Shown here: positions 1 to 62,139 of the stretch, one piece after another
Layout: the number at the start of each line of letters is the position of its first letter
How positions within the stretch are numbered: position 1 is the stretch's first letter
Virus record (IMG/VR): IMGVR_UViG_3300023179_000110
Location: 1-62,139 of that record
Source: a virus
DNA: 62,139 nt
Reading direction: 5' to 3' (one strand)
The notes under the pieces: generated by a model
Databases searched by the model: none
Seen by the model: the letters and a program-made list of their open reading frames with translations, nothing else
Told to the model about the DNA's origin: nothing
Made by a program: the position numbers and the translations under genes

Positions 1-950
1 CGGAACCTGAGTCCAGAGCAGGTGCTTGTAGCCACACACAGCCACCCCAATCGGCTTGACGCAAATGATGGTAGTGACCAGTCACAAGAATGTCAGAATT
101 GCCTATGTGCTGTTTACCGCCAGCCATCTTGTTGTACCAAGCATGCAATTTGGACTCAGCCGTACCACCTGAACGAGCGACATGCCCATGGGTCAAACCA
201 AGAATCCAACCAGCAATTTCCACCGTAATTGTTAAATGGTCTTTCGGCAGTACAAACTCAACATGTCCGTACGCCTCTTTATTTGACGCTAAAATTTCAG
301 CAACTTGTTCCACCACAGCCAAATCATCGTTATCACCAAAAGTTGTAAACGCTTTTCCAGCACCACCACGATTTTCGCCATGGTTGCCAGCAACTGCCAC
401 CACAACCACTTTGTCAAACAATTTTGACCAGCGAATTAAGGAATCACGCAACAATCTACGGGTCAATTTAACTTGGTCACGCCTGTCTAGTTCGGTGGTG
501 AATGTCTGCATCTCATAATGCCCCACACAGCCCTCTACGCTGTCACCAGTCCACAAAACAAACAAAGTACCTAGTGGGCGACCTATCTTACGCAATTCCT
601 TTACACGGGCTTCTACAGCGTCTATGCCTTGCAAAACCCTGTGAACTGTGCCGTTCGTGCCTTCTTTACCAATTTGCCAATCTGCAAGAACTACACAAAA
701 AGCCCCATCGCCAACGGGTAATTTTTTGGCAGGTTTGTGTTTTTTGATTTCATCAATTAATTCGCTAATGTCCACTCGTTCATGTTGAACTCGGCGGATA
801 ATTTTGGCTTTCCATTGCCTAAAAAGTTGTGGACCCTCAGCCGTGGCACCATGCCAAGCGTTGAATAAAACAGGCTCTACCACCTGATACTCGTCAGGAT
901 TTAACTCAAAAACGGATAATACGGCACCCCACTCAGGGGCATCAGTCCCA
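1..950. repeat. Terminal duplication, copy A
   Basis: This stretch matches 61190-62139 base for base except for 20 substitutions by my manual comparison, with no gaps. The offset between copies is 61189 bases. It is the overlap of a circular or circularly permuted genome, sampled from two closely related variants. All 20 differences lie in one reading frame and are synonymous, so it does not look like sequencing noise or a functional terminal repeat. Confidence 0.93.
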
Positions 951-1096
951 GCAATCGGGTCAGTCGTGACTGTTCCAGCACTACCATCCCAAGTTATTCC
1001 AGAACGCCACTCAGCATCTTTTTTACGGGTCGGCTCCATTGTTTTGCCATTTTCAACTGGCTCCAACAACTGCTGAATGTCGTCATCAAGATTCAC
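1..1096 (-). CDS. Metallophosphoesterase, N-terminal part (cut by window start)
   Basis: The gene starts with GTG at 1096, whose GTGA overlaps the TGA of the upstream HTH gene, and runs open to base 1; the rest is at 61092-61190. The joined product is 397 residues. Calcineurin-like phosphoesterase motifs are visible in order: ADWQ (metal-binding Asp), TGDSVEG, GNHGENRG, LTHGH and TGHYHH. The family hydrolyses phosphomono- or diesters with two metal ions; the substrate is unknown here. About 107 residues precede the catalytic domain. The gene lies at the end of the head operon and leads into the DUF6378-like gene, so a DNA or nucleotide-processing role is possible but not shown. Confidence 0.88.
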   Translation of the reverse strand, partial: MNLDDDIQQLLEPVENGKTMEPTRKKDAEWRSGITWDGSAGTVTTDPIAGTDAPEWGAVLSVFELNPDEYQVVEPVLFNAWHGATAEGPQLFRQWKAKIIRRVQHERVDISELIDEIKKHKPAKKLPVGDGAFCVVLADWQIGKEGTNGTVHRVLQGIDAVEARVKELRKIGRPLGTLFVLWTGDSVEGCVGHYEMQTFTTELDRRDQVKLTRRLLRDSLIRWSKLFDKVVVVAVAGNHGENRGGAGKAFTTFGDNDDLAVVEQVAEILASNKEAYGHVEFVLPKDHLTITVEIAGWILGLTHGHVARSGGTAESKLHAWYNKMAGGKQHIGNSDILVTGHYHHLRQADWGGCVWLQAPALDSGS

Positions 1097-1461
1097 TTAG
1101 GGCACCTGCACCCTGAACCGCTTTTAAACCGTTTACGATGACGCAAAATGCTTTGATACGAAATGGTAAATCCGTGACGAGCCATCATTTCAGAAATTTT
1201 AGTGGCTTGAACTGACGAATTATCAAAAATTGCTGACAATTTTTCTTGTTGGTCAGCAGGGATTCGCTCCAAAACCCAAGCAACTTTACATTGTGAAGGT
1301 GGACGAAAATCCAAATTCATTAAATTTTCAATGTCGTCACTGAGCGTTATTGGCTTTGCATCTTGAACATCTGATGCTCCAAGGTCGGGTGACTTTGAGG
1401 GCAAGAATTCTGTTGCATCGCCAACACCTTGGGAGTTCGTCTGTTTTGATACCCCTGCCAT
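1093..1461 (-). CDS. Helix-turn-helix protein, phage conserved
   Basis: This 122-residue protein has a disordered Ser/Thr/Asp-rich N-terminus (about residues 1-45), then a compact helical region around KVAWVLERIP and ISEMMARHGFTIS, and a basic end with RHRKRF and CRC. The pattern resembles a family of small actinophage DNA-binding proteins that end in RHR...C.C and often lie near terminase or head genes. It could be an auxiliary packaging or regulatory protein. A separate terminase small subunit is encoded at 42868-43392, so a direct TerS role is less likely. Its stop codon overlaps the phosphoesterase start. Confidence 0.6.
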   Translation of the reverse strand: MAGVSKQTNSQGVGDATEFLPSKSPDLGASDVQDAKPITLSDDIENLMNLDFRPPSQCKVAWVLERIPADQQEKLSAIFDNSSVQATKISEMMARHGFTISYQSILRHRKRFKSGSGCRCPK

Positions 1462-1482
1462 AAGCGTCTGGTTTCCCTTCGG

Positions 1483-1716
1483 TCACTGTGGTGGCTCCCA
1501 TTGCAAGTCGCAATCTAAGCACAAGGACACTTTTCTTCCACCCATCATTTCAAAATTTTGTATTGAATTATGGGAACAAGCACCTTCTGGCGTGTCGCTA
1601 TTTGCAACTTCAGTGGTGTTTTCAACCACAGAACTTACAAGAGCAAGTCTAATGGCTTGCAGTTGCATAATCGCTGAGTCAATAGCCTTGATAGAAGCCA
1701 ACTCTTTTGGGGTCAT
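1483..1716 (-). CDS. Small CxxC protein, unknown
   Basis: The ATG at 1716 overlaps the TGA of the upstream gene as ATGA, so this start is preferred over a longer frame reaching 1731. The 77-residue product has an N-terminal helix (MTPKELASIKAIDSAI) and a C-terminal ACSH...LCLDC arrangement that could bind one metal. Located between the tail-terminator-like protein and the HTH protein. No family recognised. Confidence 0.6.
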   Translation of the reverse strand: MTPKELASIKAIDSAIMQLQAIRLALVSSVVENTTEVANSDTPEGACSHNSIQNFEMMGGRKVSLCLDCDLQWEPPQ

Positions 1717-2108
1717 GACTGAATAATACACCTGAAGTTGGCACTAACATGGGGACGGTCATTTGTGTCATCACCCATAGGTAAAATTGAGCCAACAGGA
1801 GCAATTCTAAGCACTGTAATTCCTGACAAGGTGGTATTGGCTACTTGAGCCAACAAAAGCCGAATGGACTGTGCTGTGTCCCTTGCAGTGGGATAATCTT
1901 CGATGCCAGCCCGAACGATGATTTGAATAGCAGGATTGTCCAGCAAAACAGTTCCCATAGTGAAATCGGGAACCCCACCTTCGTTTTCATAAATACCAAT
2001 GCAGACATCAGGTTTATTTGGCATTTTGCCAAGAAAAATGTTAGTACCTAGCGTTCCGTAGCCCTGAGCCACAAGATAATCGCCAATAGCCTCAAGAATT
2101 GTACTCAT
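1713..2108 (-). CDS. Tail terminator / minor capsid-like protein
   Basis: The start is taken at 2108 (ATGA overlap with the preceding stop) and gives 131 residues. The pattern MSTILEAIGDYL, GKMPNKPDVCIGIYE, then IQIIVRA...YPTARDTAQSIR is typical of the small phage connector proteins annotated as minor capsid or tail terminator, which cap the tail tube and join it to the head. Gene order agrees: it follows the HK97-gp10-like and stopper-like genes. The assignment rests on pattern and position. Confidence 0.68.
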   Translation of the reverse strand: MSTILEAIGDYLVAQGYGTLGTNIFLGKMPNKPDVCIGIYENEGGVPDFTMGTVLLDNPAIQIIVRAGIEDYPTARDTAQSIRLLLAQVANTTLSGITVLRIAPVGSILPMGDDTNDRPHVSANFRCIIQS

Positions 2109-2509
2109 TTGCCAGCCCACAATCTACGCAACATGTCATTCATACGAATAGCAATGTTTTTCTGCAAGAACCTAGAACGCTCGTTTACAGGACGCTCCAA
2201 GTATTTACGCTGAGTTGGCTCAGTGTGTTTTGCAAAAGATTCGTGAACCCACATTGCATAACTGGCCGCAGGTCCACCATAACCAATGTCCTGATAACTG
2301 ACATCCCCAGAACGCTTGACTGGTGTTACATAACCAGAACCTTTTAAAACGCCCGTGGCAACTGGTACAAGCATTTGTGAACGAGCAAAAATTACTGCCG
2401 ATTCTTCAGCCAAAGCCATTTCAAAAATGTCCGTCAAGTAGGGTGGCGAGTTTTTTAGGGCAAATTTCAACTCATCTAACCCTTCCCATTCAATTCCAGT
2501 TTTAGCCAT
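2105..2509 (-). CDS. HK97 gp10-like neck protein
   Basis: This 134-residue protein contains VPVATGVLKGSG and ASYAMWVHE, the characteristic blocks of the HK97-gp10-like family of head-tail joining or tail-completion proteins. It lies between a stopper-like gene and a terminator-like gene, the usual connector order. Its TGA overlaps the next ATG, so translation is likely coupled. Confidence 0.75.
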   Translation of the reverse strand: MAKTGIEWEGLDELKFALKNSPPYLTDIFEMALAEESAVIFARSQMLVPVATGVLKGSGYVTPVKRSGDVSYQDIGYGGPAASYAMWVHESFAKHTEPTQRKYLERPVNERSRFLQKNIAIRMNDMLRRLWAGK

Positions 2510-2511
2510 GA

Positions 2512-2841
2512 TTATCTACCAAACCTAATAACTGCATGGTGATACACGGCAGTTTCATCAGAAATAACGGACACAGAAACAATTGGCGGAGTTGAACCAT
2601 CAGGCAACAGCAACTTAGAATCTACGGTTACGGTAGATACATCGTCAGCCGTTATGATGCGACCAGACGACAACACATCACGCCCATCTTTATCTTTGTT
2701 TAACTGCGTATCGTAAATAAGACGACATTTAAATTTTTTACCCGAACCCCTAGAACGCTTACCATAAGCATCAGTAGTTGTGTACGGATAGATGGTAACG
2801 GAATCAACCATTAACTCAACAAGTTCAGCATCAATAGCCAT
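2512..2841 (-). CDS. Head closure (stopper)-like protein
   Basis: A 109-residue, beta-rich protein with DSVTIYPYTTTDAYGKR near the N-terminus and ending in HHAVIRFGR. Size, beta content and position between the adaptor-like and gp10-like genes fit the head-closure protein that seals the portal vertex after packaging. No catalytic motif is visible. The start overlaps the previous stop by one base. Confidence 0.62.
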   Translation of the reverse strand: MAIDAELVELMVDSVTIYPYTTTDAYGKRSRGSGKKFKCRLIYDTQLNKDKDGRDVLSSGRIITADDVSTVTVDSKLLLPDGSTPPIVSVSVISDETAVYHHAVIRFGR

Positions 2842-3263
2842 TAGAACGACCTGTTATCAGTCATGCCTTCAAAGAAATCAGTCCTACGAGGGGAACTAAA
2901 ATCACGGTCAGAAGTAGCAAGCAAATTATTGCGAGCAACCACAGGAGTAGCAGGGAACAATCTAGCCCTTTGTTCAGCCAACTCATCGGACAATTTGGTG
3001 TATTCGTCAGCCTTAGCAGTGTAAGACTTAGAAATTGTTAAATCGCCAACAGTACGAGTAATGTGGTCAGCCTGACGGGTAAACTTGGCCGCAATTCGTT
3101 CAGCACAAGCCCTACCAGCCTCATACACATTGCCCCAAGTAGCCAACATGTAGGTGTACTCTTCATCCGACATCAACACATCAGTGCTGTCTGTATCCCA
3201 TAGCAAAAACCGAATCAAATCCAAATCAGAATTTGCTGGGTCGCCAGTGTAAGTAAAAGACAT
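2841..3263 (-). CDS. Head-tail connector adaptor-like protein
   Basis: This 140-residue, mostly helical protein begins with SFTYTGDPANSDLDLIRFLLWDTD, has a central helix around CAERIAAKF and a TVGDLTISKSY segment. This layout matches the phage head-tail adaptor (gp6/gp15-like) proteins encoded just after the capsid, which sit below the portal ring. The C-terminal 40 residues are basic and probably extended. Called by pattern and gene order. Confidence 0.65.
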   Translation of the reverse strand: MSFTYTGDPANSDLDLIRFLLWDTDSTDVLMSDEEYTYMLATWGNVYEAGRACAERIAAKFTRQADHITRTVGDLTISKSYTAKADEYTKLSDELAEQRARLFPATPVVARNNLLATSDRDFSSPRRTDFFEGMTDNRSF

Positions 3264-3284
3264 AATGACTCCTTAAAGTAAAAG

Positions 3285-3304
3285 AGCGACCCTTTCAGGT
3301 CGCT
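3285..3304 (-). terminator. Hairpin after the capsid-associated gene
   Basis: On the minus strand AGCGACC and GGTCGCT pair around a short loop, followed by CTTTTACTTT. It lies in the 45-base gap between the capsid-associated gene and the adaptor gene. It could attenuate transcription, giving more capsid than connector message, or protect mRNA ends. Confidence 0.5.
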
Positions 3305-3308
3305 ACTT

Positions 3309-3548
3309 CTACTCTACTTCTGTAGTAGGTTTGGCAACCTTTTTGGTTGCTGTAGTTTTTTTAGGCTCTTCAGCCTTGGCTTTTTGAGGTTCGTTCTGCT
3401 CCTGCTTGACGAGGAAGGAACTCAAGTACCGAGTAGCCACTAATTTGTGAGCATGTTTCCATGTTGACACCTCAACGATGTCGCCAATCTGGTAACGAGT
3501 TCCGTTCCCGTCAAACGGACGCAGTACCTCTCGGTACTGCTTAGTCAT
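3309..3548 (-). CDS. Capsid-associated small protein, Lys/Glu-rich tail
   Basis: ATG at 3548 (MTKQYREV), just inside the end of the capsid gene, gives 79 residues. The first 50 residues form a small beta domain (RYQIGDIVEVST...ATRYLSSFLV); the rest is a Lys/Glu/Thr-rich tail (KKTTATKKVAKP). Similar small proteins with a domain plus acidic or basic tail occur beside capsid and major tail genes; 58761-59000 has the same plan. Function unknown; possibly a head completion or decoration factor. Confidence 0.62.
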   Translation of the reverse strand: MTKQYREVLRPFDGNGTRYQIGDIVEVSTWKHAHKLVATRYLSSFLVKQEQNEPQKAKAEEPKKTTATKKVAKPTTEVE

Positions 3549-3549
3549 G

Positions 3550-4527
3550 TTATGCAACCACCGAAGCGAAGTAAACGCCTAGGTCAGCACCGATAACCTT
3601 GTTATCGAAAGCCATTTCAGCCTCAACACGGGTAGCCTTGATGCTTTCCATGCGGAACTGTGAAGTACCGATGGTCTGACCAAGACCGCCTGAAACACCA
3701 TTCCAAGCGAAGGTGTAACCAGCCGAAGGAGTTAGGAGGCCTGGGTTGGTAGCAACATGGCAAAGTAGAGCAGACTTACCAACATTGAACGCATAGGCAC
3801 CAGTGGCACCTTCGTTGTTGGTTGCCTTTACTGACTTAGCAACAAGCACACGGTCAACGCCAAACATACGAGCAATCATGTCTTCGGTGATGACATTTGA
3901 AGAGGTGTACTTGATACGGTCAACCAAATCAGGGTGATTCTTCAACTTACGGAATACCTGATAGCCAAGAACAAGAGTGTTTGCCTCAAAACCAGTGGTT
4001 GAAAGAATGGTTTCTTTTGCAAGTTCCATGTCTTCCAATGGGTCAGAGTTAGTGAAATCACTCCACTGAATGAACTGATTGGTAGTAGCATTTGAAGCAA
4101 CACCAGTTAGGTCGGTACCCCAAACACCAGTCTTGATGTAATCGGTAACAAACTGAATTTCCTTGCGAAGAAGCATACGATTTGTTACGAACTCAGCGGC
4201 CTCACGAAGAGGTGACAAAGGTGCGTCAGAGTTAGCGATGGTCTGGTCGCCGACATCCTTGTGGAATGCGAATACATCTGCACTGTAGGTATCAGTGTTC
4301 AGGCTGTAGCCAGAACCTGCTGATTCAGTAGCATCTGCACGGCGTTGTGCCTCATCACGGAACCAGTCGTTCTTGGTGTAAGTGAAGAACTTATTGCTCT
4401 TCTTATCTACAGGAACAACAGGGAAAACCTTGTCGGCAATGTAATTCTCAGCCTTCTGCATGTAAGCAACTGAGATGTTGGTGAGAATAGCGTCAATGTG
4501 AACGCTATTAATGGATGGCTGTGGCAT
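3550..4527 (-). CDS. Major capsid protein
   Basis: This 325-residue protein is the first large gene after scaffold and decoration proteins. It has an N-terminal helix (SINSVHIDAILTNISVAYMQ), ADKVFPVVPVDKKS, a central helical region rich in NRMLLRKEIQF, and a C-terminal FRMESIKATRVEAEMAFD stretch, all typical of HK97-fold capsid proteins of the large group seen in actinophages and environmental siphophages. It would form the icosahedral shell. I see no separate N-terminal delta domain, consistent with an independent scaffold at 4939-5706. Confidence 0.88.
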   Translation of the reverse strand: MPQPSINSVHIDAILTNISVAYMQKAENYIADKVFPVVPVDKKSNKFFTYTKNDWFRDEAQRRADATESAGSGYSLNTDTYSADVFAFHKDVGDQTIANSDAPLSPLREAAEFVTNRMLLRKEIQFVTDYIKTGVWGTDLTGVASNATTNQFIQWSDFTNSDPLEDMELAKETILSTTGFEANTLVLGYQVFRKLKNHPDLVDRIKYTSSNVITEDMIARMFGVDRVLVAKSVKATNNEGATGAYAFNVGKSALLCHVATNPGLLTPSAGYTFAWNGVSGGLGQTIGTSQFRMESIKATRVEAEMAFDNKVIGADLGVYFASVVA

Positions 4528-4540
4528 GTGTTAACTCCTC

Positions 4541-4933
4541 TTAGTTAGCCCGTGTAGCGTTGGCACAGTTGATAACGGCTGTAACAACATTTCCGTCTGC
4601 TCCAGAAGCAGTAATCAATGAACCGACAACATACTTGGTGGTATCTGTTGTGGTCAAAGCAACTGCTTTACCTGTAGCACCAGTACCGATTGCACTTGGA
4701 AGCGTGATTGAAGCACCAGCGACAACCTTGGTTCCACCTACAATTAGAACTTCTGCTTCTTGACCTGAAATTGGTGCGTTCTGAAGAACTCCAACAGGAA
4801 CATCGGTAGCGGCCGCAACGGCAATAGCCTGACCACTTGAATTCAACTTAACAAAGTTGTACTGCTTTGCGGAAAGGTCTTCACCTGCAACAAGTGTCAC
4901 CTTTACGCTGTAATTACTGAACTCGTATGCCAT
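4541..4933 (-). CDS. Head decoration protein (DUF2190-like)
   Basis: A 130-residue protein rich in Ala, Val, Thr and Gly with LVAGEDLSAKQYNFVKL, a PVGVLQNAP block and repeated short beta strands, ending AVINCANA. This is the pattern of DUF2190-type capsid decoration proteins, which sit on the outer shell. Position directly between scaffold and major capsid supports the call. Confidence 0.8.
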   Translation of the reverse strand: MAYEFSNYSVKVTLVAGEDLSAKQYNFVKLNSSGQAIAVAAATDVPVGVLQNAPISGQEAEVLIVGGTKVVAGASITLPSAIGTGATGKAVALTTTDTTKYVVGSLITASGADGNVVTAVINCANATRAN

Positions 4934-4938
4934 GGTAA

Positions 4939-5706
4939 TTAGGCACCTTTCTCGTTTAGGTACTGTGCGTACAGTGATGGTTCGGCAGATGCTACTTCAG
5001 CAAAAGCCTGTTCAAATGTGTTTGCTTCACCAGCAGAAACCATGGACTTAGCCATTGCTTCCATCTGAGAAAAAGCATTTCCCGTATTGGCTGAAGTGCG
5101 ACCAATTTCGGCAAAAATGTTTGCTGATTCAGCCTGAGAATTAACACTCTCAAGAACTGCTTCAACTGATTTTGCAAGAACAGCATCGGTTTCTGCCAAC
5201 TTACGAAGGGCAGGTCCAACATGTTCTGCGTCTAGTGAAAGGTGTGTCCATGAGCGAGCCTTAGCAACAGCCTCTGCATCTGCACGGGCATCACGCTCTG
5301 ACTTCAAAACGGCTTCAACTTCTTCAGCCTTAGCAACTGCTTCTTCCGCTTGCTTACGCAAAACTTCAAAAGCCTTCTGCACAGGCTCTGGGGCTGACTT
5401 AATTACTTCATCGGCTTCATCAGCAGGAGCCTTAACTTCTGCGTCAACCTCTGTTGCTTCCTCAAGTTCAGCAATTCTTTCTTCTGCCTTTTGAAGCAAA
5501 TCCATTGCTTCTTCAAGACGGTTTTCAATGGTTTCCGACATTGATTCCTCCTGTTTGATAACGGATGATTCAAGAATTTCACGAACAGCATCTGAATCGG
5601 CTGATTTCATAACTAGCCAACCATCATGCAAATGTGCAGGACGGTCAACTCCACTGGTTTCCTCAATGTCGAGATTAACCATCTTGCGAGTTGTGGTGCG
5701 AGCCAT
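4939..5706 (-). CDS. Capsid scaffolding protein
   Basis: Start chosen at 5706 (MARTTTRK), with AGAGG a few bases upstream; a longer frame begins at 5727. The 255-residue product has a short N-terminal segment (DIEETSGVDRPAHLHDGWLVMKS) like that in many actinophage scaffolds, then a long acidic coiled coil from about residue 40 to 140 (LLQKAEERIAELEEATE, KAEEVEAVLKSER), and a helical C-terminus. Scaffolds guide procapsid assembly and are lost or cleaved. The protease is probably the XkdF-like protein upstream. Confidence 0.82.
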   Translation of the reverse strand: MARTTTRKMVNLDIEETSGVDRPAHLHDGWLVMKSADSDAVREILESSVIKQEESMSETIENRLEEAMDLLQKAEERIAELEEATEVDAEVKAPADEADEVIKSAPEPVQKAFEVLRKQAEEAVAKAEEVEAVLKSERDARADAEAVAKARSWTHLSLDAEHVGPALRKLAETDAVLAKSVEAVLESVNSQAESANIFAEIGRTSANTGNAFSQMEAMAKSMVSAGEANTFEQAFAEVASAEPSLYAQYLNEKGA

Positions 5707-5809
5707 AACATCCTCTGTTCCGAACATGCAGGTTTAACTGCAAATCTTGACTTGCTCAAAATTAACACAAATCAATTACACTGAGGGTTCGACTTTCGGC
5801 GTGTCTTAT

Positions 5810-6004
5810 TTATCTACCTTGGTAAAAACCAGTGGTTGCACCAGTTGGATTAACTTTAGTAGCACCAGTAATTGTTCTTTTTGTGGCACCATTACCAATG
5901 CGTAAATTTAAAGTTGTTTGATTTGTAACCGCAGTAACAATCGCATGATACACACGACCAGATTCACGATAACGAACTGAAGTGCCAGCCTGAAAAACTT
6001 GCAT
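5810..6004 (-). CDS. Small beta-rich protein, unknown
   Basis: A 64-residue basic protein (VFQAGTSVRYRESGRVYHAIV...TLNLRIGNG) made of predicted short beta strands. Its ATG follows directly on the Dps-like gene stop. Small SH3-like beta proteins occur among head genes, but no function can be assigned. An 83-base gap follows before the scaffold frame, with no clear promoter or terminator. Confidence 0.55.
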   Translation of the reverse strand: MQVFQAGTSVRYRESGRVYHAIVTAVTNQTTLNLRIGNGATKRTITGATKVNPTGATTGFYQGR

Positions 6005-6501
6005 TACATCCCCAAACTAGAACGAAGTTGCCAATCCCATTTTTTATGCATGTCAATGCGTTCAGCAAGAAAATTTGCAATTCCTTGCTCATTAGATGAG
6101 TTTGCAGAAGCGAAAGCCATGTTTAATGTGTTAATAAGTTGAAGGTTTGCCTTCTGCAAATCTGATGCCATGGAACGGGGGTCATCAGCAGAACCAATGG
6201 TGGTTTCTGGCAGGGTTCGGTAAGCAATAAAATCTGACAACTTAAATGGTGCATCAACGCCAAGTTTCAACATGTTTTCAGCCATAGGGTCAATTGAACT
6301 GTAAACATCTTCATAAATAGATTCAAAAAGTTCGTGGTATTGAGCAAAATCCGAACCTTTAACATTCCAATGAAAGCCATGAGCACGAGTGTAAAAAGTG
6401 ACAACATCAGCCAAGGCTGTACGCAATAACGAGGCAACATCGCCAACGGCTTTATTCATCGCTCCAAAAGGAACATAATCACTATCGTTAGTCAGAAACA
6501 T
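6004..6501 (-). CDS. Dps-like ferritin (DNA protection / iron storage)
   Basis: This 165-residue protein carries the Dps ferroxidase signature: THxxHWNVKG is represented by AHGFHWNVKG (about residues 41-50), followed by the second His in QYHELF, then SIDPMAENMLKLG, giving the His, His, Asp and Glu ligands. The C-terminal helix (FLAERIDMHKKWDWQL) also matches. Dps proteins form 12-mers that oxidise and store iron and protect DNA from peroxide. Finding it inside the head operon, between prohead protease and scaffold, is unusual and suggests a role at or in the virion, or protection of phage DNA in the infected cell. It overlaps the protease gene by 14 bases. Confidence 0.88.
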   Translation of the reverse strand: MFLTNDSDYVPFGAMNKAVGDVASLLRTALADVVTFYTRAHGFHWNVKGSDFAQYHELFESIYEDVYSSIDPMAENMLKLGVDAPFKLSDFIAYRTLPETTIGSADDPRSMASDLQKANLQLINTLNMAFASANSSNEQGIANFLAERIDMHKKWDWQLRSSLGM

Positions 6502-7267
6502 CTTCGTCAGACACCTTTACATCTTTTTTGGGCTTCTTCTTTTGCCCACCCATAACAGTATCCACATGAACAGTGTTCACTGTAGGACCCGACACGGTAG
6601 ATGAACTGTCTTCTTTAGCAACTGGCAAATCAACTTCAAGACGCTGGGCACGACCACCAATCGAATAACCCATCAACTTTCCAGCCTTGACCATTTCCCA
6701 AGCCCAAGGTTCCCAAACAACGCCAAGGAAAACTGTGTCTTTAGGAAAAGTTACATCTTCCATGGTTCCGTCAGATTTCTGCATGGGAACTGATACTTCG
6801 TAAGGCCACGCCATTACTTCAACCCATTCACCAGCAACGATGTCTTTATTGTGCTGTAAACGAATACGGCGGTCATCTTTACGCACATAATCCCAAACTG
6901 ATTTCTGCAACTCAGCAGAATCTGTCCATTCACCATGAGCATCAACACGGTCAGGAACATACATTGGACCTAGGGTGTATCGGTTTTCGTTGACAGCCTT
7001 GGAAACCAAAGACATTTTTTTAACTGGTGTTTCGATAAATTGGTCAAAAAATCCTTCGCTGTAGGAATCCTCAATGTCATAGTCGGCATCGCCCCATTCA
7101 GCAGGAATAGCCATAGCAATGTCGTAATTTTTTAAAGATTGATAAGTTTCTACAAGGTCATTGTAAATTTTTTTTGTTTCTTCGTTAGAAACATACTTAC
7201 TATTAGACGCTTCAATTCCTGCACAAACTTCCTGCGTCATTAAATCAATAATGCGAGCATCAATCAT
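6488..7267 (-). CDS. XkdF-like prohead protease
   Basis: This 259-residue protein matches the XkdF family of putative phage serine peptidases: GPMYVPDRVDAHGEW, the basic QHN segment, EVMAWPYEV, FPKDTVFLGVVWEPWAWE and GKLMGYSIGGRA appear in the expected order. Such proteins mature the capsid by cutting scaffold and other internal proteins. It is the first gene after the tagged accessory block and before scaffold and capsid. The Lys-rich C-terminus (GGQKKKPKKDVKV) may contact DNA or other head proteins. Confidence 0.82.
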   Translation of the reverse strand: MIDARIIDLMTQEVCAGIEASNSKYVSNEETKKIYNDLVETYQSLKNYDIAMAIPAEWGDADYDIEDSYSEGFFDQFIETPVKKMSLVSKAVNENRYTLGPMYVPDRVDAHGEWTDSAELQKSVWDYVRKDDRRIRLQHNKDIVAGEWVEVMAWPYEVSVPMQKSDGTMEDVTFPKDTVFLGVVWEPWAWEMVKAGKLMGYSIGGRAQRLEVDLPVAKEDSSSTVSGPTVNTVHVDTVMGGQKKKPKKDVKVSDEDVSD

Positions 7268-9327
7268 TATTTAACTCCCCCTTTCTTAGTTGATGCAATC
7301 AAAACTGGCGGTGCCCCTTCGGGGCGAGTGTCATGATTTGTGTCGAATAACACAAAATTATCAAACTCTTTTGACATCTTTGGCATTATTGAAGACACAG
7401 ATTTGTGATTAGCCAAAAAATTATTTGCTGGAACTAATCCACGATTAGGGTCTTCAATCGCCCTTTGCATGTTTTGTTTCCAAGCCAAATCAATACTTGC
7501 ACTTACATAACAACCGTTAACTTTGTATCCAGCGTTTCTCGCTTTAGCAATTTTTTTGCCCAAACTGGCTTCACTTGAATTTCCAGTTCCATCTAAGAAA
7601 ATGTCCATGCCAGCCTTGGTAGCGGCCGCATCAATTGCTTTACCCAAATCAGATGATTCTTCGTGCGTCCAACCTGCAACATCCAATTTTCTGCCATTGT
7701 CAACAAATACTTGAAAATCTGGCAATTTTGCTTTTAACTCATCCGCATCAATAATAACAGCCTTGCCTTTTTCTGGCAAAATTACACCATGTTCTTTGGC
7801 TAACTCAAGGGCTTGTTGATTCCTTCTAATCGTTCCTTTTCCAGAACCGCCACCGCCACCCATCATGGTAAAAGTTGGGTCACTAGAACGAGGAATTCCT
7901 TTTAAGGCTTCTTTAATAATTTCGGCGTGTAAAGCCTCACGCTCAGGAGTGTAAATGTAATTACCATTTCCATCGTCCATCAAATAATGCCAAAGACCAG
8001 TTGTGTCAGCCGAAATTTCCTCGCCTTTGTATGTAATAGTGCGAGGTTTCGCCAAAACTTCTGGACGATTGCTTCCGTAACCCCAATCGTAGGTTTCAGG
8101 GTCAAAAGATTCGTTTCTTTTAACCTCAACTACATTTTGAGTTTTTAAAAATTCAGCCCATCGGTTATTTAAATCAGAAACAGTTGTTCTATCAACTGAT
8201 TTATTAATAAAATTTTGCCAAGCAGTGCTGTCGTGAATTTCAAGACCGTCAGCAAAGTTTTCACTTGCACCGCCATGTGCCCAGTTTCCGTGCGTTTTTT
8301 GGTCGTGATGTCCATGTTTCAACAATGGAACCGTGCTTAACTGAGGTATTACTGGGTCAACTAAAAGACGGCGATACCTGCGTTTTGCACCATTTAAAGC
8401 ATCAAAAAATCCTGCGTCTGTAACAATTTGGTCAGCATAAACTGGGCTGGTTGACCAATGCTGATTTTTACGGAATTCGTCTAACAATCCATGCAATTCT
8501 TCATGTCGTTTCATGACAGCAGGAATGGCAAAAGGGTTTGAATTCGTGCGTTTTAACTCAAGTCCTTGACCGTAGCCCTCGTTGTAAGACAACCGAATAG
8601 ATTTTTTACTTAAAGTTTTGCCAATCATTTGAAAATCAGAAGCACTTACAGAAGAGCCATGTGCCCAATCGCCGTGAGTTGATTGGTCGTGTTTGCCTTG
8701 CATGTGCTTAGACATGCCATTTAACAAATCTTCAGGAATCACCCAGAACTTGCACAAAGCCATGTGGTCAATTTGACCTTCAACAATCTCACAACCGCCA
8801 CCGCCTTCATAAAAAATGCAGTTGGCACACATCAAACCTTCATCAACAAACGGGTTATCTTCCATGTAATGTGCCCCGTTAGCATCTGAACTCTGATTAA
8901 ATTTGCCAACCGCTTCGGTTAAAGATTCCAAAAACTCGTAAATAGCATTTTGCGTGGGGTTTAATCTATCTTCGGGTTCGCCCTCTTTTTTAACGGTATC
9001 AAACTTTAGGGTGTAGCCATCAACCGTCAAAATAGTGGTTTTTGAAACTAAATCGGGATAACCCAACTCAGCATTGACCGTATCAACTACATCAGCAGGA
9101 ATTCCGTTAAAAGCCTTATTTACGGGGACATTGTTTTCAACGCCTACCTCAATAACAGCCCGATTCCATTCGTCCCCACTATGCCCATGGTCTAAACCAC
9201 GAACCAACAATTCCGTTGTAACAAGGTGGTGGGCTTGAACTTTTACGGGGTCATAAACATCCGCATGCAATGATTTATGCAATTCCTCTAATTGAGCATT
9301 GCTTAATTTGTTTAAATCAAATGACAT
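7267..9327 (-). CDS. Tagged multidomain protein with zeta-toxin-like kinase
   Basis: In 686 residues I see an N-terminal helical part, a four-Cys cluster (CANC...GGGGC...ALCKFW, about residues 168-198), two copies of the His/Asp tag (about 206-224 and 336-351), and a C-terminal P-loop kinase from about 480. The kinase has GGGGSGKGT (Walker A), VIIDADELK, THEESSDL and an Arg-containing lid, the layout of zeta toxins, which phosphorylate UDP-sugar cell-wall precursors, although relatives use other substrates. The region between the second tag and kinase has no family I know. It is the last and most 3' member of the accessory block, next to the prohead protease. Confidence 0.8.
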   Translation of the reverse strand: MSFDLNKLSNAQLEELHKSLHADVYDPVKVQAHHLVTTELLVRGLDHGHSGDEWNRAVIEVGVENNVPVNKAFNGIPADVVDTVNAELGYPDLVSKTTILTVDGYTLKFDTVKKEGEPEDRLNPTQNAIYEFLESLTEAVGKFNQSSDANGAHYMEDNPFVDEGLMCANCIFYEGGGGCEIVEGQIDHMALCKFWVIPEDLLNGMSKHMQGKHDQSTHGDWAHGSSVSASDFQMIGKTLSKKSIRLSYNEGYGQGLELKRTNSNPFAIPAVMKRHEELHGLLDEFRKNQHWSTSPVYADQIVTDAGFFDALNGAKRRYRRLLVDPVIPQLSTVPLLKHGHHDQKTHGNWAHGGASENFADGLEIHDSTAWQNFINKSVDRTTVSDLNNRWAEFLKTQNVVEVKRNESFDPETYDWGYGSNRPEVLAKPRTITYKGEEISADTTGLWHYLMDDGNGNYIYTPEREALHAEIIKEALKGIPRSSDPTFTMMGGGGGSGKGTIRRNQQALELAKEHGVILPEKGKAVIIDADELKAKLPDFQVFVDNGRKLDVAGWTHEESSDLGKAIDAAATKAGMDIFLDGTGNSSEASLGKKIAKARNAGYKVNGCYVSASIDLAWKQNMQRAIEDPNRGLVPANNFLANHKSVSSIMPKMSKEFDNFVLFDTNHDTRPEGAPPVLIASTKKGGVK

Positions 9328-9364
9328 TTGAACTCCTCACCGAAAGAATAGCAAACAAGGTTGA

Positions 9365-9436
9365 CTATTGAGGTTCCATCGGCTCAGGCAATTTTCTTGG
9401 GTCAATAATGTCCACTATTTCGTCTTTTTCGGTCAT
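9365..9436 (-). CDS. Acidic micro-ORF, 23 residues
   Basis: ATG at 9436 overlaps the TGA of the metallopeptidase gene as ATGA, and the frame ends with TAG at 9365. The peptide starts MTEKDEIVDII and is acidic and Pro-rich at its end (KLPEPMEPQ). It fills most of the gap before the zeta-like gene. Coupled overlap is its main support; no function known. Confidence 0.4.
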   Translation of the reverse strand: MTEKDEIVDIIDPRKLPEPMEPQ

Positions 9437-10224
9437 ACTGGTATTCCTTTGTCTAAATAACCCTGTCTTAAATTATCAGCAACTTCTTTACCTGCCACAT
9501 GCTCCCAAATAAATAATTGATTACGAGCAAATTCAACTCCGTGACCTTCGTATTTATTATCCGCTTTTAACATGGTTGCATAGTGAGCAAGTTCATGAAT
9601 TAAGGTTGATTCATCTTTTGCATAATTTTTGTGAATCAAAATTTCATTAATTTCTTGATAACCTTTACTGCCACTTATTTTTATGCCCCAGCGATGCCTA
9701 CCAGCAAAACTGCCAGACTTTCTTACTGCTATTTTTAACTCAGGAACACGAGAACCATCGCCAAATTCAGCAATAAACCAATCACTGCTGGTAATTTCTT
9801 TGTAAAGATTTTTAATACCTTTTACTGTTCCATCAATGTGTTTTTTACCTAATTCTGAAACTTGTAAATCGTTTGCTGAAGACTGCCAATCGTCAAAATT
9901 TTTACTGTATTGCGTCCACGCCTTTTCGTATGCCTCATAAGAATCAAAATTTTCTCGTTTGGGTGCAACTGGAGGAGTTCCACTATCACGGTCAAATACT
10001 TCAGATTCAGCCTTGTAAATGTCACTTTGATAACGGTCTGAACCCAATTGCAAATCAACTCTGTCCCGAAAAACCAAATTACTACCAGAATCATTGACAG
10101 TTATGTCGTTGTTAGCCCAGTTGCCATGAGTCCTTTGGTCATGTTTGCCAGCAAGATGCTTGAAAACATTATTATTTTCTTCATCTATTAAAAACAAAGA
10201 CATTCTTTCTTTTAATTCACTCAT
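9433..10224 (-). CDS. Tagged HExxH metallopeptidase-like protein
   Basis: This 263-residue protein has one His/Asp tag (about residues 22-38) and a zincin-type motif LIHELAHYATM near residue 208, preceded by strand EINEILIHKNY. HExxH binds zinc with two His and uses Glu as base; a third ligand may be in the following GHGVEFARN segment. Middle residues are hydrophilic and helical. The start ATG overlaps the previous stop. Target unknown. Its position in a head-operon accessory block suggests an injected or virion-associated protease rather than a housekeeping one. Confidence 0.75.
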   Translation of the reverse strand: MSELKERMSLFLIDEENNNVFKHLAGKHDQRTHGNWANNDITVNDSGSNLVFRDRVDLQLGSDRYQSDIYKAESEVFDRDSGTPPVAPKRENFDSYEAYEKAWTQYSKNFDDWQSSANDLQVSELGKKHIDGTVKGIKNLYKEITSSDWFIAEFGDGSRVPELKIAVRKSGSFAGRHRWGIKISGSKGYQEINEILIHKNYAKDESTLIHELAHYATMLKADNKYEGHGVEFARNQLFIWEHVAGKEVADNLRQGYLDKGIPV

Positions 10225-11090
10225 TTAATAAAAACGCCTTCTTCTTCTGTATTAAAATTTTTTGATGCAACAATTAACGGGTCATAAGGCAACTGATTTT
10301 GAATCACTGTTACTTCATAAAAATTATCGTTGATTTTTTCAACTTTTGAAACCGTGTATGTACCAGAAGCAATAACTTCATTGCCGTTTGACACTTCTTC
10401 GCTTTTATTGCTTGTATGTGGAACTAATGGTATTCCACGCAATCCATCAATTTTCATTAAAATGGATGTTTCTGCTGGGTTGCCATAATAATCTTTTGCA
10501 AAAGTTGTTGCCAGTTCTTCATCAGGAGTCCAAGATGCAATTCCTTCTTTAAATGTGGAACCAACCGTTGTTAATTTTTTAACTTGTTCAGAACCCCATT
10601 TACTGAAAGACAAACCTCTGTACATTTTTTCATTTAATGGTTTAGCGGTTGTCAAGGCTAAAAGAATTTGTTTAGTTGAATCAAAAATTTCTTTGTAGTC
10701 AACATCTCTTCTTATTTTGCCATCTTCATCTAATTTTGGATAATAATTGTCTGAAACATTAGTTAATACTCTGTAAGCACTACGAATGTTGTCAACATTG
10801 GCGTATGGGTATTTATTTGTTCCGCCTATCCAAGCATCAGCAAAAGCATTAATCATTGGAATTTGAGAATTATCAGCCCAGTTGCCGTGAGTTGACTGGT
10901 CGTGCTGACCTGCAAGATGTTTTTGAATTTTTTGCGTATCAAGCCAATCTAAAACATCCCCATTGGTCAAAGTAATAATTGAACTCAAAGACACTTTGCG
11001 ACCATCAGCCAATTGAAGCATGGTTTCAGGGGTCAATTCTCCGTCCCAAGACCAAGAACCGCCAAAATCAGGTGCAAGCAACTTAAACAT
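10221..11090 (-). CDS. Tagged ADP-ribosyltransferase-like protein
   Basis: I place the start at 11090 because the N-terminus (MFKLLAPDFGGSWSWDGEL) then aligns with the small paralogue at 15129-15314. The 289-residue protein has this N-terminal domain, a tag at about residues 56-71, and a C-terminal R-S-E type ADP-ribosyltransferase pattern: MYRGLSFS (Arg, near 155), IASWTPDEE (the Ser-Thr strand), and NGNEVIASGTY (the acidic loop). Such enzymes transfer ADP-ribose from NAD to target proteins. The EVI block lacks a clear ExE, so activity needs testing. Both ends overlap neighbours. Confidence 0.72.
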   Translation of the reverse strand: MFKLLAPDFGGSWSWDGELTPETMLQLADGRKVSLSSIITLTNGDVLDWLDTQKIQKHLAGQHDQSTHGNWADNSQIPMINAFADAWIGGTNKYPYANVDNIRSAYRVLTNVSDNYYPKLDEDGKIRRDVDYKEIFDSTKQILLALTTAKPLNEKMYRGLSFSKWGSEQVKKLTTVGSTFKEGIASWTPDEELATTFAKDYYGNPAETSILMKIDGLRGIPLVPHTSNKSEEVSNGNEVIASGTYTVSKVEKINDNFYEVTVIQNQLPYDPLIVASKNFNTEEEGVFIK

Positions 11091-14000
11091 AGTAACCCTT
11101 TTCAATGTGTTCCCCGACAACAACTTCAATGCCTTTGCCAGCCAACATTTCCTTAGTAGCCTTAGTCAAACTTGTTGATTTTGGAATAACAATTGTGGCA
11201 ACATCATCCAACGATAAACCGCCATGAATTTGAGTTTCAACATAACCGTAAGTAGCAATTTCTCTTAAATCAGCCTTGCCACTGTATCCAGTTATTCCAC
11301 CCCACTCTGGTTTTCCAGTACTAATGCTGTTTTTCCAATTGTAAGTTTTGCCAGAACGATTTGAATTGTTAAAAGTGTTAATTAATAAGCCAAAATGAGT
11401 GTCCCATAAATCATTTACAGAAACTTTGCCATTAGCGTAATCTTCCAGCCAATGAGTTCCATTAAGAAATCCGTCTAAAGAATCGCCAATTGTTGCTGTT
11501 GTTCTATGTTTTACCGAATCTTTAAAAATTACTTGGGCATCGCCATAAGTTGATTCTTTAGAACTGCGTCCTATGACTCCGTAAACGGGACGCTTATCGT
11601 TAGGTGTTTCGCTCGGAATGCCCATAATGTCAAATTCAAATTCATTTCTTCTTTCCATGTATTTTTGCCTAGTAGCCCCTTTTCCAGACAAAGTGGTTTC
11701 ACTAGCAGTTCGATAATGGTCTTCAGTTATGAATTTTTTTAATTTACCTGTACTCATGGTTAAAGAAACATCATTATTATTTGCAATTTCTTGCATTTGG
11801 TCTAACAAACTTTGAGCCACGCCATCTATGACTTCGCCAACAGTTTGCCCACTTGGAAATTTAATTTGACGAATTTTATTTTGAACAAATTTATTTTCCG
11901 CAACAAGATAAGCCCGTGCTGATTGAAAATCTTGTTCAGCCCAAACATTTATGGCTTTTCTTCTCAACTCATCAATGTTTGAATCAGAAAATTCTTTGTT
12001 TTGTTCAATAATTTGTTTTGCCCACCAAGTATTTGCAATAGCCGTATCCATAAATTTTTTAGGGATTTGAGGATAATTTGGGTCGTTAAAAATGGTTTTT
12101 GTCAATTTTTTTATTGCGTCTAAACCCGAAAAATTTTCGGAACTTTTGGATGAATTTTTTAATGCTAAAACCGCATAATAAAATTCTGCTGTGGAAACAG
12201 GTGTTCCAACCCAACTTGTAGAATCTGTTTGCAAAATTCTTGCAATAGGTCCGAAACTGTTAGCAACATCTTCTTCATAAGACATAGCAGGAATTGAAGA
12301 AAAACTTTTTTTTCGCCCTGAAAAATCTAACTCATAAGGTCTGTCGGTTGAATGACCGTGTGCCCAGTTGCCATGACTGGACTGGTCGTGTTGTCCTGCA
12401 AAATGTTTAAAAAAAAACGAATTTACTGGAACCTTGACAATTACTGAGGTTTTGGCAACTTCTTGTAAATCTGTTCCGCCCAAGTCATAATTTCCTCGTC
12501 CGTCATCTCGTTTAACGGCTTCGGCGACTGAGCGATGTTGATTATTTCTTTTTTCGACTGTTCCACCAGTACCTCCTGTTTGAATCTCATCAAAGTTGAC
12601 GACATCCCAAATACTGATTTGGTTACGCCTTCTACCTAACGAAATTGCTTGTTTCTTGTCAACGATTTTGTCCGTAACATCCAAATGAACTCGTTGCTGG
12701 TCTTTTGGTATTTCTACCGTAACACCATTAACCGTTTTGGTTGTTTCGTGCCAAACACCGAGATAAGCACGACCAGAACCTAATTCTGCTTTGTTCTTAA
12801 CCAAGAACGCACCCAGAATTTTGGCTCCTTTATCCTCATTAAAGAAGTCTGATGCCATTACAACGGTGCCGAACTTGTCACTGTTTCGAGATACCATGTA
12901 GCCATCTGGGGGCAGTGAGCCGTCCGTTAACTTGATTGATAAACCACCATTTTCGGCTACTTGACTCAAAACATCATGAACAACTTCTGGTGCAACATGG
13001 CTGTTGAACCTGCGTCCGTGAGTTGATTGGTCGTGTTGACCTTGAAGGTGTTTCTCAACCTCGGTTGATTTAATCTTAGCCCGTAATACCGCAATGTCAA
13101 ATGCCAACATTTTCTTCATGTTTTCTTTATTTGACTCACCAAGAGCAATTGGCTTAATTCCAACGGTTTTATTCCAAGCCAAAACAACTTTAATTAATTC
13201 GTCATGAGGCAAATCAACTTTTAAAGCCTTCATTTTCACATTTTTATGTTTTGGTTTTAAACCAAGAAACAAAGCGGCCGCCCAGCGATGGTGTCCGTCA
13301 ATCACATAATCATCTTTAGAAATAGTAATTGGAGTATCACCAACTCCATCTTTTTCCATTGACCGCATAATTTTTCCAGATTTAGAAGCAGAAATTTCAG
13401 CCTGAATTGGGTGTAGTCCAAAGGGAGCAACATCAACCATTTCAACTTTAACTCCACGGTCTTGCATAGCCTTAATAAAATCATTTTGAGTTCCAGCAGG
13501 AATTTGAGGCATTTTGTCACGCATAATTCCAAGATTGTCCCTTGTGAAATACTGCGTTCCTAAAATTTCCAAATTAGTTAAATCGGGATTATCTTTGCGG
13601 TCAGCCATTGCATCCAACCATGCTGGAGCGTCAATTGGGCTAACAATACCTTCTTCGCCAGCAACTACTTTGTCGTAAGCGGTTTGAACTGGATGTGGAT
13701 ACGGATTGCCTTCGGCAGTGTTTTTACGGTCAACAGCATGTCCGTGATGTCCAGCCCAGTTGCCATGCGTGGCTTGGTCGTGCTGACCTGATAAATGTTT
13801 TTGAACTGCTTGCGGATAGTAAGACCATTCGTACAAAGAATTGCCATCAGTGTAAATTTCATTAGCGTGAACTGTGGTGTGCAAAATGTCGTAATCACCA
13901 AAACGAGCAGTCACACTACTTTCGCCATGTAATTTGGCGTATTCTTCGGAAATAGTAACCCAATCACCAGCATTAACTTTAGTAACGCCTTTGGGTACAG

Positions 14001-14361
14001 CACGATAAATGGTCACATGAGCATCGGGTTTATTACGAATACTTACAAGCAAATCATGGATTTTTTTATCTTCAGCCCTATTACTGCCACCGTGCCCATA
14101 AATTCTGGCACCATCAGAATCATAAACATCTTTTGGGTAAATGTTTCCATTGCCAGTTAAATCGTATGCAGGGGCACCATCTTCGGGTTCTGGAGGACGG
14201 TGACTCATTTGATAATCAGTTTCATTGTTGGCACCGCCATGTGCCCAATCGCCGTGTGAACTCTGGTCGTGTTGTCCTGCAAGATGTTTTTCAACTTTCA
14301 CACCATGTTTAACACCCAAATCGGGGTAAACCACATCAAAAGTCACATCATCTAAAATCAT
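11083..14361 (-). CDS. Four-module tagged protein: ART-like, ParB-like, unknown, DUF3626-like
   Basis: This 1092-residue protein contains four tags (about residues 24-41, 187-203, 436-450, 651-667), each opening a module. Module 1 has VTIYRAVPKGVTKVNAGDWV and ends TDGNSLYEWSYYP, an ART-like fold found in phage proteins. Module 2 has a ParB-like core with YVIDGHHRWAAALFLG. Module 3 (DGYMVSRNSDKFGTV...RVHLDVTD) is unrecognised. Module 4 has GDAQVIFKDSVKHRTTATIGDSLDG and VETQIHGGLSLDDV, shared with 15311-16843 and 19724-23113 and resembling DUF3626. It looks like a concatenation of units elsewhere encoded singly. The tag of module 3 is divergent (HGRRFN for HGNWAH). Confidence 0.75.
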   Translation of the reverse strand: MILDDVTFDVVYPDLGVKHGVKVEKHLAGQHDQSSHGDWAHGGANNETDYQMSHRPPEPEDGAPAYDLTGNGNIYPKDVYDSDGARIYGHGGSNRAEDKKIHDLLVSIRNKPDAHVTIYRAVPKGVTKVNAGDWVTISEEYAKLHGESSVTARFGDYDILHTTVHANEIYTDGNSLYEWSYYPQAVQKHLSGQHDQATHGNWAGHHGHAVDRKNTAEGNPYPHPVQTAYDKVVAGEEGIVSPIDAPAWLDAMADRKDNPDLTNLEILGTQYFTRDNLGIMRDKMPQIPAGTQNDFIKAMQDRGVKVEMVDVAPFGLHPIQAEISASKSGKIMRSMEKDGVGDTPITISKDDYVIDGHHRWAAALFLGLKPKHKNVKMKALKVDLPHDELIKVVLAWNKTVGIKPIALGESNKENMKKMLAFDIAVLRAKIKSTEVEKHLQGQHDQSTHGRRFNSHVAPEVVHDVLSQVAENGGLSIKLTDGSLPPDGYMVSRNSDKFGTVVMASDFFNEDKGAKILGAFLVKNKAELGSGRAYLGVWHETTKTVNGVTVEIPKDQQRVHLDVTDKIVDKKQAISLGRRRNQISIWDVVNFDEIQTGGTGGTVEKRNNQHRSVAEAVKRDDGRGNYDLGGTDLQEVAKTSVIVKVPVNSFFFKHFAGQHDQSSHGNWAHGHSTDRPYELDFSGRKKSFSSIPAMSYEEDVANSFGPIARILQTDSTSWVGTPVSTAEFYYAVLALKNSSKSSENFSGLDAIKKLTKTIFNDPNYPQIPKKFMDTAIANTWWAKQIIEQNKEFSDSNIDELRRKAINVWAEQDFQSARAYLVAENKFVQNKIRQIKFPSGQTVGEVIDGVAQSLLDQMQEIANNNDVSLTMSTGKLKKFITEDHYRTASETTLSGKGATRQKYMERRNEFEFDIMGIPSETPNDKRPVYGVIGRSSKESTYGDAQVIFKDSVKHRTTATIGDSLDGFLNGTHWLEDYANGKVSVNDLWDTHFGLLINTFNNSNRSGKTYNWKNSISTGKPEWGGITGYSGKADLREIATYGYVETQIHGGLSLDDVATIVIPKSTSLTKATKEMLAGKGIEVVVGEHIEKGYYV

Positions 14362-15059
14362 GAAAACACCCCATTGCCACTTGTGTCATAAGTAAAGAAA
14401 TCCAAAACATTAGCCTGTTTTTCTAACCCTTCATTGCGTAAAAGGTATTTCCAAGTGTCCAAAAATGGCAAATTATGACCGCCGTGACCAGCCTCACCTT
14501 TAATCCAGTTTCCTTCCAAAATGTGCGAAATTTCATGTAACAAAACAAATTGGCTAACACCTGAAGGTTTGTAAATTAATACGGGAATGTTTGCACCATG
14601 CAACGGATGACCTTCTGGGACATCTCCACGGGTAATTCCAGCCTCAATACCGTCAACTAAGTATTGGTCGTTTTCGTCAGGATACGGTTTCCAAACCCTG
14701 TTACCGTAACCGTATTTGGCAAATACTTCATCAACATAAGCCACAAGTTCTTTTGCATCAGTGAAAATTTTTCCTTGCCCAACTGCTTGCAAAGGTGCTG
14801 AATCCAAAGACAACCCTGCACCAAATTCAATGTTTTTATCGTCAGGGGCATCAGTTGGGACAACATCGCTCCAGTCTTTACTGTCTTTCCAAGGTATTGC
14901 TACACCAGTCAAATTATTTGGCTTATGGATAACACCACCATTTTTAGCCCAATTTCCGTGCGAACTCTGGTCGTGCTGTCCCTCTAAATGCTTGATTAAA
15001 ACAGCATCAGAAGATTCAACCACCCCAATGAACTTGGCGAGCCGTGCAATGCGTGACAC
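14358..15059 (-). CDS. Tagged HExxH metallopeptidase-like protein
   Basis: I choose the GTG at 15059 because AGGAGG lies four bases upstream; a longer TTG frame begins at 15083. The 233-residue product has a tag at about residues 22-38 and LLHEISHILEGNW near residue 174, a zincin motif, followed by GEAGHGGHNLPFLDTWK which could supply further ligands. The fold resembles secreted or virion peptidases but no family is certain. A 45-base gap with no gene separates it from the next upstream gene. Confidence 0.7.
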   Translation of the reverse strand: MSRIARLAKFIGVVESSDAVLIKHLEGQHDQSSHGNWAKNGGVIHKPNNLTGVAIPWKDSKDWSDVVPTDAPDDKNIEFGAGLSLDSAPLQAVGQGKIFTDAKELVAYVDEVFAKYGYGNRVWKPYPDENDQYLVDGIEAGITRGDVPEGHPLHGANIPVLIYKPSGVSQFVLLHEISHILEGNWIKGEAGHGGHNLPFLDTWKYLLRNEGLEKQANVLDFFTYDTSGNGVFS

Positions 15060-15128
15060 AAAACCTCCTGAAATACTAAACAAGAATACCTCAGAAGCAT
15101 TACCTCAAAAGGTCAACTCGCTTTAGAA

Positions 15129-15314
15129 CTAAACAGTATTTTCATTCCCTTGATTGAGCCACCATTCAAGAGCATCACCATTGGTGCGACTAATTATGTG
15201 ACTAAATAAAGTTTCTGACCCATCAGCAACAATAATTTTAGTTTCAGGAGTCAACTCACCGTCCCAAGACCAAGAACCGCCAAAATCAGGGCAAATAACT
15301 TTATGTTGGCTCAT
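15129..15314 (-). CDS. Orphan copy of the PDFGGSWSWDGELTPET domain
   Basis: A 61-residue protein that matches the N-terminal domain of the ART-like gene at 10221-11090: CPDFGGSWSWDGELTPETK, then ADGSETLFSHIISRTNGDALEWWL. It stops where the paralogue continues into the tag. It may be a stand-alone domain or a remnant left when a downstream tagged module was lost by recombination. The start overlaps the preceding stop by four bases. Confidence 0.65.
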   Translation of the reverse strand: MSQHKVICPDFGGSWSWDGELTPETKIIVADGSETLFSHIISRTNGDALEWWLNQGNENTV

Positions 15315-16843
15315 CCTTCTAACCCGTAACTTTCATAATCGGTTTTTTCAATTTGACTAATGTTAGGTTCAATAATTATTTTAATTCCTTGTTTTGTTAA
15401 CTTATTTTGCAATGCTTTAGGAATCGCCGTTTCGCTAGTAATAATAACTTCAGCAATGTCAGATGCTTTAACACCACCATGAACTTGTGCTTCCACATAA
15501 TTGTACATAGTGCTTTGTTTAAAATCATTTTTAGAACCAGTAATAAATTGGTTAACATCAAGATTTGAATTTGGATTATCATTTTTGACAGAAGTAAAAT
15601 TCAATTCATAATTTCTGTCATAAATTGACCTAGTGGTCATTTCGCCAGAATAATGCCAAAAAGTTTCAGGTGAAATTTTGCCGTCCCTGACTTCGGAAGC
15701 CAAAAAACCACCTTTTGCATTGCCATCTAAAGAATCATCAACAGTTAAAGTGGTTCTACTTTTAACTTCATCTTTTAAAACAATACGAACATCGCCATAA
15801 TTAACAGTATTTGCATTTGCCAAATAGCCGTAAACAGGTCGTTGCTCATTTGGAATGTCTTCTGGAACTCCCATAAGCGTTTCAGCCCGTTTACGAACTG
15901 CAATGTAATCATTTCTTGTACTGCCTTTGCCTACAGATGTAACTTCATAAACTGTTTTAAATCTTCCATCATCTATTAAACGCTTTAATCGTGAAGCAGA
16001 TGTTTGAATTGTAATTGGTTGTTCTGTAGCCATTTTTTTCAATTTACTCAATTGAGATTTAGCCAACCCGTCCATAATTTCTTTAATGGTTTCACCCGAT
16101 TGCATTTTAATTTCGCCAAGTTTTTTAATAACAAAAGCATTTTCTTTTAAAGCATACTGTCGAAATTCTTCCGCAGAAACAACTTTATTTAAATTATGAA
16201 ATTCTAATTCTTGTTCACCGTACATACCGCCTTTAGGCATTGGTGGGTCAACTAAACCTTCATCACGAGTAGCCCATCTGTACTGGATACTATTTCGCCA
16301 TTCTTCAAGTTGCCATTTTTGCCATCTTTCTTCCCATTCTTTAGGCATAGCAGGATAATCAGGGTCAGATTTTATTTTTTCTAAAACCCTATTTTTGTAA
16401 TTTCCCCAATCTCTCCATTTTCCTTCTTCAAGGTAAGTCGCCTCTTCGCCTGTCTGTTGTGCGTAGCGACTATTAGCCAAAGTAAGCATTGAAGCAAAAT
16501 AACCATCATAAGTTCTTTTATTTAAATCTAAAGGTATGGCATGAATGTTTGGGTCGCTTATTTGAAAATAATCATACAAATCTCTGGTAATGCCACCGAA
16601 GGAATAAATTTTGTCATCGTATCTACCTAGTAAAGTTCCTTTATGATAAGCCAAAATCGGTTTAAGTTCATACGGCATTTCGCCATGTGCCCAGTTACCG
16701 TGGGAACTTTGGTCATGCTGACCTGCCAGATGCTTGACCAAACTTAAAGGAGGAACAACAAAAATTGTTTTAGCCACAGGTTTATCTAAGCCAAAAGTAC
16801 AACCAATTTTTTGACCCGAAAACATTGGAGGACTTTGCAACAT
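15311..16843 (-). CDS. Tagged protein with DUF3626-like C-terminal domain
   Basis: This 510-residue protein has the linker AKTIFVVPPLSLV, one tag (about 36-54), a helical centre, and a C-terminal domain with RPVYGYLANANTVNYGDVRIVLKD (quoted only as landmark around residues 335-358), SRTTLTVDDSLDGN and YVEAQVHGGVKASDI. The same blocks recur in module 4 of the 1092-residue protein and modules 1 and 4 of the 1129-residue protein. They resemble DUF3626, whose activity is unknown to me. A GGAAGAAG ribosome site precedes the ATG. Confidence 0.7.
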   Translation of the reverse strand: MLQSPPMFSGQKIGCTFGLDKPVAKTIFVVPPLSLVKHLAGQHDQSSHGNWAHGEMPYELKPILAYHKGTLLGRYDDKIYSFGGITRDLYDYFQISDPNIHAIPLDLNKRTYDGYFASMLTLANSRYAQQTGEEATYLEEGKWRDWGNYKNRVLEKIKSDPDYPAMPKEWEERWQKWQLEEWRNSIQYRWATRDEGLVDPPMPKGGMYGEQELEFHNLNKVVSAEEFRQYALKENAFVIKKLGEIKMQSGETIKEIMDGLAKSQLSKLKKMATEQPITIQTSASRLKRLIDDGRFKTVYEVTSVGKGSTRNDYIAVRKRAETLMGVPEDIPNEQRPVYGYLANANTVNYGDVRIVLKDEVKSRTTLTVDDSLDGNAKGGFLASEVRDGKISPETFWHYSGEMTTRSIYDRNYELNFTSVKNDNPNSNLDVNQFITGSKNDFKQSTMYNYVEAQVHGGVKASDIAEVIITSETAIPKALQNKLTKQGIKIIIEPNISQIEKTDYESYGLEG

Positions 16844-16849
16844 ACTAAA

Positions 16850-18529
16850 TCACTTCTTCCATTTGTACTGCATACCCCATTTATCTTCTTTAGCCAAAGC
16901 CTGAACAATAGGAATTTCAGACTTACCATCAGTCATAAACCATTCAGCAAACGCTTCAGCATAACCCTCGCCAGTATTGCTTCTACCATACGGACTTAAC
17001 TGATTTTCATGAGCCATTAACATTAAACCTGTAGTTTGTTCGTTTTTGTAACCGCTTCCAGCCATTGTTCCATTGCCACCTTTATGGAAAAGGGCATCGT
17101 AATTAGTTGCATGACCCCATTCATGAGCCAAAAAGTATTCCATAGCAAAAAATTGTTTGGCATTGGCTGAAGGCATCCAACTCTGACGAGCCGTATCTTC
17201 ATCAGCGTAATGATTCATGTCTTCAGGACGAACAGCAATAATAACTTTGTGAATTGCAGGTTTTACTAATTCACGAACAGTTCTAAGTTGTTTTTCATCA
17301 AATACCGTTTTCATTGTTTCTGGTTGAGATAAATTAACAGTCCAACCTCGTTGCATTTCGGAATCGTAATCAAAATCATTACTTACAACAATTTTTACTT
17401 CAGACATTGGTGACAACGGTGCAATTGTTTGCAAATCATGAACTAAAGCCAACACATCTCGTTTTTGGTCTTCAGTAATGTTGTCCCTGTTGTCAAAAAA
17501 AGTTGCAAAACTAGAACCGTTAATTTTCGATTCATGAACATCAGCGTTTTCAAGTACAAGGTCATTTACGCCAAAAGCATGCCTAAAATTAGTTTTTGTT
17601 TTAGCCCAATTGCCGTGGGTAGATTGGTCATGCTGACCTGCAAGATGTTTACTTACATCAGGCAACTCAATAAAAGAAGGGGGTGGTGTTTTACTAAAAG
17701 TATCAGCAATTAAAATACTTGAACCCATAGTTTTAACTAAATTAAAAACACCAGTATCCCAACCATACTTTGAAGCCATTTCTTGAACATGAGGCAAAGA
17801 GGTTTGTCCAGCCGAAAAAAACCATTCCGCAAAAGCCTCAGCATAAGACTCCATTGTGTTTTCCATCCCATAAGTAGTTTGTCCTTCTTTTTTCCATTTC
17901 CATTCTGATTTGCTTTGAGCAAGATAATTTTTGTATTCATCATGAGCCAACTGGTCATCAACGAGTTGGCTTTGTGTTCTTTTATCAAGAGCGTGACCCC
18001 ATTCGTGGGCTAAAACAGACATGATGTAATTTGCTTTTGAATCTGCACGGGCAGGGTCGCCTCCCCATAAATTATGTTCTTCCTGTATTGCTGTTTCCAT
18101 ACTAAGAACTATTTCGCCTTTACCCAAAGTACAAAAACCTACAACACCAGACAAATGACCTTTGGCTTTGTAGTCTTCCATTTTGCTGTCATCAAATTCA
18201 ACACGCATTCCTTCAATTGGAAAATGCGTTTGCAATTCGGCAATAGTTTGATAAATAAGTTTTTTTGTATCATCACTTATTGTTCCATTTACTTCTTCAA
18301 AACCAACAAAAACTCTAGGAAATTCACCAGAAACGATAACATCGTGAGCAATGCCCACCAGTGTTTCATCAGTTATGTCTTGTACTGTGTATTTTGCTTC
18401 GCCATGTGCCCAGTTTCCGTGCGAACTCTGGTCATGCTGTCCAGCAAGATGTTTATTTACAGATAAAGAACGCAACCAAAAAGCATTAGCACCAGCATCA
18501 ATGTCAATTATCAACTTAACCACCACCAA
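16850..18529 (-). CDS. Tandem tagged HEWGH metallopeptidase
   Basis: This 559-residue protein is an internal duplication. Each half has a tag (about 25-43 and 292-307), a central helical region, an LAHEWGHA zinc motif (near 175 and 469) and a downstream YAEAFAEWF block whose Glu can be the third zinc ligand, as in gluzincins related to lethal-factor-like phage peptidases. The two halves differ in linker and loop lengths, so the duplication is old. The exact start is uncertain because TTG and GTG codons are stacked at 18518-18529, within a 14-base overlap with the upstream gene. Confidence 0.78.
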   Translation of the reverse strand: MVVVKLIIDIDAGANAFWLRSLSVNKHLAGQHDQSSHGNWAHGEAKYTVQDITDETLVGIAHDVIVSGEFPRVFVGFEEVNGTISDDTKKLIYQTIAELQTHFPIEGMRVEFDDSKMEDYKAKGHLSGVVGFCTLGKGEIVLSMETAIQEEHNLWGGDPARADSKANYIMSVLAHEWGHALDKRTQSQLVDDQLAHDEYKNYLAQSKSEWKWKKEGQTTYGMENTMESYAEAFAEWFFSAGQTSLPHVQEMASKYGWDTGVFNLVKTMGSSILIADTFSKTPPPSFIELPDVSKHLAGQHDQSTHGNWAKTKTNFRHAFGVNDLVLENADVHESKINGSSFATFFDNRDNITEDQKRDVLALVHDLQTIAPLSPMSEVKIVVSNDFDYDSEMQRGWTVNLSQPETMKTVFDEKQLRTVRELVKPAIHKVIIAVRPEDMNHYADEDTARQSWMPSANAKQFFAMEYFLAHEWGHATNYDALFHKGGNGTMAGSGYKNEQTTGLMLMAHENQLSPYGRSNTGEGYAEAFAEWFMTDGKSEIPIVQALAKEDKWGMQYKWKK

Positions 18530-19721
18530 AATGACTCATGATGCCAGCCAAAGCAGACCTAGGTTGACTTACCCAAACATTTGCTTGAATTGTTCCACCA
18601 AGTAAAACATGTTCTTGTTCAACTTCTGCACCTAACCCAGTAGCGTAAGTAGAAAAAACATTTTCTACAGGAACTACAATTTTAGTAACAGCATTGCCAA
18701 AAGTTTTAGCCACACTTTCCTTACTTGTCCAGCAACTCAAAGGTTGCATGCGAATTGTTTGTTTTGATTCTGTTCCATACAAACTTTCATCAAGTAAATC
18801 AAAGCCACGCCATAACTCCACAGCCTTGATGCCTTCGTCAGCAAAAGTTTTTTGAGTTTCCTCATACATAGCCGTAGTAATAGACTGCAAAACATTATGA
18901 TTTTTAACTAAAATTTTTGCAACTTGAGATGCAATTTTTTCAGGATGCCCAGTAACAAAAGTATTTTTCAACCCAAAATCCTCACGGACGACATCATTTA
19001 ACGCATAATACAAAGGATTAGAGTTCTGCAACTTAGCCCATTGTTCCATGACTTCAACAACAGCAAATTGCTTAATCATTTTTTCTTTTTGAGCAACAGT
19101 TTGCGTTTTATTATTAGTTCCATTTAAAGAAGAATTAGTTCTATCAACCCAAAGAGTGTTGTAATAAGACCATTTAAAAACAGCGTTAGGGTCATTGATG
19201 GCTTCTATTATTTGTTGAGGAGTTGTAAAAGTTGCAGTTCCTCCTGTTTTTACCGATTCTTCAGATACATAATTGATGCCATTAGAAAAACCTTCTGGAA
19301 TAATCATTGGTGTATTTAAAAATTCTTCAATAGGAACATCTGTAAGATGTTTTACAACATTGTTGGATGCAATCCATACCGTTTTATCTTTAGATGAAAA
19401 ATTACTGGAATTGCCAACTTGTTCATAAAATTCTTTAGTTGATGGTCTGGGAGCAATACTGTAATAATCTGCTTCAACATCATGTTGTGCCCAGTTCCCG
19501 TGTGAACTCTGGTCGTGTTGTCCTGACATGTGCTTGGCAAAAGCATCAACTACTGTCCAATTACCAACTTTTTGCCATTTATCAAATAGCCCAACTGTGC
19601 TTGTTGTGCCATTTTTCTGGCGTAAATACCCGTATGGATAACCGTCAGCATCAACGAAATCAAAAATCAACTCGGCTCCGTCAGCCCTTACAGCGTAAAC
19701 ACTACCTTTGGTTAGTTCCAT
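18516..19721 (-). CDS. Tagged ADP-ribosyltransferase (R-S-ExE type)
   Basis: This 401-residue protein has an N-terminal beta domain (GAELIFDFVDADGYPYGYL), a tag at about 63-79 and a C-terminal ADP-ribosyltransferase: VELWRGFD (Arg, near 302), MQPLSCWTSKESVAKTFG (Ser-Thr strand), and EVEQEHVLLGG (ExE with the catalytic Glu, near 366-371). This is the clearest ART in the block, with all three catalytic elements. T4-type phages inject comparable enzymes to modify host RNA polymerase; whether this one has such a target is unknown. Confidence 0.82.
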   Translation of the reverse strand: MELTKGSVYAVRADGAELIFDFVDADGYPYGYLRQKNGTTSTVGLFDKWQKVGNWTVVDAFAKHMSGQHDQSSHGNWAQHDVEADYYSIAPRPSTKEFYEQVGNSSNFSSKDKTVWIASNNVVKHLTDVPIEEFLNTPMIIPEGFSNGINYVSEESVKTGGTATFTTPQQIIEAINDPNAVFKWSYYNTLWVDRTNSSLNGTNNKTQTVAQKEKMIKQFAVVEVMEQWAKLQNSNPLYYALNDVVREDFGLKNTFVTGHPEKIASQVAKILVKNHNVLQSITTAMYEETQKTFADEGIKAVELWRGFDLLDESLYGTESKQTIRMQPLSCWTSKESVAKTFGNAVTKIVVPVENVFSTYATGLGAEVEQEHVLLGGTIQANVWVSQPRSALAGIMSHFGGG

Positions 19722-19723
19722 AA

Positions 19724-22700
19724 TTAATACTCTACCACCCTAATTCCCTTGGGAACAAGAGGGCTGATGTCAGCAAAACTGTCGGAAGGAATGTAAACAG
19801 CCTCAACATCACTCAATTTTGCTCCATCGTGAATTTGGGCTTCAAAATAAGAACCTTCATTAAGAAATCCAATTTCATAAGATTCATTGTTCCAGCCTTC
19901 GTCTTTTGCTATGTTGTACAGAATTCTGTCTGAGGCTCGCCAAGCATCGTAAGGGGTAATTTCTTTTTGAGTCATAGAAACAGGAATGCAACCAGTTCCC
20001 AAAGAATCCCCAACTGTCACGGTTGACCGAGGTTTAACATTATCTTTAAAAACTATTCGGATGTCGCCATACTGCCACGGTCCATTAATTAAAACATTTT
20101 CATCTAAATCATCTTCCGAAACATAACCATAAAGAGGGCGTTTAGAAACAGGTTCGTTTATGGGAATACTTTGACAACGCAACTCACTAGCAAGACGGCT
20201 TGCTTTACTAAATAACCCATTGCTTTTTTGTGTTTCAAATTGTGTTTTAAATCTTTGGTCATCGCTTTGTAATAACTCAGTAAACGATTCTTCGTCAATA
20301 GCCATGCAAATTTTTCCATCTGTTTGCATGTTTTTTAAATCATCAGCAATAAAACTTTGATAAAGCAACTCAGAATTATCTAATTTGCGATAAGTGGCTA
20401 ATTTAACTACTTCGTCAGATAATCTACGAAGCATTGCTTCATACATAATGACTGCGGAATTGTCTTGAGTAATAACTAAAGCATTTCTTTCCCCCTTAAA
20501 TGTGTTATCGTCACCACCACCAGTTTTTAAAAAAACAGCATTTGGATAAACTTTTTTAACTTGTTCTTGCAATTCTTTGCAAATTTTAGAATTAGCGAAA
20601 TCATCTGTATGAAAAAATTGCACCAGTATGTCTTCAGATAAACTTCCAGCACTTAACTGATAAGAGTCTGTACTAATTTTGTCAGCCAAATCAATAGAAA
20701 ATTTCTTAACAGCATTTAAAAATGTTGTTGTGTCAGCAAAATCATGTACCGCACCGTGCGACCAATTGCCGTGAGTGGATTGGTCATGTTGTCCTAAATA
20801 ATGTTTTGACAATGAACTTGGATTAGTCAAAACAGAAGTAAACGCATCTACTCGGTCAAACGGAATTGGCAAATTTGTTTTTTCATAGCCATCAAAATCC
20901 AAACGCCAATTGTCAACGGGGTCATAACGAAAACGAACAATTCGATAATTGTCCCCATTGGTAGGAGCGTAAAATGCTCCCGTTGAACGATGACTGGCAA
21001 CTGTTCCTTCGTTATTATCCAAATTCATTCTGGCATCTGATTGAAAAAATCCTCGTTCTTTTGCTTGATTGAACTCGGCTTCCGATACGACACGGTACAA
21101 ATGTTTCAAAGGTTTTCGAGCAATAATTTTTCCGTAAATTGGAGAAGATACTCTTTCGGAATCTGGAACTTTAATCCATTCTTGCGGAGTTACTGCCATT
21201 ACTTCTAAAACTTCAGGAGCAGATTGACCATCCCGTGTAGAAGCCATACGCAATGCAGTTTGTCCTTCAATCAAGTTGCCTCTTGAATCGTATCTTTCAG
21301 GATGTGCATTACGAGGAGATTGTAAAGATTTAGATTCTTCCGTCAAAATAGCATTCCAAGCAGATTCATTATCGGGTGAATTTAATTGAATTTCTTTGCC
21401 ATCAGCCCAATTGCCGTGGGTAGATTGGTCGTGCTGACCAGCCAAATGTTTTTCAACTGAATTAGGATTTTTAACTACTAAAGCACCAGCATTTAAAACA
21501 ACCATTTCTCGGTCAGGCAAACTTGTATCGGCTGGGTCATAAAGCATTGGACTGTCATTAATTGCGTCATAGCCCATTGCCAAAGCCATAAGATTTCTAG
21601 TTGTTAATCTATCAGTAAAAAACCAACTTGTTGGAAAATCTGTTAAAGCCGTATGACGAAGTAAATTAATTTGAGATTCTAGCAATCCACTATTTGCCAA
21701 TACCAAATTTGCTTCAGAAGAAGGAATAGTTAAAATTTTTGCATTAGGTTTAAAAGCCATTTTAACTATTTGTTTTTCATCACTTTTGTAACCCCAAATT
21801 TCAGCCTCTTTTTTCGTATGAGCACCATAAAGACCAATTCCATTTCTACCCATAGAAATGTAAGGCAACTCCGAAGCCATAAATTGTTTGATTTTATCTT
21901 CAGCAGATAATCTAATGTTGTCTGAAGTTTCCAAATCAAAAGCAGAACCTTGCTGAAAAGTTCGCCAAAATTCCATACCCTGTGAAGTATCACCAAAAGT
22001 AGGTTTACCAGTTTTGCCTGTGGCTTTTAAAACATCTTGCAAAGTTTTACGCCAAACATCAAGGCTGTCGTATGGTTTATTCGCGTTAATTATTGACGCA
22101 AGTTGCTGAATGCTAATTTCATTTGACCCATCACCATCAGCCCAGTTACCGTGTGAACTCTGGTCATGTTTACCCTGAAGATGTTTAACCAAAAAAGACT
22201 TAACGGGAACTTTTACAATTACTGAAGATTTAGCAACATTATTTAATAACGCTTCAGTATCAATGTTTGAATACTGTTTAACCCAAGCAAGTTCTTGTTC
22301 ATACTCTGGAATTGGATTTCCGAAAAGTTCAAATTTTCCTCTTTCTCTAGCAAGTTTTATTTTTGTTGCTTTTTGTTCTCTTGTTGCTGGATGAGTACTT
22401 GGAAAATGAACAACAATTCCAGCCTTTGCACCTGCTTGAAGAATTTTTTCTTTATTTATTTTTGAAACTTGTCCGTTAATAATAATTTCTTGAACATCTT
22501 TAGGAGTTAAACCACCAAAAATTTGAAACTCTGGATAATCATCAGAGGTGGTGTAAATAATGTCATTTGGCAAACTTTCTTTGTCCCCTAAAATTTGTTC
22601 ATTAGTAATTTTACCTGTTGCTGAAACAGGAGTTTGCTGATAAAGCAAACTATCTGAATTAGTAAAAGTTGAGCGTTTTTTTACTTCATCTTTTAAAACA

Positions 22701-23113
22701 ACAAGCACCTCACCAAAATGTTCGGTAGCCCCCATCAAAAAAATACCGTTAGGTTCAATGGCAGAAGCAAAAATAGGCCGCATTGAAGCAGGAGCATCAA
22801 GAGGAATCCCCCAAGTTCTTAACTCTGATTGTTTTCTTCTATCAATCCCTAATGAACCTCTAGTTTCACCACTTTCGTGATAATTTTTGAACTTACCTTC
22901 ATTGAGAAAAGCCAAAACTGCTTCTTCTGGCATCTGAATACCCATAGTCGCGTCACGATGTTTTCTAAAATTTTCAAAATACCATTTATGAGATTGCCTA
23001 ATCATTGTTTTTAATTTTTGAGCATTACTATCAGCCCAGTTGCCGTGTGAACTTTGGTCATGTTGACCTGCAAGATGCTTGGATACGGGAACTACAACAT
23101 AAACAGATTTCAT
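19724..23113 (-). CDS. Four-module tagged protein: two DUF3626-like and two ART-like modules
   Basis: The 1129-residue product starts with a ten-residue linker (MKSVYVVVPV) and four tags at about 11-27, 310-326, 554-569 and 769-787. Modules 1 and 4 have the repeated domain (GEVLVVLKDEVKKRSTF; GDIRIVFKDNVKPRSTVTVGDSL; YFEAQIHDGAKLSDV). Module 2 has NGIGLYGAHTKKEAEIWGY and REMVVLNAGALVV, and module 3 has LYRVVSEAEFNQAKERGFF, both ART-like in pattern but without all catalytic residues obvious to me. It is the first gene after MuF, overlapping it by four bases. Confidence 0.74.
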   Translation of the reverse strand: MKSVYVVVPVSKHLAGQHDQSSHGNWADSNAQKLKTMIRQSHKWYFENFRKHRDATMGIQMPEEAVLAFLNEGKFKNYHESGETRGSLGIDRRKQSELRTWGIPLDAPASMRPIFASAIEPNGIFLMGATEHFGEVLVVLKDEVKKRSTFTNSDSLLYQQTPVSATGKITNEQILGDKESLPNDIIYTTSDDYPEFQIFGGLTPKDVQEIIINGQVSKINKEKILQAGAKAGIVVHFPSTHPATREQKATKIKLARERGKFELFGNPIPEYEQELAWVKQYSNIDTEALLNNVAKSSVIVKVPVKSFLVKHLQGKHDQSSHGNWADGDGSNEISIQQLASIINANKPYDSLDVWRKTLQDVLKATGKTGKPTFGDTSQGMEFWRTFQQGSAFDLETSDNIRLSAEDKIKQFMASELPYISMGRNGIGLYGAHTKKEAEIWGYKSDEKQIVKMAFKPNAKILTIPSSEANLVLANSGLLESQINLLRHTALTDFPTSWFFTDRLTTRNLMALAMGYDAINDSPMLYDPADTSLPDREMVVLNAGALVVKNPNSVEKHLAGQHDQSTHGNWADGKEIQLNSPDNESAWNAILTEESKSLQSPRNAHPERYDSRGNLIEGQTALRMASTRDGQSAPEVLEVMAVTPQEWIKVPDSERVSSPIYGKIIARKPLKHLYRVVSEAEFNQAKERGFFQSDARMNLDNNEGTVASHRSTGAFYAPTNGDNYRIVRFRYDPVDNWRLDFDGYEKTNLPIPFDRVDAFTSVLTNPSSLSKHYLGQHDQSTHGNWSHGAVHDFADTTTFLNAVKKFSIDLADKISTDSYQLSAGSLSEDILVQFFHTDDFANSKICKELQEQVKKVYPNAVFLKTGGGDDNTFKGERNALVITQDNSAVIMYEAMLRRLSDEVVKLATYRKLDNSELLYQSFIADDLKNMQTDGKICMAIDEESFTELLQSDDQRFKTQFETQKSNGLFSKASRLASELRCQSIPINEPVSKRPLYGYVSEDDLDENVLINGPWQYGDIRIVFKDNVKPRSTVTVGDSLGTGCIPVSMTQKEITPYDAWRASDRILYNIAKDEGWNNESYEIGFLNEGSYFEAQIHDGAKLSDVEAVYIPSDSFADISPLVPKGIRVVEY

Positions 23114-24114
23114 GCCTGTTCCCCCGAATACCTCATTTGCCCAGTCCTAATCCACTCAGCATCATTCAAACCACGGCTAGGAGGCACCAGAAACGCCGTA
23201 CAGCGACAATGAGGATGGGCAGGTGGCATAAGTAGTCCATTGTCAAAAGCACTGTCCCAACGCACCTGAACTCCATCTAACGGAGCACATTTATCACAAG
23301 GGGGGCCACCAGCATTATTTTTGTAAACCGTTTGCCACTGTTTCATGGAATCACCAGCAACCCAACCACCATCAACAGCCTGTTGCCAAGCCAACTGACG
23401 ACCCATGTTTTGAGCAATCTGAATCTCGGTACGAGCAATCATTGTGGCACGGGCACGAATCAATTTTTGGCGATACTTGTCGGTCAACAAATCTGTTTTT
23501 TCAAGTGCTTTTTCAGGCTTTAACCCTTGCTTTAACAAGTTTTTGTAGGTGCGGTCATAAAACTTGTCAACTGCCTGTGCCCAACGAGGATGCAAACCAA
23601 TAACTTGACGCAATTTCTTAGCCGTGTAGGGAACCGAAATCTCTTTGCTGAAAGAATCGCTAATAATCTGACGAATTGCCAAACGCATTGAATCGTTAAT
23701 CGCTGTCACTAAACGCCCAGCCTGACGCTCTGCATACAAATCCGCCACGGGGTTATGAATGTTAAAAGTGAACTCACCTTTAGGTTTACCCGTCAAAGTG
23801 TTAGCGTTACCCCAATCAGGTGTTGCCTCAATTAACGGTTTTATTTCCTGACCAGCCAAAACACCAGCATTATTGATAACTGCGGTAATCGAATCACGAA
23901 TAATTTGACCAATGGTGTCAACATTAATTGTCAATAATGCTTGCTCAAGCAAATCAGGTTGCAGATTGATAATCGCTGAAGCCAATGCGTCTGCATCTGC
24001 AATTCGCCCAGCACGATACAAAGCATTACGAATAATGTTGTACAACTGCTCTTCAGTTACATTAAAAACTGGAGGTACAGGTACCGAAGATTTGGCTTTC
24101 CTGACTAATGGCAT
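23110..24114 (-). CDS. MuF-like head morphogenesis protein
   Basis: The ATG at 24114 is preferred to a TTG three bases earlier. The product is 334 residues. The C-terminal third has the MuF signature: ARTEIQIAQNMGRQLAW, GGPPCDKCAPLDGVQV, then MPPAHPHCRCTAF, with Cys and His positions as in the family. MuF proteins are minor capsid proteins bound near the portal and can carry C-terminal effector domains. Here no effector is fused; instead the tagged proteins follow immediately. Confidence 0.85.
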   Translation of the reverse strand: MPLVRKAKSSVPVPPVFNVTEEQLYNIIRNALYRAGRIADADALASAIINLQPDLLEQALLTINVDTIGQIIRDSITAVINNAGVLAGQEIKPLIEATPDWGNANTLTGKPKGEFTFNIHNPVADLYAERQAGRLVTAINDSMRLAIRQIISDSFSKEISVPYTAKKLRQVIGLHPRWAQAVDKFYDRTYKNLLKQGLKPEKALEKTDLLTDKYRQKLIRARATMIARTEIQIAQNMGRQLAWQQAVDGGWVAGDSMKQWQTVYKNNAGGPPCDKCAPLDGVQVRWDSAFDNGLLMPPAHPHCRCTAFLVPPSRGLNDAEWIRTGQMRYSGEQA

Positions 24115-24122
24115 CAAAACCC

Positions 24123-25574
24123 CTAGAAAGCATTATCGGATTGTCCAGCATCCTGTTTGCTAGGTGCAGGTTGTTTAGCATTTGGTTGCTGTGCAGGAGG
24201 TTGAACTGCTTGACCTTGCTGTGGTGGTTGACCTGTAGTTAATGGCATTCCCGTAGCAGGGTCAACGGCACCTGTGGTTTGAGCATTGTGTTCAGCAGGT
24301 GGAAGCGAGCCAAGTTCACGCAAATAATCTTCAAGATTCGGGTCAGAAACAATGATTCCTGCATTAGCCAACTTGGTGACATAATCTGCAACTTCGGTCA
24401 AATCAACATGAGCAATGTCACCATAGGTCAACTTAGGAAGGCGTGAAGTATCCATTCCGTTCAAACGCATTAAACGAGTAATGGCATGCTGATTGATAAC
24501 TTCGGCGATGGACTTGGCAATAGCGTCAACTGCCATTGACCACAAATCCATTTTTGCGGTGCCCAATGCAAAAGAACCAACATTTTCATGACCCAACAAA
24601 ATAAAGTCAGATAGCACCGACATCGCAATTCGCTGGTCGTAACGAGAAATAATTTTGTCCGTATCGAACTGACGGGAACCACCAGCCGACAAAAGGGTTA
24701 AATCAAATAGTTTTTTGCCTGATTCGTCATACTGTGCAGGAAAAACTACGCCTTCTTGTTCGTTTCGCTTTATGTTCTGAACAATTTCAACAATGCTATT
24801 TAAAACCGCTTTTTGTGCATCTGTAGCCGTAGATGAAAGAAACTCAGGTGGAACATAAGCGACAGGAAGACCAGCCAAATCACGCTCAATACCAATTGCT
24901 TCGATTTCTTCAACACGCTTTTTAAAGAAATACGGACGGTAAGCGTTCCTAAGCATGGAACGACCTTCAGGATTATTTTTTTGGTTTGTGGTACGGAAAA
25001 GTAATGCTTTTTCGATTGGGACATAATGGGTTCCACCGCCTGAAGGGTCATTTTGAATCATGCAGTTCACGCCACCATCGTCATCAAATTCCCAACGCAT
25101 TAAGGAATCTTGACTACGGATGGCAAATTTACGCCAACCAATTTTGCCGTCTGTGTATTGTGAACGCTTTGTGGGGTCATTTTCGTCAGGTCCAACTCGG
25201 CGTTTGTAAACAATTTCGTGGTATGACCAGCCGAAAGTAAGCATTGACAGGATGCTCGCTAAGGTTGCGTCCCATGAATCGGACATGTCAAAAAGACAAG
25301 ATTCAATAAAATCGGAAACTTCGACATCTTTTTCTTTTGGGTCACCTTCAGCATTTGGCTCAAGATACGGGTCAACTCGCCATTCAAGGCGAACAATTAC
25401 TTTTTCTATTGCGTAAAGGATTGAGCCAATTACGGGGTCGTTATCAGCCATTTCACGGTAAGCACGAATACCGTTCTTGTTGCGTAACGCTGTAAGGAAC
25501 TCTTCAAAAACTGTACCGCCAGCACGGTGAAGCCCTGTGGAGCCTAACTCAGAAAAATCTGGTTTTGGTGCCAT
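24123..25574 (-). CDS. Portal protein
   Basis: This 483-residue protein has features of phage portals: ADNDPVIGSILYAIEKVIVRLEW near the start, the ALLFRTTNQKNNPEGRSML block, a helical FFKKRVEEIEAIG, and a Pro/Gln-rich C-terminal tail. Portals form the dodecameric ring through which DNA enters and leaves. GTAAGGATG lies upstream as ribosome site. The 72-base gap upstream may hold the start of the head operon transcript. Confidence 0.88.
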   Translation of the reverse strand: MAPKPDFSELGSTGLHRAGGTVFEEFLTALRNKNGIRAYREMADNDPVIGSILYAIEKVIVRLEWRVDPYLEPNAEGDPKEKDVEVSDFIESCLFDMSDSWDATLASILSMLTFGWSYHEIVYKRRVGPDENDPTKRSQYTDGKIGWRKFAIRSQDSLMRWEFDDDGGVNCMIQNDPSGGGTHYVPIEKALLFRTTNQKNNPEGRSMLRNAYRPYFFKKRVEEIEAIGIERDLAGLPVAYVPPEFLSSTATDAQKAVLNSIVEIVQNIKRNEQEGVVFPAQYDESGKKLFDLTLLSAGGSRQFDTDKIISRYDQRIAMSVLSDFILLGHENVGSFALGTAKMDLWSMAVDAIAKSIAEVINQHAITRLMRLNGMDTSRLPKLTYGDIAHVDLTEVADYVTKLANAGIIVSDPNLEDYLRELGSLPPAEHNAQTTGAVDPATGMPLTTGQPPQQGQAVQPPAQQPNAKQPAPSKQDAGQSDNAF

Positions 25575-25646
25575 GTAAACATCCTTACCGTAAAATAAAC
25601 CTCATTGAATGATACATTGAAAAAAGCACTATCTTGAGGTGGCTCG

Positions 25647-26285
25647 CTATTTAATGTACAACCATGCTTCAAAATTCAATGATTTCCAAATCAACTCACC
25701 TTGCTTAAATCCAGCATCGTAAGCCATTTGTTGATTTTGCGATGAAGTGTTTAGTCGCATCAATTTACGCAAATCTGCGTCTTTGTCTAAAATTTCTGTC
25801 GCCTCAAAATAGGGTCGCTTATGCTGATGCAAGGTTGAAGTCAGGATGTCTTGTATTTTTCCCGATTCGGCATAAACTTTTTCAGCCCAAATAAATGCTC
25901 CATTTGGTAGCAGTCCTTGATAAATGCGGTCTAGTAATCCTTGTCGTTTGATGGAATCAATAAACTGCAAAGTAAAAATTGCCGTAATTAGTGAGCAGTT
26001 TTCGTAGCCCCAGTATTTTGTGGCATCGTAATGAAAATACTCAGCAGTTTTGTTTTCGTAATTTCTTGGCAAAATGTTATGCGAGGTGTCAATGCCTATT
26101 TTGACTCCATCATGAGAAATGGTTTCAATTAATTTGCCTGTACTGCAACCAATGTCAATAAAAGTGGTTTCAGGAACCAAGAAATAATCGCTTATTGTGA
26201 CAATCGTTTCAAATAATGTGTCATAGGCAGGTATTGAACTCGCTATGTGCTTGTCAAAATCCTTGACGGTATCAAAAGAAAACAT
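25647..26285 (-). CDS. Class I SAM methyltransferase, CmoA-like
   Basis: This 212-residue protein has a Rossmann core: FDKHIASSIPAYDTL at the N-terminus, TFIDIGCSTGKLIET (motif I, about residues 42-55), GIDTS (motif II), and LPNGAFIWAEKVY. The N-terminal IPxY segment and DIGCSTG resemble CmoA/tRNA wobble-uridine modification enzymes, so tRNA or a carboxy-SAM product is one possibility. It overlaps the cytosine methyltransferase gene by 14 bases, suggesting co-expression. The substrate is not determined. Confidence 0.7.
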   Translation of the reverse strand: MFSFDTVKDFDKHIASSIPAYDTLFETIVTISDYFLVPETTFIDIGCSTGKLIETISHDGVKIGIDTSHNILPRNYENKTAEYFHYDATKYWGYENCSLITAIFTLQFIDSIKRQGLLDRIYQGLLPNGAFIWAEKVYAESGKIQDILTSTLHQHKRPYFEATEILDKDADLRKLMRLNTSSQNQQMAYDAGFKQGELIWKSLNFEAWLYIK

Positions 26286-27228
26286 TTAATCCCCTGCCTA
26301 TTGCTTCCACAATTGGAACTGTAATTGTTCTGCCTAATCGTTCGTATCTGACATTATCGGAAACCAATGACCCATCTTCGTAATACTTGGTGAACTCATC
26401 TGGCAAACCCTGTAGCCGTTCGCATTCCAATGGCGTTAACCTGCGAATAGTCACAGAATCACCATCACTAATGGCAACTCCATGCCTATCTTGAGCCGTT
26501 AAAGTAAACGATGATTCGTTATGTTCTTTGAATCTGCGTCCATTTTGGCGTTTTTCTGCACGATTAACCGTCAAAACTGGTCGAACTGTTTTTGTTAAAA
26601 TAGTTGAGGTTCCTCTTCCCCATAATTCGTCACTTCTTTGGGTTGATTCAACAATTCCGTTTCCCGATTTGCTTTTGAAATCATTTGTTGAACTTGTTCG
26701 TCCGATAGGAAATACTTTGGGTCGGGGTTTTCCTCTAAGATTTGCGACAAGGAAAATGCGTTCACGGTGTTGTGGGACTCCAAAGTTTTCGCTGTTAAGC
26801 AATTCCCATTGGCAGTCATACCCCATCTCATCCAAGACTCCGAGGATAACTGCGAAAGTTGTTCCATTGTCGTGGTTGAGGAGTCCTTTGACATTCTCAA
26901 AAACGAGGTACGGTATTCGCTTATCTCTGGCAAGTCTGAACATTTCAAAAGCCAAAGTACCTCTTGTGTCTTCCAGAGAGAATCCAGTTCTTTTTCCTGC
27001 AACTGAAAAAGTTGCACAAGGAAATCCTCCAACGATGAGGTCGGCATCAGGGAGGTCGCTGGCGGAAATAGTCCGAACATCTCGTCCATCTGGTTGTTCG
27101 CCGAATTGTCGTTCATAAATCCTTCTTGGTGCTTTTTCCCATTCGTTTGCCCAAACACAGGTATGACCAGTGCGTTCCAGCCCTAGCCGAAACGCACCGA
27201 TACCTGCGAAAAGTTCAATAAACTTCAT
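26272..27228 (-). CDS. DNA (cytosine-5) methyltransferase
   Basis: The 318-residue enzyme carries the conserved C5 motifs: FAGIGAFRLG (I), GGFPCATFSVAG with catalytic Cys (IV), FENVKGLL (VI), QHRERIF (VIII), LTPLECERLQGLPD (IX) and GRTITVPIVEAIG (X). The target-recognition region between VIII and IX is short. No restriction endonuclease gene is adjacent, so protection of phage DNA against host restriction is the likely role. In motif X the usual GNAV/GNSV is GRTI, a mild departure. Confidence 0.92.
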   Translation of the reverse strand: MKFIELFAGIGAFRLGLERTGHTCVWANEWEKAPRRIYERQFGEQPDGRDVRTISASDLPDADLIVGGFPCATFSVAGKRTGFSLEDTRGTLAFEMFRLARDKRIPYLVFENVKGLLNHDNGTTFAVILGVLDEMGYDCQWELLNSENFGVPQHRERIFLVANLRGKPRPKVFPIGRTSSTNDFKSKSGNGIVESTQRSDELWGRGTSTILTKTVRPVLTVNRAEKRQNGRRFKEHNESSFTLTAQDRHGVAISDGDSVTIRRLTPLECERLQGLPDEFTKYYEDGSLVSDNVRYERLGRTITVPIVEAIGRGLNVFF

Positions 27229-27404
27229 TCGCCTATTTGTTCAATTTTTGTTGCTTGAACTGGTGGCGACCATGTTGACCAAGCATCAGCACGAAACGCA
27301 ATTCGCCCGATGTCATTGCCCCAAGTTGTTACAAGAATTTGTGAACCGTCAACCATGTCGAAAATGTAATTGCGTCCAACTGTTTTTTCTTCTTGTTCGC
27401 TCAT
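27225..27404 (-). CDS. Small protein, unknown (59 residues)
   Basis: The frame from ATG 27404 to TGA 27225 overlaps the neighbours as ATGA on both sides. The product (MSEQEEKTVGRNYIF...VTTWGNDIGRIAFRAD) is a soluble alpha/beta mini-protein with several Trp. Coupled overlaps strongly support translation. No family recognised. Confidence 0.7.
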   Translation of the reverse strand: MSEQEEKTVGRNYIFDMVDGSQILVTTWGNDIGRIAFRADAWSTWSPPVQATKIEQIGE

Positions 27405-27571
27405 GCTGTTACCAATCCTGCTTCAATAAGTGCTGTTGCGGTGCGTCCGTAGTGTCCTTGAAGCGTCCATGCTTGACCAGTGTTCACAAGTTTTTGGAAA
27501 AGGGTAACAATTTCGTCTTCGGTTAATTCACCATTTTCATACGCAATAATTTGATTAATTAGTTTCACCAT
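27401..27571 (-). CDS. Conserved small phage protein (56 residues)
   Basis: MVKLINQIIAYENGELTEDE followed by LFQKLVNTGQAWTLQGHYGRTA is a widespread small phage protein pattern, of unknown function. GGAAGGACAA precedes the ATG and both ends overlap neighbours (TAATG and ATGA). Confidence 0.8.
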   Translation of the reverse strand: MVKLINQIIAYENGELTEDEIVTLFQKLVNTGQAWTLQGHYGRTATALIEAGLVTA

Positions 27572-27699
27572 TATTTTTGTCCTTCCTTGTAAAGTTTTAA
27601 CTCATGTTCAATAAGTGAAATTGCTTCTTCAATCGTTATTAAATCTTCTTGCTCTGATTTAATAATGCTTATGACCGTTGGAATCAAATTTGAACTCAC
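27571..27699 (-). CDS. Small acidic helical protein (42 residues)
   Basis: GTG start at 27699 lies just after the leader AGGAAGGACAAATGCC. An ATG closer to the ribosome site would make only a two-codon frame (ATG CCG TGA), so initiation may involve re-start at the GTG. The peptide (MSSNLIPTVISIIKSEQEDL) is helical and ends in KEGQK; its own 3' end encodes the ribosome site of the next gene. Confidence 0.5.
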   Translation of the reverse strand: MSSNLIPTVISIIKSEQEDLITIEEAISLIEHELKLYKEGQK

Positions 27700-27730
27700 G
27701 GCATTTGTCCTTCCTGTTGGGGTTACATTT

Positions 27731-27758
27731 CAAAGGTAACACACTTGAGGTTTATTTA
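27731..27758 (-). promoter_or_regulatory. Early-type promoter, shared spacer motif (copy 1)
   Basis: The minus strand reads ATAAACCTCAAGTGTGT then TACCTT. This is the most diverged copy of the CTAAACCAAAGGTGTGT spacer motif. It lies upstream of the small genes leading to the methyltransferases. Confidence 0.55.
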
Positions 27759-28010
27759 CAACTCTTTAGATTCTGTGTCATTTTTATCCCGACATTTGCA
27801 GTCATCACTATCGCAACTACCTACGATGTCCCAATCAAAATTGTCCCACTCAAAACCCTGTTTTTCACGCTTCGGAAGGCTGTTACGAATCCAACTAATA
27901 GCAGTCATAATCAAAGCAATCCAGCCAAGAATTTGAACGGTGTACTCATGCCAATAAAAAGCCAAACCAACAATTGTGGCGTTAACTATGAATTTGAAAT
28001 AGTTGTACAT
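27756..28010 (-). CDS. Small membrane protein with acidic Cys-rich tail
   Basis: ATG 28010 overlaps the SSB stop (TGATG), giving 84 residues. Two hydrophobic segments (FIVNATIVGLAFYW and VQILGWIALIMTAISWI) are followed by a charged tail with CDSDDCKC. Probably a two-pass inner-membrane protein with a cytoplasmic metal-binding end; superinfection exclusion is possible, but nothing specific supports it. Confidence 0.6.
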   Translation of the reverse strand: MYNYFKFIVNATIVGLAFYWHEYTVQILGWIALIMTAISWIRNSLPKREKQGFEWDNFDWDIVGSCDSDDCKCRDKNDTESKEL

Positions 28011-28432
28011 CAGAACGGAAACTCCTCGGTTGGAGCAGGTGTACCCCAAGGGTCAACTTGTTCAGAAACTTGCGAACGACCAGCACCTTTATTGATGCTC
28101 ACTGGGTCACGCTTCAAATCAACTGCAACATTGTAAGCCTGAATTTGCATAGCCCCACCTTTGTTGCCATCTTTGGTTTCCCATTCTTTCCACGATGCTT
28201 TACCAACTACAACAACAGGCGAACCTTTTGCAATTGATTCTGCAACATTTTCAGCCAACTTGTCCCAAGCCGAAACACGCCATGCGGTTACATCGGTTGA
28301 TTCCCAACCAGAATCTGTTTTCTTGGATGTTGAAGTTAAAACTGTAAAAGTTGCTACAGCCTTACCATCTTTTGTAAATCGCAACTCAGGGTCGCCAGCA
28401 AGATTTCCAATCACCGTTACTGTTGCACTCAT
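28010..28432 (-). CDS. ssb: Single-stranded DNA-binding protein
   Basis: This 140-residue protein has an OB fold: VTVIGNLAGDPELRFTKDGKAVATFTV, then WRVSAWDKLAENV, KGSPVVVVGKASWKEWETKDG. The linker is short and the C-terminal tip is TEEFPF, like the DDIPF tip that recruits replication and repair proteins. It probably serves ERF/Gam-based recombination and replication. It overlaps the WhiB gene by four bases. Confidence 0.92.
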   Translation of the reverse strand: MSATVTVIGNLAGDPELRFTKDGKAVATFTVLTSTSKKTDSGWESTDVTAWRVSAWDKLAENVAESIAKGSPVVVVGKASWKEWETKDGNKGGAMQIQAYNVAVDLKRDPVSINKGAGRSQVSEQVDPWGTPAPTEEFPF

Positions 28433-28761
28433 TCTTTTTCCTTTTCTTTTTGGAGTTCTTTCAATAAAGCCCTTTTTTCACGGGCTTTTATTGCTTGTGG
28501 TGTTGTTGACAAAAACTCAAAAATTGGTTTTGCAACAATTCCTCTAGTCTTTCTTATCACTTTTCGTTGCGGATAGGTAGTACCGCCCCAAATTCCTTGC
28601 ACATCAACTTGAACTGCGTACTCCAAGCATTCCGTAACAAAGTGACATTTTTGACAAATTTTCATGGCATCTCTGTTTGCTCTTATTAAAGAACCTTCGG
28701 GAAACCAAATTTCTGGGTCAACTTGGGCACATAATTGTGACCCATCAAAATCTGGGTACAA
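28429..28761 (-). CDS. WhiB-family transcriptional regulator
   Basis: This 110-residue protein has the WhiB pattern: four Cys (LCAQ, then ICQKCHF and TEC) able to bind a 4Fe-4S cluster, followed by GIWGGTT, the G[VI]WGG turn that contacts sigma factor. WhiB proteins are confined to actinobacteria and their phages and act with the primary sigma factor on promoters. It is a plausible controller of the shared-spacer early promoters. The C-terminal tail is long and basic (KAREKRALLKELQKEKEKE). Confidence 0.9.
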   Translation of the reverse strand: MYPDFDGSQLCAQVDPEIWFPEGSLIRANRDAMKICQKCHFVTECLEYAVQVDVQGIWGGTTYPQRKVIRKTRGIVAKPIFEFLSTTPQAIKAREKRALLKELQKEKEKE

Positions 28762-29025
28762 CTATTCTTCCTCTTCATCTGAAGATAAAATTTCGTCTAA
28801 CTCAGATTGTGATTTTGCCAAAATTCCGACATGGTGCCATGGTGGGGCTTTATCATCGGTAAGCGTTACCGTGTAATACTCACCGTTGATTGCGACCCAT
28901 TCAGTTGCCAAAACCCACGCTGTTGAAATTGCTCCTTCGGGAAACATTTCCTTTTGGATTTCATACAACATGCTGTCCACTGGGGACTTTTGCAATGCTT
29001 CAACTGCATCGTCATCTTTTGGCAT
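28762..29025 (-). CDS. Acidic small protein, unknown (87 residues)
   Basis: Soluble, strongly acidic protein beginning MPKDDDAVEALQKSPVDSML, with WVLATEWVAINGEYYTVTLTDDKAP in the middle and an EEEE-type end (LSSDEEEE). It could mimic nucleic acid, but no family is recognised. It is followed directly by WhiB. Confidence 0.6.
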   Translation of the reverse strand: MPKDDDAVEALQKSPVDSMLYEIQKEMFPEGAISTAWVLATEWVAINGEYYTVTLTDDKAPPWHHVGILAKSQSELDEILSSDEEEE

Positions 29026-29034
29026 GCCTTTATT

Positions 29035-29163
29035 CTATTGTTTGTCCTTAGAATTTTTCAGCAACTCGCATGTCGAACATTTGCCAAGTTTCAGCATTGG
29101 TTCCCAAACCCGATGCCCACAATTGGGGCAATTTACAATTTTGGTATCTGGCAATTCAGCCAT
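29035..29163 (-). CDS. Zinc-ribbon microprotein (42 residues)
   Basis: ATG 29163 shares one base with the stop of the lysozyme-like gene (TAATG). The peptide MAELPDTKIVNCPNCGHRV continues to GKCSTCELL, giving two CxxC pairs about 18 residues apart, a compact zinc ribbon. The frame fills the gap exactly, supporting it. Confidence 0.7.
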   Translation of the reverse strand: MAELPDTKIVNCPNCGHRVWEPMLKLGKCSTCELLKNSKDKQ

Positions 29164-29642
29164 TAATACCAGCCATTGCGGTTATGGAAATTCAAAGCCG
29201 AACATGGTGTTCCGTAACGATTTTGAATGTAACTAATTCCCCAACGGATTTGGGTTTTTCCATTTGTCAGGTAATCGGCACCAGCCGAACGCATTTTTGA
29301 TGCTGGTAACGCTTGTGGGATGCCATGGGCACCTGAACTGGAATTGTGTGCCCGTGGATTCCAGCCTGATTCCTGATTCCACAATTTCACCAAGCAAGAA
29401 TGTTGGTGTGAACTCCAACCCCGTTTAACGCCCTGAGAACGGGCGTAGGAGCGTAAAGAAACCTTTACTGGTGGCTTTGTGTGGGCAATTACTGAAACTG
29501 CCTGAGATTTGTTTTTAGCATCGTATTTGGCTAGGGCAACTGCATCTGTAAATTCCAATGAGCCACAGAACCCAATTGCCAAAAACACCAAAATTGCATA
29601 AAAAGTGTTTACAACCGCTTTGCCTCGTTTGGTCAATTTCAT
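29163..29642 (-). CDS. Lysozyme-like transglycosylase with N-terminal membrane anchor
   Basis: This 159-residue protein has a basic N-terminus and a membrane segment (VVNTFYAILVFLAIGFCG), then a lysozyme-like fold: LVKLWNQESGWNPRAHN (catalytic Glu), SSGAHGIPQALP, and IRWGISYIQNRYGTP. This matches actinobacterial transglycosylase-like enzymes that cut peptidoglycan glycan strands. Its place among early genes, away from the M23 endolysin, suggests wall remodelling or a second lysis activity. It overlaps the upstream gene by ATGA. Confidence 0.8.
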   Translation of the reverse strand: MKLTKRGKAVVNTFYAILVFLAIGFCGSLEFTDAVALAKYDAKNKSQAVSVIAHTKPPVKVSLRSYARSQGVKRGWSSHQHSCLVKLWNQESGWNPRAHNSSSGAHGIPQALPASKMRSAGADYLTNGKTQIRWGISYIQNRYGTPCSALNFHNRNGWY

Positions 29643-30199
29643 GTTTCCTCCGTGTGTCCACAGTTGCTACATGTGTGAATGCGTTTTTTACGCCCGTGAG
29701 GGCTTGTCTGACGCTCGTTGACGAACTCAGGCAACACATACACCGCAGAGCGACTGCGTTTCTCTGTTAGGCGATTTATTCGGTTTTCTAGGTGTAGAAC
29801 CGACAACACACTTGTTGCTTGACCATGATGCCAGCCAAAGTGGGAAGCCAACTCTTTCCAAGTTAAGCCCAGTTTACCAGCCTTGGCTAATGCCCTGATT
29901 GTGGTTAATTGCCGTCCCTTGGTTGTACCGTCAGAATCTTCAGCAATTGCACGGGCTTTAGAAGTTTCAGAACCTGACCAGCCCGAAGTGTCGGAATACG
30001 GCAAAAATGGAAATTGGTCATCGAAATTGTTGCTGACCCATTTCGATTGTGGAGTCAACACACCAGTCATTTGCTCTAATGCCTCAAGCCGACCACAATC
30101 CGAACAGACATGAGTTTTATTGTCTGTTCGAGATAAGGCAGGATGAACTGTGCTTAATACACCGCATCGGGGACACTTAAATGGATTTGAATGGGACAT
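29639..30199 (-). CDS. Zinc-ribbon / winged-helix DNA-binding protein
   Basis: 186 residues: an N-terminal zinc ribbon (CPRCG...CSDCGRLEALE), a central winged-helix (KGRQLTTIRALAKAGKLGLTWKEL, HHGQATSVLSVLHLENRI) and a C-terminal CSNCG. Likely a transcription regulator or DNA-binding accessory factor. Similar proteins occur in actinophages. Confidence 0.7.
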   Translation of the reverse strand: MSHSNPFKCPRCGVLSTVHPALSRTDNKTHVCSDCGRLEALEQMTGVLTPQSKWVSNNFDDQFPFLPYSDTSGWSGSETSKARAIAEDSDGTTKGRQLTTIRALAKAGKLGLTWKELASHFGWHHGQATSVLSVLHLENRINRLTEKRSRSAVYVLPEFVNERQTSPHGRKKRIHTCSNCGHTEET

Positions 30200-30200
30200 G

Positions 30201-30362
30201 TTAATTACCTACCGTTCGTAGTTCGTAGCCTTCATACTTAAAAGCCCAATCAGCCGAGTATGAATGGTGTTTGTGGATGTATGCGAGAACACCTAGCCAA
30301 TCATCAAATTGTTGGATAAGTTCCCCGTCACGGAACAAATGAAGTTTTGCTGAATCTGACAT
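30201..30362 (-). CDS. Small protein, unknown (53 residues)
   Basis: The frame from ATG 30362 to TAA 30201 encodes MSDSAKLHLFRDGELIQQFD then WLGVLAYIHKHHSYSADWAF. The start has AAGGTAAAC upstream. It fills the gap between two well-supported genes and has a globular composition. Function unknown. Confidence 0.65.
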   Translation of the reverse strand: MSDSAKLHLFRDGELIQQFDDWLGVLAYIHKHHSYSADWAFKYEGYELRTVGN

Positions 30363-30375
30363 GTTTACCTTCCTT

Positions 30376-30735
30376 TTAGACTTGCTCTACTAATTGACCG
30401 AATTCAGGATGTGAACGAAAACAACTTGCGTAGTAAGCGATTTCGCCAACTTGGTCGAAGTACACACCTTCAACTGAACCCTTGATGTTTTCGCTAATTC
30501 CCTTTTTGGTGTTTTTGACGATTACTCGTTGCACCGTGTAAGTGTCATCCCAATCAAGGAAAATGCGAACTCGGTATCCGTGCGATACTGGCAATTCGAC
30601 TTGTTGGGTCAAACCGTCTTGGTAAGTTTTGCCGTCAATGTAAAAGCGTCCACCAGAAATGGCGAAGATGTTGCCAATTCCGATTTGTGCTTTTAGCACC
30701 TGTGGGTCAAACGGACGGGTTTCTTGCTTTGTCAT
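30376..30735 (-). CDS. Conserved phage protein, unknown (119 residues)
   Basis: Beta-rich protein with GIGNIFAISGGRF, PVSHGYRVRIFLDWDDTYTVQRV and GEIAYYASCFRSHPEF. Proteins with this pattern are common in actinophages, without known function. GGAAGGACAAAAC precedes the ATG. Confidence 0.72.
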   Translation of the reverse strand: MTKQETRPFDPQVLKAQIGIGNIFAISGGRFYIDGKTYQDGLTQQVELPVSHGYRVRIFLDWDDTYTVQRVIVKNTKKGISENIKGSVEGVYFDQVGEIAYYASCFRSHPEFGQLVEQV

Positions 30736-30747
30736 GTTTTGTCCTTC

Positions 30748-31077
30748 CTAGTAGGTTCCGACTGGAGATTGACCAAGTTGCTGACCTGACCAAATGTTTT
30801 GTGCGAACTTGTAGTCATTGATTCGGATTGACCACCAGCCACCGTGCGATTCGTAAATTTTCAACTTTCGTGAGAACGCAATGCCATCAAATTCATCTTC
30901 GACTGGCACCACATAATCGGCGTAACTGGTAGATTCGCCAACAAATTTTTTCGCAAGTTTTCGCAACTTGACGCTTTTTTCGGTGACACCTACGACTTTG
31001 TAGAAATCATAAAATGTCGCATCGTATCCGTATGAGGCATAGAGAATGTCCCCCACTGCTGGCTTTTGAACTTCCAT
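30748..31077 (-). CDS. Conserved phage protein, unknown (109 residues)
   Basis: ATG 31077 follows AAGGAAGGACAAAAA; the longer frame starts inside the promoter region and is rejected. The protein (MEVQKPAVGDILYASYGYD, VTEKSVKLRKLAKKFVG, ESHGGWWSIRINDY) is beta-rich, like proteins found beside the SprT-like gene in actinophages. Function unknown. Confidence 0.72.
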   Translation of the reverse strand: MEVQKPAVGDILYASYGYDATFYDFYKVVGVTEKSVKLRKLAKKFVGESTSYADYVVPVEDEFDGIAFSRKLKIYESHGGWWSIRINDYKFAQNIWSGQQLGQSPVGTY

Positions 31078-31105
31078 TTTTTGTCCTTCCTTTTTGCTTA
31101 CACTT

Positions 31106-31133
31106 AATTGTAACACACTTTTGGTTTAGTTTT
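31106..31133 (-). promoter_or_regulatory. Early-type promoter, shared spacer motif (copy 2)
   Basis: On the minus strand CTAAACCAAAAGTGTGT (17 bases) is followed by TACAAT, a good -10 box. The -35 region is only A-rich. The transcript start would lie just ahead of the GGAAGGACAA leader of the gene at 30748-31077. Confidence 0.8.
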
Positions 31134-32071
31134 TACCACTCGCCACGCAGACGCTTCCAAGATTCACGGGCTTCCAAAGTTTCCTTAACTCGCTTGGCAA
31201 CCTTTTTATCTAGGTCGGCACGGACATCATCAACTGATACACCATGTTTACCAGCAAGGGCTGACAAAATGTTTTCCAAAGATTCTTGGATAACCGCAAT
31301 CTCATCTTCAGGCTTGTTTTCTTTCCAAAGAGCCAACGATTCGGATTTGTCAACATACCAAATTCGAGCCGTCCGTTCCGTCTTTAACTCTTCAACACGG
31401 AAGTTGCCATTGGACAATTTCCAGCCATCCGAAACCAAAAGCGGTGAACCGTCAACTGTTGGTGCCGATGCAATTCGTTTTGCTTCACGAATTTTTTTGG
31501 CTTCTGCCCGTTCAGCCTTCCGTGCTTCTTTTTCTAATTTTTCCTCGGTGACAATTACCGATGGACGATTCAAAACTTCAGCAGGAGCCGATGGATAACA
31601 CACGGTACAAGCATCTTGACCTGCATCCGAAACGATGTCTTCTTCAGCCGAACCACTGTATTGGGTCAACCACAAATAATTGGTTGATGGAAAACATGTT
31701 GAACAGTCTTGACTTTTGTGAACATGCCCGTTGGTGTTGGTGACAAGGTAAGCCCGTGTCCATTTGTGCTGAAGGTAAATTGCATTCAGCGAATTGATGG
31801 TGGCTCGAATTTGATTTGCGTCAATTCGTGCCTGTCGGTATTTTGCGATAAGTTCCTGAACACGAGTGTTGTCTGGACTCACGCTGTCAATTACGCTTCC
31901 GATTGATTCGCTGTAAACCCGTTCGTATTTGACGATTTCGTATTTGGCATTTGAAGCCCAATAAATTTCTGACTTGTATCGTTCAACTTGAAATTCTGCA
32001 CCAACAAGTTTTGATAGTTCTTCTGCGATTGCTGTGTCTGTCGCAACTGCGAGGGTTTTGATGTCGGTCAT
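31133..32071 (-). CDS. Conserved phage protein with Cys motifs, unknown
   Basis: 312 residues: an N-terminal helical region, then HKWTRAYLVTNTNGHVHKSQDC, STCFPSTNYLWL, AGQDACTVCYPSAP, a Cys/His-rich module, and a long charged helix (EEKLEKEARKAERAEAKK) from about 175. This arrangement is frequent in actinophages but has no known role to me. The Cys/His module may bind zinc. Its stop lies within promoter copy 2. Confidence 0.68.
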   Translation of the reverse strand: MTDIKTLAVATDTAIAEELSKLVGAEFQVERYKSEIYWASNAKYEIVKYERVYSESIGSVIDSVSPDNTRVQELIAKYRQARIDANQIRATINSLNAIYLQHKWTRAYLVTNTNGHVHKSQDCSTCFPSTNYLWLTQYSGSAEEDIVSDAGQDACTVCYPSAPAEVLNRPSVIVTEEKLEKEARKAERAEAKKIREAKRIASAPTVDGSPLLVSDGWKLSNGNFRVEELKTERTARIWYVDKSESLALWKENKPEDEIAVIQESLENILSALAGKHGVSVDDVRADLDKKVAKRVKETLEARESWKRLRGEW

Positions 32072-32093
32072 GTTTTGTCCTTTCTGACAAATT

Positions 32094-32124
32094 CAGTGTA
32101 ACACAACTTTAGTTTAGTTTTGAC
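32094..32124 (-). promoter_or_regulatory. Early-type promoter, shared spacer motif (copy 3)
   Basis: Minus strand: TCAAAA, CTAAACTAAAGTTGTGT (17 bases), TACACT. It precedes the leader of the gene starting at 32071 (AGAAAGGACAAAAC). Confidence 0.75.
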
Positions 32125-32126
32125 AT

Positions 32127-32351
32127 TTAACGCAAACTCACGCCACGCAACGAGAGGCATGGGTACGCTTGCTTCGACTCGACACCGCCGATTATCTGCT
32201 TGCACTGGATACAGAACCCGTCAACATTTTTGTGTCGCTCTAACAGACCTTCTTGAACTTCACGGTAGGTCAGTGGTTTTTCTTTACGCCTTCGTTTTTG
32301 AACCCCGTACTCTAATAGCAGTTGTTCTCTGGACAATTTGGTTTTTGCCAT
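32127..32351 (-). CDS. Small basic CxxC protein (74 residues)
   Basis: Begins MAKTKLSREQLLLEYGVQKRRRKEK, a basic helical region, then HKNVDGFCIQCKQIIGGVE and YPCLS. One CxxC plus a later Cys. GGAGGTAGC precedes the ATG. Possibly nucleic-acid binding; unknown. Confidence 0.62.
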   Translation of the reverse strand: MAKTKLSREQLLLEYGVQKRRRKEKPLTYREVQEGLLERHKNVDGFCIQCKQIIGGVESKQAYPCLSLRGVSLR

Positions 32352-32368
32352 TGCTACCTCCTACTACC

Positions 32369-32397
32369 ATTCTACCACAACTTTGGTTTAGTTAGAA
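32369..32397 (-). promoter_or_regulatory. Early-type promoter, shared spacer motif (copy 4)
   Basis: Minus strand: TTCTAA, CTAAACCAAAGTTGTGG, TAGAAT. It drives the gene at 32127-32351 and lies back to back with the plus-strand promoter of the island. Confidence 0.78.
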
Positions 32398-32428
32398 CCA
32401 TTGGTATTAAAGGGTTTTTGGCTGGCTT

Positions 32429-32473
32429 AAACTAAACCCCCGATTTCATAAATGTCAGTGGACCTGCTACAAT
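32429..32473 (+). promoter_or_regulatory. Plus-strand promoter with extended -10 and half motif
   Basis: TGCTACAAT at 32465-32473 is an extended -10 box. AAACTAAACC, the first half of the shared motif, occurs at 32429-32438, about 30 bases further upstream instead of directly abutting the -10. This is the divergent control point between the leftward early genes and the plus-strand island. Confidence 0.6.
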
Positions 32474-32491
32474 GGTTATGTGGGAGGAAAC

Positions 32492-33283
32492 ATGACAAAG
32501 CAAGTTCGATGGAAATGTCCATCGTGTAATCATGGTGTCTTGAACTCGTCACGCCCACGCATGAATGATGTCAAGCGATACTGCTTGCCGTGTTCTTCAA
32601 AGTCTGGGGTGCTGGTTCAGCGAATCGCACCTGCACTTGAAAAACAGCGTGACGCATCCAAGGCAAAAACTGTAGCGAAGCAAACTGCCAAGCGGAAAAA
32701 AGAATCTGCCAAACGCAAAAAGCAAAATGAGCGAACTAAAGCCCAACAAGCAAAATGGCGTGAAGAACGATTAACCGCAGAACGGGAACGCAAACGCAAA
32801 CAAGCCGATTTGAAATGGTCTGGCGACTTGAACATTCCTAAAGAAGCCGAACGGCTTTGGAAATTGTTGGAACCGTATCACCGTGGTCGGGCGTTACCGC
32901 CGATTGAGATTCGGGAAAACAATTACAGGGGCAACTTGGGCTGGGCACATGTCGGTCAATCGTGGCGTGGCATCGTGATTAAAAAACAGAGCAATGAAAT
33001 TTGGACTTGGGGAATCTTGCTACACGAACTGACGCACATGGCTGTTGGTGTTCGATACCCCAAAGGTCGGGATGGTCGTTGTTCGGCACACGATGAAAAA
33101 TTCTACAAAGCACAAAAAGATGTAGCCGAACGCCGATGGAAAACTAGAATTTCATTCTACGAAGTCACCAAGTATGGCTACAATGTGGATGGAATAATCC
33201 TGAGCCAGTTACGCAAACAGGGCGTGGTGAAATTCTCACCACGCTACAAGACCAAGAAGCAAATAACGGAAGAGGTAGCATGA
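32492..33283 (+). CDS. SprT-like metalloprotease
   Basis: ATG 32492 follows GGGAGGAAAC; a GTG four codons earlier is less likely. The 263-residue protein has an N-terminal zinc ribbon (WKCPSCNHG...YCLPCSS), a highly basic coiled segment (about 50-105), and a C-terminal peptidase with LLHELTHMAVG and CSAHDEKFYKAQ. The pattern fits SprT/Spartan-like proteases, which bind DNA and cut crosslinked proteins, although phage relatives are uncharacterised. First gene of the plus-strand island. Confidence 0.78.
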   Translation: MTKQVRWKCPSCNHGVLNSSRPRMNDVKRYCLPCSSKSGVLVQRIAPALEKQRDASKAKTVAKQTAKRKKESAKRKKQNERTKAQQAKWREERLTAERERKRKQADLKWSGDLNIPKEAERLWKLLEPYHRGRALPPIEIRENNYRGNLGWAHVGQSWRGIVIKKQSNEIWTWGILLHELTHMAVGVRYPKGRDGRCSAHDEKFYKAQKDVAERRWKTRISFYEVTKYGYNVDGIILSQLRKQGVVKFSPRYKTKKQITEEVA

Positions 33284-33498
33284 GGCTTTATCACGGTGAC
33301 GACATAAATCGAACTCCTCGACAATACGAAGCAAAACCAATCGGCTACAACTTCATGTGCCGATACAATCCCCGAACAAAAACTTGGGCATGTTGGGAAG
33401 TGGATGCTGTCGGCAATCCTGTTCCGCAACTCAACGGGGAAATCGAAAAAGTCTTTAGTACCAAGAGCGAAATGGTTAATTTTGTATTTGGCATGTAG
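33280..33498 (+). CDS. Small protein, unknown (72 residues)
   Basis: Begins MRLYHGDDINRTPRQYEAK, with YNFMCRYNPRTKTWACWEVD. Its ATG overlaps the SprT stop by four bases. Basic and beta-rich; no family recognised. Confidence 0.65.
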   Translation: MRLYHGDDINRTPRQYEAKPIGYNFMCRYNPRTKTWACWEVDAVGNPVPQLNGEIEKVFSTKSEMVNFVFGM

Positions 33499-33531
33499 CC
33501 GTGGTACCGTAATCACAACAGGAAGGACAAC

Positions 33532-33738
33532 ATGGAAAAGTTCAATGTAAAAGTTGGCGACAAGATTCAATACCGAATCGCATCGGGGGAACTTCGTTCG
33601 ATAGAAGTTACCAGTATTGAAATCGAAAATAGTCAAGGTGTATTTCTTGGCGAAACATTACCTGAATACCACGATGGAAAAGTCGAACTCGTTTGGGGTT
33701 GGGCTGACCAAATCGTAAAAGTTTTAGAAAAGGACTAA
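33532..33738 (+). CDS. Small beta-rich protein, unknown (68 residues)
   Basis: MEKFNVKVGDKIQYRIASGE then VELVWGWADQIVKVLEKD, looks like a small SH3- or OB-like barrel. CAGGAAGGACAAC precedes the ATG, the same leader used by the minus-strand early genes. Confidence 0.65.
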   Translation: MEKFNVKVGDKIQYRIASGELRSIEVTSIEIENSQGVFLGETLPEYHDGKVELVWGWADQIVKVLEKD

Positions 33739-33740
33739 AC

Positions 33741-33923
33741 ATGAAAAACAAATACGGCATCGAATACGCCGACAGTAAAGAACTGCTAGAACATAACATC
33801 AGCGTTTACAAAATGCGTATTCGTGAATGGGACGGATGCACATGCGAACTTGCAAAATTGGAAGAGCGTTTAAATCAATTGTCGGAAACACTTGACGAAT
33901 TAATTCAAGAGGTTGGTGCGTAA
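33741..33923 (+). CDS. Small helical protein, unknown (60 residues)
   Basis: MKNKYGIEYADSKELLEHNI followed by CTCELAKLEERLNQLSETLDEL; the C-terminal part is a short coiled coil. Its stop overlaps the next ATG (TAATG). Confidence 0.6.
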   Translation: MKNKYGIEYADSKELLEHNISVYKMRIREWDGCTCELAKLEERLNQLSETLDELIQEVGA

Positions 33924-34111
33924 TGAATCCTGATGAATGGCGAGGTTCTGGTGTTTTGTCATACGACATTTCGATGAAGGTTTCGTGCCCGAATGAGAAA
34001 TGTGATTTCGATGAAGTAGCAGATGTCCATGTTGATGATTGGAAGAACTATTGGTTCGATTGTCCCAAATGTGATTTCGATGACCAACTGGAAAACGACA
34101 CACCGTTTTAG
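33923..34111 (+). CDS. Zinc-finger-like small protein (62 residues)
   Basis: Two Cys pairs (VSCPNEKCDF and FDCPKCDF) separated by about 28 residues, in an acidic context. A two-knuckle zinc ribbon is likely. The start overlaps the upstream stop. Confidence 0.65.
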   Translation: MNPDEWRGSGVLSYDISMKVSCPNEKCDFDEVADVHVDDWKNYWFDCPKCDFDDQLENDTPF

Positions 34112-34170
34112 GTTGTTGCGGAAAACTAACGCCAATGCTAAATTGGCAACTAACCCCTCATGAAAGGAAC

Positions 34171-34581
34171 CCCATGAAGAAGCCCCTAATAGCCGTAATC
34201 GGCTCTGTACTGTTGGTGCTGACACTTACCGCTTGCGGTGGTGGGTCAACATCGGCAACCGATACAACAGACACCACAACTAGCAGTGATGTTGTTGATA
34301 CTCCCGTTGATAGTGGATTCACAACCAACGAGGATGAATTTTTGTACGATGTGCATGGTGTTGATAATTCGATTATCGAACGAAACACCGATTCAAGAAT
34401 TGTCGAAGTTGGTCACACTGTTTGCGACACATTGGATTCTGGTGAAACCGTCACCACGATTTCAAATTACCTAATGTCAACTGGTGATTACGAAGGCGAT
34501 ACCGCAATCGAATTTGTGGCATCAATGGTTGCTGGTGCAGTAATCAATCTTTGCCCCGAATACAAATACCAGTTGCCGTAA
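34171..34581 (+). CDS. Lipoprotein with DUF732-like domain
   Basis: ATG 34171 follows AAAGGAACCCC. The product (136 residues) begins with a lipoprotein signal: MKKPLIAVIGSVLLVLTLTAC, with the lipidated Cys at position 21, then a Thr/Ser/Asp-rich linker. The C-terminal part (VEVGHTVCDTLDSGETV, AGAVINLCPEY) matches the DUF732 pattern known from actinobacterial secreted proteins. It would be displayed on the outer face of the cell membrane, where phage lipoproteins often block superinfection. Confidence 0.8.
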   Translation, partial: PMKKPLIAVIGSVLLVLTLTACGGGSTSATDTTDTTTSSDVVDTPVDSGFTTNEDEFLYDVHGVDNSIIERNTDSRIVEVGHTVCDTLDSGETVTTISNYLMSTGDYEGDTAIEFVASMVAGAVINLCPEYKYQLP

Positions 34582-34748
34582 TGGTGACAAATCAATTTGG
34601 TACAGAGTGCCCACACTTTGTAATCAAAACCGCAGATGCTGTGACGCTGGCAAATGTCACTGGTTCAGTATTTTGCGAATTATGTAAAAACCCCGAAACT
34701 CCACAAACTTTGTGGGAAAGGAAATTTGGTCAAGATGGCGAAAACTAA
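34581..34748 (+). CDS. Small Cys-containing protein, unknown (55 residues)
   Basis: The ATG at 34581 overlaps the lipoprotein stop (TAATG). MVTNQFGTECPHFVIKTADA, then VFCELCKNPE; the three Cys and a His could bind zinc. It overlaps the next gene by 14 bases. Confidence 0.6.
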   Translation: MVTNQFGTECPHFVIKTADAVTLANVTGSVFCELCKNPETPQTLWERKFGQDGEN

Positions 34749-34962
34749 AAACCTAACTGGTATGAAGTGGCTACGCTCCGAGATGGAACGCAATGGCTAC
34801 ACATCGCTAGAAGCGGTAGCAAGTGAAATGAGCATCAATCGTGGAAATCTCTATCGGTACTTTACTTTTGAGAATCGTCCAAGCATTGACATGTTGCCTG
34901 TAATCGCTGTGGCATTAGACACCACAATTGACGATGTGCTAATTGCCCTAGAAGTGGTTTAA
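34735..34962 (+). CDS. Cro/CI-like helix-turn-helix regulator
   Basis: ATG 34735 gives 75 residues: MAKTKNLTGMKWLRSEMERN, then TSLEAVASEMSINRGNLYRYF, an XRE-type helix-turn-helix, then PSIDMLPVIAVALDTTIDDVL. GGAAAGGAAATTT lies upstream. It could repress early promoters, including the divergent one at 32.4 kb; no operator is proven. Confidence 0.78.
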   Translation: MAKTKNLTGMKWLRSEMERNGYTSLEAVASEMSINRGNLYRYFTFENRPSIDMLPVIAVALDTTIDDVLIALEVV

Positions 34963-35108
34963 TCAACTCAGGTTGTTTGACCCCATAATCTTGCCGACAA
35001 CAATTTTGCCTCCTATCTCAAATTTGTTGTTCATCAGACTGGGTTGCTCCGCCAGTGGCAAACACGGAGCCTCTAAACTTAAGCAAGAATTTAAAAAAAG
35101 GAACTCGC
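34963..35108 (+). other. Non-coding gap inside the plus island
   Basis: A 146-base gap follows the HTH regulator. It begins with an interrupted inverted repeat, CAACTCAGGTTG, which could be an operator or weak hairpin. No promoter of the shared type and no ORF is visible; a ribosome site (AAAAAAAGGAACTC) closes it. Confidence 0.4.
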
Positions 35109-35468
35109 ATGGCTGAAATTGTCGAATTTGGTAAAGAAGATGTTGGTCGCCTAATTGACGCATCGCAGGGCTGGAGAGTAATCGGTGGTGCAATTCGATT
35201 AGCGGTAACTGCTGGATACCAAATCACTGCATCGGACGCAATTGCCGTTGAAGCGTTTGAAAATGAATTTCCTAAATACACTGATGCGTTTGGAATAGTC
35301 CGAGAAACGGCTCAGACGCTTTTTGACGAGAACGGATTGGCTGACCGTGCAATTACATGGCTTAACAAAGAAAAGGCTCCAGAGGGCTGTGTTTTCCATT
35401 TTCATGAAGGTGCTTTTTATTTGTCTGAACTTGAGGAAACGGATTCTAAGGAAGAATCACATGGCTAG
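35109..35468 (+). CDS. Small soluble protein, unknown (119 residues)
   Basis: ATG 35109 with AAAGGAACTCGC upstream. The protein is acidic and helical: MAEIVEFGKEDVGRLIDASQ, LAVTAGYQITASDAIAVEAF, FHFHEGAFYLSELEE. It overlaps the following gene by eight bases. No family recognised. Confidence 0.65.
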   Translation: MAEIVEFGKEDVGRLIDASQGWRVIGGAIRLAVTAGYQITASDAIAVEAFENEFPKYTDAFGIVRETAQTLFDENGLADRAITWLNKEKAPEGCVFHFHEGAFYLSELEETDSKEESHG

Positions 35469-35622
35469 TGAAGAAGAACTAAACAAGATTTTTGGTCAAG
35501 CACACAATTCGCTGGTGCAAGGTGCAATTGCAATGCACGAACTTTATTTATCTTTTATCCAAGCAGGATTTACCGAAGAGCAAGCATTAAAACTTGTCGT
35601 TGAGGTCATGAAGGGGAACTGA
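35461..35622 (+). CDS. Small helical protein, unknown (53 residues)
   Basis: MASEEELNKIFGQAHNSLVQ then MHELYLSFIQAGFTEEQALKLV, a helical protein with a GFTEEQAL motif resembling a UBA-like small helix bundle seen in phage proteins. Starts within the end of the previous gene. Confidence 0.65.
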   Translation: MASEEELNKIFGQAHNSLVQGAIAMHELYLSFIQAGFTEEQALKLVVEVMKGN

Positions 35623-35702
35623 TGATTGGTTGGGCTTTTGTCGGCATCATGATTTGGATTCTTGGAATCATTTTATGGATTAACTATGACAGAAATCGGT
35701 AA
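35622..35702 (+). CDS. Single-pass membrane peptide (26 residues)
   Basis: ATG 35622 overlaps the previous TGA (TGATG). The peptide is one hydrophobic helix (IGWAFVGIMIWILGIILWI) followed by NYDRNR. The coupled start and membrane-like composition support it; role unknown. Confidence 0.55.
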   Translation: MIGWAFVGIMIWILGIILWINYDRNR

Positions 35703-35835
35703 CGAAATTTCCGTTAGATGTAATTGGTGCGACAAGCCAACTCATGAACCTCAAGTTTTCAAGGGCTGGAACATTTTGTGCCCAAAGTGCTTTAAATACG
35801 CCTTTTCTGAGTGGTTTGAGGATGGTAATAACTAA
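35686..35835 (+). CDS. Zinc-ribbon microprotein (49 residues)
   Basis: MTEIGNEISVRCNWCDKPTH and WNILCPKCFKYAF give two CxxC pairs about 17 residues apart. It overlaps the membrane peptide by 17 bases in another frame, and its stop lies in the next promoter motif. Confidence 0.65.
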   Translation: MTEIGNEISVRCNWCDKPTHEPQVFKGWNILCPKCFKYAFSEWFEDGNN

Positions 35836-35854
35836 ACCAAAAGTGTGTTACAAT
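35831..35854 (+). promoter_or_regulatory. Early-type promoter, shared spacer motif, plus strand (copy 5)
   Basis: CTAAACCAAAAGTGTGT followed by TACAAT at 35849-35854, identical to copy 2 through spacer and -10 box although on the opposite strand. It precedes AGGAAGGACAAA and the gene at 35880. Confidence 0.8.
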
Positions 35855-35879
35855 GAAGTGTAGCGATAGGAAGGACAAA

Positions 35880-36017
35880 ATGAAAACCTACAAGATAACA
35901 CTGGAATGCGATGAAGCCACAGCCAAGCAAATTTTGGCAATAGACGGAAAAGTGCTAAATGACAGGTGGCTGAAAATCATCGCTGTCGAAAAAGAAAAAA
36001 AGAAGGCAGGTAAGTAA
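35880..36017 (+). CDS. Small basic protein, unknown (45 residues)
   Basis: MKTYKITLECDEATAKQILA then GKVLNDRWLKIIAVEKEKKK, a small alpha/beta peptide with a Lys-rich end. Preceded by AGGAAGGACAAA; its stop overlaps the next ATG. Confidence 0.65.
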   Translation: MKTYKITLECDEATAKQILAIDGKVLNDRWLKIIAVEKEKKKAGK

Positions 36018-36274
36018 TGGCGACTGTAACTAAGAAGCAAGCAGAAAAAGCCTTTACTCAAATCAAAAACAAATACAAGGGTTATTGGTCGGTTGAAAAT
36101 AATGCACCTAAATTGGTGAAGGATTGGAACTGGTCAGGAACCACTGCACCATACGCAATCATTTGGGAAGAGGGTCCATTTGAATGGGCAATTGACGCAT
36201 CGTTCAGCGTAAAAGTGGAAGGCGTGTTTGCTGAACCTTACACAAGTTGGGCACTAGGAATCTTTAAGGACTAA
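36017..36274 (+). CDS. Small protein, unknown (85 residues)
   Basis: MATVTKKQAEKAFTQIKNKY, WNWSGTTAPYAIIWEEGPFEWA, ends ALGIFKD. Similar short proteins with WxxSGTTA-PYAIIWEEGP occur in actinophages; function unknown. Confidence 0.68.
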   Translation: MATVTKKQAEKAFTQIKNKYKGYWSVENNAPKLVKDWNWSGTTAPYAIIWEEGPFEWAIDASFSVKVEGVFAEPYTSWALGIFKD

Positions 36275-36276
36275 AC

Positions 36277-36498
36277 ATGAACTGTCAGATTTGTGAACCG
36301 CTACTAGGTCGGGTTGTTCCGATGGAACGAGTCGTGCATAAGAAGCGAGAAGTCACGGGTTACACAAAACGACCTCGTGGTGGTTGGGCATACAAACGCA
36401 AAACCCTTGGTGAGAGTGTTAGTTGGTACTGTCCAAACAGTTTCTCGCATACAATCGTGGAAGAGGAAAATGATGAAACGGATAAAAGCGACACCTGA
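36277..36498 (+). CDS. Small basic Cys protein, unknown (73 residues)
   Basis: MNCQICEPLLGRVVPMERVV starts with a CxxC, followed by a basic centre (KKREVTGYTKRPRGG) and WYCPNSFSH. May bind zinc and nucleic acid. It overlaps the next gene by 29 bases. Confidence 0.6.
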   Translation: MNCQICEPLLGRVVPMERVVHKKREVTGYTKRPRGGWAYKRKTLGESVSWYCPNSFSHTIVEEENDETDKSDT

Positions 36499-36607
36499 GC
36501 AACTCAAGGCTCGGCTAGAACTTCGGCGTTCATCAGCGTCAGGTGCCCACACATCAAAAAAGGTTTACAAGCGGAAACCCAAACATGCTTGCAATCTTGA
36601 CGATTAG
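36470..36607 (+). CDS. Very basic small protein (45 residues)
   Basis: MMKRIKATPEQLKARLELRR, then SKKVYKRKPKHACNLDD. GGAAGAGGAAA precedes the double ATG at 36470. Probably nucleic-acid binding by charge alone. Last gene of the plus island, directly before the terminator. Confidence 0.6.
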   Translation: MMKRIKATPEQLKARLELRRSSASGAHTSKKVYKRKPKHACNLDD

Positions 36608-36626
36608 TCCTTAGAATCAGACATAG

Positions 36627-36672
36627 AAAAACCCCTGAAGGTTAATGGGAAGTCACCTTTAGGGGTTTTTTG
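36627..36672. terminator. Bidirectional terminator between convergent operons
   Basis: AAAACCCCTGAAGGT at 36627-36641 pairs with ACCTTTAGGGGTTTT at 36655-36669, giving a 15-base stem with one G-T pair, followed by TT on the plus strand and an A-to-T run on the other. It separates the plus island from the minus-strand lysis genes and can stop both. Confidence 0.9.
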
Positions 36673-36675
36673 CTG

Positions 36676-37095
36676 TTATTTACCCTTGTAACGGAAAATC
36701 CATTTAGGGTTAACGCCTTTACCAACTTGCCAAAATGGTGTTGGTTGTGCTTCAAAATGTAGATGCGAGCCCGAATGAGCGTTGCCTTCAACTCCGACAT
36801 CTGCAATGTGCTGACCCATCTTTACGAAATCGCCAGCCTTCACATAAACCTTTTTTACATGTGCGTAGGTGCAGTAATAAGTTTTGAAACGGAATTTGTG
36901 TTTGATTGTTGGTGAGAATTTTCCTAGGGCTGAACCTTGGGCACCAACTGATGTAACGATTCCATCGGCAACCGCATAAACGGGTGTTCCAAGCGGTGCC
37001 CCGAAATCTACGCCTTGATGCCATCCCGACATCCACTGCGTACCTTTTACCCCGTATTCACAAGTGACTTTTGGGTTTTTTACTGGGTATGCCAT
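36676..37095 (-). CDS. M23-type endopeptidase (endolysin)
   Basis: This 139-residue protein is little more than an M23 domain: HQGVDFGAPLGTPVYAVADG with the first His and Asp zinc ligands (residues 26-30), CTYAHV, and GSHLHFEAQ with the final His ligands. It cuts peptide bridges in peptidoglycan. Position after the fibre and holin genes and immediately before the terminator fits an endolysin. No signal peptide is seen, so release would need the holin. Confidence 0.88.
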   Translation of the reverse strand: MAYPVKNPKVTCEYGVKGTQWMSGWHQGVDFGAPLGTPVYAVADGIVTSVGAQGSALGKFSPTIKHKFRFKTYYCTYAHVKKVYVKAGDFVKMGQHIADVGVEGNAHSGSHLHFEAQPTPFWQVGKGVNPKWIFRYKGK

Positions 37096-37316
37096 TATTC
37101 TGCACTTCCTCTACCGTATCGGGAATCCTGTGGATTCAAATAATTAATAGCAATGGTCAAAATAGCAATTACAACTGCTGACAGGGCTGGTGACAAATTA
37201 AATGCACTGATGTTATCCAATAACCACACTGCACTAGCACCAAAACCAATTTTTAGGGCTGTGCCAACTGGACTGGTCGCAACCATGTGTAAAAACTTTT
37301 CCCAATACTTTTTCAT
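37095..37316 (-). CDS. Holin-like membrane protein
   Basis: I start at ATG 37316 because the frame further upstream overlaps the real small gene at 37354-37470. The 73-residue product begins MKKYWEKFLHMVATSPVGTA, then has two hydrophobic stretches (KIGFGASAVWLLDNI and LSPALSAVVIAILTIAI) and a charged end. Size, topology and position before the endolysin suggest a holin. Confidence 0.72.
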   Translation of the reverse strand: MKKYWEKFLHMVATSPVGTALKIGFGASAVWLLDNISAFNLSPALSAVVIAILTIAINYLNPQDSRYGRGSAE

Positions 37317-37353
37317 GATTTGATGGTACCTCTGTTTTTTGACAATCGGGTTT

Positions 37354-37470
37354 TTAGCCACGGGATTTGCGTAAATGTGCAAGATTAAATTGAATTCCTT
37401 TACAGCAATCTGCGTATGATTCATGGTCTTGTGTTGGACATCCTTCTCTGCAATTTGGATTTCTTTCCAT
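37354..37470 (-). CDS. Small Cys-rich phage protein (38 residues)
   Basis: ATG 37470 overlaps the fibre stop (TAATG) and the frame ends at TAA 37354. The sequence MERNPNCREGCPTQDHESYA followed by DCCKGIQF matches a short Cys/His pattern (C..GCPTQDH.SY..C) common in phages near tail fibre and lysis genes; function unknown. Confidence 0.75.
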   Translation of the reverse strand: MERNPNCREGCPTQDHESYADCCKGIQFNLAHLRKSRG

Positions 37471-39737
37471 TACAACATCACCGTCCAGTTTGTGCCATCT
37501 GTTACCAATAAGGCTGAACTGCCAGCCGTGGCAGGAAGAATTGCGTTACCTAATGTGCGTGAATTTTTAGGGTAAACATTGGATGACGCTGAATTTATTG
37601 CTCCACCGCCAACATTTAAAATACGGATTTCCACACCAGCCAATGCTGTCGGCAATGTTACTGTGCATCCTGTTGCTGAAGTTAAAACAACATTGATGTT
37701 TGTTAATGTAATTGTGTATGTAGTTCCTGCTTGAACGCTTGGTGTTCCGTTTGATAAACGAATGTTTGGCATTACAGGTGTGCCAGTAAAACTTGGTGAA
37801 GCAGACCTTACTGTTGAACCTGTGCCAGTAGATGTCGTTACTCCTGTTCCTCCGTACAAAACTGGAATAACTCCAGCATTCCAAGCACCTGTTGTAATTG
37901 TTCCAACTGTTGTAATGTCTGTTCCAACAAGGGCTGACGCTAGCACCGTACCTGCTGTTAAACCTACACCAGAACCGTAAAATTGGCTTGCTGTTACGCT
38001 TGATGTTGTAGTAATTGTTTGATTGCTTGTGATTTGACCAACATTTAAACTGTTAGCAACAATTCCGCCATCTTTTTGAACATAGGCAACAGGACTTGTA
38101 GCACTGCTACTGCCTTGTTTCCATTCGGTTAAATTGCCAGAAACCGTAATTGCTGTAACTGTTCCATTAACACCGCTTACATTATTACCTCCAGTTAAAA
38201 GTCCAATGGTGCTACCACCCAAGGTACCAATTTGATAAGTACCATTACCTGCTGTCATTCCACTTAAAGTAACCCATTGGTTTACAAATAATCCAGTAGT
38301 AATACCATTTGTTACTTGAACATAACTAAATGGCGTATTGTTATTTAAAAAACTAACAGAATAGGTAATTGTTCCTGTTGGTTGTATTACTAAAGGTGCA
38401 TTTGAACCTGTTGACGATGAATTAACTAAAACCTGACCACTACCACTTTGGGTAATGTTTCCTGTTCCGCTACTTGTAATACTTCCTGAACCAGAAACAT
38501 TTATCGAACCATTGCTGACATTTAATCCAGAACTAGGAATTGATGCTGGCGGTGTACCAATCACCATTCCTTGAACTGAAACGCCACCTGACGCATTGTA
38601 AGCAACAAGGCTTGATGCGGTTTGACCTAATGCACCTTGTAAATTTCCAGCCATAGAACGAGGTGCCCAGTTTGTTGAATCGGCTGATGGTGCTGTAGTA
38701 CCTGCACCAGCAACACGGCGAACATAATAACCCGTTTGATAAAGAACAAGGTCGCCAACTGCATAAGTGGTACCAGAAACCCATGTTGTAGCAACAGGGA
38801 TAGCGGTTTGACCCGTGCCACCATTGCTAACTGGAACCGTACCTAAACCAATTGTTCCCGTAGATGTGATTGTTCCACCTGTTAATGGTGAAGAAGCGGT
38901 AATTGAGGTTACACCCGTAACAGGAAAATTAGTGTTTTTCCATACAGAATTTGCTGAATCGTAAGAAATGGTTTGCCCGTCAGCAAGTGAAGAAATTTGT
39001 ACATTGTGTAATTCTTCCAACTCGAAACCGTTTTGAGGTTTTACATAAATAACGCCATTGTTTTGTTGGGCACGAAGAACATAGCCAACAAAAACCATGT
39101 GTGTTGGGGCTGAAGGTTTATTAGCAATACCAAAAACCATGCCACCAGCCGTAGTCCCAGATAACCAAATTGGGTCGCCATCTGAAGCAGAACCTGTGTT
39201 TATTCCTGTCAAAATTCCTTCGGTGGCAACATAACCAAAAGCGTTAACTGCTAAATCTTGTTCCAATACACCAAGAGTTTTTGATGATGTTGCCTCACTA
39301 TTTGCTTGGGCTAATGCAATAAGGGGATTGGCTCCAACTGCACTGTTGATGTAAACAACTTGACCCTTGGTCATTACTGACCCTGACCCATTTTTTACAT
39401 AAACATGAACTTGTTGGGCTGTGGCACTATTGGTTGCTATGTCGTAAACCGTTTTAACGCTGTTTGGTGTAGCACCCGTTGTGGTGCTTGTGCTGGATAC
39501 GGAATCTTCCAACTGCACTGCACCTTTTTGTGCGGTGGTTGCGTCATTGATAGCCACGGTTTTGGTTGTGCTGTTGTATGTAATTGGGGATGTTGCGTTA
39601 ACAACCCCTGATGGACCCTGTAGCCCAATGTCGGACACGGTAACAGCAACTGGTGATTCTGTAACGCTTACTGCTACAGCATTTTCGGTAGTTGTAATTT
39701 CAACTATTTGTTCAGTGGTACTAATTTCACCAGCCAT
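37470..39737 (-). CDS. Tail fibre / receptor-binding protein
   Basis: 755 residues, rich in Thr, Ser, Gly and Val. After an N-terminal beta region with a short GLQGPSG collagen-like turn, there is a run of repeats such as ITASSPLTGGTITSTGTIGLG and VPVSNGGTGQTAI, typical of trimeric fibres, and a beta C-terminus (AGSSALLVTDGTNW). It probably mediates host recognition. No chaperone domain or depolymerase motif is visible. Confidence 0.82.
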   Translation of the reverse strand: MAGEISTTEQIVEITTTENAVAVSVTESPVAVTVSDIGLQGPSGVVNATSPITYNSTTKTVAINDATTAQKGAVQLEDSVSSTSTTTGATPNSVKTVYDIATNSATAQQVHVYVKNGSGSVMTKGQVVYINSAVGANPLIALAQANSEATSSKTLGVLEQDLAVNAFGYVATEGILTGINTGSASDGDPIWLSGTTAGGMVFGIANKPSAPTHMVFVGYVLRAQQNNGVIYVKPQNGFELEELHNVQISSLADGQTISYDSANSVWKNTNFPVTGVTSITASSPLTGGTITSTGTIGLGTVPVSNGGTGQTAIPVATTWVSGTTYAVGDLVLYQTGYYVRRVAGAGTTAPSADSTNWAPRSMAGNLQGALGQTASSLVAYNASGGVSVQGMVIGTPPASIPSSGLNVSNGSINVSGSGSITSSGTGNITQSGSGQVLVNSSSTGSNAPLVIQPTGTITYSVSFLNNNTPFSYVQVTNGITTGLFVNQWVTLSGMTAGNGTYQIGTLGGSTIGLLTGGNNVSGVNGTVTAITVSGNLTEWKQGSSSATSPVAYVQKDGGIVANSLNVGQITSNQTITTTSSVTASQFYGSGVGLTAGTVLASALVGTDITTVGTITTGAWNAGVIPVLYGGTGVTTSTGTGSTVRSASPSFTGTPVMPNIRLSNGTPSVQAGTTYTITLTNINVVLTSATGCTVTLPTALAGVEIRILNVGGGAINSASSNVYPKNSRTLGNAILPATAGSSALLVTDGTNWTVML

Positions 39738-39745
39738 GAAAACCC

Positions 39746-40069
39746 CTATTTGTTGGTGCGGTTGCTTACGGTGATGGTTCCCTGCATAAGTGATGTTGGA
39801 TGACCACTGGTATCTGTGATTTCAAAATCGTACACAAATTCGCCAATACCCATAGCGGTGGCTTGGGCACTTGTAATTGTTATGGTGAAACTGCCGTTAG
39901 CAAGGGTAATGCCATTATTTTTGGTCAGGGCTAATAACACAGATGAATCAAGGTGTGCCCGTACAGTAAATCTGGCTGTGTAATCGGTTAAATTGTATCC
40001 AGCCATGGTGAACTGTTGGCTCCAATAAGAAGCCGTAGGTACCTCAAAATCGTATGTGCCGTATTTCAT
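39746..40069 (-). CDS. Baseplate/fibre-associated beta protein
   Basis: 107 residues with alternating strands (ARFTVRAHLDSSVLLALTK, NGSFTITITSAQATAM, YDFEITDTSG). This is the pattern of small BppU-like N-terminal domains that link fibres to the baseplate. It lies directly before the fibre gene and overlaps the tagged protein stop by one base. Confidence 0.65.
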   Translation of the reverse strand: MKYGTYDFEVPTASYWSQQFTMAGYNLTDYTARFTVRAHLDSSVLLALTKNNGITLANGSFTITITSAQATAMGIGEFVYDFEITDTSGHPTSLMQGTITVSNRTNK

Positions 40070-40677
40070 TAATCATCAGCCTCTAAAGATTTTTTTAAAA
40101 GATTTTTAGTAGTAGCAAATTTACGCAAATGGGCTTCCGCATAACCAAATCCAGCCAAATAAGCCGTAGCATAATCGTATGTACCAAAATCATTAGTAAT
40201 TATGTATCGTTTTGGTTTTCGTAAACTACTCAACTTTACAGGTTTTTCACCGTGGCTAGTTTTTTGCTCCCAATACTTAATGCCATCCTCAAACGCTTTA
40301 CGCCCAGTGTTTCTGCTATTACCAACTGATGCATAGGCTCGCATGGCCGCTGTATGTGTTAATTTTTTAAACACTTCAATGTCATCATTTTTTATTGCGT
40401 CTTCAATTTCTTGTGGACTGAATTTGCGTTTTGTTGATGCTGGGCTTACATAATCTGATTTGGGTTTTGTTGTGTTGGTGGTGCTGGGTGCATTATTAGT
40501 GGTGTTAGGTGTTGGATTAGGTGCAACATCAACATTGGAATTGCCACCATTATTGGAACCACCATGTGCCCAATTACCGTGTGCTGATTGGTCGCCTGAA
40601 CCATGCTTCTCTAGTTTTTCTGCTAAAGATTCCATCTGGTCTTCTAGTTCTTGAAGAATTTCGCCAAGATTGCCCAT
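40069..40677 (-). CDS. Tagged protein near terminase (202 residues)
   Basis: N-terminal amphipathic coil (LGEILQELEDQMESLAEKL) leads straight into a tag variant, EKHGSGDQSAHGNWAHGG (about 23-40), then a low-complexity Asn/Thr linker and a helical C-terminal domain with SRNTGRKAFEDGIKYWEQK and ATAYLAGFGYAEAHL. It is outside the accessory block yet shares the tag. Possibly a fibre or baseplate-associated protein. A weak relation to the next gene is visible. Confidence 0.7.
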   Translation of the reverse strand: MGNLGEILQELEDQMESLAEKLEKHGSGDQSAHGNWAHGGSNNGGNSNVDVAPNPTPNTTNNAPSTTNTTKPKSDYVSPASTKRKFSPQEIEDAIKNDDIEVFKKLTHTAAMRAYASVGNSRNTGRKAFEDGIKYWEQKTSHGEKPVKLSSLRKPKRYIITNDFGTYDYATAYLAGFGYAEAHLRKFATTKNLLKKSLEADD

Positions 40678-40694
40678 CGTTAACTCCTAAATTT

Positions 40695-41204
40695 TTAATA
40701 ATTATTTGCGTTCGGATGATGCTCTGCAAGATACATGCCAAAATCGTAAGCATTTCTTTCTTCGGGAGTCATGTCTTCAACACCCCAATTGGTGTCATAG
40801 CCCATTGTTGATGCTAAACCTGAATCGTATTTTTTCCCATGATTAATGCCATCTCGCCCCATGTCTATGGCTTGTTTAAATTTTCGACCTCGTTGGCGTT
40901 GTGTTGTTAACCATTTGCCCAATTGTGCATTTGAAGCGGTTGACCAATCTTTCTGGGTAGTGCCAGCAAAAGGTGCTGAAGTTGATGGTTTTACATCTTC
41001 TGAAGTCAATTTTATTTTTTGTCGGGTTGAAACAACGGCTGGACCTGATGTGGGTTTACCGCTAATAATTTTTTTGTCCCCACCTGAACCACCTGTAGCC
41101 CAATTACCATGAGAACTCTGGTCATGAGAACCGCCACCATGTTTTTCTAAACGGGTACGCAAAGATTCAATTTGTGTTTCTAATGCTTTTAATAAATTTT
41201 CCAC
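40695..41204 (-). CDS. Tagged protein near terminase (169 residues)
   Basis: Begins with MENLLKALETQIESLRTRLE, a coiled coil, then the tag HGGGSHDQSSHGNWATGG (about 20-37), a Thr/Pro/Lys linker and a C-terminal helical domain (GRKFKQAIDMGRDG, YDFGMYLAEHH). Same design as its neighbour, so the two are probably diverged duplicates. First gene after terminase. Confidence 0.7.
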   Translation of the reverse strand: MENLLKALETQIESLRTRLEKHGGGSHDQSSHGNWATGGSGGDKKIISGKPTSGPAVVSTRQKIKLTSEDVKPSTSAPFAGTTQKDWSTASNAQLGKWLTTQRQRGRKFKQAIDMGRDGINHGKKYDSGLASTMGYDTNWGVEDMTPEERNAYDFGMYLAEHHPNANNY

Positions 41205-41253
41205 AGCAACTCCTTAGTTTGGTGCGATTTACTTTACCAAACAAAAATAACGA

Positions 41254-42858
41254 TTAGACTACTCGCCACCCGTTTGCTTGACCCAATGACACGGGAACAG
41301 CAGGAATAACGGCTCGACCCTTTGATGGTTCGTACATCGCTAAAAGGATTGCTTCACCACGGTCAGGGGAAGTCATGCCACGGCGTTTCATTTCCACCTT
41401 TGATTCGATTTGGATGCGTCCAGCAGAATCGGATTTGAATGTTGGGGTAGATAATTGGGCTAAGGTTGCTCTATCCGTATCAAGGGCAACATCTTGCTCT
41501 TTAGCGTCATTAGGTTGTAGCAATAATCGCCCGTTCCACCACATTTCGGCTCTTTGATTGCGGAACTTATCAGGGTCATTTGCTCGTTCTGAAACATTCA
41601 CACCAATAATGTTTGCGTTCCACTGTTTTTCGTCACACCACTTTTTGAGCAATGAAACGACACCCCAGCCCACGCCAATGGTGTCAATTTTTACATGTAA
41701 TTTGTCTTGAACTCCACGCTCTTCATGGATTGCTAGGCATTCCTCGATTTCACGGGCTACAACACCTGCAACATCCACGGCGTTATGGTTTTGAATACCA
41801 GAGGATTTGTGGGTGATTTTGACCCTGTAGCCGTCCATACGGGCAATTACGAACTCGTCACCACCATCGGATGCAACATCCACCCCAAGCCTAATACGGG
41901 GCGATTCTAGGGGGTTTTCGTTTTGTGATGCTAAATCAGCCCACATAAACGGAATTACCTTGTTGGCAACTGCTCGTGGGAATCTTGCATGAACACGGGC
42001 TTCCACGAAAGGGGAATCCTCACCGAATTCGCCTACAACATCGTCAACCCACCTTTGGTCAACTAAATGCGTTGCTACAGCATGCGGAGCGATGTGAACA
42101 GGGCAGGATTGGCACATTCCCGTTTCTTCCCCTGTGAAATTGGGTGTGTCATAAGCACCAATGGGAATTGTTTTGTACAAATCGCTATTACAGGCTCGCT
42201 CAAACCATGAATCTTCTTGGTCGGTAGGTGGATTACCCAAAAGTAATAAACGGGTATTTCCACCCGTCATGAGGGCTTCTAATGAGCGTCCTACAACTTC
42301 ACCAATACCGCCAGCCTCATCCACGATAATGAGCAAATTGGGCATGTGAATACCTTGGGCCGCCGACTCATCATAGGGATTTGGGCTAAATCCGTAGGCA
42401 ACGATGTCCCCGTTAACTTTCCATGTCTGGGTCAGCACCTCACCCTTCAATTTCGCTTTTGTGGCGGTTTTGCGAATGTGGGGCCAGATAATGTTGCGTA
42501 CCTGACGGTGTGTTGGAGCGATAGTAACGCATAGCGTTGTACCTACGGGATGAGCCGATACCCACCAAGCGGCCAGACGGGCTGAAAGGTGAGATTTTCC
42601 AGGTCCATGGCATGCTGGAACTGCTACACGCTGGTTTTCTAGGATTGCGTTGGCGATTTCACGCTGTTTTGACCACATGACCTCACCCAAACCTTCGGTG
42701 ATGAAGCCAACTGGGTCTTTTTCCCATTTTGCCCACGGGTTATCAATTTCGGCATCCAGCAGGTTTGATAATGCTAGTCGTTCGTCAGGTTCTAATCCTG
42801 CGTAGATTCGCATGCGTTCCTGTGGGTCGGCTTGGAGCAAACGGTCAACTAAACGCAT
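41254..42858 (-). CDS. terL: Terminase large subunit
   Basis: 534 residues. The ATPase has Walker A VPACHGPGKSHLSAR (about 79-93), a coupling region, and Walker B LLIIVDEAGG. The nuclease half has IRLGVDVASDGGDEFV and HVKIDTIGVG, giving the acidic residues of the RNase H-like fold. It powers DNA packaging and cuts the concatemer. The 10-base distance to TerS indicates one transcript. Confidence 0.93.
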   Translation of the reverse strand: MRLVDRLLQADPQERMRIYAGLEPDERLALSNLLDAEIDNPWAKWEKDPVGFITEGLGEVMWSKQREIANAILENQRVAVPACHGPGKSHLSARLAAWWVSAHPVGTTLCVTIAPTHRQVRNIIWPHIRKTATKAKLKGEVLTQTWKVNGDIVAYGFSPNPYDESAAQGIHMPNLLIIVDEAGGIGEVVGRSLEALMTGGNTRLLLLGNPPTDQEDSWFERACNSDLYKTIPIGAYDTPNFTGEETGMCQSCPVHIAPHAVATHLVDQRWVDDVVGEFGEDSPFVEARVHARFPRAVANKVIPFMWADLASQNENPLESPRIRLGVDVASDGGDEFVIARMDGYRVKITHKSSGIQNHNAVDVAGVVAREIEECLAIHEERGVQDKLHVKIDTIGVGWGVVSLLKKWCDEKQWNANIIGVNVSERANDPDKFRNQRAEMWWNGRLLLQPNDAKEQDVALDTDRATLAQLSTPTFKSDSAGRIQIESKVEMKRRGMTSPDRGEAILLAMYEPSKGRAVIPAVPVSLGQANGWRVV

Positions 42859-42867
42859 AACCGTAGT

Positions 42868-43392
42868 TTACTCTTCCGTTTCTCGCTTGCTTGCTATCTG
42901 AAGGATTTTGCGTTCCAATTCATCTGAGGCAACATCAATTTTGATTGCTCCACCATCGGCTCCTGTAATTTCGGTGTGGTCGGTGCGTCCCCATTTCTTC
43001 GGGTATGAGCGTTCCAGATACCATGCTGATGCTTGCCATGTTCCCGTACTCGCGGCCTGCTGGATTTGCATGACGGCTCGTAATTCGGATTCTGCCCGTA
43101 CCTTTTCGACTGCCACCAAGAATTCTAGAAACACTACCTCGGTTTCATCTGGTTGGCTGTCAGGAAATACCTCTAGCCTGTCCCGTTCTTTCTTTCCACG
43201 GGCTAACCAATTGAATAATGTGGCTTGACTGATTCCTGCGTAACTGGCCGCCGTATCTAGATAACAGCCAGATTTTAGGGCTTCAAGGATGATTTCTGAT
43301 TTTTCTAGCGTTAATTTGGTTTTGCGTCCAACGGTAGGTTTTTTGGCTGTCGCTTTTTTTGCTGGTGTGGCTTTTTTAGGCGTTGCGGTCAT
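42868..43392 (-). CDS. terS: Terminase small subunit
   Basis: 174 residues: a Lys/Ala/Thr-rich basic N-terminus (AKKATAKKPTVGRKTK), an HTH (SGCYLDTAASYAGISQATLFNWL) and a helical oligomerisation region with LVAVEKVRAESELRAVMQIQ, then YLERSYPKKWGR, which is typical of TerS. It recognises the packaging site on phage DNA. Confidence 0.88.
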   Translation of the reverse strand: MTATPKKATPAKKATAKKPTVGRKTKLTLEKSEIILEALKSGCYLDTAASYAGISQATLFNWLARGKKERDRLEVFPDSQPDETEVVFLEFLVAVEKVRAESELRAVMQIQQAASTGTWQASAWYLERSYPKKWGRTDHTEITGADGGAIKIDVASDELERKILQIASKRETEE

Positions 43393-43525
43393 TTTTCTTG
43401 TTCCTACGCTTGTTTGAATTTTTAAAGTCTTCCCATGTCATCAGAAATAAAGTGGCAATGAGCAGAAATGATGTACTCGCTAAAAATACAACTATTGTTC
43501 CTGTAATTATTTCGTCAATGCTCAC
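43376..43525 (-). CDS. Small membrane protein (49 residues)
   Basis: GTG 43525 overlaps the previous TGA (GTGA) and the frame ends with TAA 43376, 17 bases into TerS. One hydrophobic helix (ITGTIVVFLASTSFLLIATL) followed by a basic tail (NKRRNKKNDRN). Coupling and composition support it; role unknown. Confidence 0.65.
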   Translation of the reverse strand: MSIDEIITGTIVVFLASTSFLLIATLFLMTWEDFKNSNKRRNKKNDRNA

Positions 43526-43767
43526 GATTCCTCCAGTAACTCAATTGTTGGGCATGGGTAAATGTATTTGTAATGAAAGCCGTTAGTGCCGATGGTGACA
43601 TTTTGCTCGCTAATCGTCCAGCAATGCTTACACACCGTTAAATCAGCAAATTTCTGTGGTTTGTGTAATTCACGGATTTTGTCTTTGATTTCGTTTTGTG
43701 CTGAAATCCATAATGTTTGTTGCCATTTGTCTAGGCAACTCTTAAAGGTGAAACGGTGTTGAGTCAT
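43522..43767 (-). CDS. Small CxxC protein of the HKP...YPCPTI type
   Basis: 81 residues with IRELHKPQKF, VCKHC and YIYPCPTIELL. It is a diverged tandem copy of the next gene upstream. This pattern is common in actinophages and likely binds zinc. ATG overlaps the neighbour's TGA. Confidence 0.72.
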   Translation of the reverse strand: MTQHRFTFKSCLDKWQQTLWISAQNEIKDKIRELHKPQKFADLTVCKHCWTISEQNVTIGTNGFHYKYIYPCPTIELLEES

Positions 43768-44009
43768 TTCTGCTCACCGTCTAACGCTTTGATTGTTGGG
43801 CATGGGTAAGGGGTCAGGTATTCTTCCATTCCTTGCTCTACCGAACATTCGTAACACCAAATTGTTACACCATGAAGCACACTGTCTTTTACATAATGCT
43901 GATTGGTGTCTTCGTATGGTTTGTGCAATTCTCGAATTCGCTCAATTGCTGATTCTGCAATTTTTAAGCGTTCTAGGGCTTTACGCACATACTCGGTAGT
44001 GAATCTCAT
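43764..44009 (-). CDS. Small CxxC protein of the HKP...YPCPTI type
   Basis: The start is ATG 44009, overlapping the ParB stop by four bases, not the longer frame at 44081. 81 residues: MRFTTEYVRKALERLKIAES, IRELHKPYED, WCYECS and YPCPTIKALDG. Paralogue of 43522-43767. Confidence 0.74.
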   Translation of the reverse strand: MRFTTEYVRKALERLKIAESAIERIRELHKPYEDTNQHYVKDSVLHGVTIWCYECSVEQGMEEYLTPYPCPTIKALDGEQK

Positions 44010-45193
44010 GAATAAATTATGCCCTGCTCTGGTATTTGCAAGCGATAACTGATGTCTTCGTGTGTTAATCCTGCACACCATCTGTTTATGTCTGCTTTAG
44101 GCATACGGAATGCAAATGAGCCAACTTTGCATGTGGTTTTGCCCGTTGTGTCTGGTGCTGGGCTTGGTGCCCCTCCACCCAATAATTCGGCTACATCGGC
44201 TGGTTCGTATCCTGTGCCTTTCCAGTCGGGTAGGGAACTGATTAGGAGCCGTAATGCTTCCCTGTCGTATGTTCCGTGGTCGCTGGTGCGGTTATCTACC
44301 AAAACTATGCGTGAGGCTTCATCGTCTGTGCATTGAATGTAGGTGACAGCGATTTGTTTCCATCCGAGTGCTTTGACGGCTTGGTAGGTGTGGTTTCCTG
44401 CGAGGATTGTTCCGTCTGTTCGGGCTACGATTGGTCGGTATTGTCCGAGTTCTTTGAGGGATTGAGCGATTGCTCCGATGTCCCCTTCTCGTGGGTTTTG
44501 TGGGTATGGGCGTAGGTCTTGAATGTCCACTAGGACTGCTTCTACCCGTTCTGGTGGGCTTAATAATGTCGCTGGGTCGTTGTACATTGGCAATGCAGGT
44601 GTGGGCAACTGGAGCCATTCCTTGATTGTCGCTATGACTCGTGGGCGTTTCTGGTCACAATCTGCCAGCATCGCTTCTTCCCATGCTTCGTAAATCTGTG
44701 CATCTAGAGTCCCCCTGAATTTACCTAGCACCAACTGGTATTCGTCATCTTGTGCTTCACGCATTGGTTTGTCATCTGGAGTGAATGGGCTGTTTAGGAG
44801 TTCGCTGAGATTAGCAAGGTCGTCATCTGTAAATCCTGTCCCTGCGAGGTCGGGAAGTTCACTGAGCATGCCAAAAAGTGCGTCCTCATTGTATGAACTC
44901 AAATCGGAAGTGCGATTATCGGCAATCATGATTTTCTTGGCTGTGGCTTCATCCACATCTACCCAAACCACGGCAACTTTAGTCCAGCGTAGTTTTTTAA
45001 TTGCTTTGTATGTGTGATTACCTGCAAGAATGCACTTGTCACGCTTGTTAACCACAATGGGCTTGTATTGCCCGTGCCTGTCTAGGGACTCAGCAATCTT
45101 GTCAATGTCACCCCGTCTAGCGTTTTGTGGGTGAGGCGTGATTGAGTTGACTGGAACTGTTTCGGTTTCGGCAATCCTGATGTTGTTGCCCAT
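44006..45193 (-). CDS. Tandem ParB-like protein
   Basis: 395 residues with two complete ParB/sulfiredoxin-like domains: residues about 10-105 (PHPQNARRGD, GQYKPIVVNKRDKCILAGNH, ADNRTSDLSSYNED) and about 225-325 (RPYPQNPREGD, GQYRPIVARTDGTILAGNH, VDNRTSDHGTYDRE). The domain in phages can act as nuclease or CTP-dependent DNA clamp. The two halves have diverged between the active blocks. A short C-terminal region follows. It may process or organise phage DNA before packaging. Confidence 0.85.
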   Translation of the reverse strand: MGNNIRIAETETVPVNSITPHPQNARRGDIDKIAESLDRHGQYKPIVVNKRDKCILAGNHTYKAIKKLRWTKVAVVWVDVDEATAKKIMIADNRTSDLSSYNEDALFGMLSELPDLAGTGFTDDDLANLSELLNSPFTPDDKPMREAQDDEYQLVLGKFRGTLDAQIYEAWEEAMLADCDQKRPRVIATIKEWLQLPTPALPMYNDPATLLSPPERVEAVLVDIQDLRPYPQNPREGDIGAIAQSLKELGQYRPIVARTDGTILAGNHTYQAVKALGWKQIAVTYIQCTDDEASRIVLVDNRTSDHGTYDREALRLLISSLPDWKGTGYEPADVAELLGGGAPSPAPDTTGKTTCKVGSFAFRMPKADINRWCAGLTHEDISYRLQIPEQGIIYS

Positions 45194-45197
45194 GGAT

Positions 45198-45404
45198 TTA
45201 CTCCGTGTTTTTCAATGCGTATGACGCACGAACTAGGGCTTCAGCATCTGATTCCCGTCCGTCAGCCATTTCAAGGTTTGCTCGAACCTCTAACCAATGT
45301 GCGAACCATTCGGTTGCTACTTGTGCCACGGTTTCGTCAATGTGGCTGGTTTCCTCGTTGCAAGCAAGTGCTTTTACAAGGCTTTGAGTTGCTGTGTTGG
45401 TCAT
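45198..45404 (-). CDS. Small acidic protein, unknown (68 residues)
   Basis: ATG 45404 with GAGGGG upstream; earlier start would overlap the HTH gene. MTNTATQSLVKALACNEETS then VATEWFAHWLEVRANLEM; helical and acidic. Unknown. Confidence 0.6.
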   Translation of the reverse strand: MTNTATQSLVKALACNEETSHIDETVAQVATEWFAHWLEVRANLEMADGRESDAEALVRASYALKNTE

Positions 45405-45417
45405 TTTGTATCCCCTC

Positions 45418-45696
45418 TCAAGGATTTCGTGGTGGTCGTCCAACTCTGGCTTTGCCGTGTTCATCTCTTGGGATTTCATCTTTGATGATTTTGTAAATGT
45501 TCTGGTATGTGGTGCCCATGTACTCAGACATTGTTTTGTAGGTAATTTGTTTTTCTTTAAGTTTCAGGATGAGTTCTTTACGGCGTTTCATGAGCGTTTC
45601 AATCTGGTCGTGGTGTTCTTTCATCATTCCCGAAACCAATCGAAGTTCTTCAAGTTGGCGTTCGGTTTCTTTACCTGCTGGTCGTAAAAATGCCAT
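45418..45696 (-). CDS. Small HTH protein (92 residues)
   Basis: An N-terminal coil (KETERQLEELRLVSGMM, KRRKELILKLKEK) followed by ITYKTMSEYMGTTYQNIYKII, a sigma-4-like HTH, and a basic end (ARVGRPPRNP). Likely a DNA-binding regulator. Its ATG overlaps the RusA stop. Confidence 0.65.
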   Translation of the reverse strand: MAFLRPAGKETERQLEELRLVSGMMKEHHDQIETLMKRRKELILKLKEKQITYKTMSEYMGTTYQNIYKIIKDEIPRDEHGKARVGRPPRNP

Positions 45697-46079
45697 TATG
45701 AGGTTCCTGTTCCTTTTATGTGTAGTGTCAATCCGTTTTTTGCTCTTGTGGGTTGTAGAAATGTGATGGAAGTTAAAAATCTTGGCGAGTCGTCCACCAT
45801 CACTCCTGCATCTACAAGTCCGTCAATGGCCGCTTTACATGCTGGGTTGCATGCCCCAACATCTTGAAGTCGTCCTTTTTCTTGCTGTACCGCTACTGTG
45901 ATTTGCACATCCGTCAGTTGCGGTATTTGTTGCTGTTTGGCTAGGTAGTAAAAGGCAGTTCGCCATGTTTTGACATTGTTTGCCCTTTCCCACCTGTTTC
46001 CTGCTCGTTCTGCGTTTGTCGTCCACGGTTTTTGAGCAAAATGGAGCGTGAACTCATGGGTGTGAGTCGTGCTACACAT
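45696..46079 (-). CDS. RusA-like Holliday junction resolvase
   Basis: 127 residues with RWERANNVKTWRTAFYYLA and GACNPACKAAIDGLVDAGVMVDDSP, matching RusA: the D...K..iDGL.DAG..DD block carries the catalytic acidic residues. Resolves branched DNA formed by ERF-type recombination before packaging. The sequence PACKAA contains an extra Cys pair unusual for RusA. Confidence 0.85.
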   Translation of the reverse strand: MCSTTHTHEFTLHFAQKPWTTNAERAGNRWERANNVKTWRTAFYYLAKQQQIPQLTDVQITVAVQQEKGRLQDVGACNPACKAAIDGLVDAGVMVDDSPRFLTSITFLQPTRAKNGLTLHIKGTGTS

Positions 46080-46109
46080 AAACCGTAGTTTAACAACTCA
46101 AGTTGTGTA

Positions 46110-46496
46110 TTACAAGTCATTTTGAGTGCCTTTTTCTGTGGTTTCTACCCACAAAAACTTGGTTCCATCGTTCAAAATGGTGAACATTTGCCCTTCTTTG
46201 TTGGTAAACGGTACAACTTCAGCGTCTTGTCCCCGTCTTACAAGCAATCCGAGTTCGTATGCTTGCTCACGGTTTGACTCAACCCAACCGTGGCATCCTG
46301 TGGTTCCTGAGCCACATAAAACCAATAAATTTGCTGGTTCATTGATTTCTTTGACTCTTGTACCACCCATTCCTCTTGGAGTTCGGTGATGAATGTTTAG
46401 TGAACTGTTTTTCCAGCCACAGTATTCGCAAGTGAAATAGGCTCGTGCCAAAACTTCACGCCTTGTGTCTGGATGCACTTTTTGAGATTTGCTCAT
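46110..46496 (-). CDS. HNH endonuclease
   Basis: 128 residues: CEYCGWKNSSLNIHHRTPRGMGG, an HNH nuclease core with CxxC zinc pair, then NLLVLCGSGTTGCHGWVE with the second zinc pair and the His. HNH enzymes near terminase assist packaging in several phages; this one lies within the replication/recombination run instead. The start overlaps the loader-like gene. Confidence 0.88.
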   Translation of the reverse strand: MSKSQKVHPDTRREVLARAYFTCEYCGWKNSSLNIHHRTPRGMGGTRVKEINEPANLLVLCGSGTTGCHGWVESNREQAYELGLLVRRGQDAEVVPFTNKEGQMFTILNDGTKFLWVETTEKGTQNDL

Positions 46497-46780
46497 TTTA
46501 TCCTTCTTAGTTTTGCTAGTGCTTCTTTGAACTCTGGAGTTGGCGGTACGCCTTCTTGGGCACTACGCTCCAAACTTGCTTGTTTTTCGCTCTCAGTACG
46601 CTTGTGAGCCCTCCACGGCACATTCAGGTGGCTGGGCATGATTCTTTCGGTAGAAACGCTGTAGTGGCGTTTAAGGGCTTCTACGGCAAATTCAAAAGTC
46701 AGGTCGTCATCTAAAATGAGTTCCCACGCATAAACACGGGCTTCATCCACAGAAATCCTGTCATCTACGGCTTTAACCAT
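46493..46780 (-). CDS. Helicase-loader-like small protein
   Basis: ATG 46780, eight bases inside the end of the DnaD-like gene. 95 residues: MVKAVDDRISVDEARVYAWE, then FAVEALKRHYSVSTERIMPSHL. The helical pattern resembles the N-terminal domain of phage helicase loaders such as G39P, which deliver host or phage DnaB. It would recruit the host helicase since none is encoded. Confidence 0.62.
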   Translation of the reverse strand: MVKAVDDRISVDEARVYAWELILDDDLTFEFAVEALKRHYSVSTERIMPSHLNVPWRAHKRTESEKQASLERSAQEGVPPTPEFKEALAKLRRIK

Positions 46781-47537
46781 CGTTAGCAATCTGGCGAGGT
46801 CTGAACGCTTCAATTTCTGCCACCATCCCTTCCTGAGCCTCAAACTGGCGAACCAAGTTCAATCCCGTGGCTATGCTGTCATTTCTCGCTGAACTCGTGC
46901 TACGGGTTCCATTCGCAGTCAACCATGCATAAGCCGAGTCCAGCCTTGCATGACCATCTGTTGCACACTTTTTGGCAGATTCTATGAGTCGAGTCGGCTC
47001 AACCCCTTGTTCAAGCATGATTCTCGCTTCACGGGATAATTGACCAATCTGCCGAGCCAATGGTTTTTCCCCATGCAACTCAATCCAAGTATCCACATAA
47101 GCACCTACAACTTCCCTAGCAGTTATGGGAGCATCAACCGCAGGTTGTAGTTCTTTTAATAAGTCTTTTGTATTAGTCTTTTCTAAGGTGCCTGAGTTAC
47201 CGATGACTGGAAATCCGTCTTCGGTGTTATTTGGATTTGCGTACTCTGGGTGGTCGTAGATAGTCCACAAGGTTTCCCAATGACCCAACTCGTTCTGTGA
47301 TTTTGACCTTACGAGATACCCTGCTTCTTCCATCTCAGTCAAACATTTGCGTATGGCATCTCGACCTTCAATTGAGGCTTTTGCAAGGGTTACGGAATCG
47401 GTTCGCCAATTATCTGGCAACGACAAAATGTAAATCAGCAGTCCACGGGCACGGTAGGACAAACGAGAATCTTGAGCGACATCGTTGCGTACTACCGTGA
47501 ACCCTGCATTTGGACGCTGGGCACGGATAATGCTCAT
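46773..47537 (-). CDS. DnaD-like replication initiation protein
   Basis: 254 residues. N-terminal winged helix (FTVVRNDVAQDSRLSYRARG, LLIYILSLPDNWRTDSV, RDAIRKCLTEMEEAGYLVR), the form of phage replisome organisers, and a C-terminal helical region with ARQIGQLSREARIMLEQG. It probably binds the origin and helps load helicase with the following gene. Confidence 0.78.
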   Translation of the reverse strand: MSIIRAQRPNAGFTVVRNDVAQDSRLSYRARGLLIYILSLPDNWRTDSVTLAKASIEGRDAIRKCLTEMEEAGYLVRSKSQNELGHWETLWTIYDHPEYANPNNTEDGFPVIGNSGTLEKTNTKDLLKELQPAVDAPITAREVVGAYVDTWIELHGEKPLARQIGQLSREARIMLEQGVEPTRLIESAKKCATDGHARLDSAYAWLTANGTRSTSSARNDSIATGLNLVRQFEAQEGMVAEIEAFRPRQIANDG

Positions 47538-47545
47538 TAAAATCC

Positions 47546-48160
47546 TTACTTGGTGAGTTCAGTAAAGCGTTGAGTGTACACCGTGCGAAGTGATTTTTTC
47601 TCTTTGTCCGTGAAATTGTAGTTGCCAACGGTTTGAGCAATTTCCGTCAATTTTTCTGGAGTTTCGGCTTCCAACAACCCTGCGTGTACCGTGTTGTACT
47701 CTTCCTCGGTTGCTGGTGGCAACGGCTCTGAACGCTCGTAGGACACAGAATCTGGGTCAGGCTCATCAGTTGGCAGTGCCAATGCCTGTAGCAATGCTGT
47801 GCGGAAAGCAACGGACATCGCTTTGGACATTGCTTTGTCACCTGAGTCCATGGCTTCAGACACCACCACGGCTTCAATTGCGTCCCCAGCAATACCAATG
47901 AACTTGTACGACACTTTTAAAATTACATGACTCATCGGTGTGCGGTTTTTGCCAATTTCGACTGTGCCGTATTGATGTTCCAAAACGACAGGCACGACCA
48001 CTACCTTGTGCTTACGCAAGGCTGGTGCAACTGCGTTTACAACTGCATCAATGCCACGGAAACTAAAACCTTGGGCATTGTTGCGGTCTTTTTTAGCGAC
48101 TGCTTGCACATCTTCCATAACGAGAGCAAGCGATTGTTGAATGGTGGGGTTCTCTGACAT
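47546..48160 (-). CDS. ERF-family single-strand annealing protein
   Basis: 204 residues. The ERF core is clear: QGFSFRGIDAVVNAVAPALR, VVVPVVLEHQY, HVILKVSYKF, EAMDSGDKAMSKAMSVAFRTAL. ERF proteins anneal complementary strands and promote circularisation or recombination. Paired with Gam-like and SSB. The C-terminal 50 residues are a charged helical tail. Confidence 0.9.
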   Translation of the reverse strand: MSENPTIQQSLALVMEDVQAVAKKDRNNAQGFSFRGIDAVVNAVAPALRKHKVVVVPVVLEHQYGTVEIGKNRTPMSHVILKVSYKFIGIAGDAIEAVVVSEAMDSGDKAMSKAMSVAFRTALLQALALPTDEPDPDSVSYERSEPLPPATEEEYNTVHAGLLEAETPEKLTEIAQTVGNYNFTDKEKKSLRTVYTQRFTELTK

Positions 48161-48161
48161 T

Positions 48162-48704
48162 CTACTCCGATTCGATTGTGATTGAGGTGGACTCTGGCTG
48201 TACGGTTACGCCTTGTACGACTTCGCCTGTAGCCTTAAGGACGACTTTATCGCCCACAATGTCAAACAGTTCCTTAAATACCGAAACTGCTGGTTCTTCT
48301 TTGACTCGTATCAATTCGCTGGACTCGGTAGCCTTTGCCCAACCTAGAAAAACTTCTGCGTCTTCAACTTTTACCTTGGCTGAACTCGCACGAGTCTTAA
48401 TGGTGCCATGAGGCAAGGTAATGGTTTTGCGGTTTTCGGTAGTCCGAACTTGATTGGCGTATTCGGTCAAGATACCAACGAAATAATTCTCGTCTTTTGC
48501 CAATGATTCATCTGCCTTTTCCAGCCAAGATGTAATTCTCGCCAACTCACTTTCAAACAGTTTGCGATTTTCTTTGATTTTTTTTCTCACCGACAACAAT
48601 TGACGCAATGCCCAATTTGCGGAAGAATCGTCCGTTATTCTAAACGCTTGTTTTACAACAAGGTCTTCTGTTTTTGTGTCATCAAATTCATGAATGTTTT
48701 CCAT
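48162..48704 (-). CDS. Gam-like host-nuclease inhibitor
   Basis: 180 residues: N-terminal ANWALRQLLSVRKKIKENRK, a long helix (SELARITSWLEKADES), then VRTTENRKTITLPHGTIKTR and a beta tail. This matches Gam/host-nuclease inhibitor proteins that bind DNA ends and block RecBCD-type enzymes. It is followed two bases later by ERF. Confidence 0.78.
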   Translation of the reverse strand: MENIHEFDDTKTEDLVVKQAFRITDDSSANWALRQLLSVRKKIKENRKLFESELARITSWLEKADESLAKDENYFVGILTEYANQVRTTENRKTITLPHGTIKTRASSAKVKVEDAEVFLGWAKATESSELIRVKEEPAVSVFKELFDIVGDKVVLKATGEVVQGVTVQPESTSITIESE

Positions 48705-48728
48705 GATTAACTCCTAACTTTGAGTCCA

Positions 48729-48756
48729 GAATACACCTTTGGTTTAGAAAGTCAAA
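48729..48756 (-). promoter_or_regulatory. Early-type promoter, shared spacer motif (copy 6)
   Basis: Minus strand: TTGACT, then TTCTAAACCAAAGGTG with 16-base spacing to TATTCT. Here the -35 is good and the motif matches CTAAACCAAAGGTGTAT. It starts the Gam-ERF replication operon. Confidence 0.78.
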
Positions 48757-48818
48757 TACGGCTTGTATCGTCACAACAAAAAAGAAAAAATAAGAACAGC
48801 AAGATTTTAAATTTCACT

Positions 48819-48893
48819 TGCGAGAGCAACTGGTAAGGGGTTCCCAGTCGCTCGGCTGGAACTGGAGTGTTTTTTCCCTTTTCACTCCAGTTT
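48819..48893 (-). terminator. Double hairpin ending the tail operon
   Basis: AACTGGAGTG (48860-48869) pairs with CACTCCAGTT (48883-48892), and a second imperfect hairpin (GCGAGAGCAACTGG with CCAGTCGCTCGGC, 48819-48856) follows on the minus strand, ahead of a T-rich run down to about 48779. Together they likely stop tail transcription before the early promoter of the Gam operon. Confidence 0.68.
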
Positions 48894-48897
48894 CAGT

Positions 48898-49188
48898 CTA
48901 TTGACGATTGGTTAAGAGAGCCTGTAAAAGTTCCCGAATAATGGTAATTTCGCCCGAAATTTCGTTATTAACACGCTCATTTGCGTTAACTTTATCCATC
49001 AAACTAGAGCCACCGTTGGGCCACAATTGGTGTTCAACTCTACCAATACGCTCTGACACGGTGCGACCTTCTCTGTCTAATCCTATGGAGGCATCAATTC
49101 GTTTAGTCAACTGATAGATTTTAACAATCCCACCGAGGATTACAATTATTGAGCAGGTAATTGCCAAATAGGATTGCCAAAGTGTCAC
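48898..49188 (-). CDS. Membrane protein, holin-like
   Basis: GTG start at 49188. 96 residues with one N-terminal membrane helix (SYLAITCSIIVILGGIVKI) and a soluble helical part (VSERIGRVEHQLWPNGG, DKVNANERVNNEISGEI). Proteins with this layout are common at the end of actinophage tail operons and often called holin or membrane accessory. A second holin candidate lies at 37095-37316. Confidence 0.6.
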   Translation of the reverse strand: MTLWQSYLAITCSIIVILGGIVKIYQLTKRIDASIGLDREGRTVSERIGRVEHQLWPNGGSSLMDKVNANERVNNEISGEITIIRELLQALLTNRQ

Positions 49189-49242
49189 TTATTCACTCCA
49201 CTAAGTTTGTTTGAACATTAAACTTAGTTTACATAAATAATG

Positions 49243-49995
49243 TTACGGAGTTTCATAGACATAAGTAAAAATTAGACGAGAACCAGATGCCCACCAACTT
49301 GCTGAAGGTATTGTTGAAGTTACGCCACTCAAAGAAGCATAAGTAGAACCAGTGTTTTGAGCATACAAACGAATTGTCGTGTCAGTATCTTGCATAGCCA
49401 CCCCACTAAAATAAGTGGCACCGTTGTACAAAACAACGCCAGTTTGAGCCAAACGATAATTTTGACTGGATGAGGTCACGGGTAAACTTACAGCGAAAAT
49501 GTTGGTGCTACCCGTAGCACTGGCTCCAGTTCCAGCCAACAAATTAAACTTACAAATTACAGTTTTTCCAATTTGAACCCACTTGTAATACTTTGTTGGG
49601 CTTGTACCTTCAGTAAAATTTGTTAAAGTTGGAGTCCAAGTTTGCCAAGAATCCAAAAAAGAAGAAGCGTCAACTCTTTGCTGACCAATGGCTAAATAAT
49701 CCGTGTCAATTTTTAACAACCACACGGCTTTGCCGACAACTGGTTCAAAATTATTGAGCATTTTAATTGGACTGATTGCGGTTGAAGAACCGCCAACATA
49801 GACACTTAAAGTCCCTTTTGTAGAATCAAAAGACGCAATTTTGCCCAATACACATTTTAAATTAGGTAAAGCATTGCTGAATGTGTCAACAAAACTGTCA
49901 AACATGCCAGTTTCAAAATTAAAATTGAATTCTGTGCCGTATTCAACTGAAGTTTCTGTTGAATTTCCAGCCTTTGTGGGCGTTAAATCATCCAT
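49243..49995 (-). CDS. Minor tail / baseplate protein
   Basis: ATG 49995 overlaps the preceding TGA; 250 residues. After an N-terminal linker come beta segments (GTLSVYVGGSST, KAVWLLKIDTDYLAIGQQ) and a C-terminal domain (WQTWTPTLTNFTEGTSPTKY) that recurs in phage fibres and appendages. It is likely part of the tail tip. Confidence 0.72.
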   Translation of the reverse strand: MDDLTPTKAGNSTETSVEYGTEFNFNFETGMFDSFVDTFSNALPNLKCVLGKIASFDSTKGTLSVYVGGSSTAISPIKMLNNFEPVVGKAVWLLKIDTDYLAIGQQRVDASSFLDSWQTWTPTLTNFTEGTSPTKYYKWVQIGKTVICKFNLLAGTGASATGSTNIFAVSLPVTSSSQNYRLAQTGVVLYNGATYFSGVAMQDTDTTIRLYAQNTGSTYASLSGVTSTIPSASWWASGSRLIFTYVYETP

Positions 49996-50639
49996 CAATT
50001 AAAACCGTAAACTTTGATGGTTCCCGTGTAAACACCTGAAGTTAAATTGAATTTAATGCCATCATAAGAGGTATTTGCCTTGTGCATACCTGCGTAATTT
50101 GCCATGCCCATCATGCCACCACTGCTTTGATTTGGAATAATACCTCGTGCATAAAAATGAGTTTGATTTGCTACTTGTGGTTGCATAATTTCCAAAATTA
50201 AACTTGCATTTTGCCCAGTTACTGAAGTTGCCCCGTAATTCCATGGCATTTTCCAACTTGTGTCAGTTTGACCTTCATCAACTCCAGTTATGCTGGAAAC
50301 AGAGTAGTAAATGTATCTACCTGCCCACGCATAATTTCCTGAAGTTGCTTCAGTGGTACCACCCGAACGCAATTGCACGGTGCAAGTTGACGGTGTGGAT
50401 AATGCACTAATCACCGTGTCAACAATAATTTTGTAATGTTTGTAAGTTGAAGTAAAAATACTGTCAATTACAACACTTGATAGATTTGTGTTAAAAGTCG
50501 TAGTACTGACCAAAAACATGCCAACTTTGTTTGTAACATCATTATTAACATCTGATGCCAAATTTTGTATGTCAGTTGCAATGTTTGGGGTATCCGAATT
50601 AGACGGATAACGATAACCTCTAGATGTTGTGCCAGCCAT
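49995..50639 (-). CDS. Tail appendage beta protein
   Basis: 214 residues: MAGTTSRGYRYPSNSDTPNI, a short trimer-type coil (IQNLASDVNNDV), then a jelly-roll-like C-terminus (KHYKIIVDTVISALSTPST, GTIKVYGFN). Proteins with GYRYP and NIATDIQNLA are widespread as actinophage minor tail or fibre proteins. Confidence 0.72.
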   Translation of the reverse strand: MAGTTSRGYRYPSNSDTPNIATDIQNLASDVNNDVTNKVGMFLVSTTTFNTNLSSVVIDSIFTSTYKHYKIIVDTVISALSTPSTCTVQLRSGGTTEATSGNYAWAGRYIYYSVSSITGVDEGQTDTSWKMPWNYGATSVTGQNASLILEIMQPQVANQTHFYARGIIPNQSSGGMMGMANYAGMHKANTSYDGIKFNLTSGVYTGTIKVYGFN

Positions 50640-50667
50640 GAAAACTCCTCAATTTTCTAATAGTGTA

Positions 50668-51960
50668 TCAACTCAACGGCAAAAACTTGATAGAACGAGC
50701 CTTAGCCGACATGGACTCATTAGCCCCAAAAGGTATGTTTAATGAGTCAATAATAAGAACAACATTTACTTGTGCCCCAGTATTTTGCACTTGAACTACA
50801 TCGAAAACATCATGAGCAGGGTTTGTTATTGAAGTCCAAGTAATTTCTTCGTTGGCTCCTATGTAACGATACAAACTACGAACTGCCGTAGCATTGCAAA
50901 TAGCCTGTGTCGTAAGCAAATTAGAGGTCAAGAAAATTGGAACTTGTCCAAAACTGCCGTAACGATAAGTGGGCGAACTTGAGTCCTCATCCCACGCCGT
51001 TGCCATAAAAGGCTCAGGCATAGCAGTGCCCGTAGCCGTTAAATGAACGCCGTTGTAAGTGTTGTCTGACGAAATTTTTCTACTGACGCTTAACAAAACA
51101 GCCTCTGAGCCTTCTTGATAAGTCACCATTGGAATCATTGTGGATGCATCTGGAATAGCGTTGAGAGTACAAACACCATCTGCATCAAAATACAAATCGT
51201 AACCGCAAGCATTGGCAATTTCTACTGCTTTTGTCCATGGGTCTTCTCCAATTCCGATGGTAAAAGCGTTAATGTTTAAATCAATAGGCGTAAAATTTAA
51301 TTTAACATCAGCCCATCTGCTTTGTATTAAATTAGTAAGAGCAGTTACTAAATTAATAATTTCAGTGCCAGTTGAACCAGCCGTTCCTCCTGACGAGTAA
51401 TAAGGAGCATCAGTAAATTTATTGCGACTGATACGCAATGAACGGTCAACACCATCTACTTTTACAGTAACGCCATTGTCGTTGGAATCAACCTCAACAC
51501 TGGTGATGAGAAACACGCCAAGCGACACTTCTTCAATTGTTCCGTCATCGTACTCAATGCCACGCCAAACGGTAATTTCATTACCAAAAGGAGTTAAGGG
51601 TGAATAAGCATTGGTTGGAACATAGGTTGGAACTGAAGAACTGATAATGCTGTAAGACAAAATTTGCAGAATAGATGCATAAGTTCCGTAATTGCTTGAA
51701 TACCAAGAATAATTACTACCTAAAGTATTAACATCTGCGTAAGTGTTGTAAACAGGTATGGTGTTGGAAAATTGAGTTCCTTCTTCTGTCAATGTCATAG
51801 TCATAGTACGGCGGAAAGTATTTGACGCATCAACCGTGACATTTCCACTGTTCGGATAAAGTTCTAAAACTTTTTGTCCAAAAGCCCTGACTTCACATCG
51901 GATTGTAGCCTTGTGGCTATGCCGTACCGCATTTAAAAATTTTGATGTAACTGGATACAT
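50668..51960 (-). CDS. Minor tail protein (DUF5047-like)
   Basis: 430 residues. The N-terminal MYPVTSKFLNAVRHSHKATI and the central WRGIEYDDGTIEEVSLGVFLI, DGVDRSLRISRNKF match DUF5047-type tail proteins, which belong to the distal tail/tail-hub complex. C-terminal VVQVQNTG...LIIDSLNIPF completes the hub-like fold. Starts right after the 507-residue minor tail gene. Confidence 0.78.
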   Translation of the reverse strand: MYPVTSKFLNAVRHSHKATIRCEVRAFGQKVLELYPNSGNVTVDASNTFRRTMTMTLTEEGTQFSNTIPVYNTYADVNTLGSNYSWYSSNYGTYASILQILSYSIISSSVPTYVPTNAYSPLTPFGNEITVWRGIEYDDGTIEEVSLGVFLITSVEVDSNDNGVTVKVDGVDRSLRISRNKFTDAPYYSSGGTAGSTGTEIINLVTALTNLIQSRWADVKLNFTPIDLNINAFTIGIGEDPWTKAVEIANACGYDLYFDADGVCTLNAIPDASTMIPMVTYQEGSEAVLLSVSRKISSDNTYNGVHLTATGTAMPEPFMATAWDEDSSSPTYRYGSFGQVPIFLTSNLLTTQAICNATAVRSLYRYIGANEEITWTSITNPAHDVFDVVQVQNTGAQVNVVLIIDSLNIPFGANESMSAKARSIKFLPLS

Positions 51961-51962
51961 GG

Positions 51963-53486
51963 TTACGGCACAACTTCAATGTAATCAATCTTTAAACTAC
52001 GAACTCTACGACCACTTGTACCAGCCAAATCAAGTTCACGAGTAATAAACCGTACATACTTTTGAGTTCCGTAAGGGTCTTGTACCAAAATAATGCACTG
52101 AGATTTCAACACATTTTCCATTGCATTCCATTCGGAATCATTTGTTAATGAAATCTGATAGTGACCATCATTTTGATAAATAGAACCTGCCACTACCACG
52201 GCATTGTCACGATTTAACGGGCGAAAAGTTCCTGTCGTTTCAACAATTGTTTCACTAATGCCATAATTAACTCGAACACCACCAATGTTGTAAGCAGGAA
52301 AAACAATAGGTTTAAACCACCATGTTCCGTCATTTGTAACTACAACCGTGCTTACTGAACTCCAAGCAGATACAAAAACATTAGAACCAACCGTGCCAAT
52401 TGCACGAACTCGGTAATAAACGGTAGTTCGGTAAGCCTCGTAATCAGTTACGGACGCAACATAACTGCCATTTGGCACTAATTCTGAAGCATTTGTAACA
52501 TCAGTCCAAGTAACTTGTGCATCATCTGAACGCTGTATTTGAAAAACTTGAGTGCCAGCAGAGTAAATGGCTCCAGTTGCGGTCAAAGAAACGCTGTTAG
52601 TTGTTGAACTGTAAGAGGCGGATAGAGTCGGAGCAGTTGGCGTAGAAACCGCCATTGTCAAAGCCGTTGAAGTTGTCCAATCTGAATAAAAAATTGACCC
52701 AGCAATTTTTTTGCCAGCCTTGACATAAAATTTGTAAGTTCCGTTTGGAATCAAATCTAGTGCAGTTGCAAACAAATCATAAGATGCAGTTTCACCAGAA
52801 TCATAAAAAGCCGTTGAAGTTTCTGGGTCAAATCCTGATGCAGAATACTGAGCCGTTGTAAAAACTTTCATGCGGTAATACTCTTGAGCATCGCCATCAG
52901 AATCCGTGTAAGTCCATGTAACTTGCGGATACGAAGTTGCAGTCGTTGAAGGATTAGTGACAACAATGGTCGGTTTGTTTGCTACAACAACATCAACATA
53001 CAATTCCAGCAAACTTACGGCGGAAACAGTTCCAGAATTTTCACCGTATTCAGTAACTTGTACAAATAAAGCATCTAAACGGTTTTGATTCCAAACTTGA
53101 CCATCTGGAGCATAAGTAAAGTAACCACCAGAAAAATCTGTTGCACTGGTGTACAAACCACGAATGCTTAATGGTTGAGAATAACTTGCAAGTCCAGATA
53201 CAACGGTTCCAATTTGTAAATCGTATTTACTGCTACTAACGGGTGTAGTTGCCCTTGCACGAACTCTTACATAACGAACCCTTTGAGATGAACTTAAGGT
53301 TGTAGTTGCCATGTTGAAATTCATGCGTTGAGTGCCAGTTACACTGGATTTCTTAATCACGCCAGTTGAGTCAACGGCAGGATTGTCGTCAATTGCTTGC
53401 CATAAATTACTTGTACCGCCAGCCAAAGTCTGAAAAGACGCTACGCCAGCCCCATCGCCATCAGGTCGTAAAACTACAGTTGCCAT
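51963..53486 (-). CDS. Minor tail protein with fibronectin-III domains
   Basis: 507 residues. N-terminal beta domain (VVLRPDGDGAGVASFQTLAG), then at least two FN3-like repeats (NKPTIVVTNPSTTATSYPQV; TPTAPTLSASYSSTTNSVSL) and a C-terminal distal-tail-like region (RPLNRDNAVVVAGSIYQNDG). It probably forms part of the tail tip, with FN3 domains binding surface sugars. Confidence 0.8.
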   Translation of the reverse strand: MATVVLRPDGDGAGVASFQTLAGGTSNLWQAIDDNPAVDSTGVIKKSSVTGTQRMNFNMATTTLSSSQRVRYVRVRARATTPVSSSKYDLQIGTVVSGLASYSQPLSIRGLYTSATDFSGGYFTYAPDGQVWNQNRLDALFVQVTEYGENSGTVSAVSLLELYVDVVVANKPTIVVTNPSTTATSYPQVTWTYTDSDGDAQEYYRMKVFTTAQYSASGFDPETSTAFYDSGETASYDLFATALDLIPNGTYKFYVKAGKKIAGSIFYSDWTTSTALTMAVSTPTAPTLSASYSSTTNSVSLTATGAIYSAGTQVFQIQRSDDAQVTWTDVTNASELVPNGSYVASVTDYEAYRTTVYYRVRAIGTVGSNVFVSAWSSVSTVVVTNDGTWWFKPIVFPAYNIGGVRVNYGISETIVETTGTFRPLNRDNAVVVAGSIYQNDGHYQISLTNDSEWNAMENVLKSQCIILVQDPYGTQKYVRFITRELDLAGTSGRRVRSLKIDYIEVVP

Positions 53487-53488
53487 AC

Positions 53489-56400
53489 TTACTTAGCCTT
53501 ACCTTGACGCACAGCCTCGGCAAACGCCTGTTTAATAGCCTTTGTCATCCACTTGTTCATTTCAACTCTTGTTGCATGGTCAACATTAGCCCCGAAATGG
53601 AACTGGAACGCACCATTTTGGAAAGTTTGAACTGTTGTAGCCTGTACACCTTTAGCCTCAGCCACACCCATGTTGAACTGAGATTTTGCACCAATGTCGC
53701 CAATTGCGTAGGCACCAACATCAATTGCAGATTGCAATGTATTGACTTTTTCTACACCACTTTTACCTGCACCAATCAAGGCTTTAGCCATCTTGTCGCC
53801 AGCCTCAGGTCCTGCTCCAATTAACTCCTGTAAATAAGCATTATTTAATCCCATACCAGCAAGAGTTTTTAAATCTTTGCCAAATTCGGTAATGCGAGCA
53901 AGACGCTGTTGAAGATTTGCGTAAATCATTTCTGCACTTACTGGTGTGTCAGCAGTTGCTTGCAAAGACATTAAACTGCCATAAGAACTAATGTTTTTGC
54001 GTATTTCATCAGCAAAATCTAAAACTTCTTGTGCTTTTCTTTTCATTTCATCTAAAACTGATTTAGCAGTGTCTTTAGCGATTTCTTTTGCACTTTTACC
54101 AAGTTTTTTAAGGTCATTAACCATTTTTTCATTTGCTGTGACAATTGGATTTTTACCCATGTCTTTTGGTTGTTCTGCACCTTTACCAAAAAGGTCGCCA
54201 GCAAGTTCACCAAAATTTTTGGCTGTTTCTTTTAATCTTGAAGCAAAATCATCGTTTGCGTGAGATAAAACTGTGTCACCAGCACTTGTAAGCCAAGCAC
54301 CAGCCTTTAATGCACCGTCAGAAATCGTGTTAACTACAGTATTTACAATACCTTCAACTTTTCCAGCAAAATCAGTGGCTTGGGCACCCCATTTCACTAA
54401 TTGAGTTCCAGCAATTCCAAAAGCCTTGCCTAAAAATTCAGCAACTTTTTCACCAACTGGTGTGTTGCCAACATTTCGCACGGTTTCAGCCCAAGAATCT
54501 AATTTGTCGGCAAATCCAAGCATTTGGTCGCCAATTTTGACTCCCCATTTTTGTGCAGTATCACCTAATTGAGCAGTTGAATCTTCAACTTCAGATTGTG
54601 CCCCAAGAATACCTTTAGCCCAATTTGTTACACCGTTAACTATGCTTTTGCCAAGATTCCAAATTGCCTTACCAACGCCTTTAAAAATTTCAAACAAAAT
54701 GTGACCAAGATTTTTTGCAATTCCAATTAATCCGTTGACAACTTCAGTAAATGATTGACCAAAAGATTGCATTCCAGTCAGCCATTTGCCAAGTCCACGC
54801 AATACCGTAGCAACTCCTTGTAAAATTGCGGAAATGACTGCACTGTAAACTTTTAAAATTCCGTTGACAACGGCTACTATTGCTTTGTAAAGAACCCCAT
54901 GGGCTTTAATGTTTTCTGACATGGCTAATAAAAATCTGCCGTACATAGTCAAAACAAAACCAATTACAGTAAAAATTGCTTTACCGATAGCGGTGTACCA
55001 TTGTCGAATGAATTTACCAAAACCACTGGTTGCACTCATCAATTGCCCGTATCCAGTCACAAGCCAACCCAATGCTTTTAATGCATAGCCAATTGTTGTC
55101 ATTACAATTTTTGCTATCGCATTAAACGCTTTATCCACATTTTTTGCAAATGCAGTAGAATGTTGATACGCATAAATAAACGCACCAACCAAAACAACAA
55201 TTACGGCTGTGGTAGCCAAAATTTGCCAGTTGACTCCAGCCAACATTTTTTTAACAAATTCAGTAGCCTTACCCCACAATTCAGTAGCCTTTGAAACTCC
55301 CTGAGTTCGCAACATGTAAATAGCCAAAATAGCGACAATTGCGTAAACAACAATTCGGTGTTTATCAAGCCATTGAACTCCAACTGCAAGCCATTTAGCC
55401 ATTCTTTCAAGACCCATAGCAACTAGATGCAACGCACCATTTAAAACTTTGCTAAATACGCCAGCAACTTCCATGCCAATGTTAAGTAAAGGTTTCAATG
55501 AAGTCACAATGCTCATTAATGCATGTTGAATTTCTGGACTGGTCAAAATCATGCCGACTAAAGCACCCAAAACAGGATTTAAACTTTCAAGAAATCCACC
55601 GATAAATGGCAAATCGCCCAAGAAAGTATTTCCAGCCTTAATAGCCAAAAATCCTGTTAAAGCAGTAATAAAAGGCATCAACATGGCAAATTTTTGAGCA
55701 AGGTGTTTAGTTTGAGCGTTTAACTCTGCAACTCCTTGAGCAGATTCACGCCATTTTTTGCTCATTTCAAAAAGTTCTTGTTTTTTCTTGAAAAATTCTG
55801 CAATTTTAGCAATCATTTCTGTTGCAGGTTTCATAATGTAAGTAAACACACGACCAATTGCATCAAAAATGTAATTTAAAGCACCACCTTCACGAACAAG
55901 ATGACTAAATGCTTTAGTTGCTTCATAGGCAGTAACAATCAAAGGTCCAAATGCTTTAGTTAGTCCTTGACCAACTGCTTCTTGAATGTCATCAAATAAA
56001 CGAGGAAATGAACGCAAAACTTTTGCAGGTTCTTTCATTGCTTTTTCATAAACGCCAGCAACTTTGGCACCTTCAGCAATAATCATGTTGGTGATGGCCG
56101 CTTTTTTATCCATTTCAGTCATGGATTTAACGCTCATGTGATTGGCAACAGCGTATTCACTAAATGCTTCTGAAGCAGATTTTGTAATACCAACGGAACG
56201 AAGCATTTGCGTATCTTGATTCATGATGGCGTAAGTCAAACGGGTTGCAGTTTCCGTTGAATTGGATTGCGAGATAACAGCCAAATCCTGAGCAACACGA
56301 GAAACTTGTTGAGCCTTAGCCACATCAAGATTTGCTTTTGCATAAAGCAAAACCATTTCTTGGGCCGCATGCATTTCAATACCGTTATCACGAACAGCAA

Positions 56401-56758
56401 GAGTCGCATCTCTTAATTTCAAATAACCAAGACCAGTGGAACGACCAACCGCTTGCATCGCAATGTCAAGTTCGTTAACACGGGCGGCCGCTTCAAAAGA
56501 CTTAACGCCAAAATGAACTAATGCACCGCCAGCAATACCAGCAACAACGCCAAGTGAAGCAAGTCCTTTGTTAATCAACTCGGAACGCATTTGCATGCCT
56601 TCCATGCTTGCGGTCATTCCATTGATTTGTTCAGTTCCACCAGAAACTGCTTGTTGCATACGCTGTGCAGAATCGGCGGCCAGTTGCATGCCACGCACAA
56701 AATTAGCGGAGTCAGCAGAAATCCTCGCAATGACATCGGTTACGATGGATTCGGACAC
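53489..56758 (-). CDS. Tape measure protein
   Basis: 1089 residues. GTG start follows GAGGAGTTGAA. N-terminal helices (IVTDVIARISADSANFVRGM), a long Ala/Lys coiled coil, repeated hydrophobic helices in the centre (ATTAVIVVLVGAFIYAYQHS) and a helical C-terminus. These are normal for tape measures, which set tail length and enter the host envelope on ejection. No lysozyme or peptidase motif was seen. Confidence 0.9.
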   Translation of the reverse strand: MSESIVTDVIARISADSANFVRGMQLAADSAQRMQQAVSGGTEQINGMTASMEGMQMRSELINKGLASLGVVAGIAGGALVHFGVKSFEAAARVNELDIAMQAVGRSTGLGYLKLRDATLAVRDNGIEMHAAQEMVLLYAKANLDVAKAQQVSRVAQDLAVISQSNSTETATRLTYAIMNQDTQMLRSVGITKSASEAFSEYAVANHMSVKSMTEMDKKAAITNMIIAEGAKVAGVYEKAMKEPAKVLRSFPRLFDDIQEAVGQGLTKAFGPLIVTAYEATKAFSHLVREGGALNYIFDAIGRVFTYIMKPATEMIAKIAEFFKKKQELFEMSKKWRESAQGVAELNAQTKHLAQKFAMLMPFITALTGFLAIKAGNTFLGDLPFIGGFLESLNPVLGALVGMILTSPEIQHALMSIVTSLKPLLNIGMEVAGVFSKVLNGALHLVAMGLERMAKWLAVGVQWLDKHRIVVYAIVAILAIYMLRTQGVSKATELWGKATEFVKKMLAGVNWQILATTAVIVVLVGAFIYAYQHSTAFAKNVDKAFNAIAKIVMTTIGYALKALGWLVTGYGQLMSATSGFGKFIRQWYTAIGKAIFTVIGFVLTMYGRFLLAMSENIKAHGVLYKAIVAVVNGILKVYSAVISAILQGVATVLRGLGKWLTGMQSFGQSFTEVVNGLIGIAKNLGHILFEIFKGVGKAIWNLGKSIVNGVTNWAKGILGAQSEVEDSTAQLGDTAQKWGVKIGDQMLGFADKLDSWAETVRNVGNTPVGEKVAEFLGKAFGIAGTQLVKWGAQATDFAGKVEGIVNTVVNTISDGALKAGAWLTSAGDTVLSHANDDFASRLKETAKNFGELAGDLFGKGAEQPKDMGKNPIVTANEKMVNDLKKLGKSAKEIAKDTAKSVLDEMKRKAQEVLDFADEIRKNISSYGSLMSLQATADTPVSAEMIYANLQQRLARITEFGKDLKTLAGMGLNNAYLQELIGAGPEAGDKMAKALIGAGKSGVEKVNTLQSAIDVGAYAIGDIGAKSQFNMGVAEAKGVQATTVQTFQNGAFQFHFGANVDHATRVEMNKWMTKAIKQAFAEAVRQGKAK

Positions 56759-56774
56759 TTCAACTCCTCACAAG

Positions 56775-57291
56775 TTAATCTTTAGATTCTTCGGCTTCCA
56801 ATGCGTACAAAGCCTCCCATTGCATTAACTCATAACCAGAAATTGGGGGTTGGTTGGCAGTGCCGTACAGCAACTCACCAACCGTTTTCCCCAACTCTCG
56901 TGCCAGAGTGAATACGAATCTACGATTCGGATACAGCAGGAAACTGCTTACCTGCTTGTTCAACCTCATCATTCGTGAGTCCACCGACCTGCATACCTTC
57001 TTGAGCCAAACGGTCAAGAGCAGTAGCAGATTTCGCCAGCAACAAGTCTTTGTCCTCTGGAGTAAAAATTTGTTCCCCAGTTTCAGGGTCAAAGCACGAA
57101 GCAATAACAATCGCTGGGTACATAATCCGTAAGTCAACTTGACCCGTAGCAGGGTCAACGGCGTTCTCAAGGATTGTGGTACGGTCAGCACCAGTCATTC
57201 CACGGACTTCCACATCAATGCCCCATTCAGGTACATTAACGATTTTCTTTCGTATGTCATCTGTTGCCAGAATCTTGTCACGAAGGGACAT
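56775..57291 (-). CDS. Tail assembly chaperone, frameshifted long form (GT-like)
   Basis: The short chaperone frame ends at 56920. The next frame, one base later, stays open to 56775 and encodes RRFVFTLARELGKTVGELLY, ISGYELMQWEALYALEAEE, a real T-domain sequence with no plausible start of its own. A +1 shift at TTT C (56943-56940), moving Phe-tRNA from TTT to TTC, would join KQF to LLYPNRR. This would make a 171-residue G-T fusion as in other siphophages, in which shifting is more often -1. Confidence 0.75.
56920..57291 (-). CDS. Tail assembly chaperone, short form (G-like)
   Basis: ATG 57291 has TAGGAGTAAAA upstream (a longer frame at 57315 is unlikely). 123 residues: SLRDKILATDDIRKKIVNVP, WGIDVEVRGMTGADRTTI, DKDLLLAKSATALDRL. 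This is the pattern of actinophage tail assembly chaperones, which coat the tape measure during assembly. The gene lies between major tail protein and tape measure, as expected. Confidence 0.83.
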   Translation of the reverse strand: MSLRDKILATDDIRKKIVNVPEWGIDVEVRGMTGADRTTILENAVDPATGQVDLRIMYPAIVIASCFDPETGEQIFTPEDKDLLLAKSATALDRLAQEGMQVGGLTNDEVEQAGKQFPAVSES

Positions 57292-57338
57292 TTTTACTCC
57301 TAGGGTTTGGGGCACTAAGCCACGATTGTTTTATTTAG

Positions 57339-57779
57339 TTATGCTGTTGCACGGGTTACTGCACCAGTAACCTGTAGTTCCAAAGAAAACGCTACTACAT
57401 CAGCCACGCCAGCCTTGACTTCGTATGACTTAATTAATGCAGTACCATTGTATTTTGGATTGGTTGCAGAAGTCGCACCACTATTGGCTTTGTATTCCCA
57501 GTTGAGAACCGAGATAGTTCCACCCTGCAATGCTGTAATTGCGGTCTGAATGTTTGCATCAATAGTTGCGTCAAACTTACCGCTAATTGAAATGCTTGCA
57601 TCCTGCAAACCAGTGATGTAAGCCTTTGCTGAGTTGCCAAGGGCTGTAACTTCACCCATGTCAATTGAGCGTGAAAAACCGACATCTTGAATGTAACTTG
57701 AAATGTCTGTAAGTGTTGGTGATACCGCACCGTCATCTAATTTGAATTGGGCGGATTTACCGTGGCGAAAAGTTGGCAT
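57339..57779 (-). CDS. Major tail protein (short paralogue)
   Basis: 146 residues beginning MPTFRHGKSAQFKLDDGAVS with SYIQDVGFSRSIDMGEVTALG, KAYITGLQDASISISGKFD, and ending with AGVADVVAFSLELQV. This is a tail-tube fold. It is clearly related to the larger upstream protein, so the phage has two tube-type proteins in tandem. Confidence 0.82.
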   Translation of the reverse strand: MPTFRHGKSAQFKLDDGAVSPTLTDISSYIQDVGFSRSIDMGEVTALGNSAKAYITGLQDASISISGKFDATIDANIQTAITALQGGTISVLNWEYKANSGATSATNPKYNGTALIKSYEVKAGVADVVAFSLELQVTGAVTRATA

Positions 57780-57780
57780 G

Positions 57781-58761
57781 TTATCTCCTTGAAAAAGCCA
57801 ATGAGTAGGTGAGGCTACCAGTTCCCGTTGAACTGGTAACTACAGCACGAACATAACGATTAACAGTCGCTGAAGACGATGTTAAACGCTCTGCCGTGAC
57901 AAGCGATGCAGTTGTATTGACAAAAGTAGCCAGAGCAGTCCAATTGGTATTGTCAGTTGAATGTTGAACTACAATTGTCGGATTTGTTGTTAGTGTGTTT
58001 GCAGTCACATGTAAATGTGCTACATAACCTCGTGAAGTGGCACCAAGGGTTGCACCATTGTCTAAAGTTGTGCCATTGTTGGCACCAGAACCACCTGTAA
58101 CAGTTGTAGCACCCTGAAGCACATAACCAGCCTCAATGCCACCATCTGCTTGTAATTCTGCCGATACAGAAACCACATCAGCAACTGCCGATTTAATTTC
58201 ATAACTTTTCATTACGGTGCTTGCCATCAAGCACCGTGTACCTTGAGTCAAACCTTCTTGACATACGGTGACAAAACGGTTGTCGTCAGTGTAAGCACTT
58301 CCACCTGTTGAAGATGCCGTGGCAACTGGGGCTGTGAAAATTAAACTAAAACTGGTTGTGGTTGGTGCAGGTGAAGATGCAACCACGCCAGTAACATTAT
58401 GTGTAGTCTGAGTCGTATTAATTACGCTAACTCGTTGACCAGCAATGAAAGCCCGTTCCATGACTGGAACAACAAAAGCAATGTAGTTAGTTCCGTTGCT
58501 AGTACCTGAAGTAATGTTGCTCGCATTGTCAGCAACTAAAGCACTGCGAAGAACTGGGTCATTTTCAGAACCTTCAAAAAGTCCACTTAAAGAAATACCA
58601 GCATCTTCTATGCCAGTTATGTAAGTTTTTGCATCTACGCCAAAAGTGGTTGTTTCACTAGCATCAATTTGATTGGAAACACCAGCAGAATTCATGTATT
58701 GGGACAAGTTGTTGGCATCAAATAAAATAGCGGTTTTGCGACCATGACGGAAAGTTGGCAT
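57781..58761 (-). CDS. Major tail protein (long paralogue with extra domains)
   Basis: 326 residues. The N-terminus (MPTFRHGRKTAILFDANNLS, DASETTTFGVDAKTYITGIE) aligns with the short paralogue; the tube core is interrupted by an insert (about 75-160) and followed by a C-terminal beta domain (TNPTIVVQHSTDNTNWTALA, RYVRAVVTS) resembling carbohydrate-binding or Ig-like extensions. The two proteins may form mixed tubes or different parts of the tail. Confidence 0.8.
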   Translation of the reverse strand: MPTFRHGRKTAILFDANNLSQYMNSAGVSNQIDASETTTFGVDAKTYITGIEDAGISLSGLFEGSENDPVLRSALVADNASNITSGTSNGTNYIAFVVPVMERAFIAGQRVSVINTTQTTHNVTGVVASSPAPTTTSFSLIFTAPVATASSTGGSAYTDDNRFVTVCQEGLTQGTRCLMASTVMKSYEIKSAVADVVSVSAELQADGGIEAGYVLQGATTVTGGSGANNGTTLDNGATLGATSRGYVAHLHVTANTLTTNPTIVVQHSTDNTNWTALATFVNTTASLVTAERLTSSSATVNRYVRAVVTSSTGTGSLTYSLAFSRR

Positions 58762-59000
58762 TATTCTGACACCTCTTCTTCAATTACGGGTTCATCAATA
58801 ATGGTTTCTTCAGTAACTTCAGGAATCTCAACTGATGCAACATTTTTTGACGATTTTCCGTCTTCAACAAGTTCGATTGCATTTTCAGCAAGAAAGTATT
58901 TAACGCTTTTTGGAGGCAAATCATCAATGATTTCCCCTGCTTGGACATGATTATTTGGTGGGTAACTTATTAAAAAGTTAAGTACCCGATACTTAGCCAT
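58761..59000 (-). CDS. Small acidic-tailed protein near major tail genes
   Basis: ATG 59000 with GGGACTGGAA upstream gives 79 residues: MAKYRVLNFLISYPPNNHVQ then an acidic tail (VTEETIIDEPVIEEEVSE). Same plan as the capsid-associated gene at 3309-3548. Function unknown. Confidence 0.6.
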   Translation of the reverse strand: MAKYRVLNFLISYPPNNHVQAGEIIDDLPPKSVKYFLAENAIELVEDGKSSKNVASVEIPEVTEETIIDEPVIEEEVSE

Positions 59001-59125
59001 TTCCAGTCCCGTCTGTAGGCAAGGCGAAATCCCTGCCATAAGACCACCAAGGGTACGGTAACGGCTGGGGACACCTTGGTCACTTCGTTACCACATAGAA
59101 TACATTTTTTGCGTGACACGCCCAT
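58970..59125 (-). CDS. Possible small CxxC protein (51 residues)
   Basis: ATG 59125 begins MGVSRKKCILCGNEVTKVSP and ends at TAA 58970, overlapping the next gene by 31 bases. Globular composition and CxxC favour a real peptide. A poor ribosome site and the adjoining terminator count against it. The same stretch includes TGTATTCTATG, which could instead be part of a tail promoter. Confidence 0.3.
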   Translation of the reverse strand: MGVSRKKCILCGNEVTKVSPAVTVPLVVLWQGFRLAYRRDWKWLSIGYLTF

Positions 59126-59129
59126 AAAG

Positions 59130-59178
59130 AAACGCCGAGTCATTCCGAAAGCAAGAAAAGAAATGACTCGGCGTTTTT
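59130..59178. terminator. Strong terminator hairpin after the early gene run
   Basis: AAACGCCGAGTCATT (59130-59144) pairs with AATGACTCGGCGTTT (59162-59176), a perfect 15-base stem, followed by TTTT on the plus strand and TTTCTTT on the minus strand. It ends the leftward early transcript before the tail operon. A second small hairpin (GCAAAC with GTTTGC, 59207-59227) lies just before it on the minus strand, and a leader-like AGGAAGGACAAAC without an ATG follows on the plus strand. Confidence 0.88.
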
Positions 59179-59267
59179 GTTTAGGAAGGACAAACTAACT
59201 AAACAAGCAAACCGTTAGGGAGTTTGCATGTTAGCCAGTTTAACCAGATGAATCATGTTGGTCAACT

Positions 59268-60512
59268 TTACAGTTGCCATTCAATGTTTTTCAAGGCTTC
59301 TTTTTCAGCCTTGGTCAACTTTGGCTTAACCTCGGAGCATCGGGTCAACAGTGTTGAGTTCAAACCTTTGTAATTATCAAATCCCTTGACCGTTCCCTTC
59401 AGGTCAACCACACTGCCAATCTCTGCATCAAAACTGCCAGTTGAGAACCATTTGAATCGGGCACCCTCAGCAACGAAGGTGTAGATGGTTGTCCAGCCGT
59501 AGTCACTAGCGAATCCGAAGATGTCCACCACCTTGGCTTTGTTCAGTACCAACTTGGTGCCAGTTTCAGCAAACTGCGTTTGGATGGTAACTTCGCCTTC
59601 CAACTCAAGACGCTTGTTGGCTTCGGCTTCGGCTTTGGCTTTTTCCCACTCGGCTTTTTTCAAAACCGCAATGACCGAAACCAGCAACCCGACCAAGGAA
59701 GGAAACGCATACTCACTTTTAAGTGCAACCTTCAAGTTGTCGTAGTAACCGCCATGTTTATCGGCTACGAACTCAAGACCCTTGACGATGATGTCTTTGG
59801 CTTCGGCTTCGTATTTGCCAGTGGAGATTGAATCCCGTGCTTGAGTAAAAGGTTTGATGTAAGAGTTTTCGGTTTGTTCCACGGAAACCGAATAATCAAA
59901 ACCCAAAACTTTTTCTTTGGTTGAACCGTATTGACTGGATGGGATGTAGCCACCGTCAATTTCTGCGATAACCGCTAGGGCTTTTTCCAAAGCCCGAACC
60001 GTGGTGTCTGGGTAATCCCGAACGCTTCCGTAGCCACCAAACGCTTCTTCCAACTCATCCTTGGAACTAACAATGCTTGGCGTGAAAACCCAGCCCAAGA
60101 AATCTTTGGTACAGGTAGAGCCAACCACTTTGCGTTCGCCTTCGGCGTTTTCAACTACGACTTGGTAGTTACGCTTACGATTGGTACCACAGTGGTCACA
60201 GGCGTTTTGTTTAACCAGTGAACGGTCAATTTCAGCACCTTCGTAGTTAGGCGAAGATTTAGTGACAAATAAGTTTGTTTCAGGAACCCATTCGATGACC
60301 CCAACAAAAGTCCAACCACCGATTTCATAAGGTGTACCCGTAACAACAATTTCGTAATTGACTGCAAGCGTTTCTGGATTGATTCGCTCAATAAGTTCAA
60401 CGGAATAACCGCCGTTCAAGCCTTTTTTCTTACCACGCTTGACCAGTTTTTGAGCCTTTTCAAGCGATGCTTGGGCTGATAACGGGTCAACTACCCAACT
60501 GAAGATTTCCAT
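59268..60512 (-). CDS. Conserved phage protein with zinc module and OB-like C-terminus
   Basis: 414 residues. An N-terminal domain (EIFSWVVDPLSAQASLEKAQ) leads to ACDHCGTNRKRNYQVVVEN and GSTCTKDFLGW, a Cys-based zinc module (about 104-140). A helical centre follows, then a C-terminal OB-like region (GSVVDLKGTVKGFDNYKGLN, LLTRCSEV). Homologues are frequent in actinophage early regions, with no role known to me; single-stranded nucleic-acid binding is a fair guess. Confidence 0.68.
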   Translation of the reverse strand: MEIFSWVVDPLSAQASLEKAQKLVKRGKKKGLNGGYSVELIERINPETLAVNYEIVVTGTPYEIGGWTFVGVIEWVPETNLFVTKSSPNYEGAEIDRSLVKQNACDHCGTNRKRNYQVVVENAEGERKVVGSTCTKDFLGWVFTPSIVSSKDELEEAFGGYGSVRDYPDTTVRALEKALAVIAEIDGGYIPSSQYGSTKEKVLGFDYSVSVEQTENSYIKPFTQARDSISTGKYEAEAKDIIVKGLEFVADKHGGYYDNLKVALKSEYAFPSLVGLLVSVIAVLKKAEWEKAKAEAEANKRLELEGEVTIQTQFAETGTKLVLNKAKVVDIFGFASDYGWTTIYTFVAEGARFKWFSTGSFDAEIGSVVDLKGTVKGFDNYKGLNSTLLTRCSEVKPKLTKAEKEALKNIEWQL

Positions 60513-60537
60513 TTAGCCTCCCTGTCCTTACAGTTTA

Positions 60538-60566
60538 AGTTTAACACAACTTGGGTTTAGTTTCAA
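60538..60566 (-). promoter_or_regulatory. Early-type promoter, shared spacer motif (copy 7)
   Basis: Minus strand: TTGAAA, CTAAACCCAAGTTGTGT (17 bases), TAAACT, the copy with the best -35 at standard spacing. It leads to GGACAGGGAGGC and the start at 60512. Confidence 0.8.
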
Positions 60567-60567
60567 C

Positions 60568-60756
60568 TTAACGATAACCAGCGTCATGAAGTGCTTCGAA
60601 AATTAAAGCCACATCTTTTCGGGCTTTTTCGTATCGGGCTGGTTCTGCAACTGGGTCGAATACATAAGATTCGTACGCCTGAAGCACTGAATCGAGTTTT
60701 GCTATTTGTTCTGCACTGAATTCAACGGTAATTGTGGTGCCTTTTTGGATTCCCAT
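60568..60756 (-). CDS. Small acidic protein, unknown (62 residues)
   Basis: MGIQKGTTITVEFSAEQIAK, then YVFDPVAEPARYEKARKDVA; a strand-helix-helix layout. AGGAAGGACACTTT precedes the ATG. Unknown; its end touches promoter copy 7. Confidence 0.65.
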   Translation of the reverse strand: MGIQKGTTITVEFSAEQIAKLDSVLQAYESYVFDPVAEPARYEKARKDVALIFEALHDAGYR

Positions 60757-60783
60757 AAAGTGTCCTTCCTATCTGACACTTTC

Positions 60784-60812
60784 ATCCTATCACACCTTTG
60801 GTTTAGTTTTTG
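60784..60812 (-). promoter_or_regulatory. Early-type promoter, shared spacer motif (copy 8)
   Basis: Minus strand: CAAAAA, CTAAACCAAAGGTGTGA (17 bases), TAGGAT. It overlaps the last codons of the DUF6378-like gene and precedes the leader of the gene at 60568-60756. Confidence 0.78.
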
Positions 60813-61095
60813 CCATTTCCCGTTCAGCCCGTTCCTCACGAACCATGGCTAAAGTTAAAAAGTATCCAATGCCATCAATTATGGTGTCGGATTTTGGTTT
60901 GTGAACTTCACGAGCAATTTTTACCCCAATCATGCACAAGGCAACTTGTTCAGCACTGACAGGAATCCCCAAAATGGACTCCCAAATTAACCCAGCACGA
61001 GAAAAATCGTCTAGTGGATGCCCGTACTCATCGTTTCTATCCCCACTAACCAGACTGGCCGCATACGAGGCAATGTCATTGGGATGTTGCATCAC
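60790..61095 (-). CDS. DUF6378-like protein
   Basis: 101 residues: SLVSGDRNDEYGHPLDDFSR, VSAEQVALCMIGVKIAREVH, then KSDTIIDGIGYFLTLAMV. The DRNDEYGHPLDDF and D..iDgiGY blocks match DUF6378, a phage family resembling MazG-type nucleotide pyrophosphohydrolases in helix layout; activity is unproven. Its start overlaps the phosphoesterase stop by four bases. Confidence 0.72.
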   Translation of the reverse strand: MMQHPNDIASYAASLVSGDRNDEYGHPLDDFSRAGLIWESILGIPVSAEQVALCMIGVKIAREVHKPKSDTIIDGIGYFLTLAMVREERAEREMAKTKPKV

Positions 61096-62139
61096 AAAAC
61101 CTCCAAATCAGCAACTCGCTTGTCGGGATACACCGCAAATGTCAAAATTCCAGCATCTGAGTATTCGCCCGACACCAAACGCCACCATTCGGAACCTGAG
61201 TCCAGAGCAGGTGCTTGTAGCCACACACAGCCACCCCAATCGGCTTGACGCAAATGATGGTAGTGACCAGTCACAAGAATGTCAGAATTGCCTATGTGCT
61301 GTTTACCGCCAGCCATTTTGTTGTACCAAGCATGCAATTTGGACTCAGCCGTACCACCTGAACGAGCGACATGCCCGTGGGTCAAACCAAGAATCCAACC
61401 AGCAATTTCCACCGTAATTGTTAAATGGTCTTTCGGCAGTACAAACTCAACATGTCCGTAAGCCTCTTTATTTGACGCTAAAATTTCAGCAACTTGTTCC
61501 ACTACAGCCAAATCATCGTTATCACCAAAAGTTGTAAACGCTTTTCCAGCACCACCACGATTTTCGCCATGGTTGCCAGCAACTGCCACTACAACCACTT
61601 TGTCAAACAATTTTGACCAGCGAATCAGGGAATCACGCAACAATCTACGAGTTAATTTAACTTGGTCACGCCTGTCTAATTCGGTGGTGAATGTCTGCAT
61701 CTCATAATGCCCCACACAGCCCTCTACGCTGTCACCAGTCCACAAAACAAACAAGGTACCTAGTGGGCGACCTATCTTACGCAATTCCTTTACACGGGCT
61801 TCTACAGCGTCTATGCCTTGCAAAACCCTGTGGACTGTGCCGTTTGTGCCTTCTTTACCAATTTGCCAATCTGCAAGAACTACACAAAAAGCCCCATCGC
61901 CAACGGGTAATTTTTTGGCAGGTTTGTGTTTTTTGATTTCATCAATTAATTCGCTAATGTCCACCCGTTCATGTTGAACTCGGCGGATAATTTTGGCTTT
62001 CCATTGCCTAAAAAGTTGTGGACCTTCAGCCGTAGCACCATGCCAAGCGTTAAATAAAACAGGCTCTACTACTTGATACTCGTCAGGATTTAACTCAAAA
62101 ACGGATAATACGGCACCCCATTCAGGGGCATCAGTCCCA
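61092..62139 (-). CDS. Metallophosphoesterase (cut by window end)
   Basis: This is the other copy of the gene at 1-1096, here with the complete C-terminus and stop at 61092 but the 5' end missing beyond 62139. A GTG at 61964 is an internal Val codon, not the start, because the frame continues open upstream and joins the left copy. Motifs ADWQ, TGDSVEG, GNHGENRG and TGHYHH are all present. The encoded protein is the same as in the left copy over the shared part, although 20 bases differ. Confidence 0.9.
   Translation of the reverse strand, partial: GTDAPEWGAVLSVFELNPDEYQVVEPVLFNAWHGATAEGPQLFRQWKAKIIRRVQHERVDISELIDEIKKHKPAKKLPVGDGAFCVVLADWQIGKEGTNGTVHRVLQGIDAVEARVKELRKIGRPLGTLFVLWTGDSVEGCVGHYEMQTFTTELDRRDQVKLTRRLLRDSLIRWSKLFDKVVVVAVAGNHGENRGGAGKAFTTFGDNDDLAVVEQVAEILASNKEAYGHVEFVLPKDHLTITVEIAGWILGLTHGHVARSGGTAESKLHAWYNKMAGGKQHIGNSDILVTGHYHHLRQADWGGCVWLQAPALDSGSEWWRLVSGEYSDAGILTFAVYPDKRVADLEVL
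61190..62139. repeat. Terminal duplication, copy B
   Basis: Second version of bases 1-950 (offset 61189), differing at 20 sites by my comparison, for example left positions 128, 188, 272, 314, 401, 437, 439, 461, 464 and 490. Removing one copy closes the circle at 61189 bp. Confidence 0.93.

What the first reader, a model, noticed from the sequence alone, without database searches (positions are those of the whole stretch)
1..950. Circle closure shows two strains: 20 differences, all synonymous
The 950-base ends match with 20 substitutions. Eighteen fall at third codon positions of the phosphoesterase frame; the other two (439, with 437, and 490) are first-position Leu changes (TTA to CTG, CTA to TTA). 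No amino acid changes. This points to co-existing wild variants and strong purifying selection on the phosphoesterase, and proves the reading frame.
Basis: seen in the sequence. Interest (0 to 1): 0.6.

Follow-up and report, generated by a model that had tools for sequence, protein, structure and literature searches.

The report
Two phage strains overlap at contig ends
The two ends of this phage contig are the same stretch of one gene read from two closely related strains, which shows that the assembled genome closes into a loop and that the gene tolerates silent changes only; this is an ordinary result of assembling mixed wild phage populations.

Summary
Confirmed: bases 1-950 and 61190-62139 match end to end with 20 substitutions and no gaps. 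All 20 are synonymous in the minus-strand phosphoesterase frame (18 third positions, 2 first positions of Leu codons; 19 transitions, 1 transversion).

The overlap is best read as an assembly closure, not a duplication or a diverged terminal repeat. In 11 of 53 related loci the gene is whole and flanked by homologues of both window ends. The first 127 bases of the copies are identical, the first difference is at 128, and every later identical run is at most 119; at word length 127 the copies share exactly one word. That is what a de Bruijn assembler leaves when it closes a circle (1-61189) and then runs 823 bases into a second strain. One relative has an exact 127-base end repeat.

Zero of 20 amino-acid changes is strong purifying selection, but usual for this gene: the nearest pair of relatives shows 29 synonymous and 1 nonsynonymous change.

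Not excluded: a physical terminal repeat (two isolated phages with related capsids have exact 952-base ones, in other genes), or a terminal-redundancy heterozygote. Deciding needs reads.

The parts
1..950 (.). Left copy of the end overlap (strain A)
   Evidence: Ungapped match to 61190-62139, 20 substitutions
61190..62139 (.). Right copy of the end overlap
   Evidence: Ungapped match to 1-950
1..127 (.). Exact closing word, left copy
   Evidence: Identical to 61190-61316; the only 127-mer shared in register by the two copies
61190..61316 (.). Exact closing word, right copy
   Evidence: Identical to 1-127
61317..62139 (.). Inferred branch into the second strain (B), 823 bases, with all 20 differences
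   Evidence: First difference at 61317 = 128; no later identical run over 119
2..1096 (-). Phosphoesterase gene, start and most of the body (3' end cut by the contig end)
   Evidence: Open frame of 365 aa; PHROG 284 exonuclease, E=6e-52; metal-site residues invariant in 14 aligned relatives
61092..62138 (-). Second copy of the same gene, with its 3' end and stop codon (5' end cut by the contig end)
   Evidence: Open frame of 348 aa, no amino-acid difference from the left copy over the overlap
1093..1461 (-). Neighbour upstream of the gene; marks one side of the closure
   Evidence: Its homologue precedes the whole gene in relatives
60790..61095 (-). Neighbour downstream of the gene (DUF6378); marks the other side of the closure
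   Evidence: Its homologue follows the whole gene in relatives; Pfam DUF6378 E=7.9e-20

Best explanation
The window is a tailed-phage genome of about 61,189 bases whose assembly closes on itself inside a phosphoesterase gene. Shown: bases 1-127 equal 61190-61316 exactly, relatives carry the gene whole between homologues of the two window ends, and all 20 later differences are silent. Inferred: a de Bruijn assembler with word length 127 went once round the genome of strain A, returned to its starting word, and there took a second exit made by a closely related strain B, which it followed for 823 bases until coverage or the path ended. The two strains descend from a common ancestor with silent changes on both branches, under purifying selection on the enzyme.
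For: 20 silent differences of 20, no indels. Both flanks around a whole gene in 11 of 53 related loci. One shared 127-mer only; shared words at k of 119 or less, none at 129 or more. Exact end repeats of 127, 123 and 117 bases in 3 of 11 related records. CheckV's authors attribute end repeats of k-mer length to circular templates (PMC8116208, passages). Changes polarise to both sides: 8 to A, 5 to B, 7 undecided. Same pattern between relatives L003 and L004: 29 silent, 1 not.
Against: The assembler and k of this record are not known to me. G002, a close relative, has 126 identical bases and then 3 differences in a 151-base overlap, which does not fit k=127. Seven of 11 related records show no end overlap. 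Why the branch stops 18 bases after its last difference is unexplained.
Confidence: 0.88

Rival explanations
1. The phage has a physical direct terminal repeat of about 950 bases in linear virion DNA, and the contig ends are its true termini; the differences come from two strains contributing the two ends.
For: Arthrobacter phages Kharcho and Ottawa, with capsid proteins 61% identical to the window's, have exact end repeats of 952 bases, nearly the same length.
Against: Their repeat covers the stopper gene and the next, which map to about 2.1-2.8 kb of the window and not to 1-950, and 4 of 6 related isolates checked (Laroye, Kovu, ValentiniPuff, Waltz) show no end repeat. It leaves the 127-base boundary to chance (0.04% by simulation).
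Confidence: 0.06
2. Terminal-redundancy heterozygote: headful packaging from a mixed-infection concatemer gave virions with allele A at one end and allele B at the other.
For: Not excluded by sequence; about 1.6% redundancy is plausible for headful packaging (general knowledge). An Erf-like annealing protein is encoded.
Against: Such ends would be spread over the genome and not at one place, and a short-read assembly would not show them; the 127-base boundary is left to chance.
Confidence: 0.02
3. A real second copy of the gene (tandem or dispersed duplication) in one genome.
For: Two copies are present in the record.
Against: Each copy is cut by a contig end, and G001, G002, G003 and G007 have a single copy in this place.
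Confidence: 0.02
4. Sequencing or assembly errors near the contig ends.
For: Errors gather at contig ends (general knowledge).
Against: 20 of 20 silent has a chance of about 3e-10, there are no indels, and alleles of both copies occur in relatives.
Confidence: 0.005

Closest known systems
k-mer-length end repeats of circular viral contigs (CheckV paper, PMC8116208; passages seen)
   Same: Exact repeat of an odd word length (127) at the two ends, break at an arbitrary place in a gene
   Different: Here the exact repeat is followed by 823 bases of a second strain, so an exact end-to-end test misses it; 127 is not among the lengths the passage names (55, 77, 99)
Microdiversity in wild viral populations (e.g. 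PMC6832022; listing and start of abstract seen)
   Same: Closely related co-existing variants with a deficit of amino-acid changes
   Different: Seen here from one contig without reads, for one gene only
Physical 952-base end repeats of Arthrobacter phages Kharcho and Ottawa
   Same: Related capsid protein, similar repeat length, same general region after the capsid gene
   Different: Copies exact, different genes, and the phosphoesterase was not found in the Kharcho stretches searched (1-14000 and 50000-63572)
Phage calcineurin-like phosphoesterase/exonuclease (PHROG 284)
   Same: E=6e-52; 29-31% identity over nearly full length to Streptomyces phage proteins annotated exonuclease, metallophosphoesterase or MRE11; D139, Q141, D185, E188, N238, H239, H303, H305, H341, H343 invariant in 14 aligned sequences
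   Different: Pfam Metallophos_2 scores under its cut-off (17.4 against 27); no solved relative at E 0.01

Membership tests
Closed assembly of a circular or terminally redundant template | Exact repeat of assembler word length at the two ends | tested here: met
   1-127 = 61190-61316; exactly one shared 127-mer. That k was 127 is inferred.
Closed assembly of a circular or terminally redundant template | Both ends neighbours in related genomes | tested here: met
   11 of 53 loci with both flanks, 5 with the upstream flank only, 37 with neither
Two co-existing strains | Differences follow codon constraint and fall on both branches | tested here: met
   20 of 20 silent; 8 sites to A, 5 to B, 7 undecided
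Two co-existing strains | Phased reads of both variants in one sample | not testable with these tools
   No reads available
Physical direct terminal repeat | Identical copies at fixed termini | tested here: not met
   20 differences; homologous termini not at this place in Kharcho or Ottawa
Physical direct terminal repeat | Doubled read depth and read ends piled at the termini | not testable with these tools
   No reads available
Calcineurin-like phosphoesterase | Metal-site residues conserved | tested here: met
   DxQ, GDxxE, GNHxE, HGH and HxH invariant in 14 aligned sequences (motif meaning recalled)
Calcineurin-like phosphoesterase | Pfam score above the curated cut-off | tested here: not met
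   Metallophos_2 17.4 bits, cut-off 27; PHROG 284 E=6e-52

The most novel reading that the evidence does not exclude
The phage packs linear DNA with a physical terminal redundancy of about 950 bases inside the phosphoesterase gene, and single virions are heterozygous for it, so that one particle carries two silent-variant alleles of one gene.
Probability: 0.03. Interest if true: 0.45.

Novelty: already known. Interest (0 to 1): 0.12.

Why it matters
Mainly practical. The record looks like a complete genome whose closure an exact whole-overlap test would miss; its unique length is about 61,189, not 62,139, and its last 823 bases should not be counted as strain A. It is also a small, clean example of silent variation within a wild phage population, and it suggests a sequence-only signature (first mismatch at k+1, no later shared word) that could find other closed genomes hidden by strain mixture.

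Tried and rejected
Rejected: gene duplication (one copy in this place in the four long relatives); sequencing error (all changes silent); one-way hypermutation (changes fall on both branches).

Tried without result: near-identical records in the phage collection for window 1-12000 (none); exact patterns from shared stretches in viral contigs (none); relatives of the phosphoesterase in bacterial genomes (14 pattern matches, none confirmed); a paper stating the word lengths of the source pipeline (0 papers); solved-structure relatives (none). No structure was predicted, because the question turned on the overlap and not on the enzyme.

Dropped rows: one search lists matches over 250 bases only. 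In one search the comparisons of A with L005, L007, L008 and L010 have saturated synonymous distance and give no ratio. Of 204 gene pairs, the 54 with synonymous distance 0.03-0.30 were pooled; the 35 genes were my choice among the larger ORFs, and pairs share genomes, so they are not independent. My first polarity table ignored a one-codon gap and was wrong; one search replaces it. The alignment used 14 sequences: the window and 13 of the 53 loci.

Full report
Observation. The two ends of the window match over 950 bases without gaps, with 20 substitutions, and the match runs to both contig ends. In the minus-strand phosphoesterase frame all 20 are silent: 18 at third positions and 2 at first positions of leucine codons, 19 transitions and 1 transversion. 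No other frame is free of stops or of amino-acid changes. For 19 random transitions and 1 random transversion, all being silent has a probability of about 3e-10.

Closure. The left copy lacks the gene's end and the right copy lacks its start. Of 53 related loci from viral contigs, 11 carry the gene with the homologue of window 1093-1461 before it and that of 60790-61095 after it (L003-L010, L012, L048, L054); 5 show only the first flank (L011, L023, L036, L052, L055); 37 show neither. Relatives G001, G002, G003 and G007 align along the window, two of them reversed, and their own ends fall at other places of the map. So the two window ends are neighbours in this group of phages.

How the overlap arose. 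The identical runs between differences are 127, 59, 83, 41, 86, 35, 1, 21, 2, 25, 75, 77, 11, 119, 59, 8, 17, 17, 2, 47 and 18. At word length 127 the two copies share exactly one word, the first; at 119 or below they share further words and would re-merge; at 129 or above they share none. With 20 differences placed at random, the first run is the longest in 4.7% of trials, and is both longest and equal to 127 in 0.04%. Of 11 related records whose ends were compared, 3 have exact end repeats (G001 127, G010 123, G011 117), G002 has 151 bases with 3 differences at 127, 129 and 131, and 7 have none. The G002 case does not fit k=127 exactly. CheckV's paper says that end repeats of k-mer length appear when a circular template is assembled (PMC8116208, passages seen; it names 55, 77 and 99, not 127). 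I therefore read the contig as one round of strain A (1-61189), its closing word (61190-61316), and an 823-base branch of strain B (61317-62139). Why the branch ends 18 bases after its last difference is not explained.

Two strains, not one changed copy. Compared with three near relatives (L003, L004, L048), 8 sites look changed on the A side, 5 on the B side and 7 are undecided. Synonymous distance to those relatives is 1.4-1.6, near saturation, so single calls are weak, but change on both sides argues against damage or one-way mutation.

Selection. Between A and B dS is 0.099 and dN is 0. With 20 changes, omega above about 0.047 is rejected at 5%. Pairs of relatives for the same gene give omega 0.009 (L003/L004: 29 silent, 1 not), 0.024, 0.036, 0.056 and 0.023 and 0.037 (G002/G007). 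Pooled over 54 gene pairs with dS 0.03-0.30, omega is 0.118, and at that rate the chance of 0 in 20 is 0.001. By median omega against three relatives the gene is 7th most constrained of 35. So the constraint is strong, but expected for this gene. Microdiversity and purifying selection in viral populations are already in print (e.g. PMC6832022; listing and start of abstract seen).

The gene and genome. The protein matches PHROG 284, 'exonuclease' (E=6e-52); Pfam's Metallophos_2 is below its cut-off. The residues expected of calcineurin-like enzymes are invariant in 14 aligned sequences (motif meaning recalled). The genome encodes a major head protein, portal and MuF-like proteins, a terminase large subunit and an Erf-like annealing protein. 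Its capsid protein is up to 61% identical to those of Arthrobacter phages, so an actinobacterial host is plausible but not shown.

Rivals. Kharcho and Ottawa have exact 952-base end repeats, a notable coincidence with 950. Their repeat carries the stopper gene and the next; these of Kharcho map to about 2.1-2.8 kb of the window, and Laroye, Kovu, ValentiniPuff and Waltz show no end repeat. A physical repeat would also be expected to have two identical copies (general knowledge) and does not explain the 127-base boundary. It is kept at 6%; a terminal-redundancy heterozygote at 2%.

Verdict. Real, correctly described, correctly interpreted in the main, and ordinary.

Noticed in passing
window 10221-23113 (-): A block of large, partly repetitive ORFs between MuF/portal and the zeta-toxin-like ORF, with weak hits to DRAT ADP-ribosyltransferase (18516-19721, above cut-off), ATLF-type metalloprotease (16850-18529, below cut-off) and DUF3626 (below cut-off), sharing 55-140 base repeats. 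Possibly virion-borne effectors (inference).
   Followed up: no
window 7267-9327 (-): A 686-aa ORF with a C-terminal zeta-toxin-like kinase domain (Pfam E=3.6e-20) matching a PHROG called minor head protein.
   Followed up: no
window 2-1096 and 1093-4527 (-): Synonymous distance to the near relatives jumps from 0.27-0.31 in the capsid gene to 1.4-1.6 in the phosphoesterase, which suggests gene exchange with a more distant lineage.
   Followed up: no
L086 1-952 and the last 952 bases of L085 (Kharcho); also L088 and L089 (Ottawa): Exact 952-base end repeat duplicates the head-to-tail stopper gene and its neighbour in the deposited records.
   Followed up: partly
L060 1-151 and last 151 bases of L063 (G002): Near-repeat at the ends of a relative with 3 differences at 127, 129 and 131, inside the repetitive ORF block; its origin is not settled.
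   Followed up: partly

What the first reader, a model, noticed from the sequence alone, without database searches (positions are those of the whole stretch)
40558..41148. The same tag appears in two proteins beside the terminase, after a coiled coil
The 169- and 202-residue proteins between TerL and the tail fibre have coiled coil, tag (variants HGGGSHDQSSHGNWA and HGSGDQSAHGNWA), linker, helical domain. They are about 17 kb from the main block. Either the tag partner is available in more than one part of the particle, or these proteins are adaptors that gather the tagged effectors.
Basis: partly seen in the sequence, partly recalled or inferred. Interest (0 to 1): 0.75.

Follow-up and report, generated by a model that had tools for sequence, protein, structure and literature searches.

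The report
Extra tagged proteins beside phage terminase
A phage known only from environmental sequence puts the same short protein tag it has on its 17 effector modules onto two small coiled-coil proteins beside its DNA-packaging gene; the tag is real and widespread, but these two proteins look like an optional extra rather than a needed adaptor.

Summary
Two paralogous genes (169 and 202 aa) between TerL and the tail-fibre genes each encode a three-heptad coil, the tag, a linker and a helical tail. The window holds 19 tags on one strand; the core motif has a chance expectation of about zero.

The adaptor reading fails. The two closest relatives (TerL 98% and 95%) carry 19 and 15 tags but lack both genes; a 23-codon ORF made of the 202-aa protein's two ends remains. 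Only 4 of 73 TerL relatives have a tag beside TerL. What is conserved there is the coil: its best matches among 14,041 ORF starts are TerL-adjacent genes of one related group, with variable payload (tag, Hva1_TUDOR, phrog_2859 domain, nothing).

The tag proved more interesting: once per module, never tandem, internal copies 95% intact, found in all 62 portal relatives read. One relative (G045; capsid protein 94% identical to a normally tagged phage's) has none; another motif, DRSAAGRKAAxARWGNR, sits in the same places, including its TerL-adjacent protein. Best reading: a per-module head-cargo or processing signal, swapped nearly genome-wide; the two proteins are optional tagged, probably head-associated, proteins. 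No tag partner was identified; packaging is untested.

The parts
40695..41204 (-). tagA, 169-aa protein: coil, tag, linker, helical C-terminus; paralog of tagB
41142..41204 (-). tagA N-terminal coil (residues 1-21)
   Evidence: heptad test; helix 2-23 in low-confidence model
41097..41144 (-). tagA tag KHGGGSHDQSSHGNWA
40698..40955 (-). tagA C-terminal helical region; very weak HA-domain match (residues 89-110, E 0.0018, below Pfam cut-off)
40069..40677 (-). tagB, 202-aa protein: coil, tag, linker, helical C-terminus; its two ends survive as a 23-codon ORF in relatives L132 and L139
40606..40677 (-). tagB N-terminal coil (residues 1-24)
40567..40608 (-). tagB tag KHGSGDQSAHGNWA
41254..42858 (-). 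large terminase (phrog_2), upstream border of the slot
39746..40069 (-). phrog_1084 protein, downstream border of the slot (tail fibre follows at 39737-37470)
7267..23113 (-). main tagged block: 9 ORFs, 17 tags; DUF3626- and DRAT-type ART-like, ATLF- and SprT-type metallopeptidase-like, and Zeta domains
23110..25574 (-). MuF (23110-24117) and Mu-type portal (24123-25574), immediately upstream of the tagged block
6488..7267 (-). XkdF-type S78_2 prohead protease, immediately downstream of the tagged block; candidate reader of the tag (inferred from position only)
3550..5727 (-). scaffold-like protein (4939-5727) and major capsid protein (3550-4527)

Best explanation
The tag is a short cis-acting signal placed in front of each module that belongs to this phage's head-delivered protein set; each module reads leader - tag - flexible linker - domain. 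It most likely marks modules for head incorporation and/or for trimming at the leader/module joint, read by one head-assembly component (best guess, unproven: the XkdF-type prohead protease encoded right after the block). tagA and tagB are two further members of that set, made from an accessory gene slot beside TerL: the N-terminal coil is the leader, the tag is the signal, the helical tail is the payload. They are optional, neither adaptors for the effectors nor the tag's receptor. Shown: presence, anatomy, paralogy, absence from close relatives, conservation of the coil with variable payload, one tag per module, tag-class concordance including the TerL-adjacent protein in G045. Inferred: head location, reading by a single partner, processing.
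For: 19 tags in the window. Tags occur one per module: 366 proteins, gaps median 205 aa, minimum 115, usually followed by at least 93 aa, core intact in 97% of first and 95% of internal tags, so each module keeps its own. All 62 portal-relative loci with at least 1.5 kb downstream carry tags (60 class 1, 2 class 2; loose pattern, some near-duplicates); Arthrobacter phages Ottawa and Shrooms, with related TerL, portal and MCP, have none. Class swap: G045 has 7 DRSAAGRKAA-type tags plus one on its TerL-adjacent protein and no HDQ tag, although its MCP is 94% and portal 85% identical to HDQ-tagged G044; homologous effectors carry the other tag at the corresponding place. No locus held both of these classes (123 vs 8 loci). 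TerL-slot homology: the tagA/tagB coils rank TerL-adjacent genes of L125-L128 1-7 of 14,041 ORF N-termini. Payloads there: tag + Hva1_TUDOR, Hva1_TUDOR alone, phrog_2859 domain, coil only. A phrog_2859-type domain followed by a Tudor-like stretch precedes the capsid part of a polyprotein in Roseobacter phage CRP-811, and Tudor or tag alternate behind one helical N-terminus in head-block genes, pointing to the head.
Against: No virion proteomics; no structure with useful confidence; no detectable homolog of either C-terminal region. No head protein stands out as co-varying with tag class. One genome (L312) mixes class 1 with two HHDxxGRF class-3 motifs, so classes are not strictly exclusive. 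A processing role is only inferred. The small tagged head-block proteins of other phages have a different N-terminal family from tagA/tagB (the profile does not hit the window).
Confidence: 0.45

Rival explanations
1. Adaptors: tagA/tagB oligomerise through the coil and gather the tagged effectors.
For: Shared tag and a short coil; two genes in tandem.
Against: Absent in G002 and G003, which keep 19 and 15 tags; 69 of 73 TerL relatives and 11 more contigs from the tag scan lack any tag beside TerL; the proteins carry the same tag as the cargo rather than a visible receptor for it.
Confidence: 0.07
2. The tag is purely a prohead-protease cleavage joint that frees modules from polyproteins and cuts the coil leader off tagA/tagB, much as T4 internal proteins are trimmed by gp21.
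For: One tag per module, before each domain, internal tags nearly as intact as first ones; a leader precedes the tag; an XkdF-type protease gene follows the block.
Against: No cleavage data; 200 of 366 tagged proteins have a single tag, so freeing modules from polyproteins alone does not explain them; the His-rich core resembles no cleavage site I know (own knowledge).
Confidence: 0.2
3. tagA/tagB are small head-assembly accessories (not delivered), interchangeable with the Tudor / phrog_2859 proteins of the same slot.
For: Same slot and similar coil as coil-Tudor and coil-phrog_2859 proteins; those domain types sit before the capsid part of the CRP-811 polyprotein.
Against: Their own C-termini match neither domain; absent in G002/G003.
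Confidence: 0.18
4. The tag is a shuffling linker without a reader, spread by recombination among block genes; tagA/tagB caught it by the same route.
For: Tags sit at module borders; homologous modules carry different tags in different phages; within-genome resemblance of tags.
Against: Codons within one genome are diversified while residues are kept; core intact in 95-97% of cases (though detection favours intact copies); universal in the portal clade.
Confidence: 0.1

Closest known systems
Phage-type polyvalent proteins (Iyer et al. 2017, PMC5512222)
   Same: Multidomain ART / metallopeptidase proteins encoded beside portal, MuF and capsid genes, predicted to be packaged and injected.
   Different: Passages of the paper found with motif, linker, repeat, signal and scaffold describe no recurring short tag before each domain (not every passage was read). 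tagA and tagB have no recognisable enzyme domain.
T4 capsid-targeting sequence on internal proteins and Alt (own knowledge; PMC9026906 seen as a search hit only)
   Same: A short element shared by otherwise unrelated head-delivered proteins; in tagA/tagB a short helix precedes the signal.
   Different: Different sequence (from memory, not tested); here the tag recurs in front of every internal module, not only near the N-terminus, and exists in interchangeable classes.
MuF polymorphic toxins (PMC5576092, start of abstract only)
   Same: Same neighbourhood (portal-MuF) and toxin-like domains.
   Different: The modules are separate genes with a tag instead of a fused MuF domain.
PHROG 2859 and Hva1_TUDOR (PF11160) proteins
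   Same: Same TerL slot and similar N-terminal coil in relatives; the phrog_2859 profile itself covers a tag-like stretch (positions 269-290).
   Different: tagA/tagB carry neither domain.

Membership tests
Polyvalent proteins (phage type) | Two or more effector or enzyme domains in one chain | tested here: not met
   tagA/tagB: no Pfam, PHROG or NCBIfam domain above cut-off. Several ORFs of the main block carry two to four tagged modules.
Polyvalent proteins (phage type) | Encoded among virion genes | tested here: met
   Between TerL and fibre genes.
T4-type capsid-targeted internal proteins | Shared short signal on otherwise unrelated proteins of the head-gene neighbourhood | tested here: met
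   19 tags in 11 proteins; 366 tagged proteins in related contigs.
T4-type capsid-targeted internal proteins | Signal removed by prohead protease; protein packaged and ejected | not testable with these tools
   Needs virion mass spectrometry.
T4-type capsid-targeted internal proteins | Sequence homology to the T4 signal or internal proteins | not tested
   No T4 sequence was compared; only family libraries were searched.
Adaptor / receptor for the tag | Present whenever tagged effectors are present | tested here: not met
   Absent in G002 and G003 and in most TerL relatives.
MuF polymorphic toxin | MuF domain in the protein | tested here: not met
   No PF04233 in tagA/tagB.
Hva1_TUDOR / phrog_2859 slot proteins | The Tudor or phrog_2859 domain itself | tested here: not met
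   No match in tagA/tagB; slot and coil shared.

The most novel reading that the evidence does not exclude
Tailed phages of this clade use a near genome-wide, swappable address code: every head-delivered module, plus TerL-adjacent coil proteins, carries the same class of short tag (KH..HDQxxHGxW, DRSAAGRKAAxARWGNR or RDxxGKFAxxGG type) in front of its domain, read by one head component, and lineages change the whole set together.
Probability: 0.35. Interest if true: 0.85.

Novelty: new variant of a known kind. Interest (0 to 1): 0.6.

Why it matters
How tailed phages choose which proteins ride in the head is well understood for T4 but not for the many phages with large effector arsenals. A short, modular, class-swappable tag that occurs throughout a large clade of uncultivated phages would give a sequence handle to list their delivered proteins, including unrecognised ones such as these two, and a direct test: move the tag to a reporter. 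None of the tag sequences tried was found in the open-access literature.

Tried and rejected
(1) Homologs of tagA (whole) and of the tagB C-terminal region in IMG/VR: none; tagB in INPHARED phages: none. (2) Tag peptide by tblastn in isolated phages: none at E<=10, though degenerate tags could be missed with so short a query. (3) AlphaFold models of both proteins: pLDDT 38 and 46, not used for fold search. (4) Tag profile against PDB sequences: only a chance Rieske ferredoxin stretch, E 1.1; tagB vs hemerythrin-like E 0.02 not taken as real. (5) Looking for a head protein co-varying with tag class: MuF, XkdF, scaffold, portal and MCP identities show no outlier; XkdF N-termini vary but not visibly in step with class. 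(6) Tag as DNA-level repeat: rejected by codon variation. (7) Scan of GTDB genomes for the tag: only 6 hits, all MAG contigs, so no host assigned. (8) More TerL-slot coil genes: no new ones. (9) One call with wrong frame and one with an oversized region failed and were repeated.

Full report
Observation. The window is a 62,139-base virus record with its structural genes on the minus strand. Between TerL (42858-41254) and a phrog_1084 gene plus tail fibre lie two paralogous ORFs, tagA (41204-40695, 169 aa, GTG) and tagB (40677-40069, 202 aa, ATG), each with an AGGAG ribosome-binding site. Each reads coil (about three heptads), tag, linker, mostly helical tail (the models have low confidence). 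The tag occurs 19 times in the window, all on the minus strand: 17 in the block 23113-7267 and one each in tagA and tagB. The core motif is not expected by chance. Codons vary while residues do not, so conservation is at protein level.

The tagged block. It lies between portal/MuF (25574-23110) and an XkdF-type prohead protease, a Dps-like gene, a scaffold-like gene and the capsid gene. Its modules include DUF3626- and DRAT-type ART-like, ATLF- and SprT-type metallopeptidase-like, and Zeta domains (several below Pfam's curated cut-off). This matches the polyvalent-protein theme of Iyer et al. 2017 (PMC5512222). A DUF3626-like relative is annotated as minor head protein in Lactococcus phage TP901-1 and a Zeta relative as minor head protein in cyanophage PSS2.

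Are tagA and tagB needed by the tagged effectors? It seems not. Relatives G002 (L132, TerL 98%) and G003 (L139, TerL 95%) carry 19 and 15 tagged sites but have only a 23-codon ORF between TerL and the phrog_1084-type gene: MGNLGEILEELGLTTQKSLEADD or ...SLKADD. Its start matches the start of tagB (MGNLGEILQELE...) and its end the end of tagB (...KKSLEADD). The two relatives share one junction, so one event probably made it. In TerL DNA the window is 92.5% identical to L132, which is itself 92.7% identical to L139 (window-L139 88.0%), while downstream the window matches L139 better; exchange by recombination in this slot is therefore likely, and whether the short or the long form is older is open. 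Of 73 loci with a TerL at least 60% identical and at least 600 bases downstream, 4 have a tag within 3 kb (L126, L136, L150 with HDQ-type tags; L159 with the other class); 11 further contigs from the tag scan have none.

What is conserved in the slot. Comparing the coils of tagA and tagB with the first 60 residues of 14,041 ORFs, the seven best matches are all TerL-adjacent genes of L125-L128. Their payloads differ: tag + Pro-rich stretch + Hva1_TUDOR (L126), Hva1_TUDOR without tag (L125, L127), a phrog_2859 domain without tag (second gene of L125-L127), or coil only (L128; similarly L144). In Roseobacter phage CRP-811 a phrog_2859-type domain and a Tudor-like stretch precede the capsid part of one polypeptide (the Tudor-like and protease parts are read from the sequence, not tested by profile). 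In other tagged phages, head-block genes have a shared helical N-terminus followed by a Tudor domain, a tag, or both; L079 has two tagged ones in tandem before the scaffold gene. The same N-terminal family is TerL-adjacent in L136, L150 and L159. So small tagged proteins of this general build appear either in the head block or beside TerL, and the tag is optional in them. The window's two proteins are not detectably members of that helical family.

The tag as a signal. In 366 tagged proteins, tags are one per module: 200 proteins have one tag, 166 have two to eight; gaps have a median of 205 residues and a minimum of 115; internal tags keep their core in 237 of 250 cases, first tags in 355 of 366 (the proteins were chosen for having at least one intact tag). 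Internal tags score slightly lower than first ones (median 37.7 vs 40.0 bits). Sampling by portal homology rather than by tag, all 62 loci with at least 1.5 kb downstream have tags (loose pattern, some near-duplicate contigs, G045 included). The isolates Ottawa and Shrooms, with related head genes, have none. Within genomes, tags resemble each other more than across genomes for all features tested, 0 of 1000 shuffles, though genomes and tags are not independent.

Class swap. G045 (38 kb; portal, MuF, XkdF, scaffold, MCP all present) has no HDQ tag. At the corresponding places it has KADRSAAGRKAAxARWGNR-type motifs: four in a 781-aa protein (one divergent), one each in 377-, 387- and 903-aa proteins. 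Its TerL-adjacent 159-aa protein has GSRSEAGRKAAQARWGNR. Its MCP is 94% and its portal 85% identical to those of G044, which uses KHGSHDQSSHG tags. The 903-aa protein aligns with G044's 870-aa protein over 620 alignment columns (54%), the alignment ending just before the tag in both; a second class-2 contig (L243) carries a module 39% identical over 202 columns to the window's 302-aa protein, with the class-2 tag where the window has class 1. Among all loci held at that point, 123 had class 1, 8 had class 2 and none both. A third type, RDxxGKFAxMGGG, precedes the DUF3626-like protein after the portal and recurs in other head-region proteins of Actinomycetia phage DSL-LC01, and two HHDxxGRF motifs stand in module-border positions in L312, a genome that otherwise uses class 1. 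So tag class is mostly, not strictly, genome-wide.

Mechanism. Shown: anatomy, paralogy, optional presence, conserved coil with variable payload, one tag per module, class concordance between effectors and TerL-adjacent protein. Inferred: tags mark modules for the head and/or for trimming, read by one head component; tagA and tagB are extra members of the tagged set. The XkdF-type protease is the best candidate reader only by position; no co-variation was found.

Limits. All close relatives are metagenomic contigs and often fragments; no homolog of the two C-terminal regions was found; no virion data exist; the host is unknown; literature search covers open-access papers only.

Noticed in passing
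L218/L219 (G045) 13247-25192 of the contig: Whole head block with a different tag class (DRSAAGRKAAxARWGNR) in the places where relatives have HDQ tags.
   Followed up: yes
L132 and L139, about 11660-11733: 23-codon ORF made of the two ends of tagB, conserved between two relatives.
   Followed up: yes
window 6004-6501: Dps/ferritin-like gene inside the head operon, between protease and scaffold.
   Followed up: no
window 13015-13032: The one block tag whose end is degenerate (HDQSTHGRRF instead of HGNWA).
   Followed up: no
L116 2994-3623: Tag on the C-terminal side of what looks, by eye, like a prohead protease directly after a portal-like gene; no other case on a core head enzyme was noticed.
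   Followed up: no
L312 15050-17335 and 18056-18631: Class-3 motifs (NPHHDEIGRF, NRHHDDIGRF) at module borders in two proteins of a class-1 genome.
   Followed up: partly
L236-L241: Tag pattern in only six GTDB genome contigs, all MAGs of unrelated phyla; possibly viral contigs binned with them.
   Followed up: no
tag codons in the window: The Asp of the tag is GAC in all 19 copies although neighbouring codons vary.
   Followed up: no
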